DNA of 64,000 nt from Tersicoccus sp. Bi-70. GTDB lineage: Bacteria > Actinomycetota > Actinomycetes > Actinomycetales > Micrococcaceae. Position numbers and translations under genes: made by a program. Below, in pieces: positions 1-64,000 of this stretch; position 1 is the stretch's first letter, and each line of letters starts with the position of its first letter. The notes beneath the pieces are model-generated. The model saw only the letters and a program-made list of their open reading frames with translations, was not told the origin of the DNA and did no database searches. The stretch lies in NCBI RefSeq assembly GCF_001968825.1, contig NZ_MIEU01000011.1, positions 434,001 to 498,000 of the forward strand, in the 5' to 3' direction.

Positions 1-213
1 CAGCGGGACTCCCGACTGCATGGACGCGATCGCCTGGAACGGCTTGAGGGTCGAGCGCGCGAGGATCGGCGCGCGCACGTCGCCGAGTTCGAGCAGCACC
101 TGCCCCTCCGCGTCGACGACGACGGCGGCACCGACGTGCCGGGACTCGATGAAGCCGCTGCGCTCGACGACGGCCAGTTCCACGGCGGTGTCCGCGGCGA
201 AGGTCTGTGGCAT
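1..213 (-). CDS. Asparaginase II family protein (5' part only)
   Basis: This is the first 71 codons of a minus-strand gene that runs off the left edge. The translation begins MPQTFAADTAVELAVVERSG. It continues with RSGFIESRH, a Val-rich strand, LELGDVRAPI and RSTLKPFQA. RSGF-ESRH and the RS-LKP-QA motif with its nucleophile-region Ser/Lys are typical of the PF06089 asparaginase II family, which hydrolyses L-asparagine to aspartate and ammonia. The start ATG has GGGAGG only one base upstream, which is unusually close, so a GTG about 11 codons downstream is possible. It is divergent from purD. The family call rests on the N-terminus only. Confidence 0.75.
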   Translation of the reverse strand, partial: MPQTFAADTAVELAVVERSGFIESRHVGAAVVVDAEGQVLLELGDVRAPILARSTLKPFQAIASMQSGVPL

Positions 214-292
214 ACCTCCCAGTATCGCGGATGGGGCGTCACCGGTTTCCCGGACGACACGTGCCGGATCGCGGTGGGCCCGGCCGTCCCCG

Positions 293-309
293 TACCCTTG
301 GGCACTGTG
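293..309 (+). promoter_or_regulatory. Possible leaderless promoter of purD
   Basis: TACCCT (293-298) fits an actinobacterial TANNNT -10 box. It lies eight bases before the GTG start of purD, and no Shine-Dalgarno sequence lies in front of that GTG. The spacing would place the transcription start at or next to the start codon. This is inferred from spacing only. Confidence 0.35.
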
Positions 310-1683
310 AAGGTACTCGTGCTCGGCTCCGGTGGCCGCGAACACGCCCTTGTCCGCTCCCTGGCCGGCGACCCGTTCGTCACCGAACTGCACGCCGCGC
401 CGGGCAACGCCGGGATCGAGCAGGAGGTGACCTGCCACCCGGTCGACGCCGTCGACGGTCAGGCCGTCACCGACCTCGCCCGCCGGCTCGGCACCGAGCT
501 CGTCGTGATCGGACCCGAGGCCCCCCTCGTCGCCGGCGTCGGCGACGCGCTGCGCGAGGCCGGGATCGCCGTCTTCGGTCCGTCCGCCGCCGCGGCCCGG
601 CTCGAGGGCAGCAAGGCCTTCGCCAAGGAGGTGATGGCGGCGGCCAACGTCCCCACCGCCATGGCCCGGGTGGCCGCGACCCGCGAGGAGACCGTCGAGG
701 CCCTCGACACCTTCGGATCCCCCTACGTCGTCAAGGACGACGGGCTCGCCGCCGGCAAGGGCGTCGTCGTCACCGAGGACAGGGACGCGGCGCTCGCCCA
801 CGCCGAGGAGTGCTTCCGCGCCGGTAGCACCGTGCTGATCGAGGAGTACCTGCGCGGTCCCGAGGTCTCCCTGTTCGTGCTCTGCGACGGCCGCACCGGC
901 ATCCCCCTGAGCCCCGCGCAGGACTTCAAGCGCATCCACGACGGCGACGAGGGGCCCAACACGGGCGGCATGGGCGCCTACACCCCGCTGGACTGGGCGC
1001 CGGCCGGCCTGGTCGACGAGGTGATGGACCGCGTCGCGAACCCCGTGCTCGCCGAGATGGCCTCCCGTGGCACCCCGTTCGTCGGCGTGCTCTACTGCGG
1101 CCTGGCCCTCACGCCGCGCGGTATCCGCGTGGTCGAGTTCAACGTCCGCTTCGGGGACCCCGAGACGCAGGCCGTGCTGGCCCGGCTCAAGACACCGCTC
1201 GGCTCGCTCCTGCTCGACGCCGCGAAGGGGCGGCTCGACGAGGACGAGCAGCTGCACTGGCGGCCCGCGAGCGCGGTCGCCGTCGTGCTCGCCGCCCACG
1301 GGTACCCCGCGTCCCCGCGCACCGGGGACCGGGTGCACGGGCTGAAGAAGGCCGCGGCCGAACCCGCGGTCACCGTGCTGCACGCCGGCACCGGCACTGC
1401 CGCCGGCAAGGATGGGCACGGCAAGGTGATCGCCACCGGCGGTCGCGTGCTCGCCGTCGTCGGCCGCGGTGAGGGCCTCGAGGCCGCCCGGGAACGTGCC
1501 TACGCCGGCATCGCGCGGATCCGTCTCGAGGGCGGCCAGTACCGCACGGACATCGCCGCGACGGCCGCCGCCGGCACCATCGAGGTGCCCGCCGCCGCGC
1601 GTCCGCCGCGGCCGTCCCGCGCGGCCACCGAGCCCGCCGCCGGTGCCGACACGATCATCCCCTCGATGGGTACGACCGTATGA
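307..1683 (+). CDS. purD: Phosphoribosylamine-glycine ligase (GAR synthetase)
   Basis: PurD joins glycine to 5-phosphoribosylamine using ATP, the second step of purine synthesis, in the cytosol. The GTG start at 307 gives the expected N-terminus [16 protein letters not shown]. The reading frame extends upstream, but that extension is not family-like. Visible motifs are the GSGGREH nucleotide loop (about residues 7-13), the ATP-grasp lysine loop [14 protein letters not shown] and the metal-site motif [11 protein letters not shown]. The product is 458 residues against about 420-430 usual. The excess is an Ala/Pro-rich C-terminal tail of about 40 residues. The stop overlaps the purC start (ATGA), so the two genes are translationally coupled. 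Confidence 0.95.
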
Positions 1684-2606
1684 GCACCGGCCTGGCCCAG
1701 GCGCCGAAGGTGCCCGGCTGGACGCACGTGTACTCCGGCAAGGTGCGCGAGCTCTACGTGCCGACCGTGCCCGAGGACGGCGACGGGGACGGCGACCCGC
1801 AGCTGACGCCCGAACGGCACGTGCTCGTCGTCGCGACCGACCGGATCAGCGCGTACGACCACGTGCTCGCGACCCCGATCCCCGACAAGGGCCGGGTGCT
1901 CACCCAGCTCTCGCTGTGGTGGTTCGAGCAGCTCGCCGACATCGAGAACCACGTCGTCTCCACGGTGGTCCCCGAGGAGGTGGCCGGCCGCGCCATGATC
2001 TGCCGGAACCTGACGATGTTCCCGATCGAGTGCATCGCCCGCGGCTACCTGACCGGGTCCGGGCTCGAGGAGTACCGGCGGTCCGGGACGGTGTGCTCGC
2101 TGCCGCTGCCCGCGGGCCTGACCGACGGATCGCGGCTCGAGACCCCGCTCTACACCCCGTCCGCGAAGGCCGAGGTGGGGGAGCACGACGAGAACATCAC
2201 GTTCGAGCAGACGGTTGAGGCCGTCGGGTTCGACGTGGCCGACCGGATCCGCGAACTGACGCTGCGCGTGTACGGCACCGCGGAGCTGATCGCTCGGGAG
2301 CGCGGCATCATCCTGGCCGACACCAAGGTGGAGTTCGGCCTGGACGTGCACGACGGCACCATCACGCTGGCCGACGAGGTGCTCACCCCGGACTCGTCCC
2401 GGTTCTGGGACGCCGCGGCGTGGGAGCCCGGCAGGCCGCAGCCGAGTTTCGACAAGCAGTTCGTCCGCGACTGGCTCACCTCCCCGGCCTCGGGCTGGGA
2501 CCGCGCGTCGGACACCCCGCCCCCCGCCCTGCCCGACGTCGTCGTCGCCGCCACCCGGGACCGCTACGTCGAGGCGTACGAACGGCTCACGGGCCGCTCG
2601 TTCTGA
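1680..2606 (+). CDS. purC: SAICAR synthetase (phosphoribosylaminoimidazole-succinocarboxamide synthase)
   Basis: PurC condenses CAIR with aspartate in an ATP-dependent step of purine synthesis. The 308-residue protein shows the family motifs SGKVRELY near the N-terminus, ATDRISAYD, IPDKGRVLTQLS, the ECIARGYLTGSG signature in the middle and LADTKVEFG towards the C-terminus. The length matches the longer actinobacterial/yeast-like type. It starts inside the purD stop codon and is followed within 32 bases by a strong hairpin, so purD-purC forms a two-gene transcription unit. Confidence 0.96.
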   Translation: MSTGLAQAPKVPGWTHVYSGKVRELYVPTVPEDGDGDGDPQLTPERHVLVVATDRISAYDHVLATPIPDKGRVLTQLSLWWFEQLADIENHVVSTVVPEEVAGRAMICRNLTMFPIECIARGYLTGSGLEEYRRSGTVCSLPLPAGLTDGSRLETPLYTPSAKAEVGEHDENITFEQTVEAVGFDVADRIRELTLRVYGTAELIARERGIILADTKVEFGLDVHDGTITLADEVLTPDSSRFWDAAAWEPGRPQPSFDKQFVRDWLTSPASGWDRASDTPPPALPDVVVAATRDRYVEAYERLTGRSF

Positions 2607-2637
2607 ACCGGCGCCGGACAGCGCACCAGCAACGACA

Positions 2638-2669
2638 GAGCGCCCGGACCCCACCGGGTCCGGGCGCTC
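2638..2669 (+). terminator. Terminator hairpin after purC
   Basis: Perfect 13-bp stem (GAGCGCCCGGACC at 2638-2650, complement at 2657-2669) with a 6-base loop, followed by CGTCGTCTCC. It lies between the convergent ends of purC and the membrane protein gene, so it may serve both strands. The T-tract is poor, as is common in high-GC actinobacteria. Confidence 0.8.
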
Positions 2670-2708
2670 CGTCGTCTCCTACCGGGCGGGTGCCCGGTCA
2701 GTCGAAGA

Positions 2709-5402
2709 TCAGTAGTCGTTCAGGTCCACCGTCACCGTGTCGCCCTGGATCGAGGCCTTGCCGGAGACGTAGAACGAGTCCGTGTCGGACTCCTTCGTCC
2801 ACTTCGGCTTCTCGTCCCCGAAGGACTGGTCCTCCTCGTAGGTGACCTTCGCGTCGGCGGGATCGGTGGCGTAGAAACGCCACCCCGAGCCGCTGTCGAT
2901 CGAGCTGACCCGGATCGACGGGGCGTCGGAGACCGTCCAGACCACCTTGCGGGTGTCCCCGGAGGCGTAACCGCGGAACGGGCAGCCCGTCGGTTCCAGG
3001 TCGGTCGACTTCGCGCACGCCGCGATCTTGTCCTTGACCTGGCGTTCGACCTCGGTGGCGAAGGCGTCGGTGGTGGTCAGCTCGAGGCGCGCGCTGGTGT
3101 CCCCGTCCCCGTCGATCGTCGTCTCGATCGTCGCGTCCTCGGCGGCCACCCACGTGGACCCGCCCGGCAGGCTCACCGTGTAGGTCCCCGGCAGGACCGC
3201 CGCGCTCAGCCGGGCCGTGCTCGAGAACGCGCTGGTCTTCACCGCGACCTCCGTGCCGTTGACCTTCGGCCTGGCGTCCTTCTGCCCGGAGACGGAGATC
3301 GTGGCGGTGTCCGTGTCGTCGGCCGTGAGGCTCCAGTGGTCGTCGAACAGGTCGCCGCCCCGCTTGTCCAGGACGTAGGTCTTCGTGCGGGTCCGCTCAC
3401 CCTGACGCAGTTCGGCCCGCACCGTCGCCCGGTTCCCGGCATGCTCGGTCCCCAGGATCGTGAAGCCGTCGATCCGGTTGGTCGCCGCGCGGTAGACGGC
3501 GTTGGTCAGCAGCACGCGCTTCTCCGCCGAGAGATCGGTGTGGCCGAGGGAGAGGGCCTTCTCGGCATCACCGTCGACCAGGGCCTGCAGATACGCGGTG
3601 ACCTGCTTGTCGGGCCCGTTGTTGCCGCGGATCACGTTCGTGATCACTATCCCGGCGATCAGGGCGATCACCACCACCCCGGCCACCGCCCCGAGGATCA
3701 GGGCGCGGCGCTTCGCGCGCGGACTCATCGGCGTGCGGGCCGCGGCCACCGGAGCCGTGGTACCGGTCGTCTCGGCGCCGGCGCCGGCGGCGTCGGTCGT
3801 GGCGGCGGGGTCGCCGGGAGCCGTCGCCCGTGGGCGGGGCGTGAGCAGGCGCCGCAGCCGGGCGGGGAGCGCGGGCGCGACGACGGGGGCGAGGACCCGG
3901 GCGGTCAGTTCGACCCCGAGGCCCCACGCCGCAAAGATCAGGACGAACCACCACGACGGACCGAACCCGCCCTCGGCCGAGGCGATGCCCCGGATGTCGA
4001 CCCGGGCGGTGGCGGCCAGCAGCACGGTCACGACAGCACCGGCGGCCGCCCAGGCGAGGGGCGTCACCAGCCAGCCCGCCGCGTCCCGGGAGGGCCGGCG
4101 CAGGCCGAGGACGATGCCGGCGAGCACGGTCGCGACGACGGCGAGGACCACGGCGCACCACCCCGCCCAGGCCGGGATGTTCAGCGCGTCGATGCCGGCG
4201 ACCGCCTGGAGGAGCTGGTCCGTGTCGGTGCCGGACCGGGACCGGGAGGAGAGCTGGGTCGCGTGGGCGGTCTGGTGGAGCGGGCCCAGGTGTCCGGCGA
4301 CGAGGATGTAGCCGGCGAGGTTGAGCAGCGTCAGCGGCAGGCTCAGGATCGCCTGGGGGTGGCCCCCGACGGCATAGAGCAGCACGAGCACCGGCAGGGC
4401 CACGACCACGACGACGGCGAGGTGGGTGAGCAGGGCTGCGGGCACGGCCCGAGCCGCGGCGACCAGGTCCGGGACCGTGACCATGCCGCGCGCCGGGGCG
4501 ACGGGCTGGTCGGCCGGAACCGTCGGCGTCGCAGCCGCGGGCCCGGCGGCCCACCGCCCACGGGAGCCGAGCCGGCGTCCCGCCCAGGCGGCACCGGTGC
4601 CGAGCAGGAAGGCGACGATCACCGGGACGAACCCGGCCGCGTGCACGCCGTCGACCCGGAAGGTGCTGATCGAGGGCAGGGTGATGCCGGCGAGAACGGC
4701 CACCGTGTTGACGAGGGCGCTGAGCACCACGCCCGTCACGGCCGCCTGGACCGCCGCCTGGAGGCGGCCGGCGGACGGCCGGAAGCGCTCGGCCAGGGCA
4801 CTGACGAGGGCGACCGCGAGCGCCGTCACGGCGGTCACCGCGAGGGGGACCGCGAAGAGCGCGGCCGATCCGTCGAGGGTGCCGAAGAAGGGCAGAGCCC
4901 CCGAGACGGACGCCCCCAGCGTCCCGAGGTGGGCCATCGCGATCAGCTGCACCGCTCCCGGCACCAGCAGGGACCACGGGTCCACCGCGTTCGCGCCGGC
5001 CGATGCGGCCGCACTGGAGCTGGTCAGGTCGGCCGCCCCGAGCAGGGCGAGCACGATCGCCAGCAGCGTGAACACCAGGACGCCGACGTACGCGACGACC
5101 CCGGTCGCGGCGCCGGTCCACAGCCGGATCAGGTCGATGCCGGCACCGCCGCGCGGCACCCCGGAGGTGCCGGTCGGCAGCGCTGACGTGGTGGCGGTCC
5201 CGTCGGTCGATCCGCCCACGGCGTGGGCGGATCCGTCATTCGCGGGAGTGGAAGCGCCGTGCGCGGGAGCGGACGGGCCGGGTGTGGACGGGCCGGCGGC
5301 GGCGGGTCCGGGCGAGCCGCCCGTCTCGACGGCCGGAGGTCGTTCCGGAAGGGCCGGGCGCAGGGGCCGCGGGGCTCCCGGAGGCAGGTCTGACTCACTC
5401 AT
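2709..5402 (-). CDS. Large multi-pass membrane protein with extracytoplasmic C-terminal domain
   Basis: I do not recognise this 897-residue protein. The first ~85 residues are low-complexity Pro/Ala/Gly/Ser. About eight to ten hydrophobic segments follow between roughly residues 95 and 510. A Pro/Thr/Ala linker leads to a basic stretch (SPRAKRRALI) and one more transmembrane helix near residue 570. The last ~310 residues are soluble and probably outside the cell. They start with a GDAEKALSLG segment like NTF2-type or TcaA-like exported domains and end in a beta-rich region with two Cys. A GGGGGA ribosome-binding site lies seven bases before the ATG. The architecture suggests an envelope sensor or assembly protein, but no function can be assigned. 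Confidence 0.8.
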   Translation of the reverse strand: MSESDLPPGAPRPLRPALPERPPAVETGGSPGPAAAGPSTPGPSAPAHGASTPANDGSAHAVGGSTDGTATTSALPTGTSGVPRGGAGIDLIRLWTGAATGVVAYVGVLVFTLLAIVLALLGAADLTSSSAAASAGANAVDPWSLLVPGAVQLIAMAHLGTLGASVSGALPFFGTLDGSAALFAVPLAVTAVTALAVALVSALAERFRPSAGRLQAAVQAAVTGVVLSALVNTVAVLAGITLPSISTFRVDGVHAAGFVPVIVAFLLGTGAAWAGRRLGSRGRWAAGPAAATPTVPADQPVAPARGMVTVPDLVAAARAVPAALLTHLAVVVVVALPVLVLLYAVGGHPQAILSLPLTLLNLAGYILVAGHLGPLHQTAHATQLSSRSRSGTDTDQLLQAVAGIDALNIPAWAGWCAVVLAVVATVLAGIVLGLRRPSRDAAGWLVTPLAWAAAGAVVTVLLAATARVDIRGIASAEGGFGPSWWFVLIFAAWGLGVELTARVLAPVVAPALPARLRRLLTPRPRATAPGDPAATTDAAGAGAETTGTTAPVAAARTPMSPRAKRRALILGAVAGVVVIALIAGIVITNVIRGNNGPDKQVTAYLQALVDGDAEKALSLGHTDLSAEKRVLLTNAVYRAATNRIDGFTILGTEHAGNRATVRAELRQGERTRTKTYVLDKRGGDLFDDHWSLTADDTDTATISVSGQKDARPKVNGTEVAVKTSAFSSTARLSAAVLPGTYTVSLPGGSTWVAAEDATIETTIDGDGDTSARLELTTTDAFATEVERQVKDKIAACAKSTDLEPTGCPFRGYASGDTRKVVWTVSDAPSIRVSSIDSGSGWRFYATDPADAKVTYEEDQSFGDEKPKWTKESDTDSFYVSGKASIQGDTVTVDLNDY

Positions 5403-5524
5403 GTGTATTCCCCCGATATTCGCTGTGCGAAGTGTGACGGCACCAACCTACGGTGCGGCACGCGCGAGGGCCATCACCGCCGTGCGGAAGGGGGCGGATA
5501 TGCGCGAGCGGAGGAACCGACGGC

Positions 5525-6139
5525 TCAGTGGGCCGTTCCGTCGGCCCAGGAGCCGTCGTCGGCGACGAGGGTGTCCATCAGATCGAGGCCATGCCGTCCC
5601 CAGGCGACCTCACCGCGCGCCCGCTCCACCAGTCCCTCGTAGGCGAAGCGCTTGAACGCGATCGTGCGGTCGCGGTCCTGCGGGGCGGTGACGGCGATAC
5701 GCCGGGCGAGCATGGGATTCTCGACCGCGTCGATGCGGGTCAGTTCGCGTTCCCAGCGGGCGATCTCGCCCTCCCACTGCGCGATGTGCGCCTGCAGGAA
5801 GGCCCGCGCCGACTCCGGGGTGGTCGTCTCCAGGTAGGCGGCCCGCAGGTGTGCCGGGTCCCGCACGCGCGAGTAGGGGATGGGTGCGCGCATCCAGTCG
5901 GTGAACGCCCGGTCCCCGTCGTCCGTCACGTGGTACACGCGCCGGGTGGCCCGCTCCCCGCGGGGCTGTTCCTCCCCGGCCACCAGACCCTCGGACTCCA
6001 TCTTCCGCAGCTCGGGGTAGATCTGCGAGTCGGGGGCATGCCACACGTGGCCCACCGACGCGGAGAACTGTTTCTGCAGGTCGTAGCCCGTCAGCGGGCC
6101 GACGCGCAGCAGCGCGAGCAGCGCGTATCGCAGGCTCAT
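5525..6139 (-). CDS. PadR family transcriptional regulator, VanR-like candidate
   Basis: The 204-residue protein has an N-terminal PadR winged helix (SLRYALLALLRVGPLTGYDL, then QIYPELRKMESEGLV) and a C-terminal helical dimerisation region of the Vir_act_alpha_C type. I start it at the ATG at 6139 because AAGGAG lies nine bases upstream. A longer GTG start at 6163 would translate the ribosome-binding site. It lies just beyond a LigM-type gene on the same strand, separated by a strong hairpin. In Corynebacterium glutamicum the vanillate genes are repressed by VanR, a PadR protein that releases DNA on binding vanillate. By analogy this protein probably controls the O-demethylase cluster, which is inference. 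Confidence 0.85.
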   Translation of the reverse strand: MSLRYALLALLRVGPLTGYDLQKQFSASVGHVWHAPDSQIYPELRKMESEGLVAGEEQPRGERATRRVYHVTDDGDRAFTDWMRAPIPYSRVRDPAHLRAAYLETTTPESARAFLQAHIAQWEGEIARWERELTRIDAVENPMLARRIAVTAPQDRDRTIAFKRFAYEGLVERARGEVAWGRHGLDLMDTLVADDGSWADGTAH

Positions 6140-6167
6140 CGGGGTGGGCTCCTTCGGCGGCACACGG

Positions 6168-6195
6168 CGCGAGGGGGCCGAACGGCCCCCTCGCG
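6168..6195 (-). terminator. Hairpin between the first ligM paralogue and padR
   Basis: Perfect 12-bp inverted repeat (CGCGAGGGGGCC, loop of four, GGCCCCCTCGCG) starting 13 bases after the stop of the LigM gene. There is no T-tract on either side. It probably ends or attenuates the metF-purU-ligM transcript before padR. Confidence 0.7.
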
Positions 6196-6208
6196 GGTGA
6201 GCACCACC

Positions 6209-8532
<2,324 letters not shown>

Positions 8533-8537
8533 GGCGC

Positions 8538-9467
8538 TCAGCCCCGGTCGGCCGGGTCGCCCGCCGACCGCTGGGCCGCGCTCTGGGTGGACCGCTCGGT
8601 CGCGAACCGGGTGGCCCAGTCCGCCGTCGCGCCGAGGCCGCCGAACGTGTAGAAGTGCAGGCCCACCTCGCCCGGCAGCCCGGTGCCCGGGGTGCGCTCC
8701 GCGAGCGTGGCGGCCAGGTCGTCGACGAAGCGATCGGGGCCGGCCTCGCCCATCAGGTTGGTCAGCGAGAAACCGTACTTCTTGACGATCATGGCGTTGG
8801 CGCCCACGCCGAAGCGCCGGGCGAAGCCCAGGAGCCGCTTGATGCCGGCCGGGCCGGGCGTGCCCACCCGGACGGGGGCGTCGATGCCGGCCGAGCGCAG
8901 CGTGTCGATCCACGCGACGACCGGGTCGATGTCGAAGGCGAACTGGGTGACGACGACGGCGTCGAGCCCCGCGTCCTTCAGCGCCGCCGCCTTGTCGCGC
9001 AGTGCGCCGGAGAGGGCGTCCCCGGCGATGTCGGGATGGCCCTCGGGGTAGCCGCCGATGCCGACCTCGCGGACGCCGTAGCGCTGCAGGACACCGCTGG
9101 TGATCACGGCGAGCGAGTCCTCGTAGGGACCCTCGGGGGTGGCGGGGTCCCCACCGATGGTGAACACGTGCTCGGAGGCGCCCACCTCCTGCAGGCGGCC
9201 GAGGAACTCCTCGAGCTCGTCCCGGGACTTCAGCCGACGGGCGGACAGGTGCGGGACCGGCACGAAGCCGTGCTCGCGCACGGCGCTCGCCGCGGCGACG
9301 CGCATGTCCAGGTCCTCGTTGCCGAGGAAGGTGACGTTGATCCGGGTGCCGGCCGGGATGCGGTCCTTCGCCTCCATCAGGCTGGGGACGTCCTTGCCGG
9401 TCATCTCGAGGGAGAAGCCCTCGATCAGATGCAGGGAGGCCTCGGGGTTCGATGCGGGTCGTGCCAC
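8538..9467 (-). CDS. metF: Methylenetetrahydrofolate reductase
   Basis: A 309-residue TIM-barrel flavoprotein of the MetF family. Visible elements include an early FSLEMTGKD strand, NVTFLGNEDLD, the FTIGGDPATPEGPY loop and a C-terminal GLHFYTFGG motif. The GTG start at 9467 has AAGGAG eight bases upstream. Classical MetF makes 5-methyl-THF for methionine synthesis. In lignin-aromatic degraders such as Sphingobium SYK-6 the co-located metF instead oxidises the 5-methyl-THF made by LigM. Being first gene of metF-purU-ligM supports that catabolic direction. The absence of metH/metE nearby fits but does not prove it. Confidence 0.9.
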   Translation of the reverse strand: MARPASNPEASLHLIEGFSLEMTGKDVPSLMEAKDRIPAGTRINVTFLGNEDLDMRVAAASAVREHGFVPVPHLSARRLKSRDELEEFLGRLQEVGASEHVFTIGGDPATPEGPYEDSLAVITSGVLQRYGVREVGIGGYPEGHPDIAGDALSGALRDKAAALKDAGLDAVVVTQFAFDIDPVVAWIDTLRSAGIDAPVRVGTPGPAGIKRLLGFARRFGVGANAMIVKKYGFSLTNLMGEAGPDRFVDDLAATLAERTPGTGLPGEVGLHFYTFGGLGATADWATRFATERSTQSAAQRSAGDPADRG

Positions 9468-9513
9468 GATCGGGACTCCTTTCCGCCGGGCGCCGCGATG
9501 CGCCCGTGTGACG

Positions 9514-9542
9514 ACTGTAACTATGGCGATAGGTAATGTCCA
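9514..9542 (-). promoter_or_regulatory. Sigma-70-type promoter of metF-purU-ligM
   Basis: On the minus strand TGGACA (9542-9537, five of six consensus bases) is followed after 17 bases by TACAGT (9519-9514, four of six). This sits in a short AT-rich island in otherwise very GC-rich DNA, 47 bases before the metF start. It is the best-looking classical promoter in the cluster. Confidence 0.6.
9518..9535. promoter_or_regulatory. VanR-operator-like inverted repeat in the metF promoter
   Basis: The plus strand reads TAACTAT, GGCG, ATAGGTA: two 7-base arms matching at six of seven positions around a 4-base spacer. It lies between the predicted -35 and -10 boxes and touches the -10, where a repressor would block polymerase. 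The operator I recall for the PadR protein VanR of C. glutamicum is AACTAACTAA-N4-TTAGGTATTT. Both share AACTAW-N4-WTAGGTA. Confidence 0.5.
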
Positions 9543-9555
9543 GAGGTATTTCGGC

Positions 9556-11061
9556 TCAATGCTCGGCGAGAGCGGCCGGGTCGAGGTCGGCGACGGCACG
9601 GGTGTCCTGGAAGGCGCGGATCCCGTCGATGCCCTGCTCGCGGCCGAAACCGGACTGCTTCATGCCGCCGAACGGGGCCCGCAGGTCCAGCCGGGTCGCG
9701 CCATGGTCGTTGATCCACACGTACCCGCAGGCCAGCCGGTTCGCGATGGCGCGGGCGTGCTCGGGATCGGCGGACCAGACGGACCCGCCGAGGCCGGCCC
9801 ACGTGTCGTTGGCGGCCGCGACCGCCTCGTCGTCGGAGTCGAACGGCAGCAGGGGGATGACCGGACCGAACTGCTCCTCGGTCACGACCCGCAGGGCCGG
9901 GTCCGGGTCGACGACGATCGCCGGCCGCAGGAAGTTCCCGTCCGCCAGGGCCGGGTCGGTCGGGAGGGTGCCGAACTCGCGGACGTCCGCGCCGCCGGCC
10001 CGGGCCTCCTCGATCAGCTCGGTCACGAACGCCTGCTGCGCCGAGGAATGAAGAGGGCCCATCGTGGTGCCCTCGTCGAGCCCGTACCCGATCACCGTCT
10101 TCTCCAGGCGGGCGGCCAGCCCGGCCGCGACCTCCTCGAGCCGGGAGCGGTGCACGTGGATGCGCTTGGCGTTCATGCAGATCTGGCCGGTCGTGTCGAA
10201 GATCGCCGCGTGCAGCCGGTCCAGGTGGGTGTCGTCGAGGACGGCGTCCGCGAGGACCACCGCGGCGTCGTTGCCGCCCAGTTCCAGCGTCACTCGCGTC
10301 AGCGACGTCGACGCGAGCTCCATGATCTTCTTCCCGCCGCCGACGCTGCCGGTGAAGCAGACCTTGGCGACGTGCGGGCTGGTGATCAGGGCGGACATGT
10401 CGGCGTCCCGGCCGGTGACGACGTTCAGGACGCCGGGCGGCAGCTGCTCGGCGACCCGCTGGACCACCCGGGTGGTGGCCAGGGGTGCCGAGGGCGGCGG
10501 CTTGACGATGGCGGTGTTGCCGGCCAGCAGCGCGTGCGGCAGGGCGGCGCCGAGGATCGCGATGGGCCAGTTGAACGGCACGATGACCGTGACGACGCCG
10601 AGCGGCTGGTGGGCGACCGTGGTGGTCACGGGGATGCCGGGCGCGGGGCTGAGCGTGCGCGTCGCGTCCACCTCGTCGGCCAGCTCGAGCGCGAGGTTCC
10701 ACCGCAGCTCGAAGACGAGCGAGTCGACCCAGGACTCCATCCGGATCTTGCCGTTCTCGCGGGAGAGGATCGCGGCGTCCTCGTCGCGGGCCTCGGCGAT
10801 GCCGGCCAGCGCGGCCCGCATCGCGTCGGCGCGCTCGGCGGCGCTCAGGGCGGCCCAGGCCGGCTGGGCGGAGCGCGCGGCGGCGATCGCGTCGTCGACG
10901 TCGGCCGTGGTCGCGGCGGCGGCGTGCCCGACGATCTCGCCGGGGCGTCCCGGGTCGGGCACCGTCAGGGTGTCGGTCGTGGTGCGGGCCTCCCCGCCGA
11001 TGTAGAGGCCCGTGCTGACGGGCGTCGACGTGTCGGCGGGGGCGGGGGTGGTGTCGGTCAT
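9556..11061 (-). CDS. NAD(P)-dependent aldehyde dehydrogenase
   Basis: A 501-residue member of the ALDH superfamily. Motifs in order are VIVPFNWPIAI and GNTAIVKPPPSAP (cofactor site), FTGSVGGGKKIME, the general-base motif LELGGNDAAVV, the catalytic Cys in GQICMNAKR, EEQFGPVIPLLPF and a C-terminal PFGGMKQSGFGREQG. It is 39 bases downstream of the second LigM paralogue and probably in its operon. An aldehyde such as vanillin or syringaldehyde is a plausible substrate. Oxidation would give the carboxylate that LigM enzymes demethylate. The family is broad, so the substrate is a guess from context. Confidence 0.9.
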   Translation of the reverse strand: MTDTTPAPADTSTPVSTGLYIGGEARTTTDTLTVPDPGRPGEIVGHAAAATTADVDDAIAAARSAQPAWAALSAAERADAMRAALAGIAEARDEDAAILSRENGKIRMESWVDSLVFELRWNLALELADEVDATRTLSPAPGIPVTTTVAHQPLGVVTVIVPFNWPIAILGAALPHALLAGNTAIVKPPPSAPLATTRVVQRVAEQLPPGVLNVVTGRDADMSALITSPHVAKVCFTGSVGGGKKIMELASTSLTRVTLELGGNDAAVVLADAVLDDTHLDRLHAAIFDTTGQICMNAKRIHVHRSRLEEVAAGLAARLEKTVIGYGLDEGTTMGPLHSSAQQAFVTELIEEARAGGADVREFGTLPTDPALADGNFLRPAIVVDPDPALRVVTEEQFGPVIPLLPFDSDDEAVAAANDTWAGLGGSVWSADPEHARAIANRLACGYVWINDHGATRLDLRAPFGGMKQSGFGREQGIDGIRAFQDTRAVADLDPAALAEH

Positions 11062-11100
11062 CGGTCCTTCACTCCTCGGGAGCGGGCGGTTGGGGGCGGA

Positions 11101-12474
11101 TCAGGCGTTCGCGCGGTAGACGGTGCGCGCGAACTCGTGGAACGGGGCGGGCGCGACCGTCGCGCGGATGTGGACCTGCCGGTGGTCGGCGTCGACGCCG
11201 GCCTTGCGGGAGACGGGGTTCTCGCCCCAGACGACCTCGACCTCCGTGCCGTCGGGGATGTCCACGTCCAAGGTGGCGAGCGACATGTACAGCTGGTCGT
11301 GGGCGACGTAGCCGGCGTCGGTCGAGATGCCGACGCGGGCGCCGTCCCGGACCACCTCGTCCATCTGGAACAGCCCGTAGCGGGCCTTCGGGAAGTCGAG
11401 GTACTTGGCGGGGGTGCCGGGCTCGAGCTGGGAGCGGACGACGGCGGCGACGTCCTCGGCGTTCCAGATCAGCGTGACCTTGTGCCGCCGCTGGTTCTCG
11501 GCGTGCTTCTCGAGGGCGGCCCGGCCGTGGAAGTCGTGGTCGAACCGGACGGACCGTCCCAGGCCGATGTCCCAGGGCGTCAGGTAGAAGTCGTGGACGT
11601 CGGTCGAGTACAGGGAGCCGCCGATCGAGCCGGCCCGGGCGGCGGGCAGCCAGTCCCGGTACTCGGCCAGGTCCTCGCCGAAGATGGCGGGGAACGGGGT
11701 GGGCACCCAGCCCGACTCCAGCGGAGAGGAGGAGTAGGCCTTCGCGCCGACCCGGCGGATCCCGAACTCCTCGCCGGCCTCCATCAGCGCGTCGAGCACC
11801 GTCTCGTTGTCCTCCCACGGCCCGTAGAACTCGAAGCCGGGCTGCCCGGCCATGCCGTGCCGCAGCGCCTTGACCGGCCGGCCGGCGATCGTCACGTCGC
11901 CGATGTGGAAGAACTTGATGTCGGGGGCCGGGCCGCCGAACACCTTCTCCATCACGCGATCGGCGTGCGGGCCCTGCAGTTCGTAGCGGTAGAAGGTGGG
12001 CGGCCCCTGGCGCATGTGCGAGTTGGCCTCGAGACGGTGGGAGACGTCCCTGCCCTCGGCGGCGGCCTTCTCCACGTTGAACCGCACCCAGTCGATCAGC
12101 AGGTGGTGCCCGATCAGCACGAGGCCCTCGGGTTCGTCGGCACGGTGGTAGAAGAGGATGCCGTCGCCGATCAGGTAGCCGTCCGCGTTCACGGCGATCA
12201 GCTGCTTCGCCACGCCCGGGCGGAAGGTCGCGAAGGTGTTCGGCGAGATGGAGGCGAGCAGGTCGATCAGGTCGGAACCTCCGAGGAACAGCTGCGTCAT
12301 GTGATGCGACTGGTCCATCAGGGCGACGGAGGTGTTCCAGGCGCGCTGCTCGTCGCGCCAGTTCGTGAACTCGGGGGCCACCGGGAACGTGAAGGCCGGC
12401 CAGTCCTGGTTGCGGAGGAGCTCGACGGGGCTGCTGGCCCGGTCGATCGCACGGGCAAGTGATTCGGAGGTCAT
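11101..12474 (-). CDS. LigM/DesA-family THF-dependent demethylase, divergent paralogue 2
   Basis: A 457-residue GcvT-fold protein colinear with the other two LigM paralogues. It shares DQSHHM, YLIGDGILF, the ALRHGMAGQPGFEFYGPW core, AKAYSSSPLESGW (Tyr247) and the FDHDFHGRAALE motif. It differs at positions that are constant in the other two copies. The YIYP segment is FTFP (Tyr28 and Tyr30 replaced by Phe) and the Arg after VG (Arg121) is His123. That Arg is the residue I recall as binding the vanillate carboxylate in LigM. The methyl donor may therefore lack the benzoate carboxylate. It is first in a probable ligM2-ALDH operon, divergent from paralogue 3. Confidence 0.85.
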   Translation of the reverse strand: MTSESLARAIDRASSPVELLRNQDWPAFTFPVAPEFTNWRDEQRAWNTSVALMDQSHHMTQLFLGGSDLIDLLASISPNTFATFRPGVAKQLIAVNADGYLIGDGILFYHRADEPEGLVLIGHHLLIDWVRFNVEKAAAEGRDVSHRLEANSHMRQGPPTFYRYELQGPHADRVMEKVFGGPAPDIKFFHIGDVTIAGRPVKALRHGMAGQPGFEFYGPWEDNETVLDALMEAGEEFGIRRVGAKAYSSSPLESGWVPTPFPAIFGEDLAEYRDWLPAARAGSIGGSLYSTDVHDFYLTPWDIGLGRSVRFDHDFHGRAALEKHAENQRRHKVTLIWNAEDVAAVVRSQLEPGTPAKYLDFPKARYGLFQMDEVVRDGARVGISTDAGYVAHDQLYMSLATLDVDIPDGTEVEVVWGENPVSRKAGVDADHRQVHIRATVAPAPFHEFARTVYRANA

Positions 12475-14049
<1,575 letters not shown>

Positions 14050-14107
14050 GCCGGCGGGCCGGAGGAGCCGCCTGCGATCCTCATCGCGAACACGTCTTGC
14101 AAAATCG

Positions 14108-14137
14108 TTGACAATCTCGTTGCCTACTCCGTACGGT
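14108..14137 (+). promoter_or_regulatory. Promoter of the Liv-type transporter operon
   Basis: A perfect TTGACA (14108-14113) is followed after 18 bases by TACGGT (14132-14137), about 80 bases before the first ATPase gene. The 165-base gap after LigM paralogue 3 has no clear terminator, so read-through from that gene is also possible. Confidence 0.5.
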
Positions 14138-14214
14138 CAGGGCACCGGGGGGCGGATTCCGCCATGTCAGACCCGTGCACAGTCCATGCAACGGCGCAAG
14201 AATGAGGTGCGAGG

Positions 14215-14997
14215 ATGGCCGCAGGCCTGAGCCTTGACGACGTCAGCCTGCAGTTCGGCGGCGTCAAGGTGCTCTCGGGGGTGAGCTTCGACGTCGAGCC
14301 CGGCGTGATCCTCGGTCTCGTGGGTCCCAACGGTGCGGGCAAGACGTCGCTGTTCAACTGCATCAGCGGTCACTATCGGCCCTCCGGCGGCTCCATCACC
14401 ATCGACGGCACCGAGGTGGTGGGCAGCCCGCCGTCGCGCCTCGCGCGGCTCGGGCTCTCCCGCACCTTCCAGCACCCCGCGCTGCGGCTGAACGCGACCG
14501 TGCTGGACAACGTCCTCCTCGGCGGCCACACCCGGCTGCCCGGTGGACCGGTCTGGTGGGCGCTCGGCCTGCCGTCGACGGCGCGGGCCGAGCGCGACAT
14601 CCGCGAGGAGGCGCTGACGATGCTCGACGGCGCGGGCCTGGGCTGGGCCGCGCACCTGCCGGCCGACGAGCTCTCCCACGGTCTGCACAAGGGCATCGAG
14701 CTGTGGCGGGCCCTGCTGTCGCGGCCCTCGCTGCTGCTGCTGGACGAGCCCGCCGCCGGCCTCTCCCACGGGGAGGTCGACCAGCTGATCACCTCGGTAC
14801 GGCGGATCCGGGACGAGCAGGACATCACCGTGGTCATCGTCGAGCACCACATGGGGCTCATCTCGGCCCTGACGGACCGCGTCGTCGTCCTCGATCACGG
14901 GAGCAAGCTGATGGAGGGCACCGCCGCGCAGGCCCAGGCCGACCCGCGGGTCATCGAGGCCTATCTCGGGAAGGACGCGGCCGATGACGCTGCTTGA
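14215..14997 (+). CDS. livG: Liv-type ABC transporter ATPase, LivG-like
   Basis: A 260-residue nucleotide-binding subunit of a branched-chain amino acid/aromatic-type (HAAT) importer. The Walker A is VGPNGAGKTS, the Walker B is SLLLLDEP followed by AAGLSHGEVD, and the switch His sits in VIVEHHMG. The ABC signature is unusual: LSHGLHKGIELWRALL where LivG proteins normally have LPYGQQR-LEIARAL. It overlaps livF by 14 bases. Together with LivF, two permeases and a lipoprotein it forms a full importer. The neighbouring demethylases suggest an aromatic acid substrate. Confidence 0.88.
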   Translation: MAAGLSLDDVSLQFGGVKVLSGVSFDVEPGVILGLVGPNGAGKTSLFNCISGHYRPSGGSITIDGTEVVGSPPSRLARLGLSRTFQHPALRLNATVLDNVLLGGHTRLPGGPVWWALGLPSTARAERDIREEALTMLDGAGLGWAAHLPADELSHGLHKGIELWRALLSRPSLLLLDEPAAGLSHGEVDQLITSVRRIRDEQDITVVIVEHHMGLISALTDRVVVLDHGSKLMEGTAAQAQADPRVIEAYLGKDAADDAA

Positions 14998-15694
14998 GCT
15001 CGACGGCGTCACGGCGTCGTACGGACCGGTCCAGGTGCTGGACGGGATCTCCCTGTCCGTGCCGGAGGGGGGCGCCGTCGGTGTGCTGGGCGCGAACGGC
15101 GCCGGAAAGACCACCACCCTGCGCGCCATCAGCGGGGCCGTCCGCACCGGCGGCAGCATCCGGTTCGACGGCCGGAGCATCCGGGGGCTGCGTCCCGAAC
15201 AGGTAGCGGCGCTCGGCATCGCCCACGTGCCCGAGGGGCGCGGCACCCTCGCGCAGCTGAGCGTGCGGGAGAACCTCGCGGTGGGCGCCTACCGGCGCCG
15301 GGACCGCCGTCAGATCGCCGCCGACGTCGACTACTGCCTCGAGCTCTTCCCACAGCTGCGGGAGCGGATCGGCTCCCGCGCCGCGGCCCTCTCCGGTGGT
15401 GAGCAGCAGATGCTCGCCGTGGGGCGCGCCTTCATGGCCCGGCCCCGCCTGCTGCTGCTGGACGAGGCATCCCTCGGGCTGGCACCGGGGACCGCGAAGA
15501 CCGTGTACGCGGCCATCCGCCGGCTGCGCGTCGAGTCGGGCATCGCGATGCTCGTCGTCGAGCAGAACGCCAACCTCGCGTTCACCCTCGTCGACACCGC
15601 GACCGTGCTCGAGACCGGCCGGAGCGTGCTGACCGGGACCTCGGCCGAGCTGGCGGGCAAGGACGAGATCCGTCGCGCCTACCTGGGGGGCTGA
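14984..15694 (+). CDS. livF: Liv-type ABC transporter ATPase, LivF-like
   Basis: The second nucleotide-binding subunit, 236 residues. It has a canonical Walker A (GANGAGKTTT), a canonical signature (LSGGEQQMLAVGRAFMARP), Walker B LLLLDEASLGLAP and the switch motif VVEQNA. LivF-typical HVPEGRG follows the first lobe. Its start lies within the end of livG and it ends four bases before the first permease gene. With the atypical signature in LivG, this subunit carries the only consensus LSGGQ-like loop of the pair. Confidence 0.9.
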   Translation: MTLLELDGVTASYGPVQVLDGISLSVPEGGAVGVLGANGAGKTTTLRAISGAVRTGGSIRFDGRSIRGLRPEQVAALGIAHVPEGRGTLAQLSVRENLAVGAYRRRDRRQIAADVDYCLELFPQLRERIGSRAAALSGGEQQMLAVGRAFMARPRLLLLDEASLGLAPGTAKTVYAAIRRLRVESGIAMLVVEQNANLAFTLVDTATVLETGRSVLTGTSAELAGKDEIRRAYLGG

Positions 15695-15698
15695 CCAC

Positions 15699-16580
15699 AT
15701 GGGAACCTTCATCCAGCTCGTGATCGACGGCCTGTCCACGGGGTCGATCTACGCGGCCCTCGCGCTGGCCATCGTGCTCGTCAACCAGGCGACCGGCCTG
15801 ATCAACTTCGCCCAGGGCGGCCTGGCCGTGCTCAGCGCGTACGTCGCCTACGCGTGCCTGGGCGTCGGGATACCGCTGCTGCCGGCGGTGCTGATCGCCG
15901 TCGTCCTCTCCTTCGTGCTCGGCGGACTGGTCGAGCGCTTCCTGATCCGGCGGTTCGAGGGCGGGGATCCGGACACCGCCGTGGTCGTGACCATCGGCCT
16001 GCTCACGCTGGTCACCGGGGTCACGGCGCTGATCTGGGGCTACAACAACCTCCAGTTCCCCTCCCTGTTCCCGCTCACCAGCGTGGACGTGCTGGGCGCG
16101 GTGGTCAGCGTCCGGTCGCTCGCGACGACGGCGACCATCGTCGCCATCATGGTGATCCTCCAGGTGCTGTTCCTGCGCACCAAGCTCGGGCTCGCCCTGC
16201 GCGCCGTCGCCGACAACCCCCGCTCCTCCGCCCTCTCCGGCCTTCCGGTCGGGCGGCTGCTGATGGTCGGATGGGGCCTCGCGGCCGCCCTCGGCGCCGT
16301 CGCCGGGGCGCTGGTCGCGCCGCAGCTCACCCTCACGCCCGGCATGCTCGACGGCGCCCTGGTGTACGCGCTCGCCGCGGTGATCCTCGGCGGGCTGGAC
16401 AGCCCGCTCGGTGCGGTCGTCGCCGCCTGGGCGATCGGCGTGCTCGAGAACCTGGTGGCCGTCTACGTCCCGCTGATCGGGCACGACCTGAAGATCGCGG
16501 TGCCGTTCGTGCTGATCTTCGTCATCCTGATCCTCCGCCCCCAGGGCCTGTTCGGCCGGAAAGTCGTGGTGCGCGTCTAG
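15699..16580 (+). CDS. livH: Liv-type ABC transporter permease, LivH-like
   Basis: A 293-residue integral membrane protein with about eight hydrophobic helices. It opens with the LivH-type QLVIDGLSTGSIYAALALA segment and INFAQGG, and has the EAA-like coupling loop with LGLALRAVADNP. It forms half of the membrane channel. The stop codon TAG is directly followed by the ATG of the next permease. Confidence 0.9.
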   Translation: MGTFIQLVIDGLSTGSIYAALALAIVLVNQATGLINFAQGGLAVLSAYVAYACLGVGIPLLPAVLIAVVLSFVLGGLVERFLIRRFEGGDPDTAVVVTIGLLTLVTGVTALIWGYNNLQFPSLFPLTSVDVLGAVVSVRSLATTATIVAIMVILQVLFLRTKLGLALRAVADNPRSSALSGLPVGRLLMVGWGLAAALGAVAGALVAPQLTLTPGMLDGALVYALAAVILGGLDSPLGAVVAAWAIGVLENLVAVYVPLIGHDLKIAVPFVLIFVILILRPQGLFGRKVVVRV

Positions 16581-17702
16581 ATGAGCACAGTGACCCGATC
16601 CTCCCGGCGGTCCGCCCGCGGTCCGGGCGCACGACGCCGGCCCCTGTTGGTGGGCCTGACCGTGCTCGCCGTCGTCCTCCTGCTGGTGATCCCGTTCGTC
16701 CTGCCGCCGCTCGGCAACCAGACGCTGGTGCGCATCGGCGTCTACGCGGTCGCCATCCTCGGCCTGAACATCGTGATGGGCTACACCGGGCAGGTGAACC
16801 TGGGCCAGATCTTCTTCCTCGGCCTCGGCGCCTACGTCACCGCCTACGGCGTGACCCAGGGCTGGAACATCCTGCTCGTCCTCGTCGCGGCGTGCGTCAT
16901 CCCGGGTCTCGTCGGCCTGCTGGTGGCGCTCGCCGCCGCCCGGCTCGGGGGCCTCGCGATCGCCATGGTCACGATCGCCCTGCCGATCGTCGGCGTCCCG
17001 CTGGCCAAGCGGCTCGACGAGTTCACCGGCGGTTCCCAGGGCGTCTCGGCGATCTTCTCGAACGCCCCCGACTGGTCCGGTCTGTTCAACGACCAGTGGC
17101 AGTACTACATCGTCCTGGTGGTGGGCGGCGTCGCCTTCCTGCTCGCCCGGAAACTGGTCCGCGGCAAGTACGGCCGTGCGTTCAGCGTCGTGAAGAACAA
17201 CGAGGCGGTCGCCTCGGCGATGGGCGTCTCCCCGTACTGGACGAAGGTCACCGCCTTCACGATCGCCTCGATCTTCGGCGGGGCGAGCGGCTTCCTCTAC
17301 ATCGCCGCCGTCCAGTACACCTCACCCGAGACGCTGAGCTTCGGCCACTCGATCTCCCTGCTGGCCGCCATGGTGATCGGCGGCGCGGGCAGCATCGCCG
17401 GCTCCCTCATCGGCGGGTTCTTCTACGTGCTCGTGCCCCAGCTGACCAACGCCGTGGACCCGAACCTGACCACGGTCAGCCAGGGCGTGCTGCTCCTCGC
17501 CGTCCTGTTCCTGCTGCCCGACGGCCTCGTCAGCCTGCCGCGGGCGCTCCGGCGAGCCTTCCGCCGCCGCTCCGGTGGACCGCCGAGAGCGACGCCGGAC
17601 GACTCCGCGACGCCCCCTTCGACTTCCCTCACCCAGCATGCTCCCGCGCAGGATCCGATCACGGACGTTGCGCCGGAGACCACACCCACCAGAGAGGCAT
17701 GA
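16581..17702 (+). CDS. livM: Liv-type ABC transporter permease, LivM-like
   Basis: A 373-residue integral membrane permease. It has GLNIVMGYTGQVNLGQ near residue 55, the second family motif GRAFSVVKNNEAVASAMG (coupling helix), and a final group of helices ending in the LLPDGLVSLPRAL segment typical of LivM. The last ~50 residues are a hydrophilic Pro/Thr/Arg-rich tail. There is no gap from livH, and the stop overlaps the region of the binding-protein start. Confidence 0.9.
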   Translation: MSTVTRSSRRSARGPGARRRPLLVGLTVLAVVLLLVIPFVLPPLGNQTLVRIGVYAVAILGLNIVMGYTGQVNLGQIFFLGLGAYVTAYGVTQGWNILLVLVAACVIPGLVGLLVALAAARLGGLAIAMVTIALPIVGVPLAKRLDEFTGGSQGVSAIFSNAPDWSGLFNDQWQYYIVLVVGGVAFLLARKLVRGKYGRAFSVVKNNEAVASAMGVSPYWTKVTAFTIASIFGGASGFLYIAAVQYTSPETLSFGHSISLLAAMVIGGAGSIAGSLIGGFFYVLVPQLTNAVDPNLTTVSQGVLLLAVLFLLPDGLVSLPRALRRAFRRRSGGPPRATPDDSATPPSTSLTQHAPAQDPITDVAPETTPTREA

Positions 17703-17704
17703 CC

Positions 17705-18970
17705 ATGACCGTTCGGAAAGGGACTCGCGTGACACCGCGAGCCCGCTGGGTCGGCGCCGTCGCCGTCGCATCGGTGCTCGCGATCTCGCTGACGGGCTGC
17801 CGCGGCAGCGCTCAGAGCGGCGGCGCCGCGTCGACGCCGGGCATCACCGACACCTCCATCACCCTCGGCATCACCACGCCGCTGAGCGGGACCACCGCCG
17901 GGCCGGGCACCTGCACCGTCGCCGGTGTCAAGGCCTACTTCGGCGCGAAGAACGCCGAGGGCGGGGTGAAGTTCGGGGACGGCAAGACCCGCAAGGTCGA
18001 GATCAAGACCTACGACGACGCCTACGACCCGCAGAAGTCGCTCGCCAACTTCCAGCAGATGACCTCGGACGGCGTGTTCGCGGAGACCTCCGGCCTGGGC
18101 ACGCCCACCAACCGGGCGTTCCGCGAGGCCGCCATCAGCCAGAAGGTCCCGCAGGCCCTGGTCATGACGGGCGACCCGCTCTTCAGCAACCGGCAGCAGA
18201 GCCCCTGGCAGCTCGGCCTGGTGCCGGTCTACCAGAACGAGGGTGCCGCGTTCGGCAAGCTGCTCGCCGACTCGGGCGGGACCCACAAGGTCGCGATCCT
18301 CTCCCAGAACGACGACTACGGCAAGGGCTACGTCGCCGGGTTCAAGGAGGCCGTGAAGGGGAAGTCCGGTATCTCGATCGTCGGCGAGCAGACCTACGAG
18401 GCGACCGACACCTCGGTCGACGCGCAGATCACGCAGCTCGCGTCGTCGAAGGCCGACGTGATCCTCAACGCCATGTCCGTCACGCCGCTGGCCATCTCGG
18501 CGCTGCAGAAGGCGCAGCAGATCGGCTGGAAGCCGAGCTGGTTCCTGCCCTCGAACACATCGAGCCCGACGGCGATCCTGCAGCCCGGTGGCGCCACGGC
18601 GTACCCGGGGGTCTACTCGGTCTCCTTCGCGAAGGCCCCGCAGAGCCCGGCCTTCGCCAAGGACGCCGACGTGGTCAAGTTCCTCGCCGACCTCAAGCAG
18701 TACGGCGACTACAAGGAGGCCCCGGCGTTCCCGCACTGCATGTGGAGCTACATCGCGGGCGCGACGCTGGACAAGGCGTTCTCCACCATGACCGAGCCGA
18801 CCCGCGACAGCTTCATGTCCGCGCTGCGCAACATCAAGGGCTTCCAGGCGCCGCTGATGCTCCAGGGCACGCAGGTCGACACGACGGTCGAGGGCCAGCC
18901 GGCCATCTCCTCCGTGGTGGTGCAGAAGTTCAACGGCAAGGGGTACGCCACCGCCGCCAAGTTCGGCTGA
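17705..18970 (+). CDS. livJ: Substrate-binding lipoprotein of the Liv-type importer
   Basis: A 421-residue periplasmic-binding-protein-type I receptor (Peripla_BP_6). A basic N-terminus and hydrophobic segment lead to the lipobox ISLTGC, so the mature protein should be lipid-anchored. The mature part begins ITDTSITLGITTPLSG, a family hallmark. I use the second ATG (17705) because AGAGG lies seven bases before it. An ATG at 17699 is too close to that site. The sequence does not reveal the ligand. The demethylase context favours a methoxylated aromatic acid, but the family also binds amino acids and amides. Confidence 0.88.
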   Translation: MTVRKGTRVTPRARWVGAVAVASVLAISLTGCRGSAQSGGAASTPGITDTSITLGITTPLSGTTAGPGTCTVAGVKAYFGAKNAEGGVKFGDGKTRKVEIKTYDDAYDPQKSLANFQQMTSDGVFAETSGLGTPTNRAFREAAISQKVPQALVMTGDPLFSNRQQSPWQLGLVPVYQNEGAAFGKLLADSGGTHKVAILSQNDDYGKGYVAGFKEAVKGKSGISIVGEQTYEATDTSVDAQITQLASSKADVILNAMSVTPLAISALQKAQQIGWKPSWFLPSNTSSPTAILQPGGATAYPGVYSVSFAKAPQSPAFAKDADVVKFLADLKQYGDYKEAPAFPHCMWSYIAGATLDKAFSTMTEPTRDSFMSALRNIKGFQAPLMLQGTQVDTTVEGQPAISSVVVQKFNGKGYATAAKFG

Positions 18971-18978
18971 TCGACGTG

Positions 18979-19004
18979 ACCCCGGCCGGCTCAGCGGCCG
19001 GGGT
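18979..19004 (+). terminator. Terminator hairpin after the transporter operon
   Basis: Perfect 10-bp stem (ACCCCGGCCG / CGGCCGGGGT) with a 6-base loop, eight bases after the lipoprotein stop. Confidence 0.7.
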
Positions 19005-19020
19005 GACGCCGTATCGTCCA

Positions 19021-19064
19021 CGACAGGAGCCCGCGTCCACCTCGGTGACCGCGGGCTCCTGTCG
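19021..19064 (+). terminator. Second hairpin after the transporter operon
   Basis: Perfect 15-bp inverted repeat (CGACAGGAGCCCGCG at 19021-19035, complement at 19050-19064) with a 14-base loop. It is followed by a run of short repeats. It probably backs up the first terminator, for both the transporter operon and the convergent cupin gene. Confidence 0.65.
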
Positions 19065-19103
19065 TGCTGCCGTGCTGTCGTGCTGCCGTGCTGTCGTGCT
19101 GTC
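19064..19103. repeat. Five tandem copies of an 8-base unit
   Basis: GTGCTGCC or GTGCTGTC occurs five times in a row, alternating C/T at the seventh base. The period is not a multiple of three and no gene covers it. It lies between the operon terminator and the cupin gene end. It is a candidate slipped-strand microsatellite. Confidence 0.85.
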
Positions 19104-19123
19104 GTCCGTCGCTGCGTGGTCCG

Positions 19124-19519
19124 TCAGGACGCCGGCGGGACCTCGCTCCAGGCCGGCTTCCCGCCCGCCGCGGTCGAGGTGATCGACCGGCCCATGATCA
19201 TGAAGCGGGCCTCCTCCCGGGCGACGGGCGCGTGCTCCACCCCCTGCGGGACGACGAAGAGGTCGCCCGTGGCGAGGCGCACGGCACGCTCGGCCGCCGG
19301 GTCGCGCTCGTCGTCGCGCAGGCGCACCGTCAGTTCGCCCTCGAGCACCAGGAACAGTTCGTCCTGATCGTCGTGGTGGTGCCAGTTCACCTCGCCGATG
19401 CCTTTCGCGACCTTGACGAGGCTGCCGTTGGCGGAGGCGACGACCCGCTGCGACCAGTAGGAGTCCAGGTCGGCGGCGGCTGCGGCGAGGGTGACGGGCT
19501 GGGTGACGATGTGTGACAT
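19124..19519 (-). CDS. Small cupin-domain protein
   Basis: A 131-residue single-domain cupin. The metal-binding motif 1 reads WHHHDDQDELFLVLEGEL and motif 2 is GDLFVVPQGVEHAP, giving a likely three-His/one-Glu site. It is divergent from the DJ-1/AraC regulator with 51 bases between the starts, so that regulator may control it. Small cupins of this type include dioxygenases, isomerases and sugar-binding proteins. The reaction cannot be inferred. Confidence 0.8.
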   Translation of the reverse strand: MSHIVTQPVTLAAAAADLDSYWSQRVVASANGSLVKVAKGIGEVNWHHHDDQDELFLVLEGELTVRLRDDERDPAAERAVRLATGDLFVVPQGVEHAPVAREEARFMIMGRSITSTAAGGKPAWSEVPPAS

Positions 19520-19531
19520 CCTTCGACGCTA
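19520..19531 (-). promoter_or_regulatory. Possible leaderless promoter of the cupin gene
   Basis: On the minus strand TAGCGT (19531-19526) is followed after six bases (CGAAGG) by the ATG. The AAGG directly abutting the ATG is too close to act as a Shine-Dalgarno, which favours a leaderless message. Confidence 0.35.
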
Positions 19532-19570
19532 CGGTCGCGCGTGTCGGCGCACGAGTGCTAGGAATGGCAC

Positions 19571-20647
19571 ATGTCGCAAGGATCCTGGCAGCCGCCGCGC
19601 CCGATCCCGTCCGCTCCGTCGTCGATCGAGGAGCCGCATCGGGTCGCCCTGCTGGTCGACGACGGCTCCAACCCGTTCGAGATGTCCTGTGCGTGCGAGA
19701 TCTTCGGAGCGTCCCGGCGGTCCGAGATCGGTTTCGATCCGTACCGGCTGACGGTCGTGGCGCCGTCCTCGCGCACGCGCATGCGGGCCGGCCTGTTCGA
19801 GATCACCGCGACCGGCACGCTGGAGGACCTGGCCGAGGCGGAGACCGTCATCGTCCCCAACCGGCCCGACGTCGCGACGCCCACGCGGCCGGCGGTTCTC
19901 GACGCCATCCGGGCGGCGCACGAACGCGGCGCCCGGCTCGTCGGCCTCTGCACCGGAGCCTTCACCCTCGCCGAGGCGGGCCTGCTGGACGGCCGCCCCG
20001 CCGCCGTGCACTGGCAGCTGGCCGCGGCGTTCCGCGCCCGGTACCCGCGGGTGCGGGCGCAGCCGGACGTCCTGTTCGTCGACGACGAGGACATCCTGAC
20101 CTCGGCGGGCAGCGCCGCGGCGCTGGACCTCGGCCTGCACATCGTGCGGAAGGACCACGGCGCGGCGGTCGCCCACCACGTGAGCCGGCGCCTCGTCTAC
20201 GCCTCGTTCCGGGACGGCGGCCAGCGGCAGTTCGCGGAGCACCCGGCGCCCGAGGCCGCGGACCGTTCCTTCGCGGCGACCATCGCCTGGGCGGAGGCGC
20301 AGCTCGACGCGCCGCTGGGCGTGCAGGACCTCGCCGCCCACGCGGGCGTCAGCGTCGCCACCGTGCACCGGCGCTTCCGCACCGCGTTCGGCACCACGCC
20401 GCTGGCCTGGCTCACCCTCCGGCGCGTGGAACTCGCCCGGCGACTGCTCGAGTACGACGCCGGGTCGGTGGAGATGATCGCGGCGCGCAGCGGGCTCGGA
20501 TCCGCGGCCAACCTGCGGGCCCTGCTCCGGCGCCACACCGGCCTCACCCCGAGCGACTACCGCGCCCGGAATCGGGCGACCTCGACCCGTCCGGGCGTCC
20601 CGTGCCCGGAGGGCGACCGCGCGCAGGAGGACCTCCTGCGAACCTGA
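19571..20647 (+). CDS. DJ-1/PfpI-AraC transcriptional regulator (GlxA/FtrA type)
   Basis: A 358-residue two-domain regulator. The N-terminal DJ-1/PfpI domain includes the nucleophile-elbow segment GLCTGAFTLAEAGLLDG and TSAGSAAALDLGLHI. The C-terminal AraC-type double helix-turn-helix starts near residue 240 (VQDLAAHAGVSVATVHRRFR) and continues through the second helix-turn-helix and the TPLAWLTLRRVELARRLLE signature. AGGA lies seven bases before the ATG. It is divergent from the cupin gene, its most likely target. A 20-bp hairpin ends the gene. Confidence 0.9.
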   Translation: MSQGSWQPPRPIPSAPSSIEEPHRVALLVDDGSNPFEMSCACEIFGASRRSEIGFDPYRLTVVAPSSRTRMRAGLFEITATGTLEDLAEAETVIVPNRPDVATPTRPAVLDAIRAAHERGARLVGLCTGAFTLAEAGLLDGRPAAVHWQLAAAFRARYPRVRAQPDVLFVDDEDILTSAGSAAALDLGLHIVRKDHGAAVAHHVSRRLVYASFRDGGQRQFAEHPAPEAADRSFAATIAWAEAQLDAPLGVQDLAAHAGVSVATVHRRFRTAFGTTPLAWLTLRRVELARRLLEYDAGSVEMIAARSGLGSAANLRALLRRHTGLTPSDYRARNRATSTRPGVPCPEGDRAQEDLLRT

Positions 20648-20686
20648 CGTGTGCGGGGCCCAGCCGGCGGGACACATCCCGAGCAA

Positions 20687-20730
20687 CGACGAAGGCCCGG
20701 ACCCACATCCGTGGGTCCGGGCCTTCGTCG
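20687..20730. terminator. Strong bidirectional terminator
   Basis: Perfect 20-bp stem (20687-20706 with 20711-20730) around the 4-base loop ATCC. It lies between the AraC regulator (plus) and the tRNA gene (minus), so it should stop transcription from both. Confidence 0.9.
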
Positions 20731-20748
20731 ATGTCCTGTGACATCTGC

Positions 20749-20825
20749 TGGTCGGGGTGACAGGATTTGAACCTGCGGCCTCGTCGTCCCGAACGACGCG
20801 CGCTACCAAGCTGCGCCACACCCCG
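20749..20825 (-). tRNA. tRNA-Pro (anticodon CGG)
   Basis: The minus strand folds into a complete cloverleaf. The acceptor stem CGGGGTG pairs with CACCCCG. The D arm is GCGC-AGCTTGGTA-GCGC. The anticodon stem CGTCG/CGACG holds the loop TTCGGGA with anticodon CGG. The T arm is GCAGG-TTCAAAT-CCTGT. Discriminator A is followed by an encoded CCA. Total 77 bases. It reads proline CCG codons, which are common in this genome. Confidence 0.97.
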
Positions 20826-21224
20826 CGGAGATCCGCCTCGAGGGCGGCCAACGCAACTTGTCAAGGATAGCCGACGAACGGCCCGATCCTGAAACCGGCG
20901 CCACGAGCAGACGGCGCCGACGCGTCCGGCTCATCGCGGGCCGGAGACGGGCGCGGGCCCGGTACGGAGGTACCGGGCCCACGCGGCGCGGGCCGCCGTG
21001 CGCGGTGCGAATCTGGGGTAAGCACCGATCACGGGCCGGGCGCCAGCGGCAGCCGCTCCGCAGCCAGCCAGGGGGAACGGTTGGTGTGCTGCAGAACGGC
21101 GCCACTGTGTGGATCAACGCTGATCCACCCGAAATCTATCCCGAGACGATGATCACGTCGATGGGTAGAACTACCCATCGACTGTCGACGGTGATCGGAG
21201 GCGATCCGGCGTGCTCCGGTGTGG
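20826..21224. other. Gene-free segment with three perfect inverted repeats
   Basis: No convincing coding sequence lies in these 399 bases; the frames present are Arg-rich and family-less. It holds three perfect hairpins: 20955-20980 (11-bp stem, loop GGAG), 21109-21128 (8-bp stem, loop ACGC) and 21159-21180 (9-bp stem, loop GAAC). A TTGACA-type -35 for the tRNA lies at 20864-20859 on the minus strand. The hairpins may terminate the phosphoesterase gene or belong to a structured RNA. Confidence 0.5.
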
Positions 21225-22181
21225 TCAGCGCTGCGACGCCGTCAGCGTCAGCAGCACCGCCTCGGGCGGGCAGGCGAACCGCACGGGCGCGTAGAACGAG
21301 GTGCCCAGGCCCGCGGAGACCTCGAGCACGGACTCGCGGCCCGCGACGGTCCAGCGGTGCACGCCGCTCGCCATCGACGTCGGCAGATCCGAGTTGGTGA
21401 CGAGGGCGCCGACGCCCGGCACGCACACCTGGCCGCCGTGGGTGTGCCCGGCGAGGATGAGCCGCGCCTGGTCACGGGTGAAGGCGTCGAGGACGCGACG
21501 GTACGGGGCGTGGGTGACGCCGATCCGCACGTGCGCGGACACGTCCTGGTTGACGGCGCCGAGGGGAAAGCCCGTGTAGCGGTCGCGGCCGATGTGCGGG
21601 TCGTCCACACCGGAGAAGTCGAGCCGGGTGCCCTTGATCGCCAGCGACTGGTTCCGGTTCGCCAGGGAGATCCAGCCCGCGTTGCCGAAGGCCGTGTGCA
21701 GGGCGCCCGTGGGCAGTGACGTGGGCGGCTTCGCCGAGCGATCGCTGGGGCCGGTGAAGTATGTCAGGGGATTCTTCAGCACCGGGGCGAAGTAGTCGTT
21801 GGAGCCGGGCACGAAGACGCCGGGGAATCGCATCAGCGGCTCCAGCGCCTCGAGCAGCGGGGTCAGCGCGTTCCGGTGCCCGAGGTTGTCACCGGTGTTG
21901 ACGACGAAGTCCGGTTCGAGATCGGCCAGCGACCGCAGCCACGACGTCTTCAGCCGCTGTCCCGGCACCATGTGGATGTCCGAGAGGTGCAGTAGCCGCA
22001 TGGAGGGGGAGTCCGGCGGCAGGATCGGCAGGGTGGCCTCCCGCAGCTGGAATCGCTGCCGTTCGACGAGGACGCCCCACCCGGCCAGTCCGAGGCCGCC
22101 GGCGAGGGCGGCGCCCGCGGTCAACGCGGCGCCGGCTGCCAGGGGAACGTGCGAGCGGGAGCGAGTGCGGGTCATGGCCAT
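21225..22181 (-). CDS. Membrane-anchored metallophosphoesterase
   Basis: A 318-residue calcineurin-like phosphoesterase of the YaeI type. A basic start and one hydrophobic helix (about residues 12-38) anchor it, and the catalytic domain should face outside. The two-metal motifs are all present: LSDIHM, VVNTGDN, PGSNDYF (in place of GNHE), VTHAPY and ILAGHTHGGQ. Two ATGs six bases apart compete as start; the second fits an AGGATGG site. The family acts on phosphodiesters such as UDP-sugars or nucleotides. It follows the penicillin-binding protein gene on the same strand, an arrangement common in actinobacteria. Confidence 0.9.
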   Translation of the reverse strand: MAMTRTRSRSHVPLAAGAALTAGAALAGGLGLAGWGVLVERQRFQLREATLPILPPDSPSMRLLHLSDIHMVPGQRLKTSWLRSLADLEPDFVVNTGDNLGHRNALTPLLEALEPLMRFPGVFVPGSNDYFAPVLKNPLTYFTGPSDRSAKPPTSLPTGALHTAFGNAGWISLANRNQSLAIKGTRLDFSGVDDPHIGRDRYTGFPLGAVNQDVSAHVRIGVTHAPYRRVLDAFTRDQARLILAGHTHGGQVCVPGVGALVTNSDLPTSMASGVHRWTVAGRESVLEVSAGLGTSFYAPVRFACPPEAVLLTLTASQR

Positions 22182-22270
22182 CCTGTGATCGTGGTCGGTC
22201 GGGGGTCGTCGAACGTGCGTGATCGACTCACCCGTCGTGGGGCACCGCGCGGAGCGGCCCGGTGGACGGG

Positions 22271-24529
22271 TCAGCCGTTGTTGCCGGTGGTGTTGTCGAA
22301 GGGGTTGCTGTCGCTGGAACCGGTGTTGTCCGTCGAGCCGGTGCTGTCCGTGGAGCTGGAACTCGAACTACTGGCGTCGGAGTCGTTGCTCCGCACGACG
22401 CTCTGCGGCGGGTCGCTGAACGCTCCCGTGTTGTAGAGCGGCGCGACCTCCTTCATGTACTCCTGCCAGGCGCTGCCGGCGACCGTCGCACCGTCGACGT
22501 ACTCGAGCGTCGTGCCGTCCCCGTAGAACTGGGCGCCCGGGTTGGCGCCACGGGCGTTGGGGGAGCGGTAACCGTCCGGGTACCCGACCCACGAGGCGGT
22601 GGCCAGGCCCTTGGTGTAGCCGACCATCCAGGTGTACTCGGAGTTGTCCGTGGTGCCGGTCTTGGCCGCGGCCGGGACGTCGATCCCGCGCTGGTAGCCG
22701 GAGCCGCGGATCAGCACCTGCTGCAGCACGCTGTTGACGCCCTGGGCGACCTCGGTCTTGATCGTCTGGCGGCAGTTGGCCTGCGGGACCTCGTAGGTCT
22801 TGTTGTTCCGGTCGGTGACGCTGGTGATGCCCACCGGAGCGCAGTACTTGCCGTCCGTCGAGAAGGTGGCGAACGCACTGGCCATCGTCACCGGGGAGAC
22901 GCCGTCGGTACCGCCGATGAAGCTGGCGATCTTGAGGGAGTCGATCGGATCCCCGGTCGAGGCGTTGTGGATGCCGAGATTCTGCGCGATCTGGCCCATG
23001 TTGCACAGGTCGACCTTGGAGGCCATGGCGTACGTCGCGGTGTTGATGGACTGGTAGATGCCCTCCGCGGCCCGCATCTTCCGGTACCAGCCCTCTTCGG
23101 CGTTCTTCAGGTCGTGCGAGTCCTGCAGGGTGTCGTCGTATGCGCCGGTGACGCGGTGGTCGGCGGTCTGGCAGGACGCCTTCCACCGGAAGTCGGCCGG
23201 GTAGCGCCGCTTGGAGCCGTCGACGATGTCCTCGGTGTGGTGGCCCTCGTCCAGCCAGGTGGCCAGGGTGATCGGCTTGTACGTCGATCCCGGCTGCCAG
23301 CCGTTGCCGCCGCCGTCCTTCTTGTCGACGTTGAAGTTGATCTCGCTGATCCAGTTGTCCTTGCCGGTCAGCCGGGAGTTCTGCGCCATCGCCAGGATCT
23401 TGCCGGTGCCCGGTTCGACCGTGACGAGGGAGGAGCCGATCTTCGACGGATTCGCCCGCGGCGGCGCGATCCGGTCGGCCTGGGCCTGCGCCTTGTCCTG
23501 CAGGCGGGGGTCGAGCGTGGTCTTGATGGTCAGCCCGCCGCGGACCAGCAGCGCCTGGCGGTCCTCCCGGGTCTGGCCGAATGCGGCGTTGTTGTAGATC
23601 TGCTGCTCGACGTACGAGCAGAAGTAGGCGCCCCGGCTGGAGGCCGCGCAGCCCTGCTTCGGGGCGTTCACCTTCAGGGCCAGCGGCGCCTTCGCCGCCG
23701 CGTCGTGCTGCGCCTTGCTGATCTTCTTCTGGGCCAGCATCACGTCGAGCACGAGGTTGCGGCGCTTCGTGGCCTGCGCCGGCTGCGTCACCGGGTTGTA
23801 GAGGGTGGGCCCGTTGACGAGCCCGGCGAGCATCGCCGACTGCTGCAGGTTCAGGTTCTTGGCGGAGGTGCCCCAGAAGTACTGGGCGGCGGCCTCGACG
23901 CCGTACGCGTTGGGGTTGTAGAAGACGATGTTCAGGTAGTTCTCGAGGATCTGGTCCTTCGAGTACTTCTTCTCCACGGCGATCGCGAGCTTGGCCTCGC
24001 GGAGCTTGTCCCCGATGCCCTTCGCCCCGTTGAGGGTGATCGACGCGTCCTCACCGGCGCGGCTGCGCGCCTCGTTCAGGACGTTGTTGACGTACTGCTG
24101 CGTGATGCTGGAGGCGCCCTGCGTGCTGCCGCCGGCGATGTTGTTCAGGAGCGCGCGTGCGGTGCCCTGCACATCGATGCCGCCGTGCTCGTAGAAGCGA
24201 CTGTCCTCGATGGCCAACAGGGAGGTCTTCACGTACGGCGACATCTGGTCCAGCTTGACCGGCTGCCGGTTCTCGACGTAGAAGGACGCGAGCTCCGAGC
24301 CGTCCGCCGCGAGCACGCGGGACGGGACGGAGAGGGGCCCGACCTCGAGCTCGGTCGGCAGCTCGTCGAAGAAGTCCATCGACGCGGTCGCCCCCATCGC
24401 GGAGACGGCCGCGCCGGGAACGAGCAGACCGGCGGCGAGGACGCCGCACAGCACACTCACCCCCAGGAAGGTGACGAATCGGGCCAGCGTGCTGATGGTC
24501 CGAGCCCCCGCGGACTTGCCTGATGCCAT
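22271..24529 (-). CDS. Class A penicillin-binding protein (transglycosylase/transpeptidase)
   Basis: A bifunctional peptidoglycan synthase of 752 residues. A single N-terminal transmembrane helix (about residues 12-45) is followed by the GT51 transglycosylase domain with the catalytic EDSRFYEHGG. Further motifs are GASSITQQYVNN and the KLREAKLAIAVEKKYSKDQI segment. The transpeptidase domain has the active-site Ser in GSTYKPIT, the SINT (SxN) motif and KTGTTDNS. The C-terminus is a Ser/Asp/Thr-rich tail and there is no PASTA domain. The position beside DUF4177, RidA and crp matches ponA2 in mycobacteria. No Shine-Dalgarno precedes the ATG, and TACACT seven bases upstream suggests a leaderless message. 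Confidence 0.93.
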   Translation of the reverse strand: MASGKSAGARTISTLARFVTFLGVSVLCGVLAAGLLVPGAAVSAMGATASMDFFDELPTELEVGPLSVPSRVLAADGSELASFYVENRQPVKLDQMSPYVKTSLLAIEDSRFYEHGGIDVQGTARALLNNIAGGSTQGASSITQQYVNNVLNEARSRAGEDASITLNGAKGIGDKLREAKLAIAVEKKYSKDQILENYLNIVFYNPNAYGVEAAAQYFWGTSAKNLNLQQSAMLAGLVNGPTLYNPVTQPAQATKRRNLVLDVMLAQKKISKAQHDAAAKAPLALKVNAPKQGCAASSRGAYFCSYVEQQIYNNAAFGQTREDRQALLVRGGLTIKTTLDPRLQDKAQAQADRIAPPRANPSKIGSSLVTVEPGTGKILAMAQNSRLTGKDNWISEINFNVDKKDGGGNGWQPGSTYKPITLATWLDEGHHTEDIVDGSKRRYPADFRWKASCQTADHRVTGAYDDTLQDSHDLKNAEEGWYRKMRAAEGIYQSINTATYAMASKVDLCNMGQIAQNLGIHNASTGDPIDSLKIASFIGGTDGVSPVTMASAFATFSTDGKYCAPVGITSVTDRNNKTYEVPQANCRQTIKTEVAQGVNSVLQQVLIRGSGYQRGIDVPAAAKTGTTDNSEYTWMVGYTKGLATASWVGYPDGYRSPNARGANPGAQFYGDGTTLEYVDGATVAGSAWQEYMKEVAPLYNTGAFSDPPQSVVRSNDSDASSSSSSSTDSTGSTDNTGSSDSNPFDNTTGNNG

Positions 24530-24536
24530 GACGGCC

Positions 24537-24542
24537 AGTGTA
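24537..24542 (-). promoter_or_regulatory. Possible leaderless -10 box of the penicillin-binding protein gene
   Basis: Minus-strand TACACT ends seven bases before the ATG at 24529. No Shine-Dalgarno is present in the gap, so transcription probably starts at or next to the ATG. Confidence 0.4.
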
Positions 24543-24553
24543 CAAGGGAGGGT

Positions 24554-24559
24554 TACGCT
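24554..24559 (+). promoter_or_regulatory. Possible leaderless -10 box of the DUF4177 gene
   Basis: TACGCT lies six bases before the ATG at 24566. The GGGAGGG upstream is too far (about 16 bases) to act as a ribosome-binding site. The same TACGCT box recurs before the methyltransferase gene (51133) and upstream of the MarP gene (27270). Confidence 0.4.
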
Positions 24560-24565
24560 GAACTC

Positions 24566-24772
24566 ATGACCACCTGGGAGTACGCCACGGTGCCTTTGAT
24601 GGTGCACGCGACGAAGCAGATCCTCGACAACTGGGGCTCGGACGGGTGGGAACTGGTGGCCGTGCTGCCGGGCGCCCCCACCGGGACCCCCACCTCCACG
24701 CCGGAGGGCAACATGGTTCCCCCGCCGCCGGGCAACCCGGTCGCGTACTTCAAGCGGCCGCGCGGGGACTAG
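24566..24772 (+). CDS. DUF4177 domain small protein
   Basis: A 68-residue protein beginning MTTWEYATVPLMVH with NWGSDGWELVAVLP, the Trp-rich core of DUF4177. The C-terminal half is a Pro/Thr/Gly linker ending PVAYFKRPRGD. The family has no known function. Its gene regularly sits between a ponA-type gene and RidA in actinobacteria, as here. It is divergent from the penicillin-binding protein gene, with only 36 bases between the start codons. Confidence 0.85.
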   Translation: MTTWEYATVPLMVHATKQILDNWGSDGWELVAVLPGAPTGTPTSTPEGNMVPPPPGNPVAYFKRPRGD

Positions 24773-24787
24773 TCTGTCGGCAGACAG

Positions 24788-24807
24788 GGGGCACCTCCCG
24801 GTGCCCC
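24788..24807 (+). terminator. Hairpin between DUF4177 and ridA
   Basis: 8-bp stem GGGGCACC / GGTGCCCC with loop TCCC, in the 61-base gap. It could terminate or attenuate the short DUF4177 transcript. Confidence 0.5.
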
Positions 24808-24833
24808 GCCGACGTGACGAGTGAGACCCCTCC

Positions 24834-25322
24834 ATGACTGATCTCTCCTCCGACGCCCCGACCGGGGCGGTCGAGAGCCGGCTGGCCGACCTCGGCCGGA
24901 CCCTCCCGTCCGTCGCCGCCCCCGTCGGTGCCTATGCGCCCGCGGTCGTCAGCGGCCGCTGGGCGTGGACCTCCGGGCAACTGCCGTTCGTGGACGGCGC
25001 CCTGCCGGCCACGGGCAAGGTCGGCGTGACCGTCGACCCGGCGACCGCCCAGGACCTCGCCGCGACCAGCGCGCTGAACGCGCTCGCCGCGATCAAGAGC
25101 GTGATCGGCGACCTGGACCGCGTGGTCCGCGTCGTCAAGGTCGTCGGCTTCGTGGCGTCCGATCCCTCCTTCACCGGTCAGCCGCAGGTCCTCAACGGGG
25201 CCTCCGACCTGATCGGCGCCCTGTTCGTAGACGCGGGCGTGCACGCCCGCTCGGCCGTCGGCGTCGCCGTGCTGCCGATGGATTCCCCGGTCGAGGTGGA
25301 GTTGGTTGTCGAATTCGACTAG
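24834..25322 (+). CDS. ridA: RidA family protein (YjgF/YER057c/UK114)
   Basis: RidA hydrolyses reactive enamine/imine intermediates from PLP-dependent dehydratases. The 162-residue sequence has GAYAPAVVSGRWAWTSGQLPF, the LNALAAIKSVIGDLDRVVRVVKVVGFVAS helix-strand segment and a C-terminal VEVELVVEFD. The canonical RidA active-site Arg is not obvious near the end, where ARSAVGVAVLPMDSPVEVEL is seen, so this may be a RidA-like subgroup. No Shine-Dalgarno is visible before the ATG. It is followed closely by the Nudix-like gene in the conserved crp neighbourhood. Confidence 0.88.
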   Translation: MTDLSSDAPTGAVESRLADLGRTLPSVAAPVGAYAPAVVSGRWAWTSGQLPFVDGALPATGKVGVTVDPATAQDLAATSALNALAAIKSVIGDLDRVVRVVKVVGFVASDPSFTGQPQVLNGASDLIGALFVDAGVHARSAVGVAVLPMDSPVEVELVVEFD

Positions 25323-25335
25323 CCGGTTGCTGCCC

Positions 25336-26217
25336 ATGCCCGCCCCCTGGCGGGACGAGGCGGAGCACTGGGACACCGACGACGCACTGCCGCCCGCGAA
25401 GTCCCGCTGGGCGGTGGCCGTGATGCTGATGCGGGACGGGCCCGACGGTGTCGAGGTGTTCCTCGAGTACCAGACCGCACGGTCCGGCCTCGGCGCCGTG
25501 ACCTTCGTGGGCGCCCCCCTGCGCGAGAACGACACCGCCCCGCTGCCGTGGACCGGACCCGTCGCGGCCCGCTGGGGCCAGCTGCTCGACGTCGAGGACC
25601 CGGAGCTGGCTCAGCGCCTGGTCTGCGGCGCCGCGCGCGTCGTGTTCGAACGGGCCGGCATCCTCCTGGGCAGCAGTGACGGCGACCGTGCCGCGGAGGT
25701 GACGAGCGGACCCGACGGCGAGCAGCGCCGTCGTGAGGTGCACGACGAGGAGCGGACCCTCGGGGACGTGCTGCGCCGTCGCGCGCTCGACCTCGACACC
25801 AGCCTGCTGCGACCCCTGAGCCGCTGGATCTCGCCGGCGTTCCTCCACAAGCGCCTGTGCACCCAGTACTTCGCGGTCGTCCTGCCGCTCGGTCAGGAAC
25901 CGGCTCCGCTCGAGGGCGTCACGGGCTGGGGCCGCTGGTGCTCACCGGTCGAGCTGATGGCCGACCCCGCGTCGACCGCGCTCGGCGACGAGATCGACCA
26001 GCCCGACACCGTCGGCCGGCGGGTCGAGGACCTCGTACTGCCCGCCGTGCTGATCATGCTGCGCAAGCTCGCGAACCTCTCCTGCACCATCTCCTACATC
26101 TCGGAGAAGCGCCCGTCGCGCCAGTTCGAACCGGTGCTGGTCACCGAGGACGGCACGCCGATGCTGCGGGTCGACGGTCTGCCCGCTCCCGCGCGCCCGG
26201 TCGTCCACTCCCTGTAG
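25336..26217 (+). CDS. Nudix-fold protein with degenerate Nudix box (NUDT19-like)
   Basis: A 293-residue protein in the place where actinobacteria carry a NUDT19-like Nudix hydrolase after RidA. The N-terminal half keeps the fold (AVAVMLMRDGPDGVEVFLEYQ) and the C-terminal half keeps LHKRLCTQYFAVVLP and GWGRWCSPVELM. The catalytic segment is changed: FPGG is replaced by FVGAPL, and the expected RExxEExG reads RVVFERAG, so two of three metal-binding Glu are missing. It is probably not a standard Nudix hydrolase. I prefer the ATG at 25336 to a TTG ten codons earlier that overlaps ridA. Confidence 0.75.
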   Translation: MPAPWRDEAEHWDTDDALPPAKSRWAVAVMLMRDGPDGVEVFLEYQTARSGLGAVTFVGAPLRENDTAPLPWTGPVAARWGQLLDVEDPELAQRLVCGAARVVFERAGILLGSSDGDRAAEVTSGPDGEQRRREVHDEERTLGDVLRRRALDLDTSLLRPLSRWISPAFLHKRLCTQYFAVVLPLGQEPAPLEGVTGWGRWCSPVELMADPASTALGDEIDQPDTVGRRVEDLVLPAVLIMLRKLANLSCTISYISEKRPSRQFEPVLVTEDGTPMLRVDGLPAPARPVVHSL

Positions 26218-26266
26218 GTCACCCCCGGCGTCCACGCTGTGGAGGACACGCGAGGTCGAGAACGAC

Positions 26267-26295
26267 GAAGGGGCGCCGGAATCCGGCGCCCCTTC
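26267..26295. terminator. Bidirectional terminator between the Nudix-like gene and crp
   Basis: Perfect 13-bp stem (GAAGGGGCGCCGG / CCGGCGCCCCTTC) with a 3-base loop, followed by TCTCTCG on the plus strand. It separates two convergent genes. Confidence 0.85.
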
Positions 26296-26308
26296 TCTCG
26301 TGCGTGAG

Positions 26309-26992
26309 TCAGCGGGAACGCTGGCGCAGACGCTGCATGTCGAGGATGACGACGGCGCGGGCCTCCAGGCGCAGCCAGCCGCGCTGGACGAACTCGGCGA
26401 GGGCCTTGTTCACCGTCTCGCGGGAGGCGCCGACCAGCTGGGCCAGCTCCTCCTGAGTGAGCTCGTGAGCGACGAGGATGCCGTCCGTCGCGGGACGGCC
26501 GAACCGGTCCGCCAGGTCCAGCAGCGCCTTGGCGACGCGGCCGGGGACGTCGGAGAACACCATGTCGGCCAGGGACTCGTCGGTGCGGCGCAGCCGCTGG
26601 GCGAGCGCGCGGAGCAGCTGGGTGGACACCTCGGGACGGGTCTCGATCGTCTTGCGCAGGTCGTCGTGCTTCAGGGCCACCAGGCGGGTCTCGGAGACGG
26701 CGGTCGCGGTGGCGTTGCGGGCGGCGGGGTCGAACAGCGCCATCTCACCGAACAGGTCACCGGGGCCGAGGATCGCCAGCAGGTTCTCCCGGCCGTCGGC
26801 CGCGGTACGGCCGAGCTTGATCTTGCCCGCGAGGATGAAGTACAGCTCGTCACCCTGGTCGCCCTCGCGGAACACGGAGGAACCGCGGGACAGGTTCACC
26901 TCGGTCAACCCCTCGGTGACCGCGGCGAACACGTCGTCCGCGAGCGGGGCGAACAGCGCCGACCGACGCAGTACCTCCAGGTCCATCGACAT
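26309..26992 (-). CDS. crp: Crp/Fnr family regulator (GlxR/Crp orthologue)
   Basis: The 227-residue length equals that of C. glutamicum GlxR. The N-terminal cyclic-nucleotide domain includes GDQGDELYFILAGKIKL and the phosphate-binding cassette FGEMALFDPAARNATA. A long dimerisation helix follows, then a winged helix-turn-helix with LTQEELAQLVGASRETVNKALAEF. The start is ATG at 26992 with GAGAGGA six bases upstream. The longer frame to 27025 lacks support. The protein should bind cAMP and act globally on carbon metabolism. A TGTG-N8-CACA palindrome lies 95 bases upstream, which suggests autoregulation. Confidence 0.92.
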   Translation of the reverse strand: MSMDLEVLRRSALFAPLADDVFAAVTEGLTEVNLSRGSSVFREGDQGDELYFILAGKIKLGRTAADGRENLLAILGPGDLFGEMALFDPAARNATATAVSETRLVALKHDDLRKTIETRPEVSTQLLRALAQRLRRTDESLADMVFSDVPGRVAKALLDLADRFGRPATDGILVAHELTQEELAQLVGASRETVNKALAEFVQRGWLRLEARAVVILDMQRLRQRSR

Positions 26993-27328
26993 TACCGTTC
27001 CTCTCCGCCGGGCGCGGCTGATCATCTTCGCGGGTCGACCGGGCGCGATGTGCTCGCGCTCCGGCTACGACGTCGTCTGCGTTCATTGTGGCATGAGCCA
27101 CAGCCGAGGCGTGCGCACCGGGCCGGAGACCACCCGAGAACACTACCCACGGACCGTGATCGGCCGCTGACAACGGCGGATGCCGTCCTCAGCCGCCGTC
27201 GTCCCGGCTGCGCCGGTGGGCACCGGCGAGTTGTCGGTTCCGGTCCAGTCGGCTGCCAGCGCGGGCCGTTACGCTCGGACCACGGTCCGGCCGGCCATCG
27301 GCTGGGGACCGCGGAAGGAAGAACACCC
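26993..27328. other. Divergent control region between crp and marP
   Basis: This 336-base gap has no believable gene. It contains the CRP-type palindrome at 27087-27102, a CACAAT overlapping it on the minus strand that could be the crp -10, and TACGCT (27270-27275), a likely -10 for marP about 54 bases before its GTG start. The rest shows nothing notable. Confidence 0.5.
27087..27102. promoter_or_regulatory. CRP/GlxR binding site upstream of crp
   Basis: TGTGGCATGAGCCACA is a perfect 6+4+6 palindrome. It fits TGTG-N8-CACA of the CRP/GlxR consensus TGTGANNTANNTCACA. On the crp strand it overlaps CACAAT, a possible -10, which fits autorepression. Confidence 0.65.
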
Positions 27329-28510
27329 GTGCCCATCTCCCTGCTCGACGTCGTCCTGCTGCTCGTCCTGATCGGCTACCTGGTCCACGGATTCCGTGTC
27401 GGGTTCCTCGTCAGCATCGGCGGTCTCGCCGGCTTCGCGCTCGGCGCGGTCGCCGCGTTCTTCGCCGTGCCCCTGGTCAGCCAGTGGGTCACGGACAGCG
27501 CCTGGCGGACACCGGCGGCCATCGCCGTCATCATCGTCCTCCTCGTCATCGGCAGCAGTCTCGGCTCCCGCTTCGGGGCCGTGATCCGCCGCGCCGTGGG
27601 TCGGATCGGCCCCATCCGCGCCCTGGACCGCGGGCTCGGCGCCGCCGTCAACGTGATCGTGTGCTCGCTCGTGCTCAGCCTGCTCTCGTTCGCGGTCTCC
27701 ACCATGGGCGTGCCCATGCTCTCCCGCGCCATCGCGGGTTCGGCGGTGCTGCAGACCGTCGACCGGCTCACGCCACCGCCGCTGGCCGCGTCCATGGCCA
27801 GGGTGCGGGCGGGACTCTTCGCGAACGGGGGCATCCCGCGCATCCTCGCCGAGAACCTGCAGAGCACCCCCGTCCCGGTGCCGGACGAGTCCACCGACAC
27901 CCCGGCGCTGCGCGCGGCCGCCGGTTCGGTCGTGCGGATCACCGGCAACGCCTACCAGTGCGGGCAGAACCAGACCGGCTCCGGCTGGGTGATGGCGCCG
28001 GGGCGGGTGGTGACCAACGCGCACGTCGTCGCGGGGGTGGGCCAGCCCGTCGTGGAGGTGCCGAACCAGAACGCCCTGCCGGCCGACGTCGTGCTGTTCG
28101 ACCCGGTCAAGGACATCGCGGTGCTCGCGGTCGACGGACTGGGCACGGCGGCGCTGGAGGCGGGCAACCCCCTCGCGGGCGGCGACTCGGCGGTCGTGGC
28201 GGGTTACCCGCTCGGCGGGCCGTACCAGGCGAAGCCGGCGGGGGTGCAGTCCCGCGGCTCGGTGCGGATCCCGGACATCTACGGGACCGGGACCTCGTCG
28301 CGCGAGGTGTACCAGCTCTCCGCCGACGTGCAGCAGGGCAACTCCGGTGGGCCGCTGCTGGACACGCGTGGCCGGGTGGTCGGCATGGTGTTCGCCAAGT
28401 CGCGGGAGAACGTCCCGGTCGGCTACGCCCTGACCCTCGCGCAGGTGCGCTCCGTGGTCGACGGGGCCGGCACGTCCGAGGTGTCGACCGGAGCCTGCAT
28501 CCGCGGCTGA
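27329..28510 (+). CDS. marP: MarP-type membrane serine protease
   Basis: A 393-residue protein, close to mycobacterial MarP (Rv3671c, 397). Residues 1-~160 form a CvpA-like domain of four transmembrane helices, and the C-terminal half is a trypsin-like protease outside the membrane. The triad is visible as His in VVTNAHVV, Asp in DPVKDIAVL and Ser in QQGNSGGPLL. Two Cys (YQCGQ and the C-terminal GACIRG) match the redox-active disulfide of MarP. The GTG start has GGAAG about nine bases upstream. In Mycobacterium it protects against acid and oxidative stress by processing envelope proteins. The location beside crp matches. Confidence 0.9.
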   Translation: MPISLLDVVLLLVLIGYLVHGFRVGFLVSIGGLAGFALGAVAAFFAVPLVSQWVTDSAWRTPAAIAVIIVLLVIGSSLGSRFGAVIRRAVGRIGPIRALDRGLGAAVNVIVCSLVLSLLSFAVSTMGVPMLSRAIAGSAVLQTVDRLTPPPLAASMARVRAGLFANGGIPRILAENLQSTPVPVPDESTDTPALRAAAGSVVRITGNAYQCGQNQTGSGWVMAPGRVVTNAHVVAGVGQPVVEVPNQNALPADVVLFDPVKDIAVLAVDGLGTAALEAGNPLAGGDSAVVAGYPLGGPYQAKPAGVQSRGSVRIPDIYGTGTSSREVYQLSADVQQGNSGGPLLDTRGRVVGMVFAKSRENVPVGYALTLAQVRSVVDGAGTSEVSTGACIRG

Positions 28511-28551
28511 CGCCGGCTTGCTGCTCGCTTGCTCTCAGCCGACCCGGCCGG

Positions 28552-29004
28552 TCAGCCCTCGGTCAGCAGCCGCGCGAGGTGCTCGACGGCGAGGGTGTAG
28601 CCGTGCACCCCGGCGCCGATGATGACGGCGTCCGCCTGGGCCGACACGTACGAGTGGTGCCGGAACGCCTCGCGCCGGTGCACGTTGCTGATGTGCACCT
28701 CCACGACGGGCATCGGCTGCACGGCCTCGAGGGCGTCGGGCAGCGCGATCGAGGTGTGGCTGTAGGCGCCGGGGTTGATGACGATGCCGGCGTGCACGCC
28801 GCGGGCGGCGTGGATCGCGTCGAGCAGGGCGCCCTCGTGGTTGGACTGGACGAACTGCACGTCCAGGTCGTGCGCCGCGGCGGCGTCGCGCACCTGCGCC
28901 TCGACGTCGGCCAGCGTCGCGTGCCCGTAGGTCTCGGGCTTGCGCGTGCCCAGCAGGTTGAGGTTGGGCCCGTTGAGCACGAGCAGGCTGCGGCGATCAC
29001 TCAT
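28552..29004 (-). CDS. aroQ: Type II 3-dehydroquinate dehydratase
   Basis: A 150-residue dodecameric-type enzyme that dehydrates 3-dehydroquinate in the shikimate pathway. It has the signature LVLNGPNLNLLGTRKPETYG with catalytic Tyr/Arg, QSNHEGALLDAIH, NPGAYSHTSIAL and VEVHISNVHRREAFRHHSY with the catalytic His. In aromatic degraders the same fold can also serve quinate breakdown. No other shikimate gene lies nearby, so the pathway direction is open. Confidence 0.95.
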   Translation of the reverse strand: MSDRRSLLVLNGPNLNLLGTRKPETYGHATLADVEAQVRDAAAAHDLDVQFVQSNHEGALLDAIHAARGVHAGIVINPGAYSHTSIALPDALEAVQPMPVVEVHISNVHRREAFRHHSYVSAQADAVIIGAGVHGYTLAVEHLARLLTEG

Positions 29005-29062
29005 GGGACCAGTGTGCCGCAGCCCGCCCGCGCTCTGTTGTTGCCTACCTGTCGGTCGCCGC

Positions 29063-31039
<1,977 letters not shown>

Positions 31040-31114
31040 GGCGCACCTTTCTCTGGTCGCGTTCGTGCTCGTCGGGTGTCGTTTCCGTCAGACTACGGGA
31101 CCGGGCCGGGCGGG

Positions 31115-31130
31115 TGTGCCGTGCGTCACG
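31115..31130. promoter_or_regulatory. Possible CRP/GlxR site upstream of acsA
   Basis: TGTGCCGTGCGTCACG matches TGTG-N8-CACA at seven of eight fixed bases. It lies 75 bases before the acsA start and faces the gene for the acidic-tailed membrane protein on the other side. Acetyl-CoA synthetase genes are known Crp/GlxR targets in actinobacteria. Confidence 0.35.
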
Positions 31131-31287
31131 CGTACGGGGTTGCCGTGGGGTTGCACCGGGCTCGGCTGGGCGTTCGCGTGCGGCCCGGCCCGGGGGCGGC
31201 TGGTTCCCGTGTCCGCGCCATGACTAGGCTGGACGCGAATCGATGCCGTGCGCCGCGGCACCCGGCGCTGCACCGCGAGGAGGACCC

Positions 31288-33105
31288 ATGGGTCAGGACC
31301 CGCTCGAGAACGACCGGATCGGCAGCCGCCGGCCGGAGACGACGACGCCGGGTTCGCCGGGGTCCGCAACCGGCAGGACGACCGCGTCGGCGACCGTTCC
31401 CGGATCCGCCGCCGCGTCATCCCGTGAGGCGACCGGCCGGGCCGCGCAGGAGGGGATCGGACAGGACCAGCGCCAGCGCGCCGTCGCCGGGCCGTTCACG
31501 GTCCGCGACCTGACGGTGCTCGGGTCCATCGTCGTGCTGCTCATCGGCAGCGTCATCCCGCTGGTCATGGACGTCGGCAACGGCTACAACGTGTACGCCA
31601 ACCTGTGGAACATCGGGTCCTCGGCCCAGATCGTCGTCTTCGGGCTCATGCTGCCGCTGGTGGTCGGTGCCCTCTTCATCGCGCGACGGCTCAGCGGCAA
31701 GGAGGAGATCCTGCGGGTCGGCTCCCTGTCCCTGGACCAGTTCGCCTCGGTGGTGGCGTCGGTGGCCACCGTGTTCCACTTCCTCAGCGTGGCGAATTTC
31801 TTCCAGGCCGGGCCGATCATCGCCCTGATCGGTGCCCTCGGCATGCTCGTCGCGACGGTGGGCGGGCCGCACATCCCCGGCTTCGCCTCCGACTTCGTAG
31901 TGCGTCCCTCCGTCGAGGCCCGGCTCGTCGCCCGGCCGGCGGTGCCCGCGTATCAGGCGCCGAAGCCCGAGAAGCCTGAATCCGACACCTCCTCCGCCGG
32001 CACGTCGTCCGGCACGTCGTCCGGCACGGTGGCCGGCTCGGCCGCCCGCCCGGTCGGGGGCAACGCCGCCGGCACCCGCCGGGACGCCGATGAGAACCGC
32101 GCCACTGCGGGCGGAACCGCCGGCACGGGTTCAGATCCGGGCGCGATGGCCGCCGGTGCCGGTCTCGGCGCGGGTGCGGCAGGTGCGGCCGGTGCCTTCA
32201 CCGGCCGGAACGCCGGCTCGACCCACGGTGATGACGACACGGACACGAGCACCGATACCGACGAGGACACGCGGGTCACGGGGTCGTCCTCGTCTCTCGC
32301 CTCGTCCTCACCCGAGACGTCCTCGCTCTCGTCGTCCGCGACCCGGTCTGCCACGACTCGCGACGACGTCGACACCGACACCTCCGACACCGACGGCTCC
32401 GACACCGACAGCGCCGACACCGACGACGCCCTCGACGGGACGGATACCACCGGGAGCGATGCGGCCGACACCGACGCTCCGGGACAGGCACATGATGCCC
32501 GCACGACCGCCGTCCCGACGGTCACGGGCGCGGAGCACGGCTCCACGGGCCACCACGACGATCGAGGCGACGACGCTGCCGACCTCGACGACACCGTTGC
32601 CCGACCGATCACGACCGATGCCGTCTCGACCGGGGCGGACGACGACGACATGACCGCCATCCGCCCGCAGCAGTGGCAGACGGCCGACGCGGTGTGGGCG
32701 GACGACGCGGACACCGTCGCGCGGCCGGCGGTCCGCGACGCGGAGCCGCCGACGCAGCAGACCGAGCTCACCGATGACTCCCGCGCGAACGAGCGGTCGG
32801 CCGGTGGCCGCGGGGCGTCGGCCGTCTCGGCACCCATCGGCGCCGTCGTCGATCCCGAGGATGACGCTGACGGTCACGAGACCGATGACACGGGTCGCGG
32901 TCGCGCGGACGAGTACGAGGCCTTCTGGTTCGCCGTCGGCTACGCGCGTCCCGTCTTCGACGAGCGCAGCGGGCAGCAGCAGTTCATGCTCGAGCCCGGC
33001 GCCTGGATCCTCGCCCTGCAGGACCGGGGCAGCTCCTTCGTCGTCCAGCACACGGACGGCCGGGTCGCCGTCCTGCACGACCTGAACAGCATCGAACGTG
33101 CCTGA
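31288..33105 (+). CDS. Four-helix membrane protein with long acidic Asp/Ser/Thr-rich tail
   Basis: An unrecognised 605-residue protein. Residues ~75-210 hold four hydrophobic helices with short loops. Residues ~235-520 are low complexity, rich in Asp, Ser, Thr and Ala, with a run of SDTD-type repeats. The final ~65 residues are folded-looking and conserved in style ([18 protein letters not shown] ... [18 protein letters not shown]). A GAGGAGGA site seven bases upstream decides the ATG at 31288. TAGGCT at 31225-31230 could be the -10. The end overlaps nth by eight bases. The tail resembles intrinsically disordered linkers, but no function is assigned. Confidence 0.8.
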
Positions 33106-33946
33106 TCCGGCGTCGCGCCGCACGGGCAGCCGGGCGGCCAGTGCCGAGTCAGCCACCCGGGCGGCCAGTGCCGAGTCAGCCCTCGCCCGGAAGCGTCGTG
33201 CCCGCCGGATCAACCGGGAGCTGGCAGAGACCTACCCGTACGCGGTCGCGGAGCTGGACTTCCGCAACCCGTTCGAGCTGCTCGTCGCGACCGTGCTCTC
33301 GGCGCAGACCACGGACGTACGGGTCAATTCCGTCACGCCCGCCCTCTTCGCCGCGTACCCGGACGCGCACGCCCTCGCGGCCGCCGACGAGGCCCGGCTG
33401 CAGGAACTCATCCAGCCGACGGGGTTCTTCCGCGCCAAGGGACGCAGCCTGCTCGCCCTGGCCACCAGGCTGGTGGACGAGTTCGACGGCGAGGTGCCCC
33501 CGAAGCTGGACGCCCTCGTCACCCTGCCCGGCGTCGGCCGCAAGACCGCGAACGTCGTCCTCGGCAACGCCTTCGGGATCCCTGGGCTGACCGTCGACAC
33601 CCACTTCGGCCGCCTGTCCCGCCGTCTCGAGCTGACGACGTCTGAGGACCCGGTCCAGGTGGAGAAGGACGTGGCCGAGCTGATCGAACGGTCCGAGTGG
33701 ACGATGTTCTCGCACCGGCTCATCTTCCACGGGCGCCGCGTGTGCCACGCCCGCAAGCCCGCGTGCGGGGCGTGCGCGATCGCCGGCCTGTGCCCCTCCG
33801 CCGGGATCGGGGAGACCGACCCGGCCGCCGCCCGCTCCCTGCTGAAGTACGAGCTGGCTCCCGGGCGGGAGGCCCTCCTGGCCCGCGCGCGGGAGGGCGC
33901 GACCCGCGAGCAGTTGCGCGCCGAGGGGTTCTCACTCGGCACATGA
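33098..33946 (+). CDS. nth: Endonuclease III (DNA glycosylase/AP lyase)
   Basis: Nth removes oxidised pyrimidines and nicks the abasic site. The helix-hairpin-helix [17 protein letters not shown] carries the catalytic Lys, [11 protein letters not shown] contains the catalytic Asp, and the 4Fe-4S ligands are Cys-x6-Cys-x2-Cys-x5-Cys in [17 protein letters not shown]. The protein is 282 residues. The first ~30 are an extra Ala/Ser/Arg-rich tail built from a 9-residue tandem repeat. It overlaps the upstream membrane-protein gene by eight bases and the Nudix gene by four, forming one operon. In mycobacteria nth sits next to crp; here it has moved a few kilobases. Confidence 0.95.
33131..33184 (+). 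repeat. 27-base tandem duplication in the start of nth
   Basis: Two copies (33131-33157 and 33158-33184) are almost identical and code for AASAESATR / AASAESALA-like nonamers. Being in frame, the duplication lengthens the N-terminal tail without breaking the gene. Confidence 0.85.
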
Positions 33947-34638
33947 GCGCCTACACCGATCTGTCCGCTCTCGGCGCCCGCGGGGACGCGCTGATCCGCG
34001 GGTCCGCGGCGGACGCGCTGCGCGGACTCGACCCCGCCACCGCCCGCGCCGCGGCCGTGCTGATGCTCTTCGGGGTGCTCGACGACCGTCCCGCCGACAC
34101 GGGCAGCACCTGGGCGCCCGCCGATCTCGACGTGCTGCTCGTCGAGCGGTCGCGGCGGCTCGGCCACCACCCCGGCCAGATCGCCTTCCCCGGCGGAGGC
34201 GTGGACGCGACCGACGCCTCGGTCGAGGCCGCCGCCCTGCGGGAGGCCCGCGAGGAGACCGGTCTCGACCCCACCGGCGTCGAACTGCTCGGCACGATGC
34301 CCGAGGTCGGTGTGCCGGTCTCCGGCTACCGGGTCACACCGGTGCTCGGCTGGTGGGCCACCACGTCGGCGATCACCGTCGTCGACCGCGGCGAGTCCGA
34401 ACGCGTGTTCCGGGCCCCTGTCTCGGACCTGCTGGACCCGGACCGGAGGGTCACGGCCGTCGTCGAGCGCGGACGGCTGCGGCACCGCTCGCCCGCCTTC
34501 CTGCTCGACGGTGAAGCCGACGCCGGCGACGCAGGCGTCGTGTGGGGTTTCACCGGCCTGCTGCTCAGCGGCCTGTTCGACCAGCTCGGCTGGACGGTGC
34601 CGTGGGACGAGTCGCGGCGCATCCCCGCACCGCTCTGA
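33943..34638 (+). CDS. Nudix hydrolase, CoA-pyrophosphatase type (NUDT7/8-like)
   Basis: A 231-residue Nudix enzyme. It has the UPF0035/CoA-type signature ([22 protein letters not shown]) directly before an intact Nudix box ending [10 protein letters not shown]. Members cleave CoA or acyl-CoA to 4'-phosphopantetheine and 3',5'-ADP. It starts at the ATG overlapping the nth stop (ATGA). The longer frame into nth is not coding. The nth-Nudix pairing is the same as in mycobacteria, where the Nudix gene precedes marP. Confidence 0.9.
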
Positions 34639-34651
34639 GGGGTCCGCCTCC

Positions 34652-36301
34652 TCACTTGGCCTGGTCGTAGCTGTCGACGACGGCGACGGTGACCGGGAAG
34701 TCGTCGGGTCCGGCCCCGAAGAGCAGGGCGGCGGCCGCCGCGGCGGCGGCCTTCACCTCGGCGACCACCGCGTCCACCTCGTCGTCCGGCACGTGCAGCA
34801 CCAGCTCGTCGTGGACGAAGAACACCAGGCGGGCGGCGCGCCGCTGCTCCCGCAACCGTCGCCGCAGGTCGGCCAGCCAGGACATCGCCCACTCGGCCGC
34901 GGAGCCCTGGACCACGAAATTGCGGGTGAACCGGCCGTGGGCACGCAGCACCGGCTGATCGCCCCGGGCCAGCGCCGCCCGCAGCCGCGGACCCGCCTGC
35001 GGGGTGCTGCGCCCGAGGTGGGTGCTGACGGGTCGGCCGGCCTCCCCGAGCCGCGCGGCCGCCTCGACGAGGGCCACCGCGCGCGGGAACGAGCGGGCCA
35101 GCTGGGGAACCAACCGGCCGGCCTCGCCCGTCGTCGCCCCGTACATCGCCCCGAGCATCGCGACCTTCGCCGCGGAGCGTTCGCCACCGAACCCGCGCTC
35201 GGCGACACCGGCGTACAGGTCCCGGCCCCGGGCGGCGGCCGCCAGGGCGTCGTCGACCGCCATTGCGCCGAGCACCCGCGGCTCGAGCTGCGCCGCATCC
35301 GCGACGACGAGCTTGTGGCCGGGGTCGGCGTGCGCCGCCGCGCGGATCTGGTGCGGGATCTGCAGGGCACCGCCACCGCTGGTCGCCCAACGACCGGTGA
35401 CGACGGCACCGATCACGTAGTCGGGCCGGAACCGGCCGTCCCGCACCCACGCGTCCTGCCAGGCCCAGCCGTTGGCCGTCAGCAGCCGGGACAGCTGCTT
35501 GTACTCCAGCAGCGGGGCGATCGCCGGGTGGGAGTGCCGCGCCAGCTCGCCCTTGCGCGTCGTGGCGACGTCGATGCCGGCGCGATGCAGCGCGCGCAGC
35601 AGTTCCTGCGGCGAATCCGGATTGAGGGTCGGTGCGCCCAGAGTCTCCTGCAGGACGCCGACGAGCTGCTGCAGCTTCTGCGGGCGCTGGCCGTGCGGAA
35701 CCCGGGGGCCGAGGACCCGTTGCAGATAGGCGTCGTGCAGGTCCGCGCGGAACGGCAGGCCGGCGTGGTGCATCTCGGCGCCGGCCAGCGCTCCCGCCGA
35801 CTCGGCGGCCAGTAACAGCCGCAGCCGCCCGGGGTGCTCGCTGGTGGCGACGGCGTCCAATTGGGCCGCGAGTTCGGCGATCAGCTCCTCGGCCGACGGG
35901 TCCTGCTCGCCGGCCGGAGCGGCGCCGAGGGCGGCGTCGAACAGGGCGGCCTGGCTCTCGTCGGGGGCCGTCTCCCCGTCCAGGTCGTCCACGGTCCGCG
36001 GGGCCAGCCGGGGATCCGGCGCGTAACCGGAGGCGGCCGCGTCCTGGGCGTGGCCGAGGATCCGGCCGGACAGCCCGAGGTCGTGCGCGCGGGCGACGGT
36101 GACCCCCGCGCGGAGCCAGCGCGGATACCAGTCCGTGGCGCGGGCGAACACCCAGCGGGTGCTGAGGGTCGCCTCGCGGTGCGCGACGGCGGCCGCCAGC
36201 TCGTCCGGCTGCAGCCGCTCGGCCGCTCCGGTGGGCACCCCGGCGTCGTCGGCGTCCTGCAGCAGGACGGCGCCGGCGTCGCGGGCGACCAGGGTGTACA
36301 T
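34652..36301 (-). CDS. PolA-family DNA polymerase (bifunctional 3'-5' exonuclease/polymerase type)
   Basis: A 549-residue protein carrying the family A polymerase fold. Motif A is VVADAAQLEPRVLGAM, motif B is KVAMLGAMYGATTGEAGRLVP and motif C is FFVHDELVLHVP with the catalytic Asp/Glu. The N-terminal ~190 residues take the place of the exonuclease domain but lack its acidic motifs. No 5' nuclease domain is present. Similar actinobacterial proteins are separate from the real DNA polymerase I and probably do repair or translesion work. The start is ATG at 36301; the longer frame upstream is repeat sequence. It is convergent with the Nudix gene. Confidence 0.88.
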   Translation of the reverse strand: MYTLVARDAGAVLLQDADDAGVPTGAAERLQPDELAAAVAHREATLSTRWVFARATDWYPRWLRAGVTVARAHDLGLSGRILGHAQDAAASGYAPDPRLAPRTVDDLDGETAPDESQAALFDAALGAAPAGEQDPSAEELIAELAAQLDAVATSEHPGRLRLLLAAESAGALAGAEMHHAGLPFRADLHDAYLQRVLGPRVPHGQRPQKLQQLVGVLQETLGAPTLNPDSPQELLRALHRAGIDVATTRKGELARHSHPAIAPLLEYKQLSRLLTANGWAWQDAWVRDGRFRPDYVIGAVVTGRWATSGGGALQIPHQIRAAAHADPGHKLVVADAAQLEPRVLGAMAVDDALAAAARGRDLYAGVAERGFGGERSAAKVAMLGAMYGATTGEAGRLVPQLARSFPRAVALVEAAARLGEAGRPVSTHLGRSTPQAGPRLRAALARGDQPVLRAHGRFTRNFVVQGSAAEWAMSWLADLRRRLREQRRAARLVFFVHDELVLHVPDDEVDAVVAEVKAAAAAAAALLFGAGPDDFPVTVAVVDSYDQAK

Positions 36302-36618
36302 GCGTCCATCCTGCCGTGCGCCGCGGACGGTTCTCGCCCGGGGGCCTTGGTGTGGGCTGTCGCGGCAGCTCGTTCCCGGGTGGCCGGAGTCACGCGCCGG
36401 CATCGGGAGCGAGGTGGTGCGGGGGCCTCGGTGTGGGCTACCGCGGCGCGGGGTCCGCGGGAGGAAGCGTGGGCTTCTTCCTCCCCAGCGGCCGCAGGTC
36501 TCCCTCCTTCCCGGGTGCTGCGCCGGCTTCTCCCTCCCCAGGCGGCCGCGGGCCGCGCGTTGTGCACAACCGTCGGCGTCCGAGTGGCCGCATCCCGCCC
36601 GCCGGCGCACCGTGAGGC
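36302..36618. repeat. Gene-free segment with two pairs of imperfect direct repeats
   Basis: This 317-base gap between the divergent polymerase and tad genes shows no gene. A 27-base unit starting GGGGGCCTYGGTGTGGGCT occurs at 36340-36366 and 36421-36447, 81 bases apart. A second pair, built on CTCCCCAGGCGGCCGC or close variants, lies near 36480 and 36535. It must contain the promoters of both neighbours, but none is clear. Confidence 0.6.
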
Positions 36619-38058
36619 ATGGTCCTCTTCTCTCCACGTCTCGACTCGGCCCCACCCCCGGGCCCACGCCCGACCGCGCATTCGATGGCGCGCCCGGCCC
36701 GTCACCGTTCGACCGGGGTGGACGCGGTCGGCATGGCCGCTGAGGACCCGCCTCCAGGGGGTCCGGCTGCGGGCGTGGCACCGGCGACGTCCACCGACGT
36801 GCGCGCGGGTCCGCCGACGGCTCCGCCGCTGTCGAGAAGGGTGTCGTCGAACTCGCTGGCGCTGAGCGGGACACCGTCGCGTGTTCTGCCCTCGGCCTCG
36901 ATCGGGTGGGTGCCGGCCGCGATGGCGGGATCGGGCATCGTCGCGGTGACCGGCTCGGCGCTGTTGCAGGCGGAGATCGAACGCGTCGCCTCCGCGGCGG
37001 GGCGCACGGTCACGGTCATCGCCGATCTCCGGGAGGGCGGCCCGGCGAGCGAGGCCACCGCCGTCGACCCCCTCCTGCTGTCCGCGCCGGTCGTCCTGCT
37101 CGGCAGCGACGTCGCGCTCGCGGGAATGCTGTCGGCGGATGACGCGGTGGCGCGGTCGAGGGACCGGCCATGGCGGGGAACGACGATCATCGTGGGCCTG
37201 GCCGGTGAGGGGGCCGCACTGTGGGAGGCCGCCGGGCACTGGGACGCCGATCGCGTCGCCGTCGTCCCGGACGCCTCTGCCTGGCTGGTCGACGTGCTGG
37301 CCGACGACGCCGTCGACACTCGGCCGCGCGCTCGCGGCCTCGCGCAGGACATCACCGCCGAGGGAGGGTCGGTCGTCGGGGTGATCGGGGGATGCGGCGG
37401 GGTCGGCGCCACGTCGTTGTGCATCGCGGTGGCCGAGGCGGCGCGTCGCACGGGTGTCGAGGCGCTCCTCGTCGACGCGAACGCCTGGGGCGGCGGCATG
37501 GACGAGATGCTCGACGCGGCGGAGGAGCCCGGTGTGCGGTGGACAGAACTGCGTGAAGCGGTCGGCCGGATCGCGGGTGATCAGCTGAAGGAGGCGGTGC
37601 CGCAGGCCCACGGCCTTCCCCTGCTCACCGGCACCGTGGACACCGTTCCCGCTCATGCCCTCGCCGCCGTGATGACGGCCGCGCGCGAGGCCTACGCCGT
37701 GACGGTCGTCGATGTCGGCCGCGACCGCGCCGCCCTGCACGAGTGGGTCCGGCTCGTCGACCGGGTGATCCTCGTCCTACCGGCTCGCGCCGTGGGAAGC
37801 GCCGCCGTCCTGACCGCCGTGCTGCAGGACGTCGACCCGGATCGCGTGCTCGCCGTGATCGCGGGAAGGCCCCCGGACGGGCTCGACCCCGAGGCGGTGG
37901 CCGCCGACGCCGGCGCGCGGCACTACGTGGTGTGGCGCTCGCTGCCGTCGGTGGGCCGTCGTCTGGGGGCGGGCCTCCAACCCTCCGGTCTGGTCGGCCG
38001 CCGGTGCCACGCGCCCGAGGCGATCCTCCACTTCGCCGGCGCGGGGGCGCCCGGATGA
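36619..38058 (+). CDS. CpaE-like/Ssd protein of the helicase/secretion neighbourhood
   Basis: A 479-residue MinD/ParA-type protein related to septum-site determining protein Ssd (Rv3660c) and CpaE/TadZ. About 95 N-terminal residues are Pro/Ser-rich and disordered. A receiver-like domain follows (IVAVTGSALLQAEIERVA), then a P-loop domain with GVIGGCGGVGATSLCIAVAEAA. The P-loop Lys is replaced by Ala, as is usual for CpaE/TadZ. TadZ-like proteins place the pilus machine at the pole. The start is uncertain: the 36619 ATG has GTGAGG only one base away, and ATGs downstream (for example 36685) are possible. The stop overlaps the TadA gene. Confidence 0.82.
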   Translation: MVLFSPRLDSAPPPGPRPTAHSMARPARHRSTGVDAVGMAAEDPPPGGPAAGVAPATSTDVRAGPPTAPPLSRRVSSNSLALSGTPSRVLPSASIGWVPAAMAGSGIVAVTGSALLQAEIERVASAAGRTVTVIADLREGGPASEATAVDPLLLSAPVVLLGSDVALAGMLSADDAVARSRDRPWRGTTIIVGLAGEGAALWEAAGHWDADRVAVVPDASAWLVDVLADDAVDTRPRARGLAQDITAEGGSVVGVIGGCGGVGATSLCIAVAEAARRTGVEALLVDANAWGGGMDEMLDAAEEPGVRWTELREAVGRIAGDQLKEAVPQAHGLPLLTGTVDTVPAHALAAVMTAAREAYAVTVVDVGRDRAALHEWVRLVDRVILVLPARAVGSAAVLTAVLQDVDPDRVLAVIAGRPPDGLDPEAVAADAGARHYVVWRSLPSVGRRLGAGLQPSGLVGRRCHAPEAILHFAGAGAPG

Positions 38059-39260
38059 CCGCATCACGGGACCACGGCGCCCTCCGACCTTCCCTGTCCG
38101 CTGCCGCCGGCCTCCTCCTCGATCAGGGGGAGGCGGTCACTCCGGCCAGCGTGGCCCGCGCCCTCGCGGACAGTGGTCACCTGCTCGGTTCGAGTGGCAC
38201 CCTGACCGCGATCGACGAGATCACGGCGGAGTTGACCGGGCTCGGCCGGCTGGCGCCGCTTGCTCGCGACGCGTTGACGACGGACATCGTCGTCAACGGC
38301 CCGGACGCCGTGTGGGTGGACCGCGGGCGCGGGATGGAGCGGACCGCTGTGCGCTTCGGCTCGGAGGCCGAGGTGCGCGCTCTCGCGGTCCGGCTCATCG
38401 CCGCGGCCGGAGGGCGCCTGGACGACGGGCGCCCCAGCGCCGACGCTCAGCTGACCGGCGGCACGCGCGTGCACGCCGTCCTGCCTCCGGTGTCCGTCAC
38501 GGGCACCCTGCTGTCCATCCGCCTGCAGCGGCACCGGAGGGCGTCGCTGGCCGACCTGGAGCACGCCGGCATGCTCGCCGAGCGGGACGCGCACCTGCTC
38601 CGGTCGATCATGGCCGCGCGACGGAACCTCCTCATCAGCGGGGCCACGGGCAGCGGCAAGACGACCCTGCTGGCGGCCCTGCTGGGGGAAGCGGACCCGA
38701 GCGAGCGGTTGGTGCTGATCGAGGACGTCCCGGAACTCGAACCGGAGCACCCCCACGCCGTGCGACTGCAGGCCCGGCGCGGGAACGTCGAGGGGGCAGG
38801 TGCGGTCGAACTGACCGACCTCGTGCGCCAGGCGCTGCGTATGCGACCGGACCGGCTGGTCGTGGGGGAGTGCCGCGGCGAGGAGATCCGGGACCTGCTC
38901 GGAGCGATGAACACGGGTCACCGGGGGGCGGGTGCCACCGTGCACGCCAACACCGCGTCGACGGTACCGGCGCGACTGGTCGCCCTCGGGGCGCTCGCCG
39001 GCTGGTCTCCCGAGACGACCGCGATCCAGTGCGTCTCCGCGCTAGACGTGGTGATCCACCTCAGTCGCGGGACCGGTGGCCGTGCCGTCACGGAGATCGC
39101 GGTGCTCGGACTCGAGGACCGGGGCCGGTTGCGGGCCGACTCGGCGCTGACGGCACCCACCATCGCCGCCGCACGTTCAGGGCTGACCCGCGGACCGGGA
39201 TGGGAGCGCTTGACCGCCCTGCTCGACGACCGTCCGCTCGACGAGGCGGGTCCGCCGTGA
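38055..39260 (+). CDS. tadA: TadA/CpaF secretion ATPase
   Basis: A 401-residue hexameric ATPase that powers Flp/tad pilus assembly. It has Walker A ISGATGSGKTTLLAALL, the Asp box LVLIEDVPELEPEHPH, Walker B LVVGECRGEE and the His box GATVHANTA. The N-terminal domain contains DIVVNGPDAVWVDRGRG, a CpaF hallmark. Coupled by ATGA to the CpaE-like gene and by GTGA to tadB. Confidence 0.93.
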   Translation: MTASRDHGALRPSLSAAAGLLLDQGEAVTPASVARALADSGHLLGSSGTLTAIDEITAELTGLGRLAPLARDALTTDIVVNGPDAVWVDRGRGMERTAVRFGSEAEVRALAVRLIAAAGGRLDDGRPSADAQLTGGTRVHAVLPPVSVTGTLLSIRLQRHRRASLADLEHAGMLAERDAHLLRSIMAARRNLLISGATGSGKTTLLAALLGEADPSERLVLIEDVPELEPEHPHAVRLQARRGNVEGAGAVELTDLVRQALRMRPDRLVVGECRGEEIRDLLGAMNTGHRGAGATVHANTASTVPARLVALGALAGWSPETTAIQCVSALDVVIHLSRGTGGRAVTEIAVLGLEDRGRLRADSALTAPTIAAARSGLTRGPGWERLTALLDDRPLDEAGPP

Positions 39261-40054
39261 CGGGCGTGCTGGTCGCCTCCCTGCTGGCGGCGGCCGTGAC
39301 GCTGGCGGCCGTCACCGCGACCGCCGGAGCGAGCACCCGGACGCGTCGCCGCTCCGGGGTCACGCCGCTGCCCGACGTCCGCCACCTACGCCGCCGCGGC
39401 CGGGCAGGACGTCGACGACCGGCCACCGACGACCTCGACGATCAGGTTCGCACCCTGCGTCAGCTCAGCGCACTGCTCGCAGCCGGGCGGCCCCTGACCG
39501 CGGTGTGGACGGACGTCCTGGCCGGTCGCGCGGCCACCTCGGACCGAGACGTCGCACCCAACACGGCGGTGGATCGCATGCTGCAGGCGGCCGAACGGGC
39601 TGCCCGCTGGGGACACGACCCGACCGAAGCCCTCCGGGACGTCCGATGGGCGGCGCCCATGAGCTCGACCGGGCGGCAATCGCGGAAAGGAGCCGATCGC
39701 GCGGTCGCCGGTGCGCTGGCGGCAGGGTGGGTGGGTCTGGCCGACTGCATCGACATCGCCCGGGTGACGGGAGCGCCGCTCGCCGGCCTCCTCGACCGGT
39801 TCGCCGCCGCCCAGGCGGACGCCCGCGACGCCGACGCCGCCCGCGCCGTCGCCCTCGCCGGTCCGGCGGTGACGGTCCGCATCCTCCGGTGGCTGCCGGC
39901 GGCCGGGCTCGCCCTGGGCATCCTCATGGGCACCGACCCGCTCCGGGTGCTGGCGACGACCCCCGCCGGGTGGGTGCTGACGATCCTTGCCGCCGGCCTG
40001 ATGGTGCTCGGCCACCTGTGGGTCCGGCGTCTGCTGATCGCGGCGGCCGCCTGA
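39257..40054 (+). CDS. tadB: TadB-like type II/IV secretion inner-membrane protein
   Basis: A 265-residue protein with an N-terminal membrane helix, an Arg-rich loop, a soluble T2SF-like helical region (LRQLSALLAAGRPLTAVWTDVLAG) and two C-terminal helices. It starts with GTG overlapping the tadA stop. TadB and TadC form the membrane platform on which TadA acts. The sequence is short for TadB, as is common in actinobacteria. Confidence 0.82.
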   Translation: MTGVLVASLLAAAVTLAAVTATAGASTRTRRRSGVTPLPDVRHLRRRGRAGRRRPATDDLDDQVRTLRQLSALLAAGRPLTAVWTDVLAGRAATSDRDVAPNTAVDRMLQAAERAARWGHDPTEALRDVRWAAPMSSTGRQSRKGADRAVAGALAAGWVGLADCIDIARVTGAPLAGLLDRFAAAQADARDADAARAVALAGPAVTVRILRWLPAAGLALGILMGTDPLRVLATTPAGWVLTILAAGLMVLGHLWVRRLLIAAAA

Positions 40055-40094
40055 TGCGCCGACGGCTCCGAGCCGTGCGACGGGGCACACCGCC

Positions 40095-40730
40095 ATGGTG
40101 ACCGGGCTGGTAGTCGCCGCGCTGTGTGCGGCGGCCGTCGTCGTCGCGGGTCTGTCCGGCGGCAGAAGCGGGCCGCGGGCTCGTAGCGCCGCGCTCACTC
40201 ACCCGAGGCTGCCTGCCGGCACCGCGCGACAGGGGAGGACGTCCGACCGCGGTCCGCGGCCGGACGCTGCCCTGCTGCTCGATCTGCTCGCCGCGATGCT
40301 CGACGCCGGTGTCTCGATCGATACCGCGCTCGCTCTACTGGCCGGGATACATGCGAACTCCGTGGGAGCCGCCCTGGACCGGGTCGTCGCCGCTCGGCGC
40401 CTCGGCGCCGACTGGCCGTCCGCCGTCGCCATGGTCGAGGGCACCGCGTCGTCGTTGCGTCCCGGATCGGAGTCCCGCGAGGCGCTCGTGTCACTCGGCC
40501 CGCTGCTCGAGGCGGTGGTCTTCGCGGCGACGACCGGGACGCCGTCGGCGGAGCTGCTGCGATCCCGCGCGGGCGAGCTGCGCGGCCGGCGGAGGCGAGA
40601 GACCGAACGACGGGCGGCGTCGCTCGGGGTGCGACTGGTCCTCCCGCTGGGGCTGTGCCAGCTCCCGGCCTTCATCTGCCTGGGCATCGCCCCGGTCGTG
40701 GTCGCGCTGCTACCGGCCCTCGGCTCGTGA
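40095..40730 (+). CDS. tadC: TadC-like secretion membrane protein
   Basis: A 211-residue protein with an N-terminal helix, a T2SF-type region (LLLDLLAAMLDAGVSIDTALALLAG) and a C-terminal hydrophobic hairpin (VRLVLPLGLCQLPAFICLGIAPVVVALL). It lies 40 bases after tadB, the only real gap in the locus apart from the pilin leader. The call rests on its position and the T2SF-like pattern. Confidence 0.8.
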   Translation: MVTGLVVAALCAAAVVVAGLSGGRSGPRARSAALTHPRLPAGTARQGRTSDRGPRPDAALLLDLLAAMLDAGVSIDTALALLAGIHANSVGAALDRVVAARRLGADWPSAVAMVEGTASSLRPGSESREALVSLGPLLEAVVFAATTGTPSAELLRSRAGELRGRRRRETERRAASLGVRLVLPLGLCQLPAFICLGIAPVVVALLPALGS

Positions 40731-40892
40731 TCGCCCGTGGGCGACCTGCCGGCTCCGTCGGGTCTTCCTCCACAGGACCGGCGCCTCGCCGAGTTGTCCA
40801 CCGACGCCGACACGCCCCTTTGTTCGTCGACGTCCCCGATCGACGCTGGGACCAGCGGCCGTGCTGGACGGCCACCGAGGAGAGGAACAGCC

Positions 40893-41429
40893 ATGTCACA
40901 CCCCGCACTTCACCCCGCGCTCACCGACCTGACGCCGGACGGTGATGCGGTCGAGCCGTCCGGCGGCTCGGCCCCGGGCACCGCGGACGGGTCGCTGCGC
41001 GCGGACCACCCGGGAGCAACGCGCTCGACGCTCGAACACGGACCGGGCGATCACCTCGGCGGTGTGTCTCGCGAGCATGCCGACGACCGCGGGGTGATCC
41101 GGCTCGACCAGCACCGGGCTCGTCGTCACCCCGGCGGGACGACGACCGGAGCGGACGCGGGGCAGATGCGCGCGGACGCCGACTCGACGGAGGAGGGCAC
41201 GGAACGGAGGACGGCGCGGTGGCGCCCCCGTCACGCCCGGCGGCGTCTAGCAGCGCGGATGGCCCTGTGCCGCCGCGTTCTGCGCGGTGACGACGGGATG
41301 GCCACCGCGGAGTACGCCATCGCCACCCTGGCCGCCGTCGGCTTCGCAGGACTGCTCGTCCTCATCCTGAAGGGCAATGAGGTCAAGGGCCTGTTGACGG
41401 CCATCATCCGTCAGGCTCTCGGCGGCTGA
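40893..41429 (+). CDS. DUF4244 Flp-pilin-like protein with long leader
   Basis: A 178-residue protein whose C-terminal ~45 residues are pilin-like. DDGMATAEYAIATLAAVGFAG contains a prepilin peptidase-type site (Gly before MATAE, Glu at +5) and a hydrophobic helix. The preceding ~130 residues are hydrophilic, His/Arg/Asp-rich and low complexity, far longer than a normal Flp leader (usually under 30). GGAGAGGAA before the ATG at 40893 fixes the start. It is probably the major pilin of this locus. If the leader is cut at the usual site the mature protein is only ~45 residues. Confidence 0.8.
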   Translation: MSHPALHPALTDLTPDGDAVEPSGGSAPGTADGSLRADHPGATRSTLEHGPGDHLGGVSREHADDRGVIRLDQHRARRHPGGTTTGADAGQMRADADSTEEGTERRTARWRPRHARRRLAARMALCRRVLRGDDGMATAEYAIATLAAVGFAGLLVLILKGNEVKGLLTAIIRQALGG

Positions 41430-41430
41430 G

Positions 41431-41895
41431 ATGAACGCGCCTCCGTCGCGGCAACGCGGCGCCGTGACCGCGGAGCTGGCGGTCACCCTGCCGGCTGTCG
41501 TGCTCCTCCTCGCGCTGCTGGTCACCGGCGCCGTGGCCGGGATGACGCAGGTGCGCGTGGAGGGCGCCGCCCGCGCCGCGGTACGAGCACTCGCCCGCGG
41601 GGATGCGGCCCCGACGGCCACCGCCCTGGCACTCGCTCAGGCCGGCGCCGGCGCACGCGTGTCGATCATCGGCGCAGGAGCACAGGTGCGGGTCCGCGTC
41701 GAACAGCGGGTGCCCGTCCTCGGTGGGGTGGTCCTGCCCCTGTCCGTCGCGGCGGAGGCGACTGCCTCGCGGGAGGCAGCCGGTGCGCGGCCCGCCGGCC
41801 CTGACGGACCGGGACCGGACGGCCGCGCCCGTCGGGGATCGGTGGCGGCGACAGTCGGGTCGGCCGCGACCGTGCATCAGCGGCCAGACCGGTGA
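41431..41895 (+). CDS. tadE: TadE-like minor pilin
   Basis: A 154-residue protein with a short leader and RGAVTAELAVTLPAVVLLLALLV, the TadE pattern with Glu at +5 after the probable cut. The rest is a small exported domain with a disordered Gly/Pro/Arg tail. It starts one base after the DUF4244 stop and overlaps the next gene by four bases. Confidence 0.85.
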   Translation: MNAPPSRQRGAVTAELAVTLPAVVLLLALLVTGAVAGMTQVRVEGAARAAVRALARGDAAPTATALALAQAGAGARVSIIGAGAQVRVRVEQRVPVLGGVVLPLSVAAEATASREAAGARPAGPDGPGPDGRARRGSVAATVGSAATVHQRPDR

Positions 41896-42257
41896 GGGGT
41901 CGGACTGCCGGGGACGGCGACCGAGGTGCCGGAACCGTGCTGGTGCTCGGCCTGTGCGCGGTGGCACTCGTACTGCTCGGCGTCCTGATGCTCGTCGGCC
42001 AGGCGGCGGCCGCGCAGGCGCGAGCATCCACCGGCGCCGACCTGGCGGCGCTGACCGCCGCAGACACCGCCCGAGGATTGCGGTCCGGTGATCCGTGTGC
42101 AGCCGCGGCCTCCATTGCCGCGGCGAACCGGGTGCGCATGACCGGTTGCCGGATCGGGACGGAACGCGGCGGGACCGCGGAGATCGTCGTCAGCGCCCCG
42201 ATGCCCTATCCGTGGCCGGCCGCCATCGCGCGAGCCCGCGCCGGTGCACCCCCGTGA
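41892..42257 (+). CDS. Second TadE-like protein (Rv3654c-type)
   Basis: A 121-residue protein starting with GTG. It has GAGTVLVLGLCAVALVLLGVLML, a pilin-like helix lacking the +5 Glu, then QAAAAQARASTGADLAALTAAD, typical of the helicase/secretion-neighbourhood TadE-like family. Two Cys (DPCAAAA and TGCRIG) could form an exported disulfide. It is the last tad gene; the usual helicase neighbour is 6 kb further on. Confidence 0.82.
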   Translation: MRGRTAGDGDRGAGTVLVLGLCAVALVLLGVLMLVGQAAAAQARASTGADLAALTAADTARGLRSGDPCAAAASIAAANRVRMTGCRIGTERGGTAEIVVSAPMPYPWPAAIARARAGAPP

Positions 42258-42490
42258 CGCCGGGTGCACCGGACGGCACGCCCAGGGGGGGTTGGCGGAC
42301 GCAGCGCCTCCGACGCCGGGCTCCGACGACGTCGTGACGCCTATGCCTCCTGCCGTGATGACGCGAGCGTGTTACCGGCCGTGACGGCGCGGATGGACCG
42401 GGAGAGTCGTGCGCGCTTGGCTGGAGACCGTACTGGCCGGACCGTGTCGCGTCCGTGATGTGCCCGGTCAGCGCGCGGACAGGAGAAGCG

Positions 42491-43750
42491 ATGACCACCC
42501 CTCTGCACCTCGCGGTCGGCCTCGACGGCGCCGGATGGCACCCGGCCGCCTGGCGGGAGGCGCCGACGCGGGCCGCCGACGTCTTCACCGGCCGACCCTG
42601 GCTCGAGGCGGTTCGCCGGCTGGAGGATGCGGACGTCGACGCCGTGTCCTTCGAGGACGGCCTGGGTCTGCAGCCGCCGACCGGGCACCTGGCCGACCCG
42701 GCGGAATCCGGCCGGCTCACCGGGAGGCTCGACGCGTCCCTGATCGCGGCCTGGCTCGCCGGTCAGACCACACGGATCGGTCTCATCCCCACCATCACGA
42801 CGACCCACACGGAGCCGTTCCACACCGCCACCAACATCGCGAGCCTGGACCACGCGAGCCAGGGCCGGGCCGGGTGGCGCGTGCAGATCTCGGCCCGCGC
42901 CCACGAGGCCGACCACGTCGGTCGCCGCGACCTGTCGGCGCTGGACGACCCGAACCAGCGCGAGGCCGCCGTCGCCGACCTGCTCGGGGAGGCCGGCGAC
43001 GCCATCGAGGTGGCGCGCCTGCTCTGGGACAGCTGGGAGACGGACGCGGAGATCCGCGACGCGGCGACCGGTCGCTTCATCGACCGCGACAGGCTCCACC
43101 GAGCGGCTTTCGCCGGGTCGCGGTTCAGCGTGCTCGGGCCGTCGATCACGCCCCGCCCGCCGCAGGGCCAACCCGTCGTCATGGTGCTCGCTCACACGCC
43201 CGTCGTCCAGGAGCTCGCGGCCCGTGGTGCCGACGTCGTTCTCGTCACCCCGCAGACCGACGCCGACATCCCCCTGCTGATCGAGCAGGTCCGCGTCGCG
43301 GAGCAGCGGGTGGGCCGCATCGGACGGCCGCTGCAGATCTGGGCGGATGCGGCCGTCGGGCTCGCCTCGTCCGACGCGGCCGCCGCCACGCGGCTGGACG
43401 ACCTGGACGCACGGGCCGGCGAGCCGTTCGCCGGCGACGCGGCACTGCTCACGGGCAGCGCAGCGACCGTCGCCGAGCGGCTGAACGCCTGGCACGCCGC
43501 CGGTCTGGACGGCGTCCGGCTGCGCCCCCTCACCACCGCCGTCGACGTCCCGGCCATCGCCGATCACCTCGTTCCGCTGATCCGGCGGACGGCCCGGCAA
43601 TCGGAGGTGACCGGTGCGAGCGCCACTCTGCAGGAGCGCCTCGGACTCGGGTCCGCCGCGAATCGCTTCGCGGCGACTCCGCCGTTCTCCACCACCTCGC
43701 CCTCCACCACCTCGCCCTCCTCCACGACCCCGACCGGAGCGCCCGCATGA
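42491..43750 (+). CDS. LLM-class flavin-dependent monooxygenase (first)
   Basis: A 419-residue bacterial-luciferase-like TIM-barrel protein. It has LEAVRRLEDADVDAVSFED, RIGLIPTITTTHTEPFHTATNIASLDHASQGRAGW and SVLGPSITPRPPQGQPVVM, all placed as in FMNH2/F420-dependent LLM enzymes. AGGAGAAG precedes the ATG. The last ~25 residues are a Ser/Thr/Pro tail coded by a 15-base tandem repeat (43688-43717). The stop overlaps the second monooxygenase gene. The pair probably acts in one pathway, perhaps on organosulfur or other small ligands, but the substrate is unknown. Confidence 0.88.
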   Translation: MTTPLHLAVGLDGAGWHPAAWREAPTRAADVFTGRPWLEAVRRLEDADVDAVSFEDGLGLQPPTGHLADPAESGRLTGRLDASLIAAWLAGQTTRIGLIPTITTTHTEPFHTATNIASLDHASQGRAGWRVQISARAHEADHVGRRDLSALDDPNQREAAVADLLGEAGDAIEVARLLWDSWETDAEIRDAATGRFIDRDRLHRAAFAGSRFSVLGPSITPRPPQGQPVVMVLAHTPVVQELAARGADVVLVTPQTDADIPLLIEQVRVAEQRVGRIGRPLQIWADAAVGLASSDAAAATRLDDLDARAGEPFAGDAALLTGSAATVAERLNAWHAAGLDGVRLRPLTTAVDVPAIADHLVPLIRRTARQSEVTGASATLQERLGLGSAANRFAATPPFSTTSPSTTSPSSTTPTGAPA

Positions 43751-45144
43751 GCGGCACGAAGAAGCAGATCCATCTCGCCGCCCACTTCCCGGGCGTCAAC
43801 AACGCCACGGTGTGGAACGACCCGGCGTCGGGCAGTCAGATCGACATCGCGTCGTTCCGGCACTTCGCGCAGAACGCCGAACGCGGGCTGTTCGACTTCC
43901 TGTTCCTGGCCGAGGGCCTGCGGCTGCGGGAGCATCGCGGGCACATCCACGACCTCGACGTCGTCGGCCGGCCCAATACGCTGTCGATCCTCGCGACCCT
44001 CGCCGGGATCACCTCGCACCTCGGTCTGGTCGGCACCCTGAGCGCCACGTTCAACGAGCCGTACGAACTCGCGCGGCAGCTGCAGACCCTCGACTGGCTC
44101 TCCGGGGGCCGCGCCGGCTGGAACGTCGTGACGACGTCGGACGCGTTCACCGGGGAGAATTTCCGCCGCGGCGGCTACCTCGACCGCGAGGACCGCTATC
44201 ACCGCGCGGCGGAGTTCATCGAGGTCTCCCGCCGGCTCTGGGACTCCTGGGACCCGGGTGCGGTCACCGCCGACACCGAGCACGGCCGGTTCCTGGCCGA
44301 CGGAGCCGTGCACCCGGTCGATCACCACGGCCCGCAGTTCGACGTCTCCGGGTACGGGACGCTGCCGCGCTCACCGCAGCGCCACCCCGTCATCGTCCAG
44401 GCCGGTGACTCCGGTGACGGCCGCGAGTTCGCCGCCGCCAACGCCGAGGTCATCTTCTCCCGGCACAGCGGACTCGCCGATGCGCAGGCGTTCTACGCCG
44501 ACGTCAAGGGACGGCTGCCCGGCTACGGCCGCAGCCACGACTCACTGAAGATCATGCCCGCCGTCACGTGCGTCATCGGCGACACCCCGGCCGAGGCGGA
44601 GGAGCGAGCACGGCACATCCGCCGGCAACAGGTCAGCCCGCAGACGGCGATCGCCCTGCTCGAACAGGTGTGGGGCCGTGACCTCAGCGCGTACGATCCC
44701 GACGGCCCGCTGCCCGACGTCGATCCCGACCCGGGCGGGTCGATCGTCCAGGGCCGCGTGCGGCAGCACCAGGACGCCCTCGCGACGGCCAACCGCTGGC
44801 GCGAGCAGGCCGAGGTTGAACACCTCAGCATCCGCGAGCTGATGATCCGGGTGTCCGGCTCCTACTCCTTCGTCGGCACCCCCGCCCAGGTCGCGGCCGA
44901 GATGGACGAGTACGTGCAGGAGGATGCGACCGACGGCTTCGTCATGATCGGGCACCTGACGCCGGGTGGCCTCGACGACGTGACGGACCGGGTGATCCCC
45001 GAACTGCAGGAACGCGGGTCGTTCCGCACCGCCTACCCGGAGGGCGCCACCCTGCGGGAGCTGCTCGACCTGCCGCCGCTGGAGGCCGACGACGGCGTCC
45101 TCGCCGCGCGCGGCGCCGGCGCCGGAACGCCGGCGGCCCGATGA
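43747..45144 (+). CDS. NtaA/SnaA/DszA-family FMN-dependent monooxygenase
   Basis: A 465-residue protein of the larger LLM subgroup (nitrilotriacetate, pristinamycin and dibenzothiophene-sulfone monooxygenases). Family motifs are IDIASFRHFAQNAERGLFDFLFLAEG, the LSGGRAGWNVVTTSDAFTGENF segment with RYHRAAEFIEVSRRLWDSW after it, and HPVIVQAGDSGDGREFAA. It needs reduced FMN from a separate reductase, which is not obvious nearby; the FAD/NAD(P)-binding protein downstream could play that part. It is coupled to the first LLM gene through ATGA. Confidence 0.9.
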   Translation: MSGTKKQIHLAAHFPGVNNATVWNDPASGSQIDIASFRHFAQNAERGLFDFLFLAEGLRLREHRGHIHDLDVVGRPNTLSILATLAGITSHLGLVGTLSATFNEPYELARQLQTLDWLSGGRAGWNVVTTSDAFTGENFRRGGYLDREDRYHRAAEFIEVSRRLWDSWDPGAVTADTEHGRFLADGAVHPVDHHGPQFDVSGYGTLPRSPQRHPVIVQAGDSGDGREFAAANAEVIFSRHSGLADAQAFYADVKGRLPGYGRSHDSLKIMPAVTCVIGDTPAEAEERARHIRRQQVSPQTAIALLEQVWGRDLSAYDPDGPLPDVDPDPGGSIVQGRVRQHQDALATANRWREQAEVEHLSIRELMIRVSGSYSFVGTPAQVAAEMDEYVQEDATDGFVMIGHLTPGGLDDVTDRVIPELQERGSFRTAYPEGATLRELLDLPPLEADDGVLAARGAGAGTPAAR

Positions 45145-45167
45145 GCACCGCGACGGTCATGAGGCTG

Positions 45168-45215
45168 GGGACCCGCCGAGCGCCCGAAACCGGGACCCGC
45201 CGAGCGCCCGGAACC
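45168..45215. repeat. 24-base tandem duplication between convergent genes
   Basis: Two copies (45168-45191, 45192-45215) beginning GGGACCCGCCGAGCGCCCG differ at one base. The site lies in the 83-base gap after the monooxygenase operon. No hairpin is formed. Confidence 0.85.
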
Positions 45216-45227
45216 AGGACGACGGGA

Positions 45228-45776
45228 TCAGTGAGGGAAGGTCGGTGGCGTGATCGGCAACAGCGGCTGATCCGGCGACGGCGTCCCGATCAGCTTCTCG
45301 AACGAGTGCAGACCGATCTGCTCGGGGTCCGCGTCGACGTCGAAGAGGGCGGTGTACCCCGAGCTGCGGTACAGGGCGATCGCCTCGGGCTGCCGCGGAC
45401 CGGTCGTGAGGAACACGCGGACGTAGCCACGCCGGACGGCCTCGGCCTCGAGCTCGGCCAGGACCTGCCGGCTCAGCCCCTGCCGGCGGTGGTCGGCATG
45501 CGTCCAGATCCGCTTGAACTCCGCGGTGCCCGCGCTGTGCGGCATGAACGCTCCACCCGCCACCGCGGTGCCGTCGCGCATCAGGACCATGAAGGCGCCG
45601 TGCGGCGGATCGAACAGGTCGACGGGGTAGCGGGTCATCTCGTCGTGAGCCCCGGGACCGTACAGCGTCCCGTACACGTCGGCCAGGTCGGCGATCAGTC
45701 CCGCGGCCCGCGGGTCGGTGGCGTGCAGGTACACCGGCGTCACCCCGGTGGACCGCGCGTCCGGGTCCGTGCTCAT
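45228..45776 (-). CDS. GNAT family N-acetyltransferase
   Basis: A 182-residue acetyltransferase fold. Acetyl-CoA motif A is in IWTHADHRRQGLSRQVLAELEAEAVRRGY and motif B in ALYRSSGYTALF. The ATG at 45776 has GGAGGAG close upstream, so the longer frame to 45929 is rejected. It stands on the opposite strand inside the flavin-monooxygenase module. The substrate is unknown. Confidence 0.88.
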   Translation of the reverse strand: MSTDPDARSTGVTPVYLHATDPRAAGLIADLADVYGTLYGPGAHDEMTRYPVDLFDPPHGAFMVLMRDGTAVAGGAFMPHSAGTAEFKRIWTHADHRRQGLSRQVLAELEAEAVRRGYVRVFLTTGPRQPEAIALYRSSGYTALFDVDADPEQIGLHSFEKLIGTPSPDQPLLPITPPTFPH

Positions 45777-46057
45777 GCGTCTCCTCCATCCGGGTGGCCG
45801 TGCGGCCGGTGGGTGGGCGGGCCGGTCGATCGCCCGGCCGGCCCCTGCCCCACTCCATTGTCTCCGCAGGGTCAGCGCACCGGGTGCGCGGCGCATTCCC
45901 GCACCGGCGGCGACGATGCCCGGCAGCACCGGATGCCCGACAGCAGCGGGGTCCCGAGCCGCCGAGCCATCCCGGGCGGCAGCGGCCTCACCGCCCGCGG
46001 CAGCGGCTCTGCCGGTGAGGCCCCGACCGCCAGCACCGCCCCTGGGACGGTGTCGGC

Positions 46058-48064
46058 ATGACCGGCCCGCAGACGGCGCCGGCGGCCCCCCGCACGGTGG
46101 TCGTCGTGGGAGCCGGCCCCCGCGGCTCGGGCTGGCTCGAGCGATTCGCCGAGAACCAGCGGTGCTACGGGATCGGGCCGGTGGACATCCACCTCGTCGA
46201 TCCGTTCCCGCCCGGTGGCGGCCGGCTCTGGCGCTACGACCAGTCCCCGCTGTTGAAGCTGAACTCGATGGCTGCGGACGTCACCATGTTCACCGATGCG
46301 TCCTGCACCATCGACGGGCCGGTGGTCGACGGACCCGCCCTGGACGCCTGGGCCGCCGCGGTGCGTGAGGGACGACTGACGGACGTGGTCGTCGAGGACC
46401 CGGCGCTGGCGGCGGAGCTGGACGCGCTCGGTCCGGCGAGTTTCCCCACCCGCCGGCTGCAGAGCCTCTACCTGGACTGGTTCCACCGCCGCGCCGTCGC
46501 GCGCCTGGAGGCGCAGAGCGACGGGGACGCCACCGCCACCTGGCACCAGCGGACCGTCACCGGCGTCACCGAGCTGGACGACGGCCGGCAGCGGGTGCAG
46601 CTGGACTCCGGTGAGCACCTGGACGCCGACGCCGTCGTCTACTCGCTGGGCCACAACGGCAGCGCCCCGGCGCCGGAGACCGCCGCGCTGACGGCCGTCG
46701 CCCGGCGGGCCGGGCTGACCTACCTGCCGCCGTCGTTCACCGCGGACGCCGACCTGAGCGCGCTCGCGGCCGGGGAGCCGGTCATCGTCCGCGGCATGGG
46801 CCTGGCCGCGATCGACCTGCTGGTGCTGCTCGGCGAGGGTCGCGGCGGGCGGTTCGTCCGCGACGACGGCGTCCTGCGCTACATCCCCTCGGGCCGGGAG
46901 CCCCGCATCCTGATGGGCTCACGCCGCGGGGTGCCGCACCACGCCAAGATCACGGCGCCGCTGGCGGGCACCCGGCCCGAGCCGCGGTTCTTCTCCCCGG
47001 AGATCGCCGACCGGCTGCTCGCCGAGAATCCCGCCCTGGACTTCGCCGAGCAGGTGTGGCCGCTGATCGCCAAGGAACTGCTGTACGGGTACTACGCCGA
47101 GCTGTTCACGGGCCACCCGGACCGGGTGCGGGCGCCGTGGGAGCAGTTCGCGGCCCGCTTCGCCGACCTCGATCCCTTCGGGGACCCGCTGCGCCGCCTG
47201 GCCGAGGAGACGGTGATCGACCCGGCCGACCGGCTGGATCTGATCCGGTTCAACCAGCCCCTGCGCGGCGCGCACGCCGGTGACCTCGCCGCCCTGCAGG
47301 ACCTGGTCCGCGATCACGTCCGCGACGACCTGGACCGTCGCACGCTGCCCCGGCACAGTGCCACCCTCGGCCTGTTCCTCGCCCTGCTCGGCGTCATGTT
47401 CCTCGTCGCCGGTCTCGCGGACCGCCCCAACTGGACGGCCCGCTCCCGGGAACGCGACCTGAACGGCTGGTGGAACCCGTACGTCGCCTCGATCGCCAGC
47501 GGCCCGCCCGGGCACCGACTGGACGAGCTGCTGGCGCTCTCGGCGGCCGGTGTCGTGACCTTCCTGGGCCCGGACGTGAGCGTGCACGCCGACGGGGAGG
47601 CGGGCGTGTTCCGGGCCAGTGGGTCCGCCACGGACGACGAGGTCACCGCGCGTGCCCTCGTGGACGCCTGGCTGCCGCCGGGCCGGGGCAGCACGAGCGA
47701 GAACCCCGCCCTGCGCGACCTGCTGGCCGCCGGCGCCGGGGCGGAGCAGGTGGTCAGCGACGCCGACTGGACGACGCACACCGGCAAACTGCTCGTCGAC
47801 CGCGCCGACGCCCGGCTCACCCGGCCGGACGGGCGGCCGCACCCCGCGCGCTGGGCCATCGGCCCCTACACCAGCTCCCCGTTCGTGGGCGCGTTCTCCC
47901 GGCCGAACACCAACGCCATCGCCTTCCGCGAGAACGACGCCGTGGCCCGCGCCGTGCTGCGTGAGCTCGCCGAGATAGGCGGCGGAAACACGACCCGGAC
48001 CGCGACGGTGCCGGACACCGCCGCGGCCGGGGCGGGTCAGAACGGGTCGGCCACCGGCTCCTGA
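46058..48064 (+). CDS. FAD/NAD(P)-binding protein
   Basis: A 668-residue flavoprotein. The N-terminal Rossmann motif VVVVGAGPRGSGWLERFAE and the RLWRYDQSPLLKLNSMAADV segment match the PF13454 NAD_binding_9 group of FAD/NAD(P)-binding proteins. A second nucleotide-binding strand (EPVIVRGMGLAAIDLLVLLG) follows near residue 245. A hydrophobic stretch near residue 440 may be structural. The C-terminus is a hydrophilic tail. Such proteins are often found beside LLM monooxygenases, and this one may supply reduced flavin or hydroxylate the product. Bases 45777-46057 upstream hold no gene and no clear promoter. Confidence 0.82.
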   Translation: MTGPQTAPAAPRTVVVVGAGPRGSGWLERFAENQRCYGIGPVDIHLVDPFPPGGGRLWRYDQSPLLKLNSMAADVTMFTDASCTIDGPVVDGPALDAWAAAVREGRLTDVVVEDPALAAELDALGPASFPTRRLQSLYLDWFHRRAVARLEAQSDGDATATWHQRTVTGVTELDDGRQRVQLDSGEHLDADAVVYSLGHNGSAPAPETAALTAVARRAGLTYLPPSFTADADLSALAAGEPVIVRGMGLAAIDLLVLLGEGRGGRFVRDDGVLRYIPSGREPRILMGSRRGVPHHAKITAPLAGTRPEPRFFSPEIADRLLAENPALDFAEQVWPLIAKELLYGYYAELFTGHPDRVRAPWEQFAARFADLDPFGDPLRRLAEETVIDPADRLDLIRFNQPLRGAHAGDLAALQDLVRDHVRDDLDRRTLPRHSATLGLFLALLGVMFLVAGLADRPNWTARSRERDLNGWWNPYVASIASGPPGHRLDELLALSAAGVVTFLGPDVSVHADGEAGVFRASGSATDDEVTARALVDAWLPPGRGSTSENPALRDLLAAGAGAEQVVSDADWTTHTGKLLVDRADARLTRPDGRPHPARWAIGPYTSSPFVGAFSRPNTNAIAFRENDAVARAVLRELAEIGGGNTTRTATVPDTAAAGAGQNGSATGS

Positions 48065-48107
48065 CGACGCCGACGGCGGGCAGCCAGGACTCCCGCCACC
48101 ACGGCGG

Positions 48108-50633
48108 TCAGGACGTGGCGTCCGCCGCGTCCTGGGGGGACTCGGGGGAGGGCTCGTACCGCAGCAGCTCGTCGAGGAGACGGACGGCGGCCGCCTTCTC
48201 CAGCGGGTTGTTCCGGTTGCCGCACTTGGGCGACTGGATGCAGGACGGGCAGCCGGTCTCGCACTCGCACGCCCGGATGGCGTCGGCCGTCGCGCGCAGC
48301 CACGTGCCGGCGGCCTCGTAGCCGCGCTCGGCGAACCCGGCACCGCCCGCGTACCCGTCGTAGACGAAGATGCTCGGGTGCCCGGTGTCGGCGTGCAGGG
48401 CCGTGGAGACGCCGCCGATGTCCCAGCGGTCGCTCGTCGCCACCAGCGGCAACATGCCGATCGCGGCGTGCTCGGCGGCGTGCAGTGCGCCCGGCAGCTC
48501 CGGTGCGGTGACGCCGGCCGTCTCCAGCATCGGGGCGGGCGCCACGAACCACACCGCCTGGGTGATCAGCTCGCGCACGGGCAGGTCCAGCGGCTCCTCG
48601 CCGATCACCTCGCCCGACGCGAACCGCTTCCGCTGGAACGCCACCACCTGCGTCGAGACGCGCACCTGCCCGAAGCACACCGTCACCGGCCCCCACGGCA
48701 CCGTGCGGTCCGTGCGCAGCACCTCGATGTCCGTGATGTCGCGCGCCGTCGTGTAGAAGTCCGGCTCCCCGCGGCGGACGATCGCGCAGTGGTTCTCCTC
48801 GTCCAGGTCGTCGACGACGAACGTCACCTGCTGGTGGGTGTACACGGCGCCCGGGTGCAGCTGGTGGTGGCTCTGCGCCGCGCCGACCGTGCCGAGCAGC
48901 GCACCGGTGGCCGCGTCGATGATGTCGATCGGCTGGCCGCCCTCGCCGCGCAGGCTCACGGCCGCGGCCGCGCTCTGGGGGTGCGTCCAGAACCAGCCGG
49001 CGGGACGGCGGCGGAGAAAGCCCTGCGCGGCCAGGTCGTCGACGACGGCGGGGGCGGCCGGGCCGAACAGGTCGAGGTCGGCGCGGGTCAGCGGCGCCTC
49101 GGCCGCGGCCGCGCACAGGTGCGGGCCCAGCACGTACGGGTTCTGCGGGGCGAACACCGCGGCCTCCACCGGCCGGTCGAAGATCGCCTCGGGGTGGTTG
49201 ACCAGGTACGTGTCGAGGGGGTCGTCGCTCGCGATGAACACCGCCAGCGCGTCCTGACCGGCGCGCCCGGCCCGGCCGATCTGCTGGAAGAGGGACGCGC
49301 GGGTACCCGGCCAGCCGGCGATCAGCACCGCGTCCAGCCCGGCGATGTCGATGCCGAGCTCCAGGGCGGACGTGCTCGCCACCCCGAGCAGCCGCCCGTC
49401 GCGCAGCGCGTGCTCGAGCGCCCGCCGCTCCTCCGGGAGGTATCCGGAGCGGTAGGCGGCCACCCGGCCGGGCAACGTGCGGTCGACGTCGGCGAGCAGC
49501 CGCTGAGCGGTCGCCGCGATACTCTCCGCGCCGCGCCGGGAGCGGATGAAGGCGATGGTGCGCACGGCACCGGACACGAGGTCGGCCATCAGGTCCGCGG
49601 ACTCGGCGATCACCGTGCGCCGGCGAGCGGCGCCGTTCTCGCCGTCGTGGTCGGTCAACTGGGGCTCCCACAGGGCGACGGTCACCTCGCCGTGGGGGGA
49701 GAAGTCGGTCTCGATCGCGGTCGCGGGCGCCCCGATCAACCGGGAGAAGGACTGCTCGGGTTCGAACGACGTCGCCGACGCCCCGATGAACACGGGGTCC
49801 CCGCCGTAGCGGGCGCACACCCGCCGCAGCCGCCGCAGCACGTTGGCCACGTGAGCCCCGAACACACCGCGGTACCCGTGGGCCTCGTCGACGATCACGT
49901 ACCGCAGGCGGCGCAGGAACCGGGCCCAGCGGACGTGGTTGGGCAGGATGCCCACGTGCAGCATGTCCGGGTTCGCCAGGACGACGTTCGCGTGCTCCCG
50001 GATCCACGCGCGCTCGGTCTGCTCCGTGTCCCCGTCGTAGGTCGCCGCCCGCACGCCCGGCACGGCCAGCCCCTGCCAGGAGGCCAGCTGGTCCGCGGCG
50101 AGGGCCTTGGTGGGGGAGAGATAGAGGACGACGGCGCCGTCGGGATCCAGACTCGTGGCGGCACGCTCCTCCGCCCGCACGACCGCGTCGAGCGCCGGCA
50201 GCTGGAAGGCCAGGGACTTGCCGGACGCGGTCCCGGTGGCGAGGACGACGTGCTGCCCGGCGTGGGCCGCCTCGGCCGCCTGTACCTGGTGGACCCACGG
50301 GGCCGGCACGCCGCGCCGCTGATACGCGTCGACGACGGCCGGATGCAGCCAGGTGGGCCAGGGTGCCGTGACGGCGTCCCGGGCCGGCAGAACCCGGACG
50401 TGACGCACCTGGGGCGGCGTCGCGTCCCCGCCCGGCTCGACGGACGCGAGGGCAGCACCCAGACCGGCGGCGCCATGCTCCGCGATGTCGTACTGCGTGA
50501 GATCGCGGCGCTCGACACCGTGGCCGGAGGCGTCGTCCCGGCCCGGCACGGACCCACCGGTGCCGTGGCCGCGCCCCAGCATCGCCAGGCTCGTGCGTCC
50601 GTCCTTCATCTGCTTCATCATCCCACCGGCCAC
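48108..50633 (-). CDS. DEAD/DEAH-box helicase with DUF1998 zinc domain (Rv3649/MrfA-like)
   Basis: An 841-residue superfamily 2 helicase. Motif I is ATGTASGKS, motif II VIVDEAHGYRG, then GASATS, IAFIRSRRGAESIA and motif VI QQIGRAGRAGQDALAV. The C-terminal DUF1998 region ends in a Cys cluster (CECETGCPSCIQSPKCGNRNN), as in MrfA DNA-repair helicases. The GTG at 50633 and the ATGs a few codons on are both possible starts. This is the 'helicase' of the actinobacterial helicase/secretion neighbourhood, here separated from the tad genes. Confidence 0.92.
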   Translation of the reverse strand: MAGGMMKQMKDGRTSLAMLGRGHGTGGSVPGRDDASGHGVERRDLTQYDIAEHGAAGLGAALASVEPGGDATPPQVRHVRVLPARDAVTAPWPTWLHPAVVDAYQRRGVPAPWVHQVQAAEAAHAGQHVVLATGTASGKSLAFQLPALDAVVRAEERAATSLDPDGAVVLYLSPTKALAADQLASWQGLAVPGVRAATYDGDTEQTERAWIREHANVVLANPDMLHVGILPNHVRWARFLRRLRYVIVDEAHGYRGVFGAHVANVLRRLRRVCARYGGDPVFIGASATSFEPEQSFSRLIGAPATAIETDFSPHGEVTVALWEPQLTDHDGENGAARRRTVIAESADLMADLVSGAVRTIAFIRSRRGAESIAATAQRLLADVDRTLPGRVAAYRSGYLPEERRALEHALRDGRLLGVASTSALELGIDIAGLDAVLIAGWPGTRASLFQQIGRAGRAGQDALAVFIASDDPLDTYLVNHPEAIFDRPVEAAVFAPQNPYVLGPHLCAAAAEAPLTRADLDLFGPAAPAVVDDLAAQGFLRRRPAGWFWTHPQSAAAAVSLRGEGGQPIDIIDAATGALLGTVGAAQSHHQLHPGAVYTHQQVTFVVDDLDEENHCAIVRRGEPDFYTTARDITDIEVLRTDRTVPWGPVTVCFGQVRVSTQVVAFQRKRFASGEVIGEEPLDLPVRELITQAVWFVAPAPMLETAGVTAPELPGALHAAEHAAIGMLPLVATSDRWDIGGVSTALHADTGHPSIFVYDGYAGGAGFAERGYEAAGTWLRATADAIRACECETGCPSCIQSPKCGNRNNPLEKAAAVRLLDELLRYEPSPESPQDAADATS

Positions 50634-50682
50634 CGACCGAACCGCCCTGTTCTACAGAGCGTAGAAGTTAGATCATCGACCC

Positions 50683-51108
50683 ATGAGCACCGACGATGTC
50701 GCCGCCATCCTTTCCCTGACCGATGACGAGTGCTGGGAGTTCCTGGAGGGGGTCCGGTTCGGGCGCCTCGCGGTGGCGCCCGCCGGCCGGATCGACCTGT
50801 TCCCCATCAACCTCGTCGCGCGCGACGGGCGGATCGTGTTCCGGACCGCCGAGGGCACGAAGCTGCTGTCGCTGACGGTCGACGCCGCGGTCGCCGTCGA
50901 GGTCGACGAGGTGACGGGCGGTCAGGCCCGCAGCGTCGTCGTGCACGGTACCGCCCGCGCCCTGGAGACCAGCGAGGAGATCGAGGCCGCCGAGGCCCTT
51001 CCCCTGCGCCCGTGGATCCCCACCCTCAAGCAGATCTTCGTCGAGGTGATCCCCACGGAGCTCACCGGGCGCGCCTTCGCCCTCGGCCCGGAGCCCGAGC
51101 GGTGGTGA
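50683..51108 (+). CDS. PPOX-class split-barrel flavin/F420-binding protein
   Basis: A 141-residue pyridoxamine-5'-phosphate-oxidase-like fold. ECWEFLEGVRFGRLAVAPAGRIDLFPINLVARDGRIVFRTAEGTKLLSL is the cofactor-binding half, followed by VDEVTGGQARSVVVHGTARALE. Small PPOX proteins of this type bind FMN, F420 or haem. It is divergent from the helicase gene with 49 bases between starts. Confidence 0.88.
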   Translation: MSTDDVAAILSLTDDECWEFLEGVRFGRLAVAPAGRIDLFPINLVARDGRIVFRTAEGTKLLSLTVDAAVAVEVDEVTGGQARSVVVHGTARALETSEEIEAAEALPLRPWIPTLKQIFVEVIPTELTGRAFALGPEPERW

Positions 51109-51132
51109 ACAGGTCGGTGGTGAACCGATCGG

Positions 51133-51138
51133 TACGCT
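51133..51138 (+). promoter_or_regulatory. Possible leaderless -10 box of the methyltransferase gene
   Basis: TACGCT is followed after seven bases (GAGGACC) by the GTG start. The hexamer is the same as before the DUF4177 gene. Confidence 0.4.
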
Positions 51139-51145
51139 GAGGACC

Positions 51146-53071
51146 GTGTCGCCCGCCTCCCCCCGAACGCCGATCCCGACCGATCCGGCTCTGACCGACG
51201 GGAGGGCCGACGCCGCGATCGACGTCACCGCGACCGACGACTCCGCGCCGGCGGGAGGCCTCGACGACCCGCACGACGCGCCCGACGCCGACGACCCGGC
51301 CCTCCTGGCCCGGCTCGTCGCGGCCTTCGCGGCCGCCGACTGGACCGTCGACGGCGTGGCGGAGCTGCTCGGCGAGGAGGCCACCGCCGCCCTGGACCGC
51401 GACGAGACCGTCCCCGCCGAACTCGCCACGGCACGCGTCCTGGGGGGCGAGGACGTCGACAGCGCGGCCGGCACCGTCACGGACATCGTCGCCGTTGCGG
51501 CATCGAACCGCGCCGCCCGGGTGCGCGCGGCGCTGACCCGCCTGCTGCTGCTCGGGCTGCCCGTTCCCGCGGACGCCGTGGGTGCGGACCTCGCCTCGGA
51601 CCTGATCGCCTGCCGGGCGGTCACGACCGTGTCGGCCGCGAGCGACGACGCCGGCACGGGAGCCGACACCGACGCGGACACGGCAGACGACCCCGGCGCG
51701 CCAGGCGGCACGGGAGGCGACGTCGAGGGTGCGGACGCCGGCGACATCCCGCCGCGGATCCTGCGCTCCCGCGTCGACCTGCGGCCCTACGAGGCGGACG
51801 ACGGCACGCGGCTGTGGGTGGCCGCGGACCTCGGCGCCCTGCAGACCGACGGCCCGCTGCGCCGCGACCACGTGCTCGGCATCGGACACGCGTCCCTCAC
51901 CCTTGCCCAGGTGACCGCTCGCCGCCCGGTCGACACCGCCCTCGACCTCGGCACCGGCTGCGGCATCCAGACCTTCCACCTGCTCCGCCACGCCCGGCAC
52001 GTGACCGCCACCGATCTCTCCGCCCGGGCCCTGGCCTACACGCGGTTCAACCTGCTGCTCAACGCCGCCGCCCTCGACCTGGACCCGGCCGACCTGCCAG
52101 CCCGCGTCGATCTGCGCCAGGGCAGCCTGCTGGACCCGGTCGCGGGGCAGACCTTCGACCTGATCGTCTCGAACCCGCCGTTCGTGATCACGCCGCGGGC
52201 CGCGGACGAGGCCGCCGACTCCCGCTACACCTACCGCGACGGCGGACAGGCGGGGGACCGGCTCGTCACCGAGCTGGTCCGCGCCCTCCCGGCCCACCTC
52301 ACTCCGGGCGGCACCGCGCAGCTGCTCGGCAACTGGGAGACGCCGCACGGGGCCGACTGGGACGACGCCCTGACCGCGGCCTGGTTCGGGCAGGACGATC
52401 ACACGGGGGAGACCAGAGACGACCACCGCGAGTGGTGGGTGATCCAGCGCGACACCCAGAGCCCCGCCGAGTACGCCGAACTGTGGCTGCGCGACGCCGC
52501 CCAGGCCGCCGACCCCGCCGACTACCGCCGTGCGTACGCCGCCTACCTCGCCGACTTCGCCGCCCGCGACGTCGCCGCGATCGGCTTCGGCATGATCTGG
52601 CTGCGCCGCGCAGTCGGAACCGGAGCCGGAGCCGGTGACGCGCAGGACGGGCGGGTCCGTCCCCCGCTGCGTCGCCTGGAGACCGTCACCCATGCGGTCG
52701 ACCAGCCGCTCGGCCCGGCCCTGGCCGCCACCGTCGAACGCCACGACCGGCTCGCCGGCCTGGATGACAGCGCGCTCACCGGGCTGCGCCTGATCGTCGC
52801 CCCCGACGTCACCGAGGAACGCCACGCGACCCCGGGCGCCCCCGATCCGACGGTCATCCTGCTCCACCAGGGCGGCGGCTTCCGCCGCACCGTCCAGGCG
52901 TCCACCGCGCTCGCCGGCTTCGTCGGCGCGTGCGACGGGGAGCTGACCGCCGGGCAGCTCGTCACCGCGCTGACCGTGCTGCTCACCCCCGAGGACCCGC
53001 ACTTCGGCGCCACCCTGCTCGGGCAGGTCCGCCGCGCCGTCGTCGACGGCTTCCTCACGGTGGCGGGCTGA
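51146..53071 (+). CDS. Class I SAM-dependent methyltransferase (HemK/RsmC-like core)
   Basis: A 641-residue protein. The first ~260 residues include an acidic, disordered leader and a helical regulatory-looking domain (DUF7059-like position). The methyltransferase core follows with SAM motif I ALDLGTGCGIQTFHLL, the acidic motif VTATDLSARAL and the catalytic IVSNPPFVI typical of N-methylation of Gln, Ade or Gua. A ~180-residue C-terminal domain ends the protein. It probably modifies a protein or nucleic acid. The start is GTG, with a leaderless-type -10 seven bases upstream. Confidence 0.85.
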   Translation: MSPASPRTPIPTDPALTDGRADAAIDVTATDDSAPAGGLDDPHDAPDADDPALLARLVAAFAAADWTVDGVAELLGEEATAALDRDETVPAELATARVLGGEDVDSAAGTVTDIVAVAASNRAARVRAALTRLLLLGLPVPADAVGADLASDLIACRAVTTVSAASDDAGTGADTDADTADDPGAPGGTGGDVEGADAGDIPPRILRSRVDLRPYEADDGTRLWVAADLGALQTDGPLRRDHVLGIGHASLTLAQVTARRPVDTALDLGTGCGIQTFHLLRHARHVTATDLSARALAYTRFNLLLNAAALDLDPADLPARVDLRQGSLLDPVAGQTFDLIVSNPPFVITPRAADEAADSRYTYRDGGQAGDRLVTELVRALPAHLTPGGTAQLLGNWETPHGADWDDALTAAWFGQDDHTGETRDDHREWWVIQRDTQSPAEYAELWLRDAAQAADPADYRRAYAAYLADFAARDVAAIGFGMIWLRRAVGTGAGAGDAQDGRVRPPLRRLETVTHAVDQPLGPALAATVERHDRLAGLDDSALTGLRLIVAPDVTEERHATPGAPDPTVILLHQGGGFRRTVQASTALAGFVGACDGELTAGQLVTALTVLLTPEDPHFGATLLGQVRRAVVDGFLTVAG

Positions 53072-53090
53072 ACCCGCCGGAAGGATGGTC

Positions 53091-53798
53091 ATGGCACCCG
53101 GACGCCGGAAGCTCACCGCCCCGCTGATCGAGGACCTGCACCTGCCGGACCTCACCGACGCCGACCCGGTGACCATCCGCGCCGGCGGGCATCACGAGGC
53201 CCAGCGGTACACCGACGCGGACCTGAGCGAGCGCGAACTCGCCGACACCGTGTTCACGGAGTGCGCCTTCGACGGTGTGACGGCAGGTGACGCGGACCTG
53301 CGGGGCGCCCGGTTCCTCGAGACGAGCGTCGCGCGGCTGACCGCCCCGGTGCTGCGCGCCTCCCGGTCCACGTGGCGTGACGCCCGACTCGCCGGGTCCC
53401 GGCTGGGCGCCGTCGAACTGGACGGGGCCGACCTGCGGTCCGTCGCGATCACGGGGAGCAAACTGACGTATGTCAACCTGCGCACCGCGAGTCTGCGCGA
53501 CGTCGCCTTCACCGACTGCGTCATCGACGAACTCGACCTGACCCAGGCGGAGGCGGATCGCGTGGCCCTCGACGGCTGCACCGTCGGCACCCTCCTGATC
53601 GATCATGCCCGGTTGCGCCACGTCGACCTGCGCGGCGCCGAACTGCGCACCATCAGCGGGGTGGACGCGCTGCGCGGTGCCGTCCTCTCCTCCGCCCAGG
53701 CTGCCGACCTGGCCGAGGCCTTCGCCGCGCATCTCGGCATCACGGTGAGCGACGAGCCGGCGCCGCGCGGGCCGTCGCGGTCGGGCCGGGGACGGTGA
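53091..53798 (+). CDS. Pentapeptide-repeat protein
   Basis: A 235-residue protein with repeated A(D/N)Lxx-type five-residue turns across most of its length, for example VTAGDADLRGARFLETSV, GAVELDGADLRSVAITGSKL and LRHVDLRGAELRTISG. These fold as a right-handed quadrilateral beta-helix. Some family members mimic DNA and protect gyrase, others are scaffolds. I use the second ATG (53091), six bases after GGAAGG. It lies just upstream of topA. Confidence 0.85.
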   Translation: MAPGRRKLTAPLIEDLHLPDLTDADPVTIRAGGHHEAQRYTDADLSERELADTVFTECAFDGVTAGDADLRGARFLETSVARLTAPVLRASRSTWRDARLAGSRLGAVELDGADLRSVAITGSKLTYVNLRTASLRDVAFTDCVIDELDLTQAEADRVALDGCTVGTLLIDHARLRHVDLRGAELRTISGVDALRGAVLSSAQAADLAEAFAAHLGITVSDEPAPRGPSRSGRGR

Positions 53799-53843
53799 CC
53801 GACGCCGCCGTGAGACGCCCGGTGGACGCTCGGGCCCCGGTCG

Positions 53844-53849
53844 TATGAT
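53844..53849 (+). promoter_or_regulatory. -10 box of topA
   Basis: TATGAT matches the -10 consensus at five of six bases. Transcription would start near 53856, which is after the ATG at 53853. This argues that topA begins at the GTG at 53904, with a ~48-base leader. Confidence 0.5.
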
Positions 53850-53903
53850 TCGATGGTCACGAACCCGACCGGTTCGGAACCGAAGGAAAGTCAGGAATCC
53901 GCA

Positions 53904-56669
53904 GTGCCCGCAAAGGCCCGTCAGCAGACCGGCAAGAAGCTCGTGATCGTCGAGTCGCCGGCCAAGGGGAAGACCATCGCGTCCTACCTCGGTCCCGGAT
54001 TCGAGGTCGAGGCATCGATGGGCCACATCCGTGACCTGCCGCAGCCGTCCGAGTTGCCCGACGCGCTGAAGAAGTCCTCCGTGGGCAAGTTCGCCGTCGA
54101 CCTGGACAAGGACTTCGAGCCCTACTACGTCATCACGCCGGACAAGAAGAAGAAGGTCAGCGAGCTCAAGGCCGCGCTCAAGGACGCCGACGAGCTCTAT
54201 CTCGCCACCGACGGTGACCGCGAGGGCGAGGCCATCGCGTGGCACCTGCTCGAGGTGCTCAAGCCCAAGGTGCCCGTCCACCGGCTCACCTTCCCCGAGA
54301 TCACTCGCGAGGCCATCCAGCGCGCCCTGGGCAACATGCGCGACGTCGACATCGCCCTGGTCGACGCGCAGGAGACCCGCCGCGTCCTCGACCGGCTCTA
54401 CGGCTACGAGATCTCCCCGGTGCTGTGGCGCAAGGTCGCCCGCGGCCTCTCCGCCGGCCGCGTCCAGTCCGTCGCCACCCGACTCGTCGTCGAGCGGGAA
54501 CGCGAGCGGATGGCGTTCGTCGCCGCCGGCTACTGGGATCTGACCGGCGAGTTCGCCGTGCCGGAGGAGAACCGCACCGATGCGTCGGCCCCCGCCTTCA
54601 CCGCCCGCCTGGCCACCCTCGACGGGGCCCGCGTGGCCACCGGCCGTGACTTCGACGACGCCGGGCAGCTGAAGAACCGGCAGGCCGTGGCGCTGGACGA
54701 GACGCAGGCCCGTGGCCTGGTCGAGGCGCTGGGCAGCGCCGACTTCGCCGTCCGCGCCGTCGAGACCAAGCCGTACACGCGCCGTCCCACGGCACCGTTC
54801 ACCACCTCGACGCTGCAGCAGGAGGCGGCCCGCAAGCTGCGGTTCTCCTCGCGCAGCACGATGCAGGTGGCCCAGCGACTGTACGAGAACGGCTACATCA
54901 CCTACATGCGTACCGACTCGCCGGCGCTGTCCGACGAGGCGATCAACGCCGCCCGCCGGCAGGCCGCCGAGCTGTACGGCCCCGAGTACGTGCCGGACTC
55001 CCGCCGCGTGTACAAGGGCGGCGACAAGAACGCGCAGGAGGCCCACGAGGCCATCCGTCCCGCCGGTGACGCGTTCCGCACCCCCGCGCAGGTCTCCGGC
55101 CAGCTCAGCAGCGACGAGTTCCGGCTCTACGAACTGATCTGGAAGCGCACTGTCGCCTCCCAGATGGCCGACGCCAAGGGCTCCACGGCGACCATCCGGG
55201 TCGGGGCGGTCGCCGCCGACGGCCGGAACGCCGAGTTCTCCGCGTCCGGCACCGTCATCACCTTCCGCGGCTTCCTGGCCGCATACGAGGAGGGGACGGA
55301 CGAGGCGCGCAGCGACAACGGCGCCGGGAGCCAGTCCGGGGACGCGCGGTTGCCGGACGTGCACGAGGGCGACGCCCTGACCGCCGACGACCTGGCCGCC
55401 CACGGGCACGAGACCTCCCCGCCCCCGCGGTACACCGAGGCATCGCTGGTCAAGGCGCTGGAGGAGGCCGGCATCGGCCGCCCGTCCACGTACGCGGCGA
55501 CCATCTCGACGATCATGGACCGCGGCTACGTGCGCAACCGGGGCTCGGCCCTGGTGCCCAGCTGGGTCGCGTTCTCCGTCGTGCGCCTGCTCGAGCAGCA
55601 CTTCCACGACTACGTCGACTACGACTTCACCGCGCAGATGGAGGAGGACCTCGACCGGATCGCCCGTGGCGAGCAGGCGCGCGCCGACTGGCTGCGAGAC
55701 TTCTACTACGGCGACGGGGACGACTCGGGCCTGAACACCATCGTCGAGAACCTCGGCGACATCGACGCGCGGGCCATCAACTCGCTGCCCGTGACCGATG
55801 ACATCGTGCTGCGCGTCGGCAAGTTCGGGCCCTACCTGGAGCGGGCCGCGGCCGCGGACGCCCCGGAGGGCACCGAACCCGAGCGGGCCAACGTCCCCGA
55901 GGACCTCGCGCCGGACGAGCTGACCCCCGAGAAGGCGGAGGAGCTGATGGCCACCGCCGGCCCCGAGGAGAACGAGCTCGGGATCGACCCGGAGTCCGGG
56001 CACCCCATCGTGGCCAAGAACGGCCGCTACGGCGCCTTCGTCACCGAGATCGTGCCGGAGCCCTCGATCGAGGACCAGCCGGTCGAGTACTACAAGAACG
56101 GCAAGCCGAAGCCGCCGAAGAAGCCGGTCAAGGCGAAGCCGCGCACGGCGTCACTGCTCTCCTCGATGAGCCTGCAGACGGTCACCCTCGAGGACGCCCT
56201 GAAGCTGCTCAGCCTGCCGCGCGTGGTCGGCACCGACCCCGAGGGCGTCGAGATCACCGCCCAGAACGGCCGCTTCGGGCCCTACCTGAAGAAGGGCACG
56301 GACAGCCGGTCGCTGGCCAGCGAGGAGCAGATCTTCACCGTCACGCTCGACGAGGCGCTGAAGATCTACGCCGAGCCGAAGCAGCGGGGCCGCGCCGCGG
56401 CGAAGCCGCCGCTGAAGGAACTGGGCACGGACCCCGTCTCGGAGAAGCCGATCACCGTGAAGGAGGGCCGGTTCGGGCCCTACATCACGGACGGCGCCAC
56501 GAACATCACCGTGCCGCGCAGCGACACCATCGAGGAACTGACCCACGAGCGAGCGGTGGAACTGCTGGCCGAGAAGCGCGCCAAGGGCCCGGCCAAGCGG
56601 CCGGCGAACCGTGGCGGGGGCGGCAAGGCCTCGACCGGGCGCGCGCGCAGCACCCGCAGCAAGGTCTGA
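53904..56669 (+). CDS. topA: DNA topoisomerase I (type IA)
   Basis: TopA relaxes negative supercoils. The 921-residue protein has the Toprim domain (LVIVESPAKGKTIASYLG, then ATDGDREGEAIAWHL with the metal-binding Asp residues). The catalytic Tyr lies in NGYITYMRTDSPALS, and the DNA-gate segment GIGRPSTYAATI is present. The C-terminus has repeated RFGPYI/L modules (topoisomerase C-terminal repeats) and a Lys/Arg tail with no zinc-finger Cys, as usual for actinobacteria. I start at GTG 53904, giving MPAKARQQTGKKLVIVE after an AGGAA site. The ATG at 53853 lies upstream of the predicted transcription start. Confidence 0.95.
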   Translation: MPAKARQQTGKKLVIVESPAKGKTIASYLGPGFEVEASMGHIRDLPQPSELPDALKKSSVGKFAVDLDKDFEPYYVITPDKKKKVSELKAALKDADELYLATDGDREGEAIAWHLLEVLKPKVPVHRLTFPEITREAIQRALGNMRDVDIALVDAQETRRVLDRLYGYEISPVLWRKVARGLSAGRVQSVATRLVVERERERMAFVAAGYWDLTGEFAVPEENRTDASAPAFTARLATLDGARVATGRDFDDAGQLKNRQAVALDETQARGLVEALGSADFAVRAVETKPYTRRPTAPFTTSTLQQEAARKLRFSSRSTMQVAQRLYENGYITYMRTDSPALSDEAINAARRQAAELYGPEYVPDSRRVYKGGDKNAQEAHEAIRPAGDAFRTPAQVSGQLSSDEFRLYELIWKRTVASQMADAKGSTATIRVGAVAADGRNAEFSASGTVITFRGFLAAYEEGTDEARSDNGAGSQSGDARLPDVHEGDALTADDLAAHGHETSPPPRYTEASLVKALEEAGIGRPSTYAATISTIMDRGYVRNRGSALVPSWVAFSVVRLLEQHFHDYVDYDFTAQMEEDLDRIARGEQARADWLRDFYYGDGDDSGLNTIVENLGDIDARAINSLPVTDDIVLRVGKFGPYLERAAAADAPEGTEPERANVPEDLAPDELTPEKAEELMATAGPEENELGIDPESGHPIVAKNGRYGAFVTEIVPEPSIEDQPVEYYKNGKPKPPKKPVKAKPRTASLLSSMSLQTVTLEDALKLLSLPRVVGTDPEGVEITAQNGRFGPYLKKGTDSRSLASEEQIFTVTLDEALKIYAEPKQRGRAAAKPPLKELGTDPVSEKPITVKEGRFGPYITDGATNITVPRSDTIEELTHERAVELLAEKRAKGPAKRPANRGGGGKASTGRARSTRSKV

Positions 56670-56711
56670 CCCCACCCCCGCGGCCGGCCGCGGGCCAACG
56701 ACAGGAGTGGC

Positions 56712-57740
56712 ATGCGTCTGGGTGTCCTGGACATCGGCTCCAACACCGTCCATCTGCTGCTGGTCGACGCCTACGCGGGCGCTCAGCCGGCCGCGTACGC
56801 GTCGCACAAGCGGCCGCTCGCGCTCGTGAGGTACCTCGACGAGCAGGGCCGCATCAGTGCCGAGGGGCAGCGCGAGCTGATCGGGTTCATCCGCGAGGCG
56901 CACGACGTCGCGCGGGATCACGGCGCGGAGGACCTGCTCGCGTTCGCGACCTCGGCGATCCGGGAGGCGACGAACGGGCAGGAGGTGCTCGACGCCGTCG
57001 CCGAGCAGACCGCGGTGACCTTGATGGAGCTGCCCGGCGACCGGGAGGCCGCGGTCACGTTCTTCGCCACCCGGCGGTGGTTCGGCTGGGGTGCGGGCAC
57101 GATCCTCAACCTCGACATCGGCGGCGGCTCCTTCGAGATGGCGATGGGCGACGACGAGCTGCCCACCCGGAACGTCTCGGTGCCCCTGGGCGCGGGCCGG
57201 CTGACCCGGGACTGGCTGCCGGAGGATCCGCCGACCGCGGCGAGCGTCAAGGCGCTCCGGTCGCACATCAAGGCCACCCTCAAGCCCGTGGTGAAGTCCT
57301 TCGCCGACCTGGGGCGGCCGACCCTCGTCGCGGGCACCTCCAAGACCTTCCGCTCGCTGGCCCGCATCGCGGGCGCCGCGCCGAGCGGAGCCGGTCCGTA
57401 CGTCAGGCGGACCCTCGACCGGCACGACCTCTCCCTGTGGGCGCAGCGGATGTCCGCGATGGCGTCGGCGGACCGCGTGAACCTGCCCGGCGTCTCGGAC
57501 CTGCGGGCCCGGCAGGTGCTCGCCGGCGCGCTCGTCGCCGAGGCCGCGATGCTCGCGTTCGACGTCGAGCAGCTGCAGATCTGCCCGTGGGCGCTGCGGG
57601 AGGGCCTCATCCTGCGCCGTCTCGACCAGCTGGTGATCACCGGGGCCGCTCCGTCCGAGTGGCGCGACGAGACCCAGCGCCGGCTGCCGCAGGAGCTCCG
57701 CCGCCCGGCCGCCTCGGCCGCCCCGGGACCGACCGCGTGA
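56712..57740 (+). CDS. ppx: Exopolyphosphatase/GppA-type phosphatase
   Basis: A 342-residue ASKHA-fold protein. Phosphate motif 1 is VLDIGSNTVHLLLVD and phosphate motif 2 is LNLDIGGGSFEMAM, with ATSAIREATNG between. It hydrolyses polyphosphate or pppGpp. The length matches the short Ppx1-type of actinobacteria, which lacks the HD domain. CAGGAGTGGC precedes the ATG. The stop overlaps the next gene. Confidence 0.92.
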   Translation: MRLGVLDIGSNTVHLLLVDAYAGAQPAAYASHKRPLALVRYLDEQGRISAEGQRELIGFIREAHDVARDHGAEDLLAFATSAIREATNGQEVLDAVAEQTAVTLMELPGDREAAVTFFATRRWFGWGAGTILNLDIGGGSFEMAMGDDELPTRNVSVPLGAGRLTRDWLPEDPPTAASVKALRSHIKATLKPVVKSFADLGRPTLVAGTSKTFRSLARIAGAAPSGAGPYVRRTLDRHDLSLWAQRMSAMASADRVNLPGVSDLRARQVLAGALVAEAAMLAFDVEQLQICPWALREGLILRRLDQLVITGAAPSEWRDETQRRLPQELRRPAASAAPGPTA

Positions 57741-58561
57741 GCGCGCCCCGGGACATCCCCGTCGGGCTGTCGTCCTCGTCCGTCTACCCGCTCACCGTCG
57801 TCGACACCTTCGCCATCGCGCACGACCTCGGGTACGACGGCGTCGAGGTGATGGTCACCAACAACGCGACGAGCCGTGACCCGTCCCGGCTGCGGGACCT
57901 GCGGGAGCACTACCAGCTCCCGATCCTCTCCGTGCACGCCCCGACGCTGCTGCTCACCCAGCAGGTCTGGGGTGCGGCGTGGACGAAGGTCGAGCTCAGC
58001 TGTGCGATGGCCGCGGAGGTGGGGGCGCCGACCGTCGTCGTGCACCCGCCGTTCCGCTGGCAGACCGGGTACGCGGAGCACTTCGCCACCGGCATCCGGC
58101 GGATCATGGCGGACTACGGTGTGACCATCGCGGTGGAGAACATGTACCCGTGGCGTGTGCGCGGCCGGGACAGGCGTGCTTACCTGCCGCACTGGGATCC
58201 GGTCCCGCTCGAGTACGAGCACGTCACCTGGGACTTCTCCCATGCGGCCTGCGCCGGCTCGCACAGCCTGCGCTCGGTGCAGGAACTGGGCTCACGGCTG
58301 CGGCACGTGCACCTGACGGACGGCTCGGGCGCCCAGAACCGGGACGAGCACCTGCTGCCGGGAGAGGGCAACCAGGACCCCGCCGCGGTGCTGCGCCACC
58401 TCGTGGAGACCGACTGGGACGGCACGGTGATCGCCGAGGTCTCGACCCGAAAAGCGAAAGGTGCCGGCGAGCGGGAACAGCTGCTGGGAGACACGCTGTC
58501 CTTCGCTCGCCGGCACCTGGACCGGGCGGGGCAGCCCGATCCGTCATCACTCGCACCTTGA
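57737..58561 (+). CDS. Sugar phosphate isomerase/epimerase (AP_endonuc_2 TIM barrel)
   Basis: A 274-residue xylose-isomerase-like TIM-barrel protein. Barrel strands are visible as DGVEVMVT, LPILSVHAPTLLL, APTVVVHPPFRW, GVTIAVENMYPW and HVTWDFSHAA. The metal-binding Glu and His lie at the strand ends. It starts with GTG overlapping the ppx stop, and this ppx-TIM barrel-proC order is common in Micrococcales. The substrate is unknown. The last codons lie in a sequence repeated 250 bases downstream. Confidence 0.88.
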   Translation: MSAPRDIPVGLSSSSVYPLTVVDTFAIAHDLGYDGVEVMVTNNATSRDPSRLRDLREHYQLPILSVHAPTLLLTQQVWGAAWTKVELSCAMAAEVGAPTVVVHPPFRWQTGYAEHFATGIRRIMADYGVTIAVENMYPWRVRGRDRRAYLPHWDPVPLEYEHVTWDFSHAACAGSHSLRSVQELGSRLRHVHLTDGSGAQNRDEHLLPGEGNQDPAAVLRHLVETDWDGTVIAEVSTRKAKGAGEREQLLGDTLSFARRHLDRAGQPDPSSLAP

Positions 58562-58835
58562 GGAGGTAGTCCTCACTCTAGGGATGCCGGATGGGCGGGC
58601 ACTCGACGCCGTCTGGGCATTCTCTGGACGTCGGTCGGATGCACGTCCCACACCGATGGGACCCTCGAAGGATGACCGGCGTGGTCGCCGTGCGCTCGGC
58701 CGACGCGTGGGACACGAGAAGGGCCGGTGGTCCGGTCCGCCGAAGCGGCCGGGCCACCGGCCCTCGGACCAGGTCGGGCAACCCGGTCCATCATCATCAT
58801 CACTCGCACCTTCATGAGGTAGGACCAGCGTAGGA
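58544..58835. repeat. Diverged direct repeat of the gene end, bracketing a gene-free segment
   Basis: TCATCACTCGCACCTT occurs at 58544-58559 (across the stop of the TIM-barrel gene) and again at 58797-58812. The similarity extends on both sides (GGGCARCCCGRTCC before, GAGGTAG after), about 45 bases per copy. The 395 bases between 58562 and 58956 carry no gene. Confidence 0.7.
58720..58764 (+). terminator. Large hairpin downstream of the ppx/TIM-barrel operon
   Basis: An 11-bp outer stem (AGGGCCGGTGG / CCACCGGCCCT) encloses a nested CCGG/CCGG and CCGC-CGAA-GCGG hairpin, so nearly all 45 bases pair. There is no T-tract. It is a probable terminator, though it lies 160 bases after the stop codon. 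Confidence 0.6.
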
Positions 58836-58943
58836 AGCGAACGTGTGACGGGCCCGTGCACCGGCTGAGAAGTGGCTGGCAACGCGTCACTCCTGGATTC
58901 CTCGACGGCTCCGCACGGTGTGCGAGGGCGACGGTACGGCTGG

Positions 58944-58949
58944 CACAAT
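58944..58949 (+). promoter_or_regulatory. Possible leaderless -10 box of proC
   Basis: CACAAT (four of six consensus bases) is followed after seven bases by the proC ATG. No Shine-Dalgarno lies between. Confidence 0.4.
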
Positions 58950-58956
58950 CGGCACC

Positions 58957-59829
58957 ATGACCGATGCGACGACCAGCCCTGTCCCCACCGCGACCGACGC
59001 ACGTCTCGCGTTCGTCGGCACCGGGTCGATGAACGAGTCGATCCTCGCCGGCGTCCTGGCCTCCGGGAAGGATCCCGGCACCGTGGTCGCGACCGTCCGC
59101 CGCCCCGCGCGTGCCGAGGAGCTGCGGTCCCGCTTCGGCATCACGGTGCACGCGACGGGCGAGGACGACGCCGCGAACACCAGCGCGGTCGAGGGCGCCG
59201 ACGTCGTCGTCCTCGGCGTCAAGCCCGTCGGCATCGAGGCGATGGCCCGGGAGATCGCGCCGGCGCTGGCGCCGGACACCGTCGTCGTCAGTGTGGCCGC
59301 CGCGGTCACCAACGCGATGATCGAGGCGGCACTGCCCGCCGGGCAGCCCGTCGTGCGCGTCATGCCCAACACGCCCTCCCGCGTCCAGCGCGGCGTGCTC
59401 GCCGTCTCGCCGGGCACGTCCGTCACGGACGCGCAGACCGCGCTGGTGGAGGGCGTGCTGGCCGGCTCGGGCCTGGTCGTCACCGTCCCGGAGGAGCAGC
59501 AGGACGCCGTCTCGGCGATCAGCGGCTCGGGGCCGGCGTACGTGTTCTACCTGGCCGAGGCGATGACGGAGGCGGGCGTGGCCCTCGGACTGGACCGGGA
59601 CCTGGCGGCCCGGCTGGCCGAGGAGACGGTGTCCGGAGCGGGCGAGCTGATGCGGACCTCCGACGACGACGCCGCCACCCTGCGCCGGAAGGTCACCAGC
59701 CCGAAGGGCACCACCGAACAGGCCATCGCGACCTTCGACCGGGAGGGCCTGCGGGACATCGTCGCGCACGGCACCGCCAACGCGGCCGCCCGCGCCGCCG
59801 AGATCACTGAGGAACTCTCCGGCAGCTGA
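58957..59829 (+). CDS. proC: Pyrroline-5-carboxylate reductase
   Basis: ProC reduces 1-pyrroline-5-carboxylate to proline with NAD(P)H. The 290-residue protein has LAFVGTGSMNESILAGVL (Rossmann loop), VVLGVKP, VVRVMPNTPSRVQRGV and the dimerisation signature AISGSGPAYVFYLAEAM with VTSPKGTTEQAI near the C-terminus. The ATG at 58957 removes upstream codons of the open frame, which are not family-like. Confidence 0.95.
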   Translation: MTDATTSPVPTATDARLAFVGTGSMNESILAGVLASGKDPGTVVATVRRPARAEELRSRFGITVHATGEDDAANTSAVEGADVVVLGVKPVGIEAMAREIAPALAPDTVVVSVAAAVTNAMIEAALPAGQPVVRVMPNTPSRVQRGVLAVSPGTSVTDAQTALVEGVLAGSGLVVTVPEEQQDAVSAISGSGPAYVFYLAEAMTEAGVALGLDRDLAARLAEETVSGAGELMRTSDDDAATLRRKVTSPKGTTEQAIATFDREGLRDIVAHGTANAAARAAEITEELSGS

Positions 59830-59876
59830 GGCCTACGGCCGGGCTGTGCCTTCTGCCCGTCCGGGCGGTGCTTGCT

Positions 59877-59927
59877 GCCCGGGCGTGCGGCGCTGGCGCG
59901 CCTTCGCCCGGGCGTGCTGGCGCGCCT
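59877..59927. repeat. Imperfect direct repeat between proC and trkA
   Basis: GCCCGGGCGTGC followed by CTGGCGCGCCT occurs twice (59877-59903 and 59906-59927), the first copy with a three-base insert. It fills most of the convergent gap and reaches the trkA stop codon. Confidence 0.7.
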
Positions 59928-60594
59928 ACGGACGGGCGGCGAACCGCTCGATGAGGTCCACGTGGCCCGAGACGATCAACAGGTCCCGGCCCGAGACCTT
60001 GGTGTCCCCGGTCGCGTAGGTGAAGTCCTCGCCGGGCGACTTCACGCCCACGATCGTCACGCCGTACTTCTTCCGCACGGACGCCTCGCGGATGGTGAAG
60101 CCCTGGGTCTCCCGCGGCGGGCGCATCTTGACGATCGCGAAGTCGTCGTCGAACTCGATGTAGTCCAGCAGCCGGCCCGACACCAGGTGCGCCGCCCGGC
60201 GGCCGGCGTCGGCCTCGGGGTAGATCACGTGGTTCGCGCCGATGCGGGAGAGGATCTTGCCGTGCGCCGGGGTGATGGCCTTGACCCACAGGTGCTCGAC
60301 GCCGAGGTCCACGAGGTTGACCGTGATCAGCACGGACGACTCGATGGACGTGCCCACCCCGACGACCGCGGAGTTGAACTCCTGTGCCCCGAGCTGGCGC
60401 AGCGCGTCGATGTCCGTGGCGTCGGCGTCCACGACGTGGGTGAGGGTGCCCGACCACTTCTGCACGAGTACGGGGTCGCGCTCGATCGCGAGCACCTCCC
60501 GGCCCTGCTTGACGAGCTGGTCGGCCGTCGCGGAACCGAACCGGCCGAGGCCGATGACGAGCACCGGCTGGTTGTGTGCGGGGCGGTCAGCCAA
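59926..60594 (-). CDS. trkA: TrkA/KtrA potassium-channel regulatory subunit
   Basis: A 222-residue RCK protein: an N-terminal Rossmann domain (VLVIGLGRFGSATADQLVKQG, acidic AIERD for NAD/ATP binding) and a C-terminal TrkA_C domain (GFTIREASVRKKYGVTIVGV). It gates the TrkH/KtrB pore in response to nucleotides. The best start is a TTG at 60594 (MADRPAHNQPVLV), overlapping the trkH stop by eight bases. Confidence 0.9.
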   Translation of the reverse strand: MADRPAHNQPVLVIGLGRFGSATADQLVKQGREVLAIERDPVLVQKWSGTLTHVVDADATDIDALRQLGAQEFNSAVVGVGTSIESSVLITVNLVDLGVEHLWVKAITPAHGKILSRIGANHVIYPEADAGRRAAHLVSGRLLDYIEFDDDFAIVKMRPPRETQGFTIREASVRKKYGVTIVGVKSPGEDFTYATGDTKVSGRDLLIVSGHVDLIERFAARP

Positions 60595-61996
60595 GGATCG
60601 GCCTCTCTTCGGGGAAGTGGTACAGGGTACGGCGCTGGCGCAGGGCGAGGGCTGTCGAGACGGTGATCGGTCCCATCCGGCCGAGGAACATCAGCACGGA
60701 GAGCACGTCCTTGCCCACCGGGGGCAGTTCCGCGGACAGGCCGTTGCTCAACCCGCAGGTCGCGAACGCGGAGATGACCTCGAACAGCACCCGGTCCAGG
60801 GACTGCCCGCTGATCTGCAGCAGCACGGCGGTCGCGACCATCACCATGGTCGCACTGATGGCGATCACCGCCATGGCCACCCGCATCACCGAGGGCGGGA
60901 TCGTCCGGCCGTGACTGCGCACGTCGGCGTCGCCACGGGCCTCCGCGACGATGGCGAGGACGACGACGGCGATGGTCGTCACCTTGATGCCGCCCGCGGT
61001 CGAGGCCGAGCCGCCGCCGGCGAACATGAGCGCGTCCGTGACGAGGATCGACGTCTGGTCCAGGTGGTTCATGTCGACGAGGTTGAAGCCGCCCGACCGG
61101 GTCATCACGGACGCGAAGACGGCGTGCAGGATCTTGTCCGGCGTGCTCATCGAGCCGATCGTGCCGGGGTTGGACCACTCGAACGCGCCCCAGGCGATCG
61201 AGCCGACCACGAGCAGGATCACCGACACCTCGACGGTCAGCTTCGCGTGCAGGGTCCACGCGTGGAACCGGGCGCGGGTGAAGAGCAGCACCATGATCAC
61301 GGGGAAGCCCAGCGAGCCGATGAAGACGCCGGCCATCAGCGGCAGCAGGATCCACAGGTCCTCGCCGTAGGGGACGATGCCGTCGCTGTGCGGGGTGAAG
61401 CCGGCGTTGTTGAACGCGGAGATCGCGTAGAATACGGCGTGCCACAGGGCCTGGCCCACCGACTCGCCGAGCATCATGAACCGCGGCGCGAGGATCAGCG
61501 CGATCGCGAGCTCGATGGTGACCGACGTCGTCACGACGATCCGCAGCAGCGCACCGACCTCGCCGAGCCGGCCGATGTTCATCTCCTCGAGGGCGATCAG
61601 CTTGCCGCGCACCCCGAGCCGGCGACTGACCGCCATCGCCAGGATCGAGGCGAGGGTGAGCACACCCAGGCCGCCGATCTGGATCGCCAGCAGGATCACC
61701 ACCTGGCCGAAGGCCGACCAGTGGGTCGCGGTCGAGACGACGGTCAGTCCGGTGACGCACACGGCGGAGACCGCAGTGAAGAGGGAGTCGTGCAGCGGCG
61801 TCGACTGACCGCTGGTGGTCGCCAGCGGCAGCGAGAGCAGCCCCGTGAAGACGAGCACGATGCAGGCGAAGGTGATCAGCGCCAGCCTCGCGGGCGAACT
61901 GCCGGCGAGCCGGTCGACGAAGTCACGCGCGACGGACAGCAGCCAGAACGGGCTGCGGTCGTCGTCCCTCGTCCAGGGGGTGCGGGTGGTGGCCAT
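60587..61996 (-). CDS. trkH: TrkH/KtrB potassium transporter
   Basis: A 469-residue pore protein with four membrane-pore-membrane repeats. The selectivity-filter glycines are in SAVCVTGLTVV, SAFNNAGFTP, SVMTRSGGFN and SAFATCGLSNG. It takes up K+ with TrkA as cytosolic gate. The start is uncertain between ATG 61996, with GGAGG only two bases away, and ATG 62005. Confidence 0.93.
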   Translation of the reverse strand: MATTRTPWTRDDDRSPFWLLSVARDFVDRLAGSSPARLALITFACIVLVFTGLLSLPLATTSGQSTPLHDSLFTAVSAVCVTGLTVVSTATHWSAFGQVVILLAIQIGGLGVLTLASILAMAVSRRLGVRGKLIALEEMNIGRLGEVGALLRIVVTTSVTIELAIALILAPRFMMLGESVGQALWHAVFYAISAFNNAGFTPHSDGIVPYGEDLWILLPLMAGVFIGSLGFPVIMVLLFTRARFHAWTLHAKLTVEVSVILLVVGSIAWGAFEWSNPGTIGSMSTPDKILHAVFASVMTRSGGFNLVDMNHLDQTSILVTDALMFAGGGSASTAGGIKVTTIAVVVLAIVAEARGDADVRSHGRTIPPSVMRVAMAVIAISATMVMVATAVLLQISGQSLDRVLFEVISAFATCGLSNGLSAELPPVGKDVLSVLMFLGRMGPITVSTALALRQRRTLYHFPEERPILG

Positions 61997-62057
61997 CGCC
62001 TCCATTGTCCACGCTCGCGCGCGCGACGCGGGAGGCACGACCGGTCGGCTCGCCCCG

Positions 62058-62063
62058 TAGGGT
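62058..62063 (+). promoter_or_regulatory. Possible leaderless -10 box of the deacetylase gene
   Basis: TAGGGT is followed after seven bases by the GTG start at 62071, with no ribosome-binding site between. Confidence 0.4.
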
Positions 62064-62070
62064 AGGGACG

Positions 62071-63273
62071 GTGAGGGACCGACCGAGGAGCAGCGACACC
62101 TCCGCTGTCGTGTGGGGCGAGTCGCTGACCGCCTACAACTTCGGTGAGCAGCACCCGATGCACCCCAGCCGGCTGGACCTGACGGCACGCCTGGCCACCG
62201 AGCTGGGCCTGTTCGAGCGGCCCGGCGTGCAGCGCATCGAGCCGCACGTCGCGACCGACGCCGAGCTGGCCACCGTGCACGATCCCGCGTACATCGACGC
62301 CGTCCGGCGGGTCAGCGACGACCCCAGCGTCCCGGACGAGACCCGTGGGCTCGGCACCACCGACGACCCGGCCTTCGCGGGCATGCACGAGGCCAGCGCC
62401 CGGATCGTCGGCGGCTCCCTGCAGGCCGCCGACGCCATCGTCGACGGCACCGCCACCCGGGCGGTCAACTTCGCCGGCGGCATGCACCACGCGGCCCGGC
62501 ACCGGGCCAGCGGCTTCTGCATCTACAACGACGCCGCGGCCGCGGTGGCCCGCCTGCTGGACCGGGGCGTCTCCCGCGTGCTCTACATCGACGTCGACGC
62601 CCACCACGGCGACGGCACCGAGAGCATCTTCTGGGACGAGCCGCGGGTGATGACCATCTCCCTGCACGAGACGGGGCTCGCCCTCTTCCCCGGCACCGGC
62701 TTCGCCAACGACATCGGCGGAGCCGAGGCGCAGGGGTCGGCCGTCAACGTCGCCCTCCCGCCGACGACGGGCGACGGGGCCTGGCTGCGTGCCTTCCACG
62801 CCGTCGTCCCGCAGCTCGCCCGTGCGTTCGCGCCCGAGGTGATCGTCAGCCAGCACGGCTGCGACAGCCACTTCCAGGACCCGCTGACGGACCTGCGCAC
62901 CAGCGTCGACGCCCAGCGGCAGGTGGCGCTCGACGTCCGGGATCTGGCGACCGACCTGTGCGAGGGCCGCTGGCTGGCCACCGGCGGGGGCGGTTACAGC
63001 ACCACCGCCGTCGTGCCGCGGGTGTGGGCCCACCTCGTCGGCATCGTCACCGGGGATCCGGTGCCCGTGCAGGCGCCGACCCCGCGCGGCTGGCAGGACT
63101 ACGTGCTCGAGCGCTACGGCAAGGAGGCGCCGCTGTGGATGACGGACGACGTGGACCTGTGGTGGCGCTCGTGGGAGGTCGGCTACGACCCGAACGACGA
63201 CGTCGACCGTGCCGTCATGGCCACGCGCAAGGAACTCTTCCCGCTGCACGGACTGGATCCGTGGTTCGACTGA
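62071..63273 (+). CDS. acuC: AcuC-type histone-deacetylase-fold lysine deacetylase
   Basis: A 400-residue zinc hydrolase of the class I/II HDAC fold. Catalytic motifs are GGMHHAARHRASGFCIYND, YIDVDAHHGDGTE (zinc-binding Asp and His) and VSQHGCDSH (zinc-binding Asp), then ATGGGGY. AcuC in Bacillus deacetylates acetyl-CoA synthetase. An acsA gene with the acetylation-site lysine is present in this window, so the pair may form a control loop. The GTG start is preceded by a leaderless-type -10. Confidence 0.92.
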   Translation: MRDRPRSSDTSAVVWGESLTAYNFGEQHPMHPSRLDLTARLATELGLFERPGVQRIEPHVATDAELATVHDPAYIDAVRRVSDDPSVPDETRGLGTTDDPAFAGMHEASARIVGGSLQAADAIVDGTATRAVNFAGGMHHAARHRASGFCIYNDAAAAVARLLDRGVSRVLYIDVDAHHGDGTESIFWDEPRVMTISLHETGLALFPGTGFANDIGGAEAQGSAVNVALPPTTGDGAWLRAFHAVVPQLARAFAPEVIVSQHGCDSHFQDPLTDLRTSVDAQRQVALDVRDLATDLCEGRWLATGGGGYSTTAVVPRVWAHLVGIVTGDPVPVQAPTPRGWQDYVLERYGKEAPLWMTDDVDLWWRSWEVGYDPNDDVDRAVMATRKELFPLHGLDPWFD

Positions 63274-63289
63274 CATGGTTCGACTGACA
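63262..63289 (+). repeat. 14-base tandem duplication across a stop codon
   Basis: TGGTTCGACTGACA occurs twice in a row. The first copy codes for the final Trp-Phe-Asp and the stop of the deacetylase gene, so the second is a non-coding duplicate of the gene end. Confidence 0.9.
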
Positions 63290-63314
63290 TGGTGCGATCG
63301 AGGTGGCACGACTG

Positions 63315-63971
63315 ATGGCGGAACCCGCGGGTGAGAAGGCCCTGGCGATCGACGGGAACACGGACGTGCCGGCCGACAGGCCGGAGACGCCGGGCCGCCC
63401 GCTGCCGCCCACGATCGCCGAGGCGAGCACCGCCGAGCGTCCGGACGGGCGCGCCGGTGAGGTGTACGGGGTGCTCGCCGACGCCACGCGGCGCCGCCTC
63501 CTGACGGCGCTGCGCGGGCAGGAGAAGTCGGTCGGGGACCTGGTGATCGAGCTCGCCGTGAGCCAGCCGACCGTGTCCAAGCACCTGCGCACTCTGCGCG
63601 AGGGCGGCCTGGTGCGGATGCGCGCCTCCGGTCAGCGCCGGCTGTACTCGATCCGGCTCGAGCCGCTCCAGGAGGCCTCCCGGTGGCTCGGCGACTTCCT
63701 GCCCGTGGCCGCGGTCGCGGCGGCCACCCCCGGCGGGGAACCGGCGGGGGAGGGTGCCCGGCGCGCCGCCGAGACCGGTGCCGCCGCGCGGGTCGCCGCG
63801 GGAGCTACGGCGGAGCAGGCCGAGCGTCGGCCGACCGGAGCGGACGACGAGGCGGCCCCGGACGAGGACGGCACGTCCCCGATCGGACGCACCGTCGGCC
63901 GGGCCGCCGGCCGCGCCGCCGAGATGATCGCGAACATCCCTCGGCTGCGTCGGCGCAACGGCCGGTACTGA
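63315..63971 (+). CDS. ArsR-type helix-turn-helix regulator
   Basis: A 218-residue protein. The central winged helix (about residues 50-125) has YGVLADATRRRLLTALRGQEKSVGDLVIELAVSQPTVSKHLRTLREGGLVRMR and LYSIRLEPLQEASRWLGDF, typical of ArsR regulators without metal-binding Cys. Both flanks are long, Ala/Pro/Glu-rich and probably disordered, and the last residues are basic (LRRRNGRY). I use the ATG at 63315, eight bases after GAGGTGG, rather than the GTG at 63303. Its targets are unknown. Confidence 0.87.
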   Translation: MAEPAGEKALAIDGNTDVPADRPETPGRPLPPTIAEASTAERPDGRAGEVYGVLADATRRRLLTALRGQEKSVGDLVIELAVSQPTVSKHLRTLREGGLVRMRASGQRRLYSIRLEPLQEASRWLGDFLPVAAVAAATPGGEPAGEGARRAAETGAAARVAAGATAEQAERRPTGADDEAAPDEDGTSPIGRTVGRAAGRAAEMIANIPRLRRRNGRY

Positions 63972-64000
63972 ACCCGCCACCGACCGCCGTGCGGCGTCGA

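Follow-up and report, generated by a model that had tools for sequence, protein, structure and literature searches.

Between positions 5525 and 18970 of the 64,000-nucleotide stretch of Tersicoccus sp. Bi-70 DNA analysed here (the window), the initial annotation had placed a self-contained pathway for removing O-methyl groups from aromatic compounds through tetrahydrofolate (THF). All genes named there are present as open reading frames, and searches of Pfam and NCBIfam bear out the family assignments (Table 1). The block consists of two divergent units, a minus-strand unit with ligM-B, the aldehyde dehydrogenase gene, metF, purU, ligM-A and padR, and a plus-strand unit with ligM-C, livGFHM and the binding protein gene. 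Three GCV_T proteins, with Pfam scores of 118-140 bits, lie inside 8 kb, far above chance.

Table 1. Genes and candidate operator of the block (window coordinates; cut-offs in parentheses)
Feature	Position	Strand	Evidence
PadR-family regulator, last gene of the minus-strand unit	5525..6139	-	PF03551 62.1 bits (27)
LigM-A (P0001), vanillate/3-O-methylgallate O-demethylase homologue	6209..7621	-	NF047885 (LigM) 874.8 bits (580); tree
PurU, formyl-THF deformylase	7660..8532	-	TIGR00655 347.9 bits (285.95)
MetF, short non-canonical MTHFR	8538..9467	-	PF02219 35.3 bits only; PDB 7xg9 285 bits
Aldehyde dehydrogenase	9556..11061	-	PF00171 414 bits
LigM-B (P0002), separate clade of LigM-fold proteins	11101..12474	-	NF047633 (DesA) 490.9 bits (800); NF047885 (LigM) 448.8 bits (580)
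Candidate operator ATTGTCACCAAT, divergent promoter region	12570..12581		ATTG-N4-CAAT kept in a genus-mate and three Sinomonas (alignment of five intergenic sequences)
LigM-C (P0003), vanillate/3-O-methylgallate O-demethylase homologue	12646..14049	+	NF047885 (LigM) 899.4 bits (580); tree
LivG-type ABC ATPase	14215..14997	+	PF00005 95.3 bits, PF12399 38.4 bits; at least 65% identity in 24/77 LigM loci
LivF-type ABC ATPase	14984..15694	+	PF00005 92.1 bits; 24/77 LigM loci
LivH-type permease	15699..16580	+	PF02653 115.9 bits; 22/77 LigM loci
LivM-type permease	16581..17702	+	PF02653 123.1 bits; in the conserved block
Extracellular substrate-binding lipoprotein	17699..18970	+	PF13458 154.6 bits; 22/77 LigM loci

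The gene order PadR-LigMA-PurU-MetF-ALDH-LigMB/LigMC-Liv was found again in three genomes of Sinomonas (Micrococcaceae), the source of the nearest tree rows outside the genus. These blocks carry inserted genes, namely a VOC dioxygenase gene in L060 and L095 and a GntR gene in L060, L085 and L095; in L085 and L095 the DNA examined stops before the full Liv set comes into view. Within the genus, one relative (G433) has the module together with the VOC orthologue and the OMA tautomerase discussed below, and window positions 2709-19064 align with it as a single collinear piece at 83.9% identity. Another genus-mate (G405) has no LigM above the cut-off, no PF02219 match and no tautomerase match, and its VOC protein is only a 30% paralogue. 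The AraC/DJ-1 regulator gene at 19571-20647 was left out of the module, G433 having no nucleotide match longer than 150 bases across window positions 19065-20687. Neighbourhood counts are based on 77 fetched LigM loci; 27 of them contain PadR at 50% identity or above.

Two LigM homologues and a third LigM-fold clade

By profile model and tree, LigM-A and LigM-C are LigM, sharing 67.8% and 65.2% identity, respectively, with the SYK-6 enzyme. Both fall with SYK-6 LigM in a group of 28 rows (SH-aLRT 99), in which SYK-6 LigM and 25 other rows form an inner group (SH-aLRT 97). Rows with fewer than 400 aligned residues and three duplicates had been dropped from the homologue set (143 to 140 kept); the first tree used 75 of 144 sequences, comprising 28 of the 97 LigM rows (25 of them hand-picked) and all 47 others, and the second used 69 after exclusion of six long or odd rows. 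None of the three proteins reaches the cut-offs for DMSP, sarcosine or glycine-cleavage enzymes (DmdA, 38.6-45 bits against 410; soxA, 35.7-41.6 against 1164; gcvT, 50.7-55.8 against 235.85), and the tree and the structural match described below likewise favour the assignment to the LigM family made in the initial annotation. In the comparison it had proposed with LigM, DesA and DmdA, the LigM model is passed by LigM-A and LigM-C and the DmdA model by no protein of the three, while LigM-B fails the DesA model. The remaining PF01571 matches of the genome score below 61 bits against the LigM model.

The count of three LigM paralogues thus stands for LigM-A and LigM-C but not for LigM-B, which lies outside both the LigM and DesA models in a clade of its own (13 rows, SH-aLRT 100). 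The predicted structure of LigM-B superimposes on LigM (5x1i) with a Z score of 42.8 and an rmsd of 2.5 over 433 aligned residues; on this model the protein has the LigM fold, with the catalytic tyrosine kept. In the alignment this tyrosine, which we take to be position 247 of LigM, is found in 97/97 LigM rows, 13/13 LigM-B-type rows and 18/18 rows of the related c56 group. Arg122 and Tyr31 of LigM, presumably the pair that holds the substrate carboxylate, are present in all 97 LigM rows and both DesA rows, and are replaced by His and Phe in each of the 13 LigM-B-type rows.

Two readings of the LigM-B substrate follow, to each of which we give somewhat less than an even chance. LigM-B may be an actinobacterial syringate demethylase that fills the role of DesA despite its distance from it: DesA is its top-scoring NCBIfam model, ahead of LigM, the genome holds lower-pathway genes for gallate or 3-O-methylgallate, and the other PF01571 proteins have the low LigM scores given above. 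Yet LigM-B remains far under the DesA cut-off, it lacks the Arg and Tyr common to LigM and the DesA rows, and its grouping with the two DesA rows, which owe their name to the NCBIfam model rather than to a characterised DesA sequence, is marginally rejected (p-AU 0.043). Equally, the substrate may be a methoxylated aromatic that has no benzoate carboxylate and is carried by the adjacent importer, as suggested by the His/Phe replacement, if the replaced pair has the presumed role, and by a divergent LivG gene less than 3 kb from LigM-B in 11 of the 13 loci beyond the window that have LigM-B (L068 and L105 show the same gene, which leaves 10 of 12 when it is counted once). Against this, LigM-C sits between LigM-B and LivG in the window and in Sinomonas, several loci have the importer near LigM-C-type genes without LigM-B, and a carboxylate could be bound in another way despite the loss of Arg. 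Because the nearest gene orders occur in Sinomonas, a SesA-type methylene transferase was also considered for LigM-B and set aside: LigM-B models best on LigM, and SesA, known here by description, is reported to belong with BrdA rather than with LigM or DesA (PMC5547118).

Importer, aldehyde dehydrogenase and one-carbon arm

The claim that the block has its own importer is borne out by Liv-type genes conserved in 22-24 of the 77 LigM loci. By Pfam, the importer is of the Liv transporter type, and the binding protein has an LTGC motif near its N-terminus that was taken as a lipobox. All five proteins stay below the Liv equivalog cut-offs (LivG, 216.9 bits against 362 for NF008449; LivF, 209 against 441; LivH, 72.1 against 379; LivM, 91.7 against 366; binding protein, 34.8 against 477); the NCBIfam matches are UrtB and LivH for the LivH-type permease and UrtC and LivM for the LivM-type one, all sub-cut-off. 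These low scores say nothing in favour of an aromatic cargo. The PDB matches of the binding protein are weak, at most 49.6 bits, with leucine binders among them. The aldehyde dehydrogenase carries the ELGG and GQICMN sequences, which we take to be functional motifs of this family, is under the cut-off of every NCBIfam equivalog among the best 25 of 40, and occurs at 60% identity or more in 16/77 LigM loci.

The annotated route from methyl-THF to formate is supported for both metF and purU. The closest solved structure to MetF is 7xg9, which we take to be MetF of SYK-6 (50.5% identity over 275 amino acids), and the protein fails the canonical FAD-type model TIGR00676 (39.2 bits against 293.7). 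It is the sole PF02219 match in the whole genome by a profile that could miss a divergent Rv2172c-type MTHFR, and 30 of 61 sampled genomes of the family hold a PF02219 match at 187 to 253 bits. Neither a standard MetH nor a standard MetE was found: PF02965, which could miss a short MetH, has zero matches in 3/3 genomes of the genus, and PF01717 matches are weak. Because MetF is the only PF02219 match and these standard methionine synthases were not found, MetF probably runs in the oxidative direction. PurU may instead serve general one-carbon balance. The metF and purU genes are also contained in dicamba gene clusters. A formate dehydrogenase, read across a TGA (selenocysteine) codon, is encoded on another contig and passes NF041513 (1944.4 bits, cut-off 1400); tRNA-Sec adjoins it, and selD, selA and selB are above their cut-offs. 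Elsewhere in the genome, a core methionine-synthase-like gene (L161:13861-15090; PF01717 45.1 bits, cut-off 21) precedes the LigU-like locus by about 3 kb.

We consider it improbable that the module mainly supplies methyl- and methylene-THF for biosynthesis, with the aromatic ring only partly used. Such a role would fit the single PF02219 match, the position of the methionine-synthase-like gene and the reported need of SYK-6 for methoxy groups to make methionine on a methoxy-free substrate (PMC6888825). However, PurU would throw the one-carbon unit away as formate, PF02965 is absent and PF01717 weak as described, and the genome encodes both a 3,4-cleavage cluster for protocatechuate and a LigU/J/K/I-like set.

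Ring-cleavage genes and a shared ATTG-N4-CAAT palindrome

The initial annotation saw no ring-cleavage gene; this is correct for the window, where PF00775, PF02900 and VOC searches found none, but not for the genome. Both the ring-cleavage and the formate dehydrogenase genes that it had suggested seeking elsewhere were found, and as pcaGH, the LigU/J/K/I-like set, a VOC dioxygenase and the formate dehydrogenase are all on contigs other than that of the module, the block is not self-contained. A PF00775 pair (pcaGH), one member of which passes the pcaH model, lies on contig C10; in the protocatechuate 3,4-cleavage cluster pobA and pcaH are above a cut-off, pcaD- and pcaF-like genes are below strict ones, and pcaB and pcaC were not confirmed. 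LigU-like (OMA tautomerase, 476 bits, cut-off 440) and LigK-like (382 bits, cut-off 304.5) proteins pass their models, and LigI- and LigJ-like proteins were recognised by PDB matches.

The VOC protein, also encoded on C10, at 283533-284495, matches PF00903 with 70.6 bits and just misses the catechol 2,3-dioxygenase model TIGR03211 (306.2 bits against 320.2). Since the genome has 0 PF02900 matches, that is, no LigB-superfamily dioxygenase by this search, the strongest candidate for ring opening of gallate or 3-O-methylgallate is the VOC enzyme. Its structure model, built from a nine-row alignment, has a mean pLDDT of 50.7. Gallate dioxygenases have been assigned to the LigB superfamily (PMC4250580), and among the titles and abstract openings listed by searches of an open-access library none showed a VOC-type gallate dioxygenase. 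Across loci, mutual exclusion of VOC and LigB is not claimed: with looser clustering, 23 loci have VOC, 15 LigB and 3 both, against 4 to 5 expected from the proportions alone; at the 60% threshold, LigB lies within 4.5 kb in 0 of 20 VOC loci.

An ATTG-N4-CAAT palindrome precedes ligM-B/ligM-C, the LigU-like gene and the VOC-fold extradiol dioxygenase gene, and these three loci, which are not linked, have the look of a single regulon. These are three sites in 190 kb of the genome's own loci, chosen for holding pathway genes, compared with a mean of 0.03 in 60 simulations; counting the window, the 77 loci and L154, 24 of 28 sites have a listed pathway or regulator gene no more than 300 bases downstream. 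Among 12 control patterns counted, of which the five with at least two sites, spacing variants aside, were position-tested, two were also frequent (TGAT-N4-ATCA, 22 sites; ACTT-N4-AAGT, 11 sites), but they rarely or never precede such genes (1/22 and 0/11). A second site with one mismatch at 14104-14115 was not counted, as 1.8 such matches per window are expected by chance. The GntR protein encoded beside the VOC gene probably reads the palindrome; among NCBIfam models it scores best to a phosphonate regulator, under the cut-off, and it is not the sole candidate because PadR lies in the operon. GntR and PadR are both reported classes of VanR (PMC12314914), and the VanO site ATTGGATCCAAT (PMC7970624) has the same ATTG-N4-CAAT frame, the frame alone being compared. 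The genes reported to be under VanR control encode VanAB oxygenases, whereas here the candidate site precedes LigM-type genes.

Proposed pathway and relation to known systems

Judging from the gene content, the block is probably the upper part of a catabolic regulon for methoxy-aromatics of the vanillate/syringate type, all its substrates being predicted. The Liv-type importer would take up small methoxylated aromatics, and the aldehyde dehydrogenase would turn aromatic aldehydes into acids. LigM-A and LigM-C would pass the O-methyl group from vanillate or 3-O-methylgallate on to THF, and LigM-B would demethylate another methoxylated compound in the same way, possibly syringate or a compound that has no benzoate carboxylate. 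MetF would convert methyl-THF to methylene-THF, a presumed FolD would yield formyl-THF, and PurU would release formate and THF, the formate being oxidised by the formate dehydrogenase encoded elsewhere. Protocatechuate would pass to PcaGH, and gallate or 3-O-methylgallate may be opened by the VOC-fold dioxygenase and then processed by the LigU/J/K/I-like enzymes, both from loci with the palindrome that GntR probably reads. More tentatively, and with rather less confidence than not, the three loci could form one GntR-type regulon for lignin-derived methoxy acids that combines type I (VOC-fold) opening of gallate or 3-O-methylgallate with LigM-B and the importer as a new branch lacking the usual carboxylate clamp.

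In SYK-6, ligM-metF-ligH is reported to form one operon, and methyl-THF to depend on demethylation (PMC6888825). The present block resembles that system in its LigM homologues (68 and 65% identical), in metF sharing an operon with ligM and in the presumed transfer of methyl to THF. It differs in several respects: two LigM proteins are accompanied by a member of a further clade, PurU takes the place of LigH in the operon, a Liv-type importer is present, and there is PadR with a GntR-type site where ligM of SYK-6 is under the MarR-type DesR; a LigB-family ring-opening enzyme was not found in the genome by PF02900. LigM-B shares with DesA the LigM fold and its top-scoring model, and is set apart by its sub-cut-off score, separate clade and other residues at the Arg and Tyr positions. 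It is fair to say that actinobacteria mostly use VanAB or P450 demethylases, although published work already describes LigM- or DesA-like genes in this group (PMC9296663). Together with DesA-like proteins from actinobacterial MAGs, the characterised THF-dependent dicamba demethylase Dmt06, a consortium clone reported to be identical to an Actinomadura protein and likened here by description, places THF-dependent aryl demethylases outside sphingomonads (PMC9296663, PMC9404685); its substrate is dicamba, and the parts of these two papers available to us do not describe the present gene order, importer or operator. The gal/lig lower pathways (GalD/LigU, GalB/LigJ, GalC/LigK and LigI; PMC12314914) have counterparts in the genome. 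Unlike in those pathways, the ring-opening step here is without a LigB-family enzyme, and a VOC-fold protein carries the common site.

The kind of system is thus already known, and its gene order recurs in Sinomonas with extra genes; activity on methoxylated aromatics is what the gene content would predict. The block represents a module of patchy occurrence among actinobacteria that brings its own importer and one-carbon exit. When demethylation depends on THF, the methyl carbon is retained, and the demethylation step requires neither the oxygen nor the NAD(P)H that VanAB uses, which gives such modules relevance for lignin use. The common ATTG-N4-CAAT site allows the whole pathway to be tested over three loci, and it suggests that gallate-type rings may be opened by an enzyme whose fold would not have been expected. 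A second, uncharacterised clade of LigM-fold proteins is formed by LigM-B and its c56 relatives and may extend the range of substrates open to such demethylases.

Three LigM-fold proteins in two divergent units

The block sits on contig C11 of a 3.48 Mb genome in 18 contigs, and is arranged as two divergent units (see table) with a gap of 171 bases between ligM-B and ligM-C. A profile search found eight PF01571 matches in this genome; scores to the LigM model are 899, 874 and 449 bits for the block's three proteins and 60 for the next match. LigM-A and LigM-C exceed the cut-off of the LigM equivalog model (874.8 and 899.4 bits; cut-off 580), share 67.8% and 65.2% identity with LigM from Sphingobium sp. 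SYK-6, and fall in the LigM group of a 75-row tree (SH-aLRT 99).

LigM-B remains under the cut-offs of both LigM (448.8 bits; cut-off 580) and the syringate O-demethylase DesA (490.9 bits; cut-off 800). Its AlphaFold model (mean pLDDT 79.1) gives Z scores of 42.8 against LigM, 29.6 against the glycine-cleavage T-protein and 26.3 against DMSP demethylase. In the 75-row tree, LigM-B belongs to a clade of 13 rows (SH-aLRT 100). In a second tree, its constrained grouping with two DesA rows, which are DesA by model score only, was marginally rejected (p-AU 0.043). Position 122 is Arg in 97/97 LigM and 2/2 DesA rows and His in all 13 LigM-B rows; position 31 is Tyr in the same LigM and DesA rows. 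These positions follow LigM numbering and probably form the carboxylate clamp. A further LigM-fold clade of 18 rows, c56, adjoins the LigM-B clade (joint SH-aLRT 88 in the 75-row tree and 92 in the second one, neither starred), and its genes share loci with LigM-C in several genera. At position 122, 12 of the c56 rows have His and the other 6 Trp, and every one of the 31 LigM-B and c56 rows carries Phe at position 31; the residues equivalent to Tyr247, His60 and Glu215 do not vary among these groups.

Locations of the block units, candidate operator sites and associated genes (L numbers, loci; G000, Tersicoccus genome)
Feature	Location	Strand	Context
ligM-B, aldehyde dehydrogenase, metF, purU, ligM-A, padR		-	minus-strand unit
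ligM-C, livG, livF, livH, livM, binding lipoprotein		+	plus-strand unit
Palindrome ATTGTCACCAAT	window 12570-12581		LigM-B / LigM-C gap
Palindrome site	L156:12592		VOC gene
Palindrome site	L161:18170		tautomerase gene
VOC-fold extradiol dioxygenase	G000:C10:283533-284495 (L156:11516-12496); also L059:6294-7247
Formate dehydrogenase, tRNA-Sec, selD, selA, selB	G000:C10 358.7-368.6 kb (L153)
Core methionine-synthase-like protein	L161:13861-15090		near LigU-like locus
Core methionine-synthase-like protein, another family	L071:3685-4797		8 LigM loci
c56 examples	L039:12590-13939; L082; L091
AraC/DJ-1 regulator	window 19571-20647		after importer
tRNA-Pro	window 20749-20825		adjoins regulator stretch

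Proposed fate of the methyl group

MetF of the block matches PF02219 (35.3 bits) and the canonical model (39.2 bits; cut-off 293.7) weakly, and is 50.5% identical to PDB 7xg9. Among 61 genomes of the family, PF02219 is matched at 187 to 253 bits in 30 and has no match in 15. Since this MetF is the sole PF02219 match in its genome, PF02965 (MetH) has no match in the three genus genomes, and PF01717 has one weak match in each, MetF most likely runs oxidatively. The SYK-6 operon is described as ligM-metF-ligH, with methyl-THF supply relying on demethylation (in text from PMC6888825), whereas the block carries PurU in the place of LigH. On contig C10, a formate dehydrogenase read through an in-frame TGA scores 1944.4 bits to its model, above the cut-off of 1400; the neighboring selD, selA and selB exceed their cut-offs, and a tRNA-Sec gene lies between selD and selA. 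Core methionine-synthase-like proteins, of two families, may offer the methyl group a route. A second MetF-like class (32 to 35% identical to that of the window) occurs near other LigM-family genes at L044, L045, L046, L048, L050 and L051.

Candidate ring-opening genes outside the block

Contig C10 carries a PF00775 pair, one member being pcaH above cut-off, and a 4-hydroxybenzoate 3-monooxygenase that exceeds the threshold of a subfamily model. It also encodes pcaD- and pcaF-like proteins under strict cut-offs; pcaB and pcaC were not confirmed, and a profile search of the genome found no match to PF02900 (LigB family). A cluster on contig C2 encodes an OMA tautomerase (476 bits; cut-off 440), a LigK-type aldolase (382 bits; cut-off 304.5), a LigJ-like hydratase (PDB 2gwg, 558 bits) and a LigI-like hydrolase (PDB 4d8l, 358 bits), whose best NCBIfam match, under cut-off, is 4-sulfomuconolactone hydrolase.

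The VOC-fold enzyme of C10 is a candidate gallate or 3-O-methylgallate dioxygenase of unexpected fold, with a presumed reaction. It is 91% identical to its counterpart in an Agromyces LigM locus, and VOC proteins of at least 60% identity occur in 20 of the 77 LigM loci obtained from the best 80 matches among named genomes, a sample rather than a census. All 20 have a LigM-C-type gene within 4.5 kb, and they also hold the tautomerase (18/20), the aldolase (16/20) and a PIG-L-family protein labelled GalB-like by eye (16/20). Catechol is a live alternative substrate, because the protein scores 306 bits to the catechol 2,3-dioxygenase model (cut-off 320.2); its nearest PDB entry, 9wgj, is named catechol 1,2-dioxygenase. 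H160, H222 and E274, invariant across nine aligned sequences, are putative metal ligands.

A shared palindrome and conservation of the module

The ATTG-N4-CAAT palindrome precedes genes at three unlinked pathway loci of the genome, namely LigM-B / LigM-C, the VOC gene and the tautomerase gene (three sites in 190 kb of loci from this genome, whereas 60 simulations averaged 0.03 and never gave more than one), and the tautomerase site lies 47 bases ahead of its GTG start. Five genomes have it in the LigM-B / LigM-C gap. Across the window, the 77 loci and L154, it occurs 28 times, whereas eight simulations gave 0 to 3. Of the 28 sites, 24 fall no more than 300 bases ahead of listed pathway or regulator genes, in stretches that amount to 5.2% of the sequence, versus 1/22, 0/11, 1/6, 0/3 and 0/2 for five control palindromes; given the relatedness of the loci, a p-value for site placement would overstate independence. 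The VanO operator ATTGGATCCAAT (in text from PMC7970624) has a frame identical to this candidate operator. A GntR/FCD gene adjoins the VOC gene, its product sharing 38 to 58% identity with GntR proteins from LigM loci, and both GntR and PadR are described as VanR types (in text from PMC12314914); we infer the pairing of regulator and site.

The LigM cut-off is exceeded in 10 of 394 genomes of the class sampled, including this one; two of these (G131 and G200) score higher to DesA, above its cut-off, leaving eight LigM-type genomes. Judged by record title, actinobacteria account for 75 of the 77 loci from the best 80 matches. The genus-mate G433 aligns over the block at 83.9% nucleotide identity, and profile search of another, G405, found no LigM above cut-off. 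The AraC/DJ-1 regulator stretch has no alignment to G433. Three Sinomonas have the block gene order with additional genes interspersed, and the MetF-PurU-LigMA-PadR sub-block recurs in Microbacterium and others. livG lies divergent to LigM-B within 3 kb in 11/13 LigM-B loci (10/12 distinct genes). The importer is present in 24 loci (L068 and L105 overlap), with a LigM-family gene within 2.5 kb in 21, a closeness partly built in because every locus was picked for LigM. The block is a genuine, conserved module and a new variant of THF-dependent demethylation, for which we infer both the substrates and the importer cargo.
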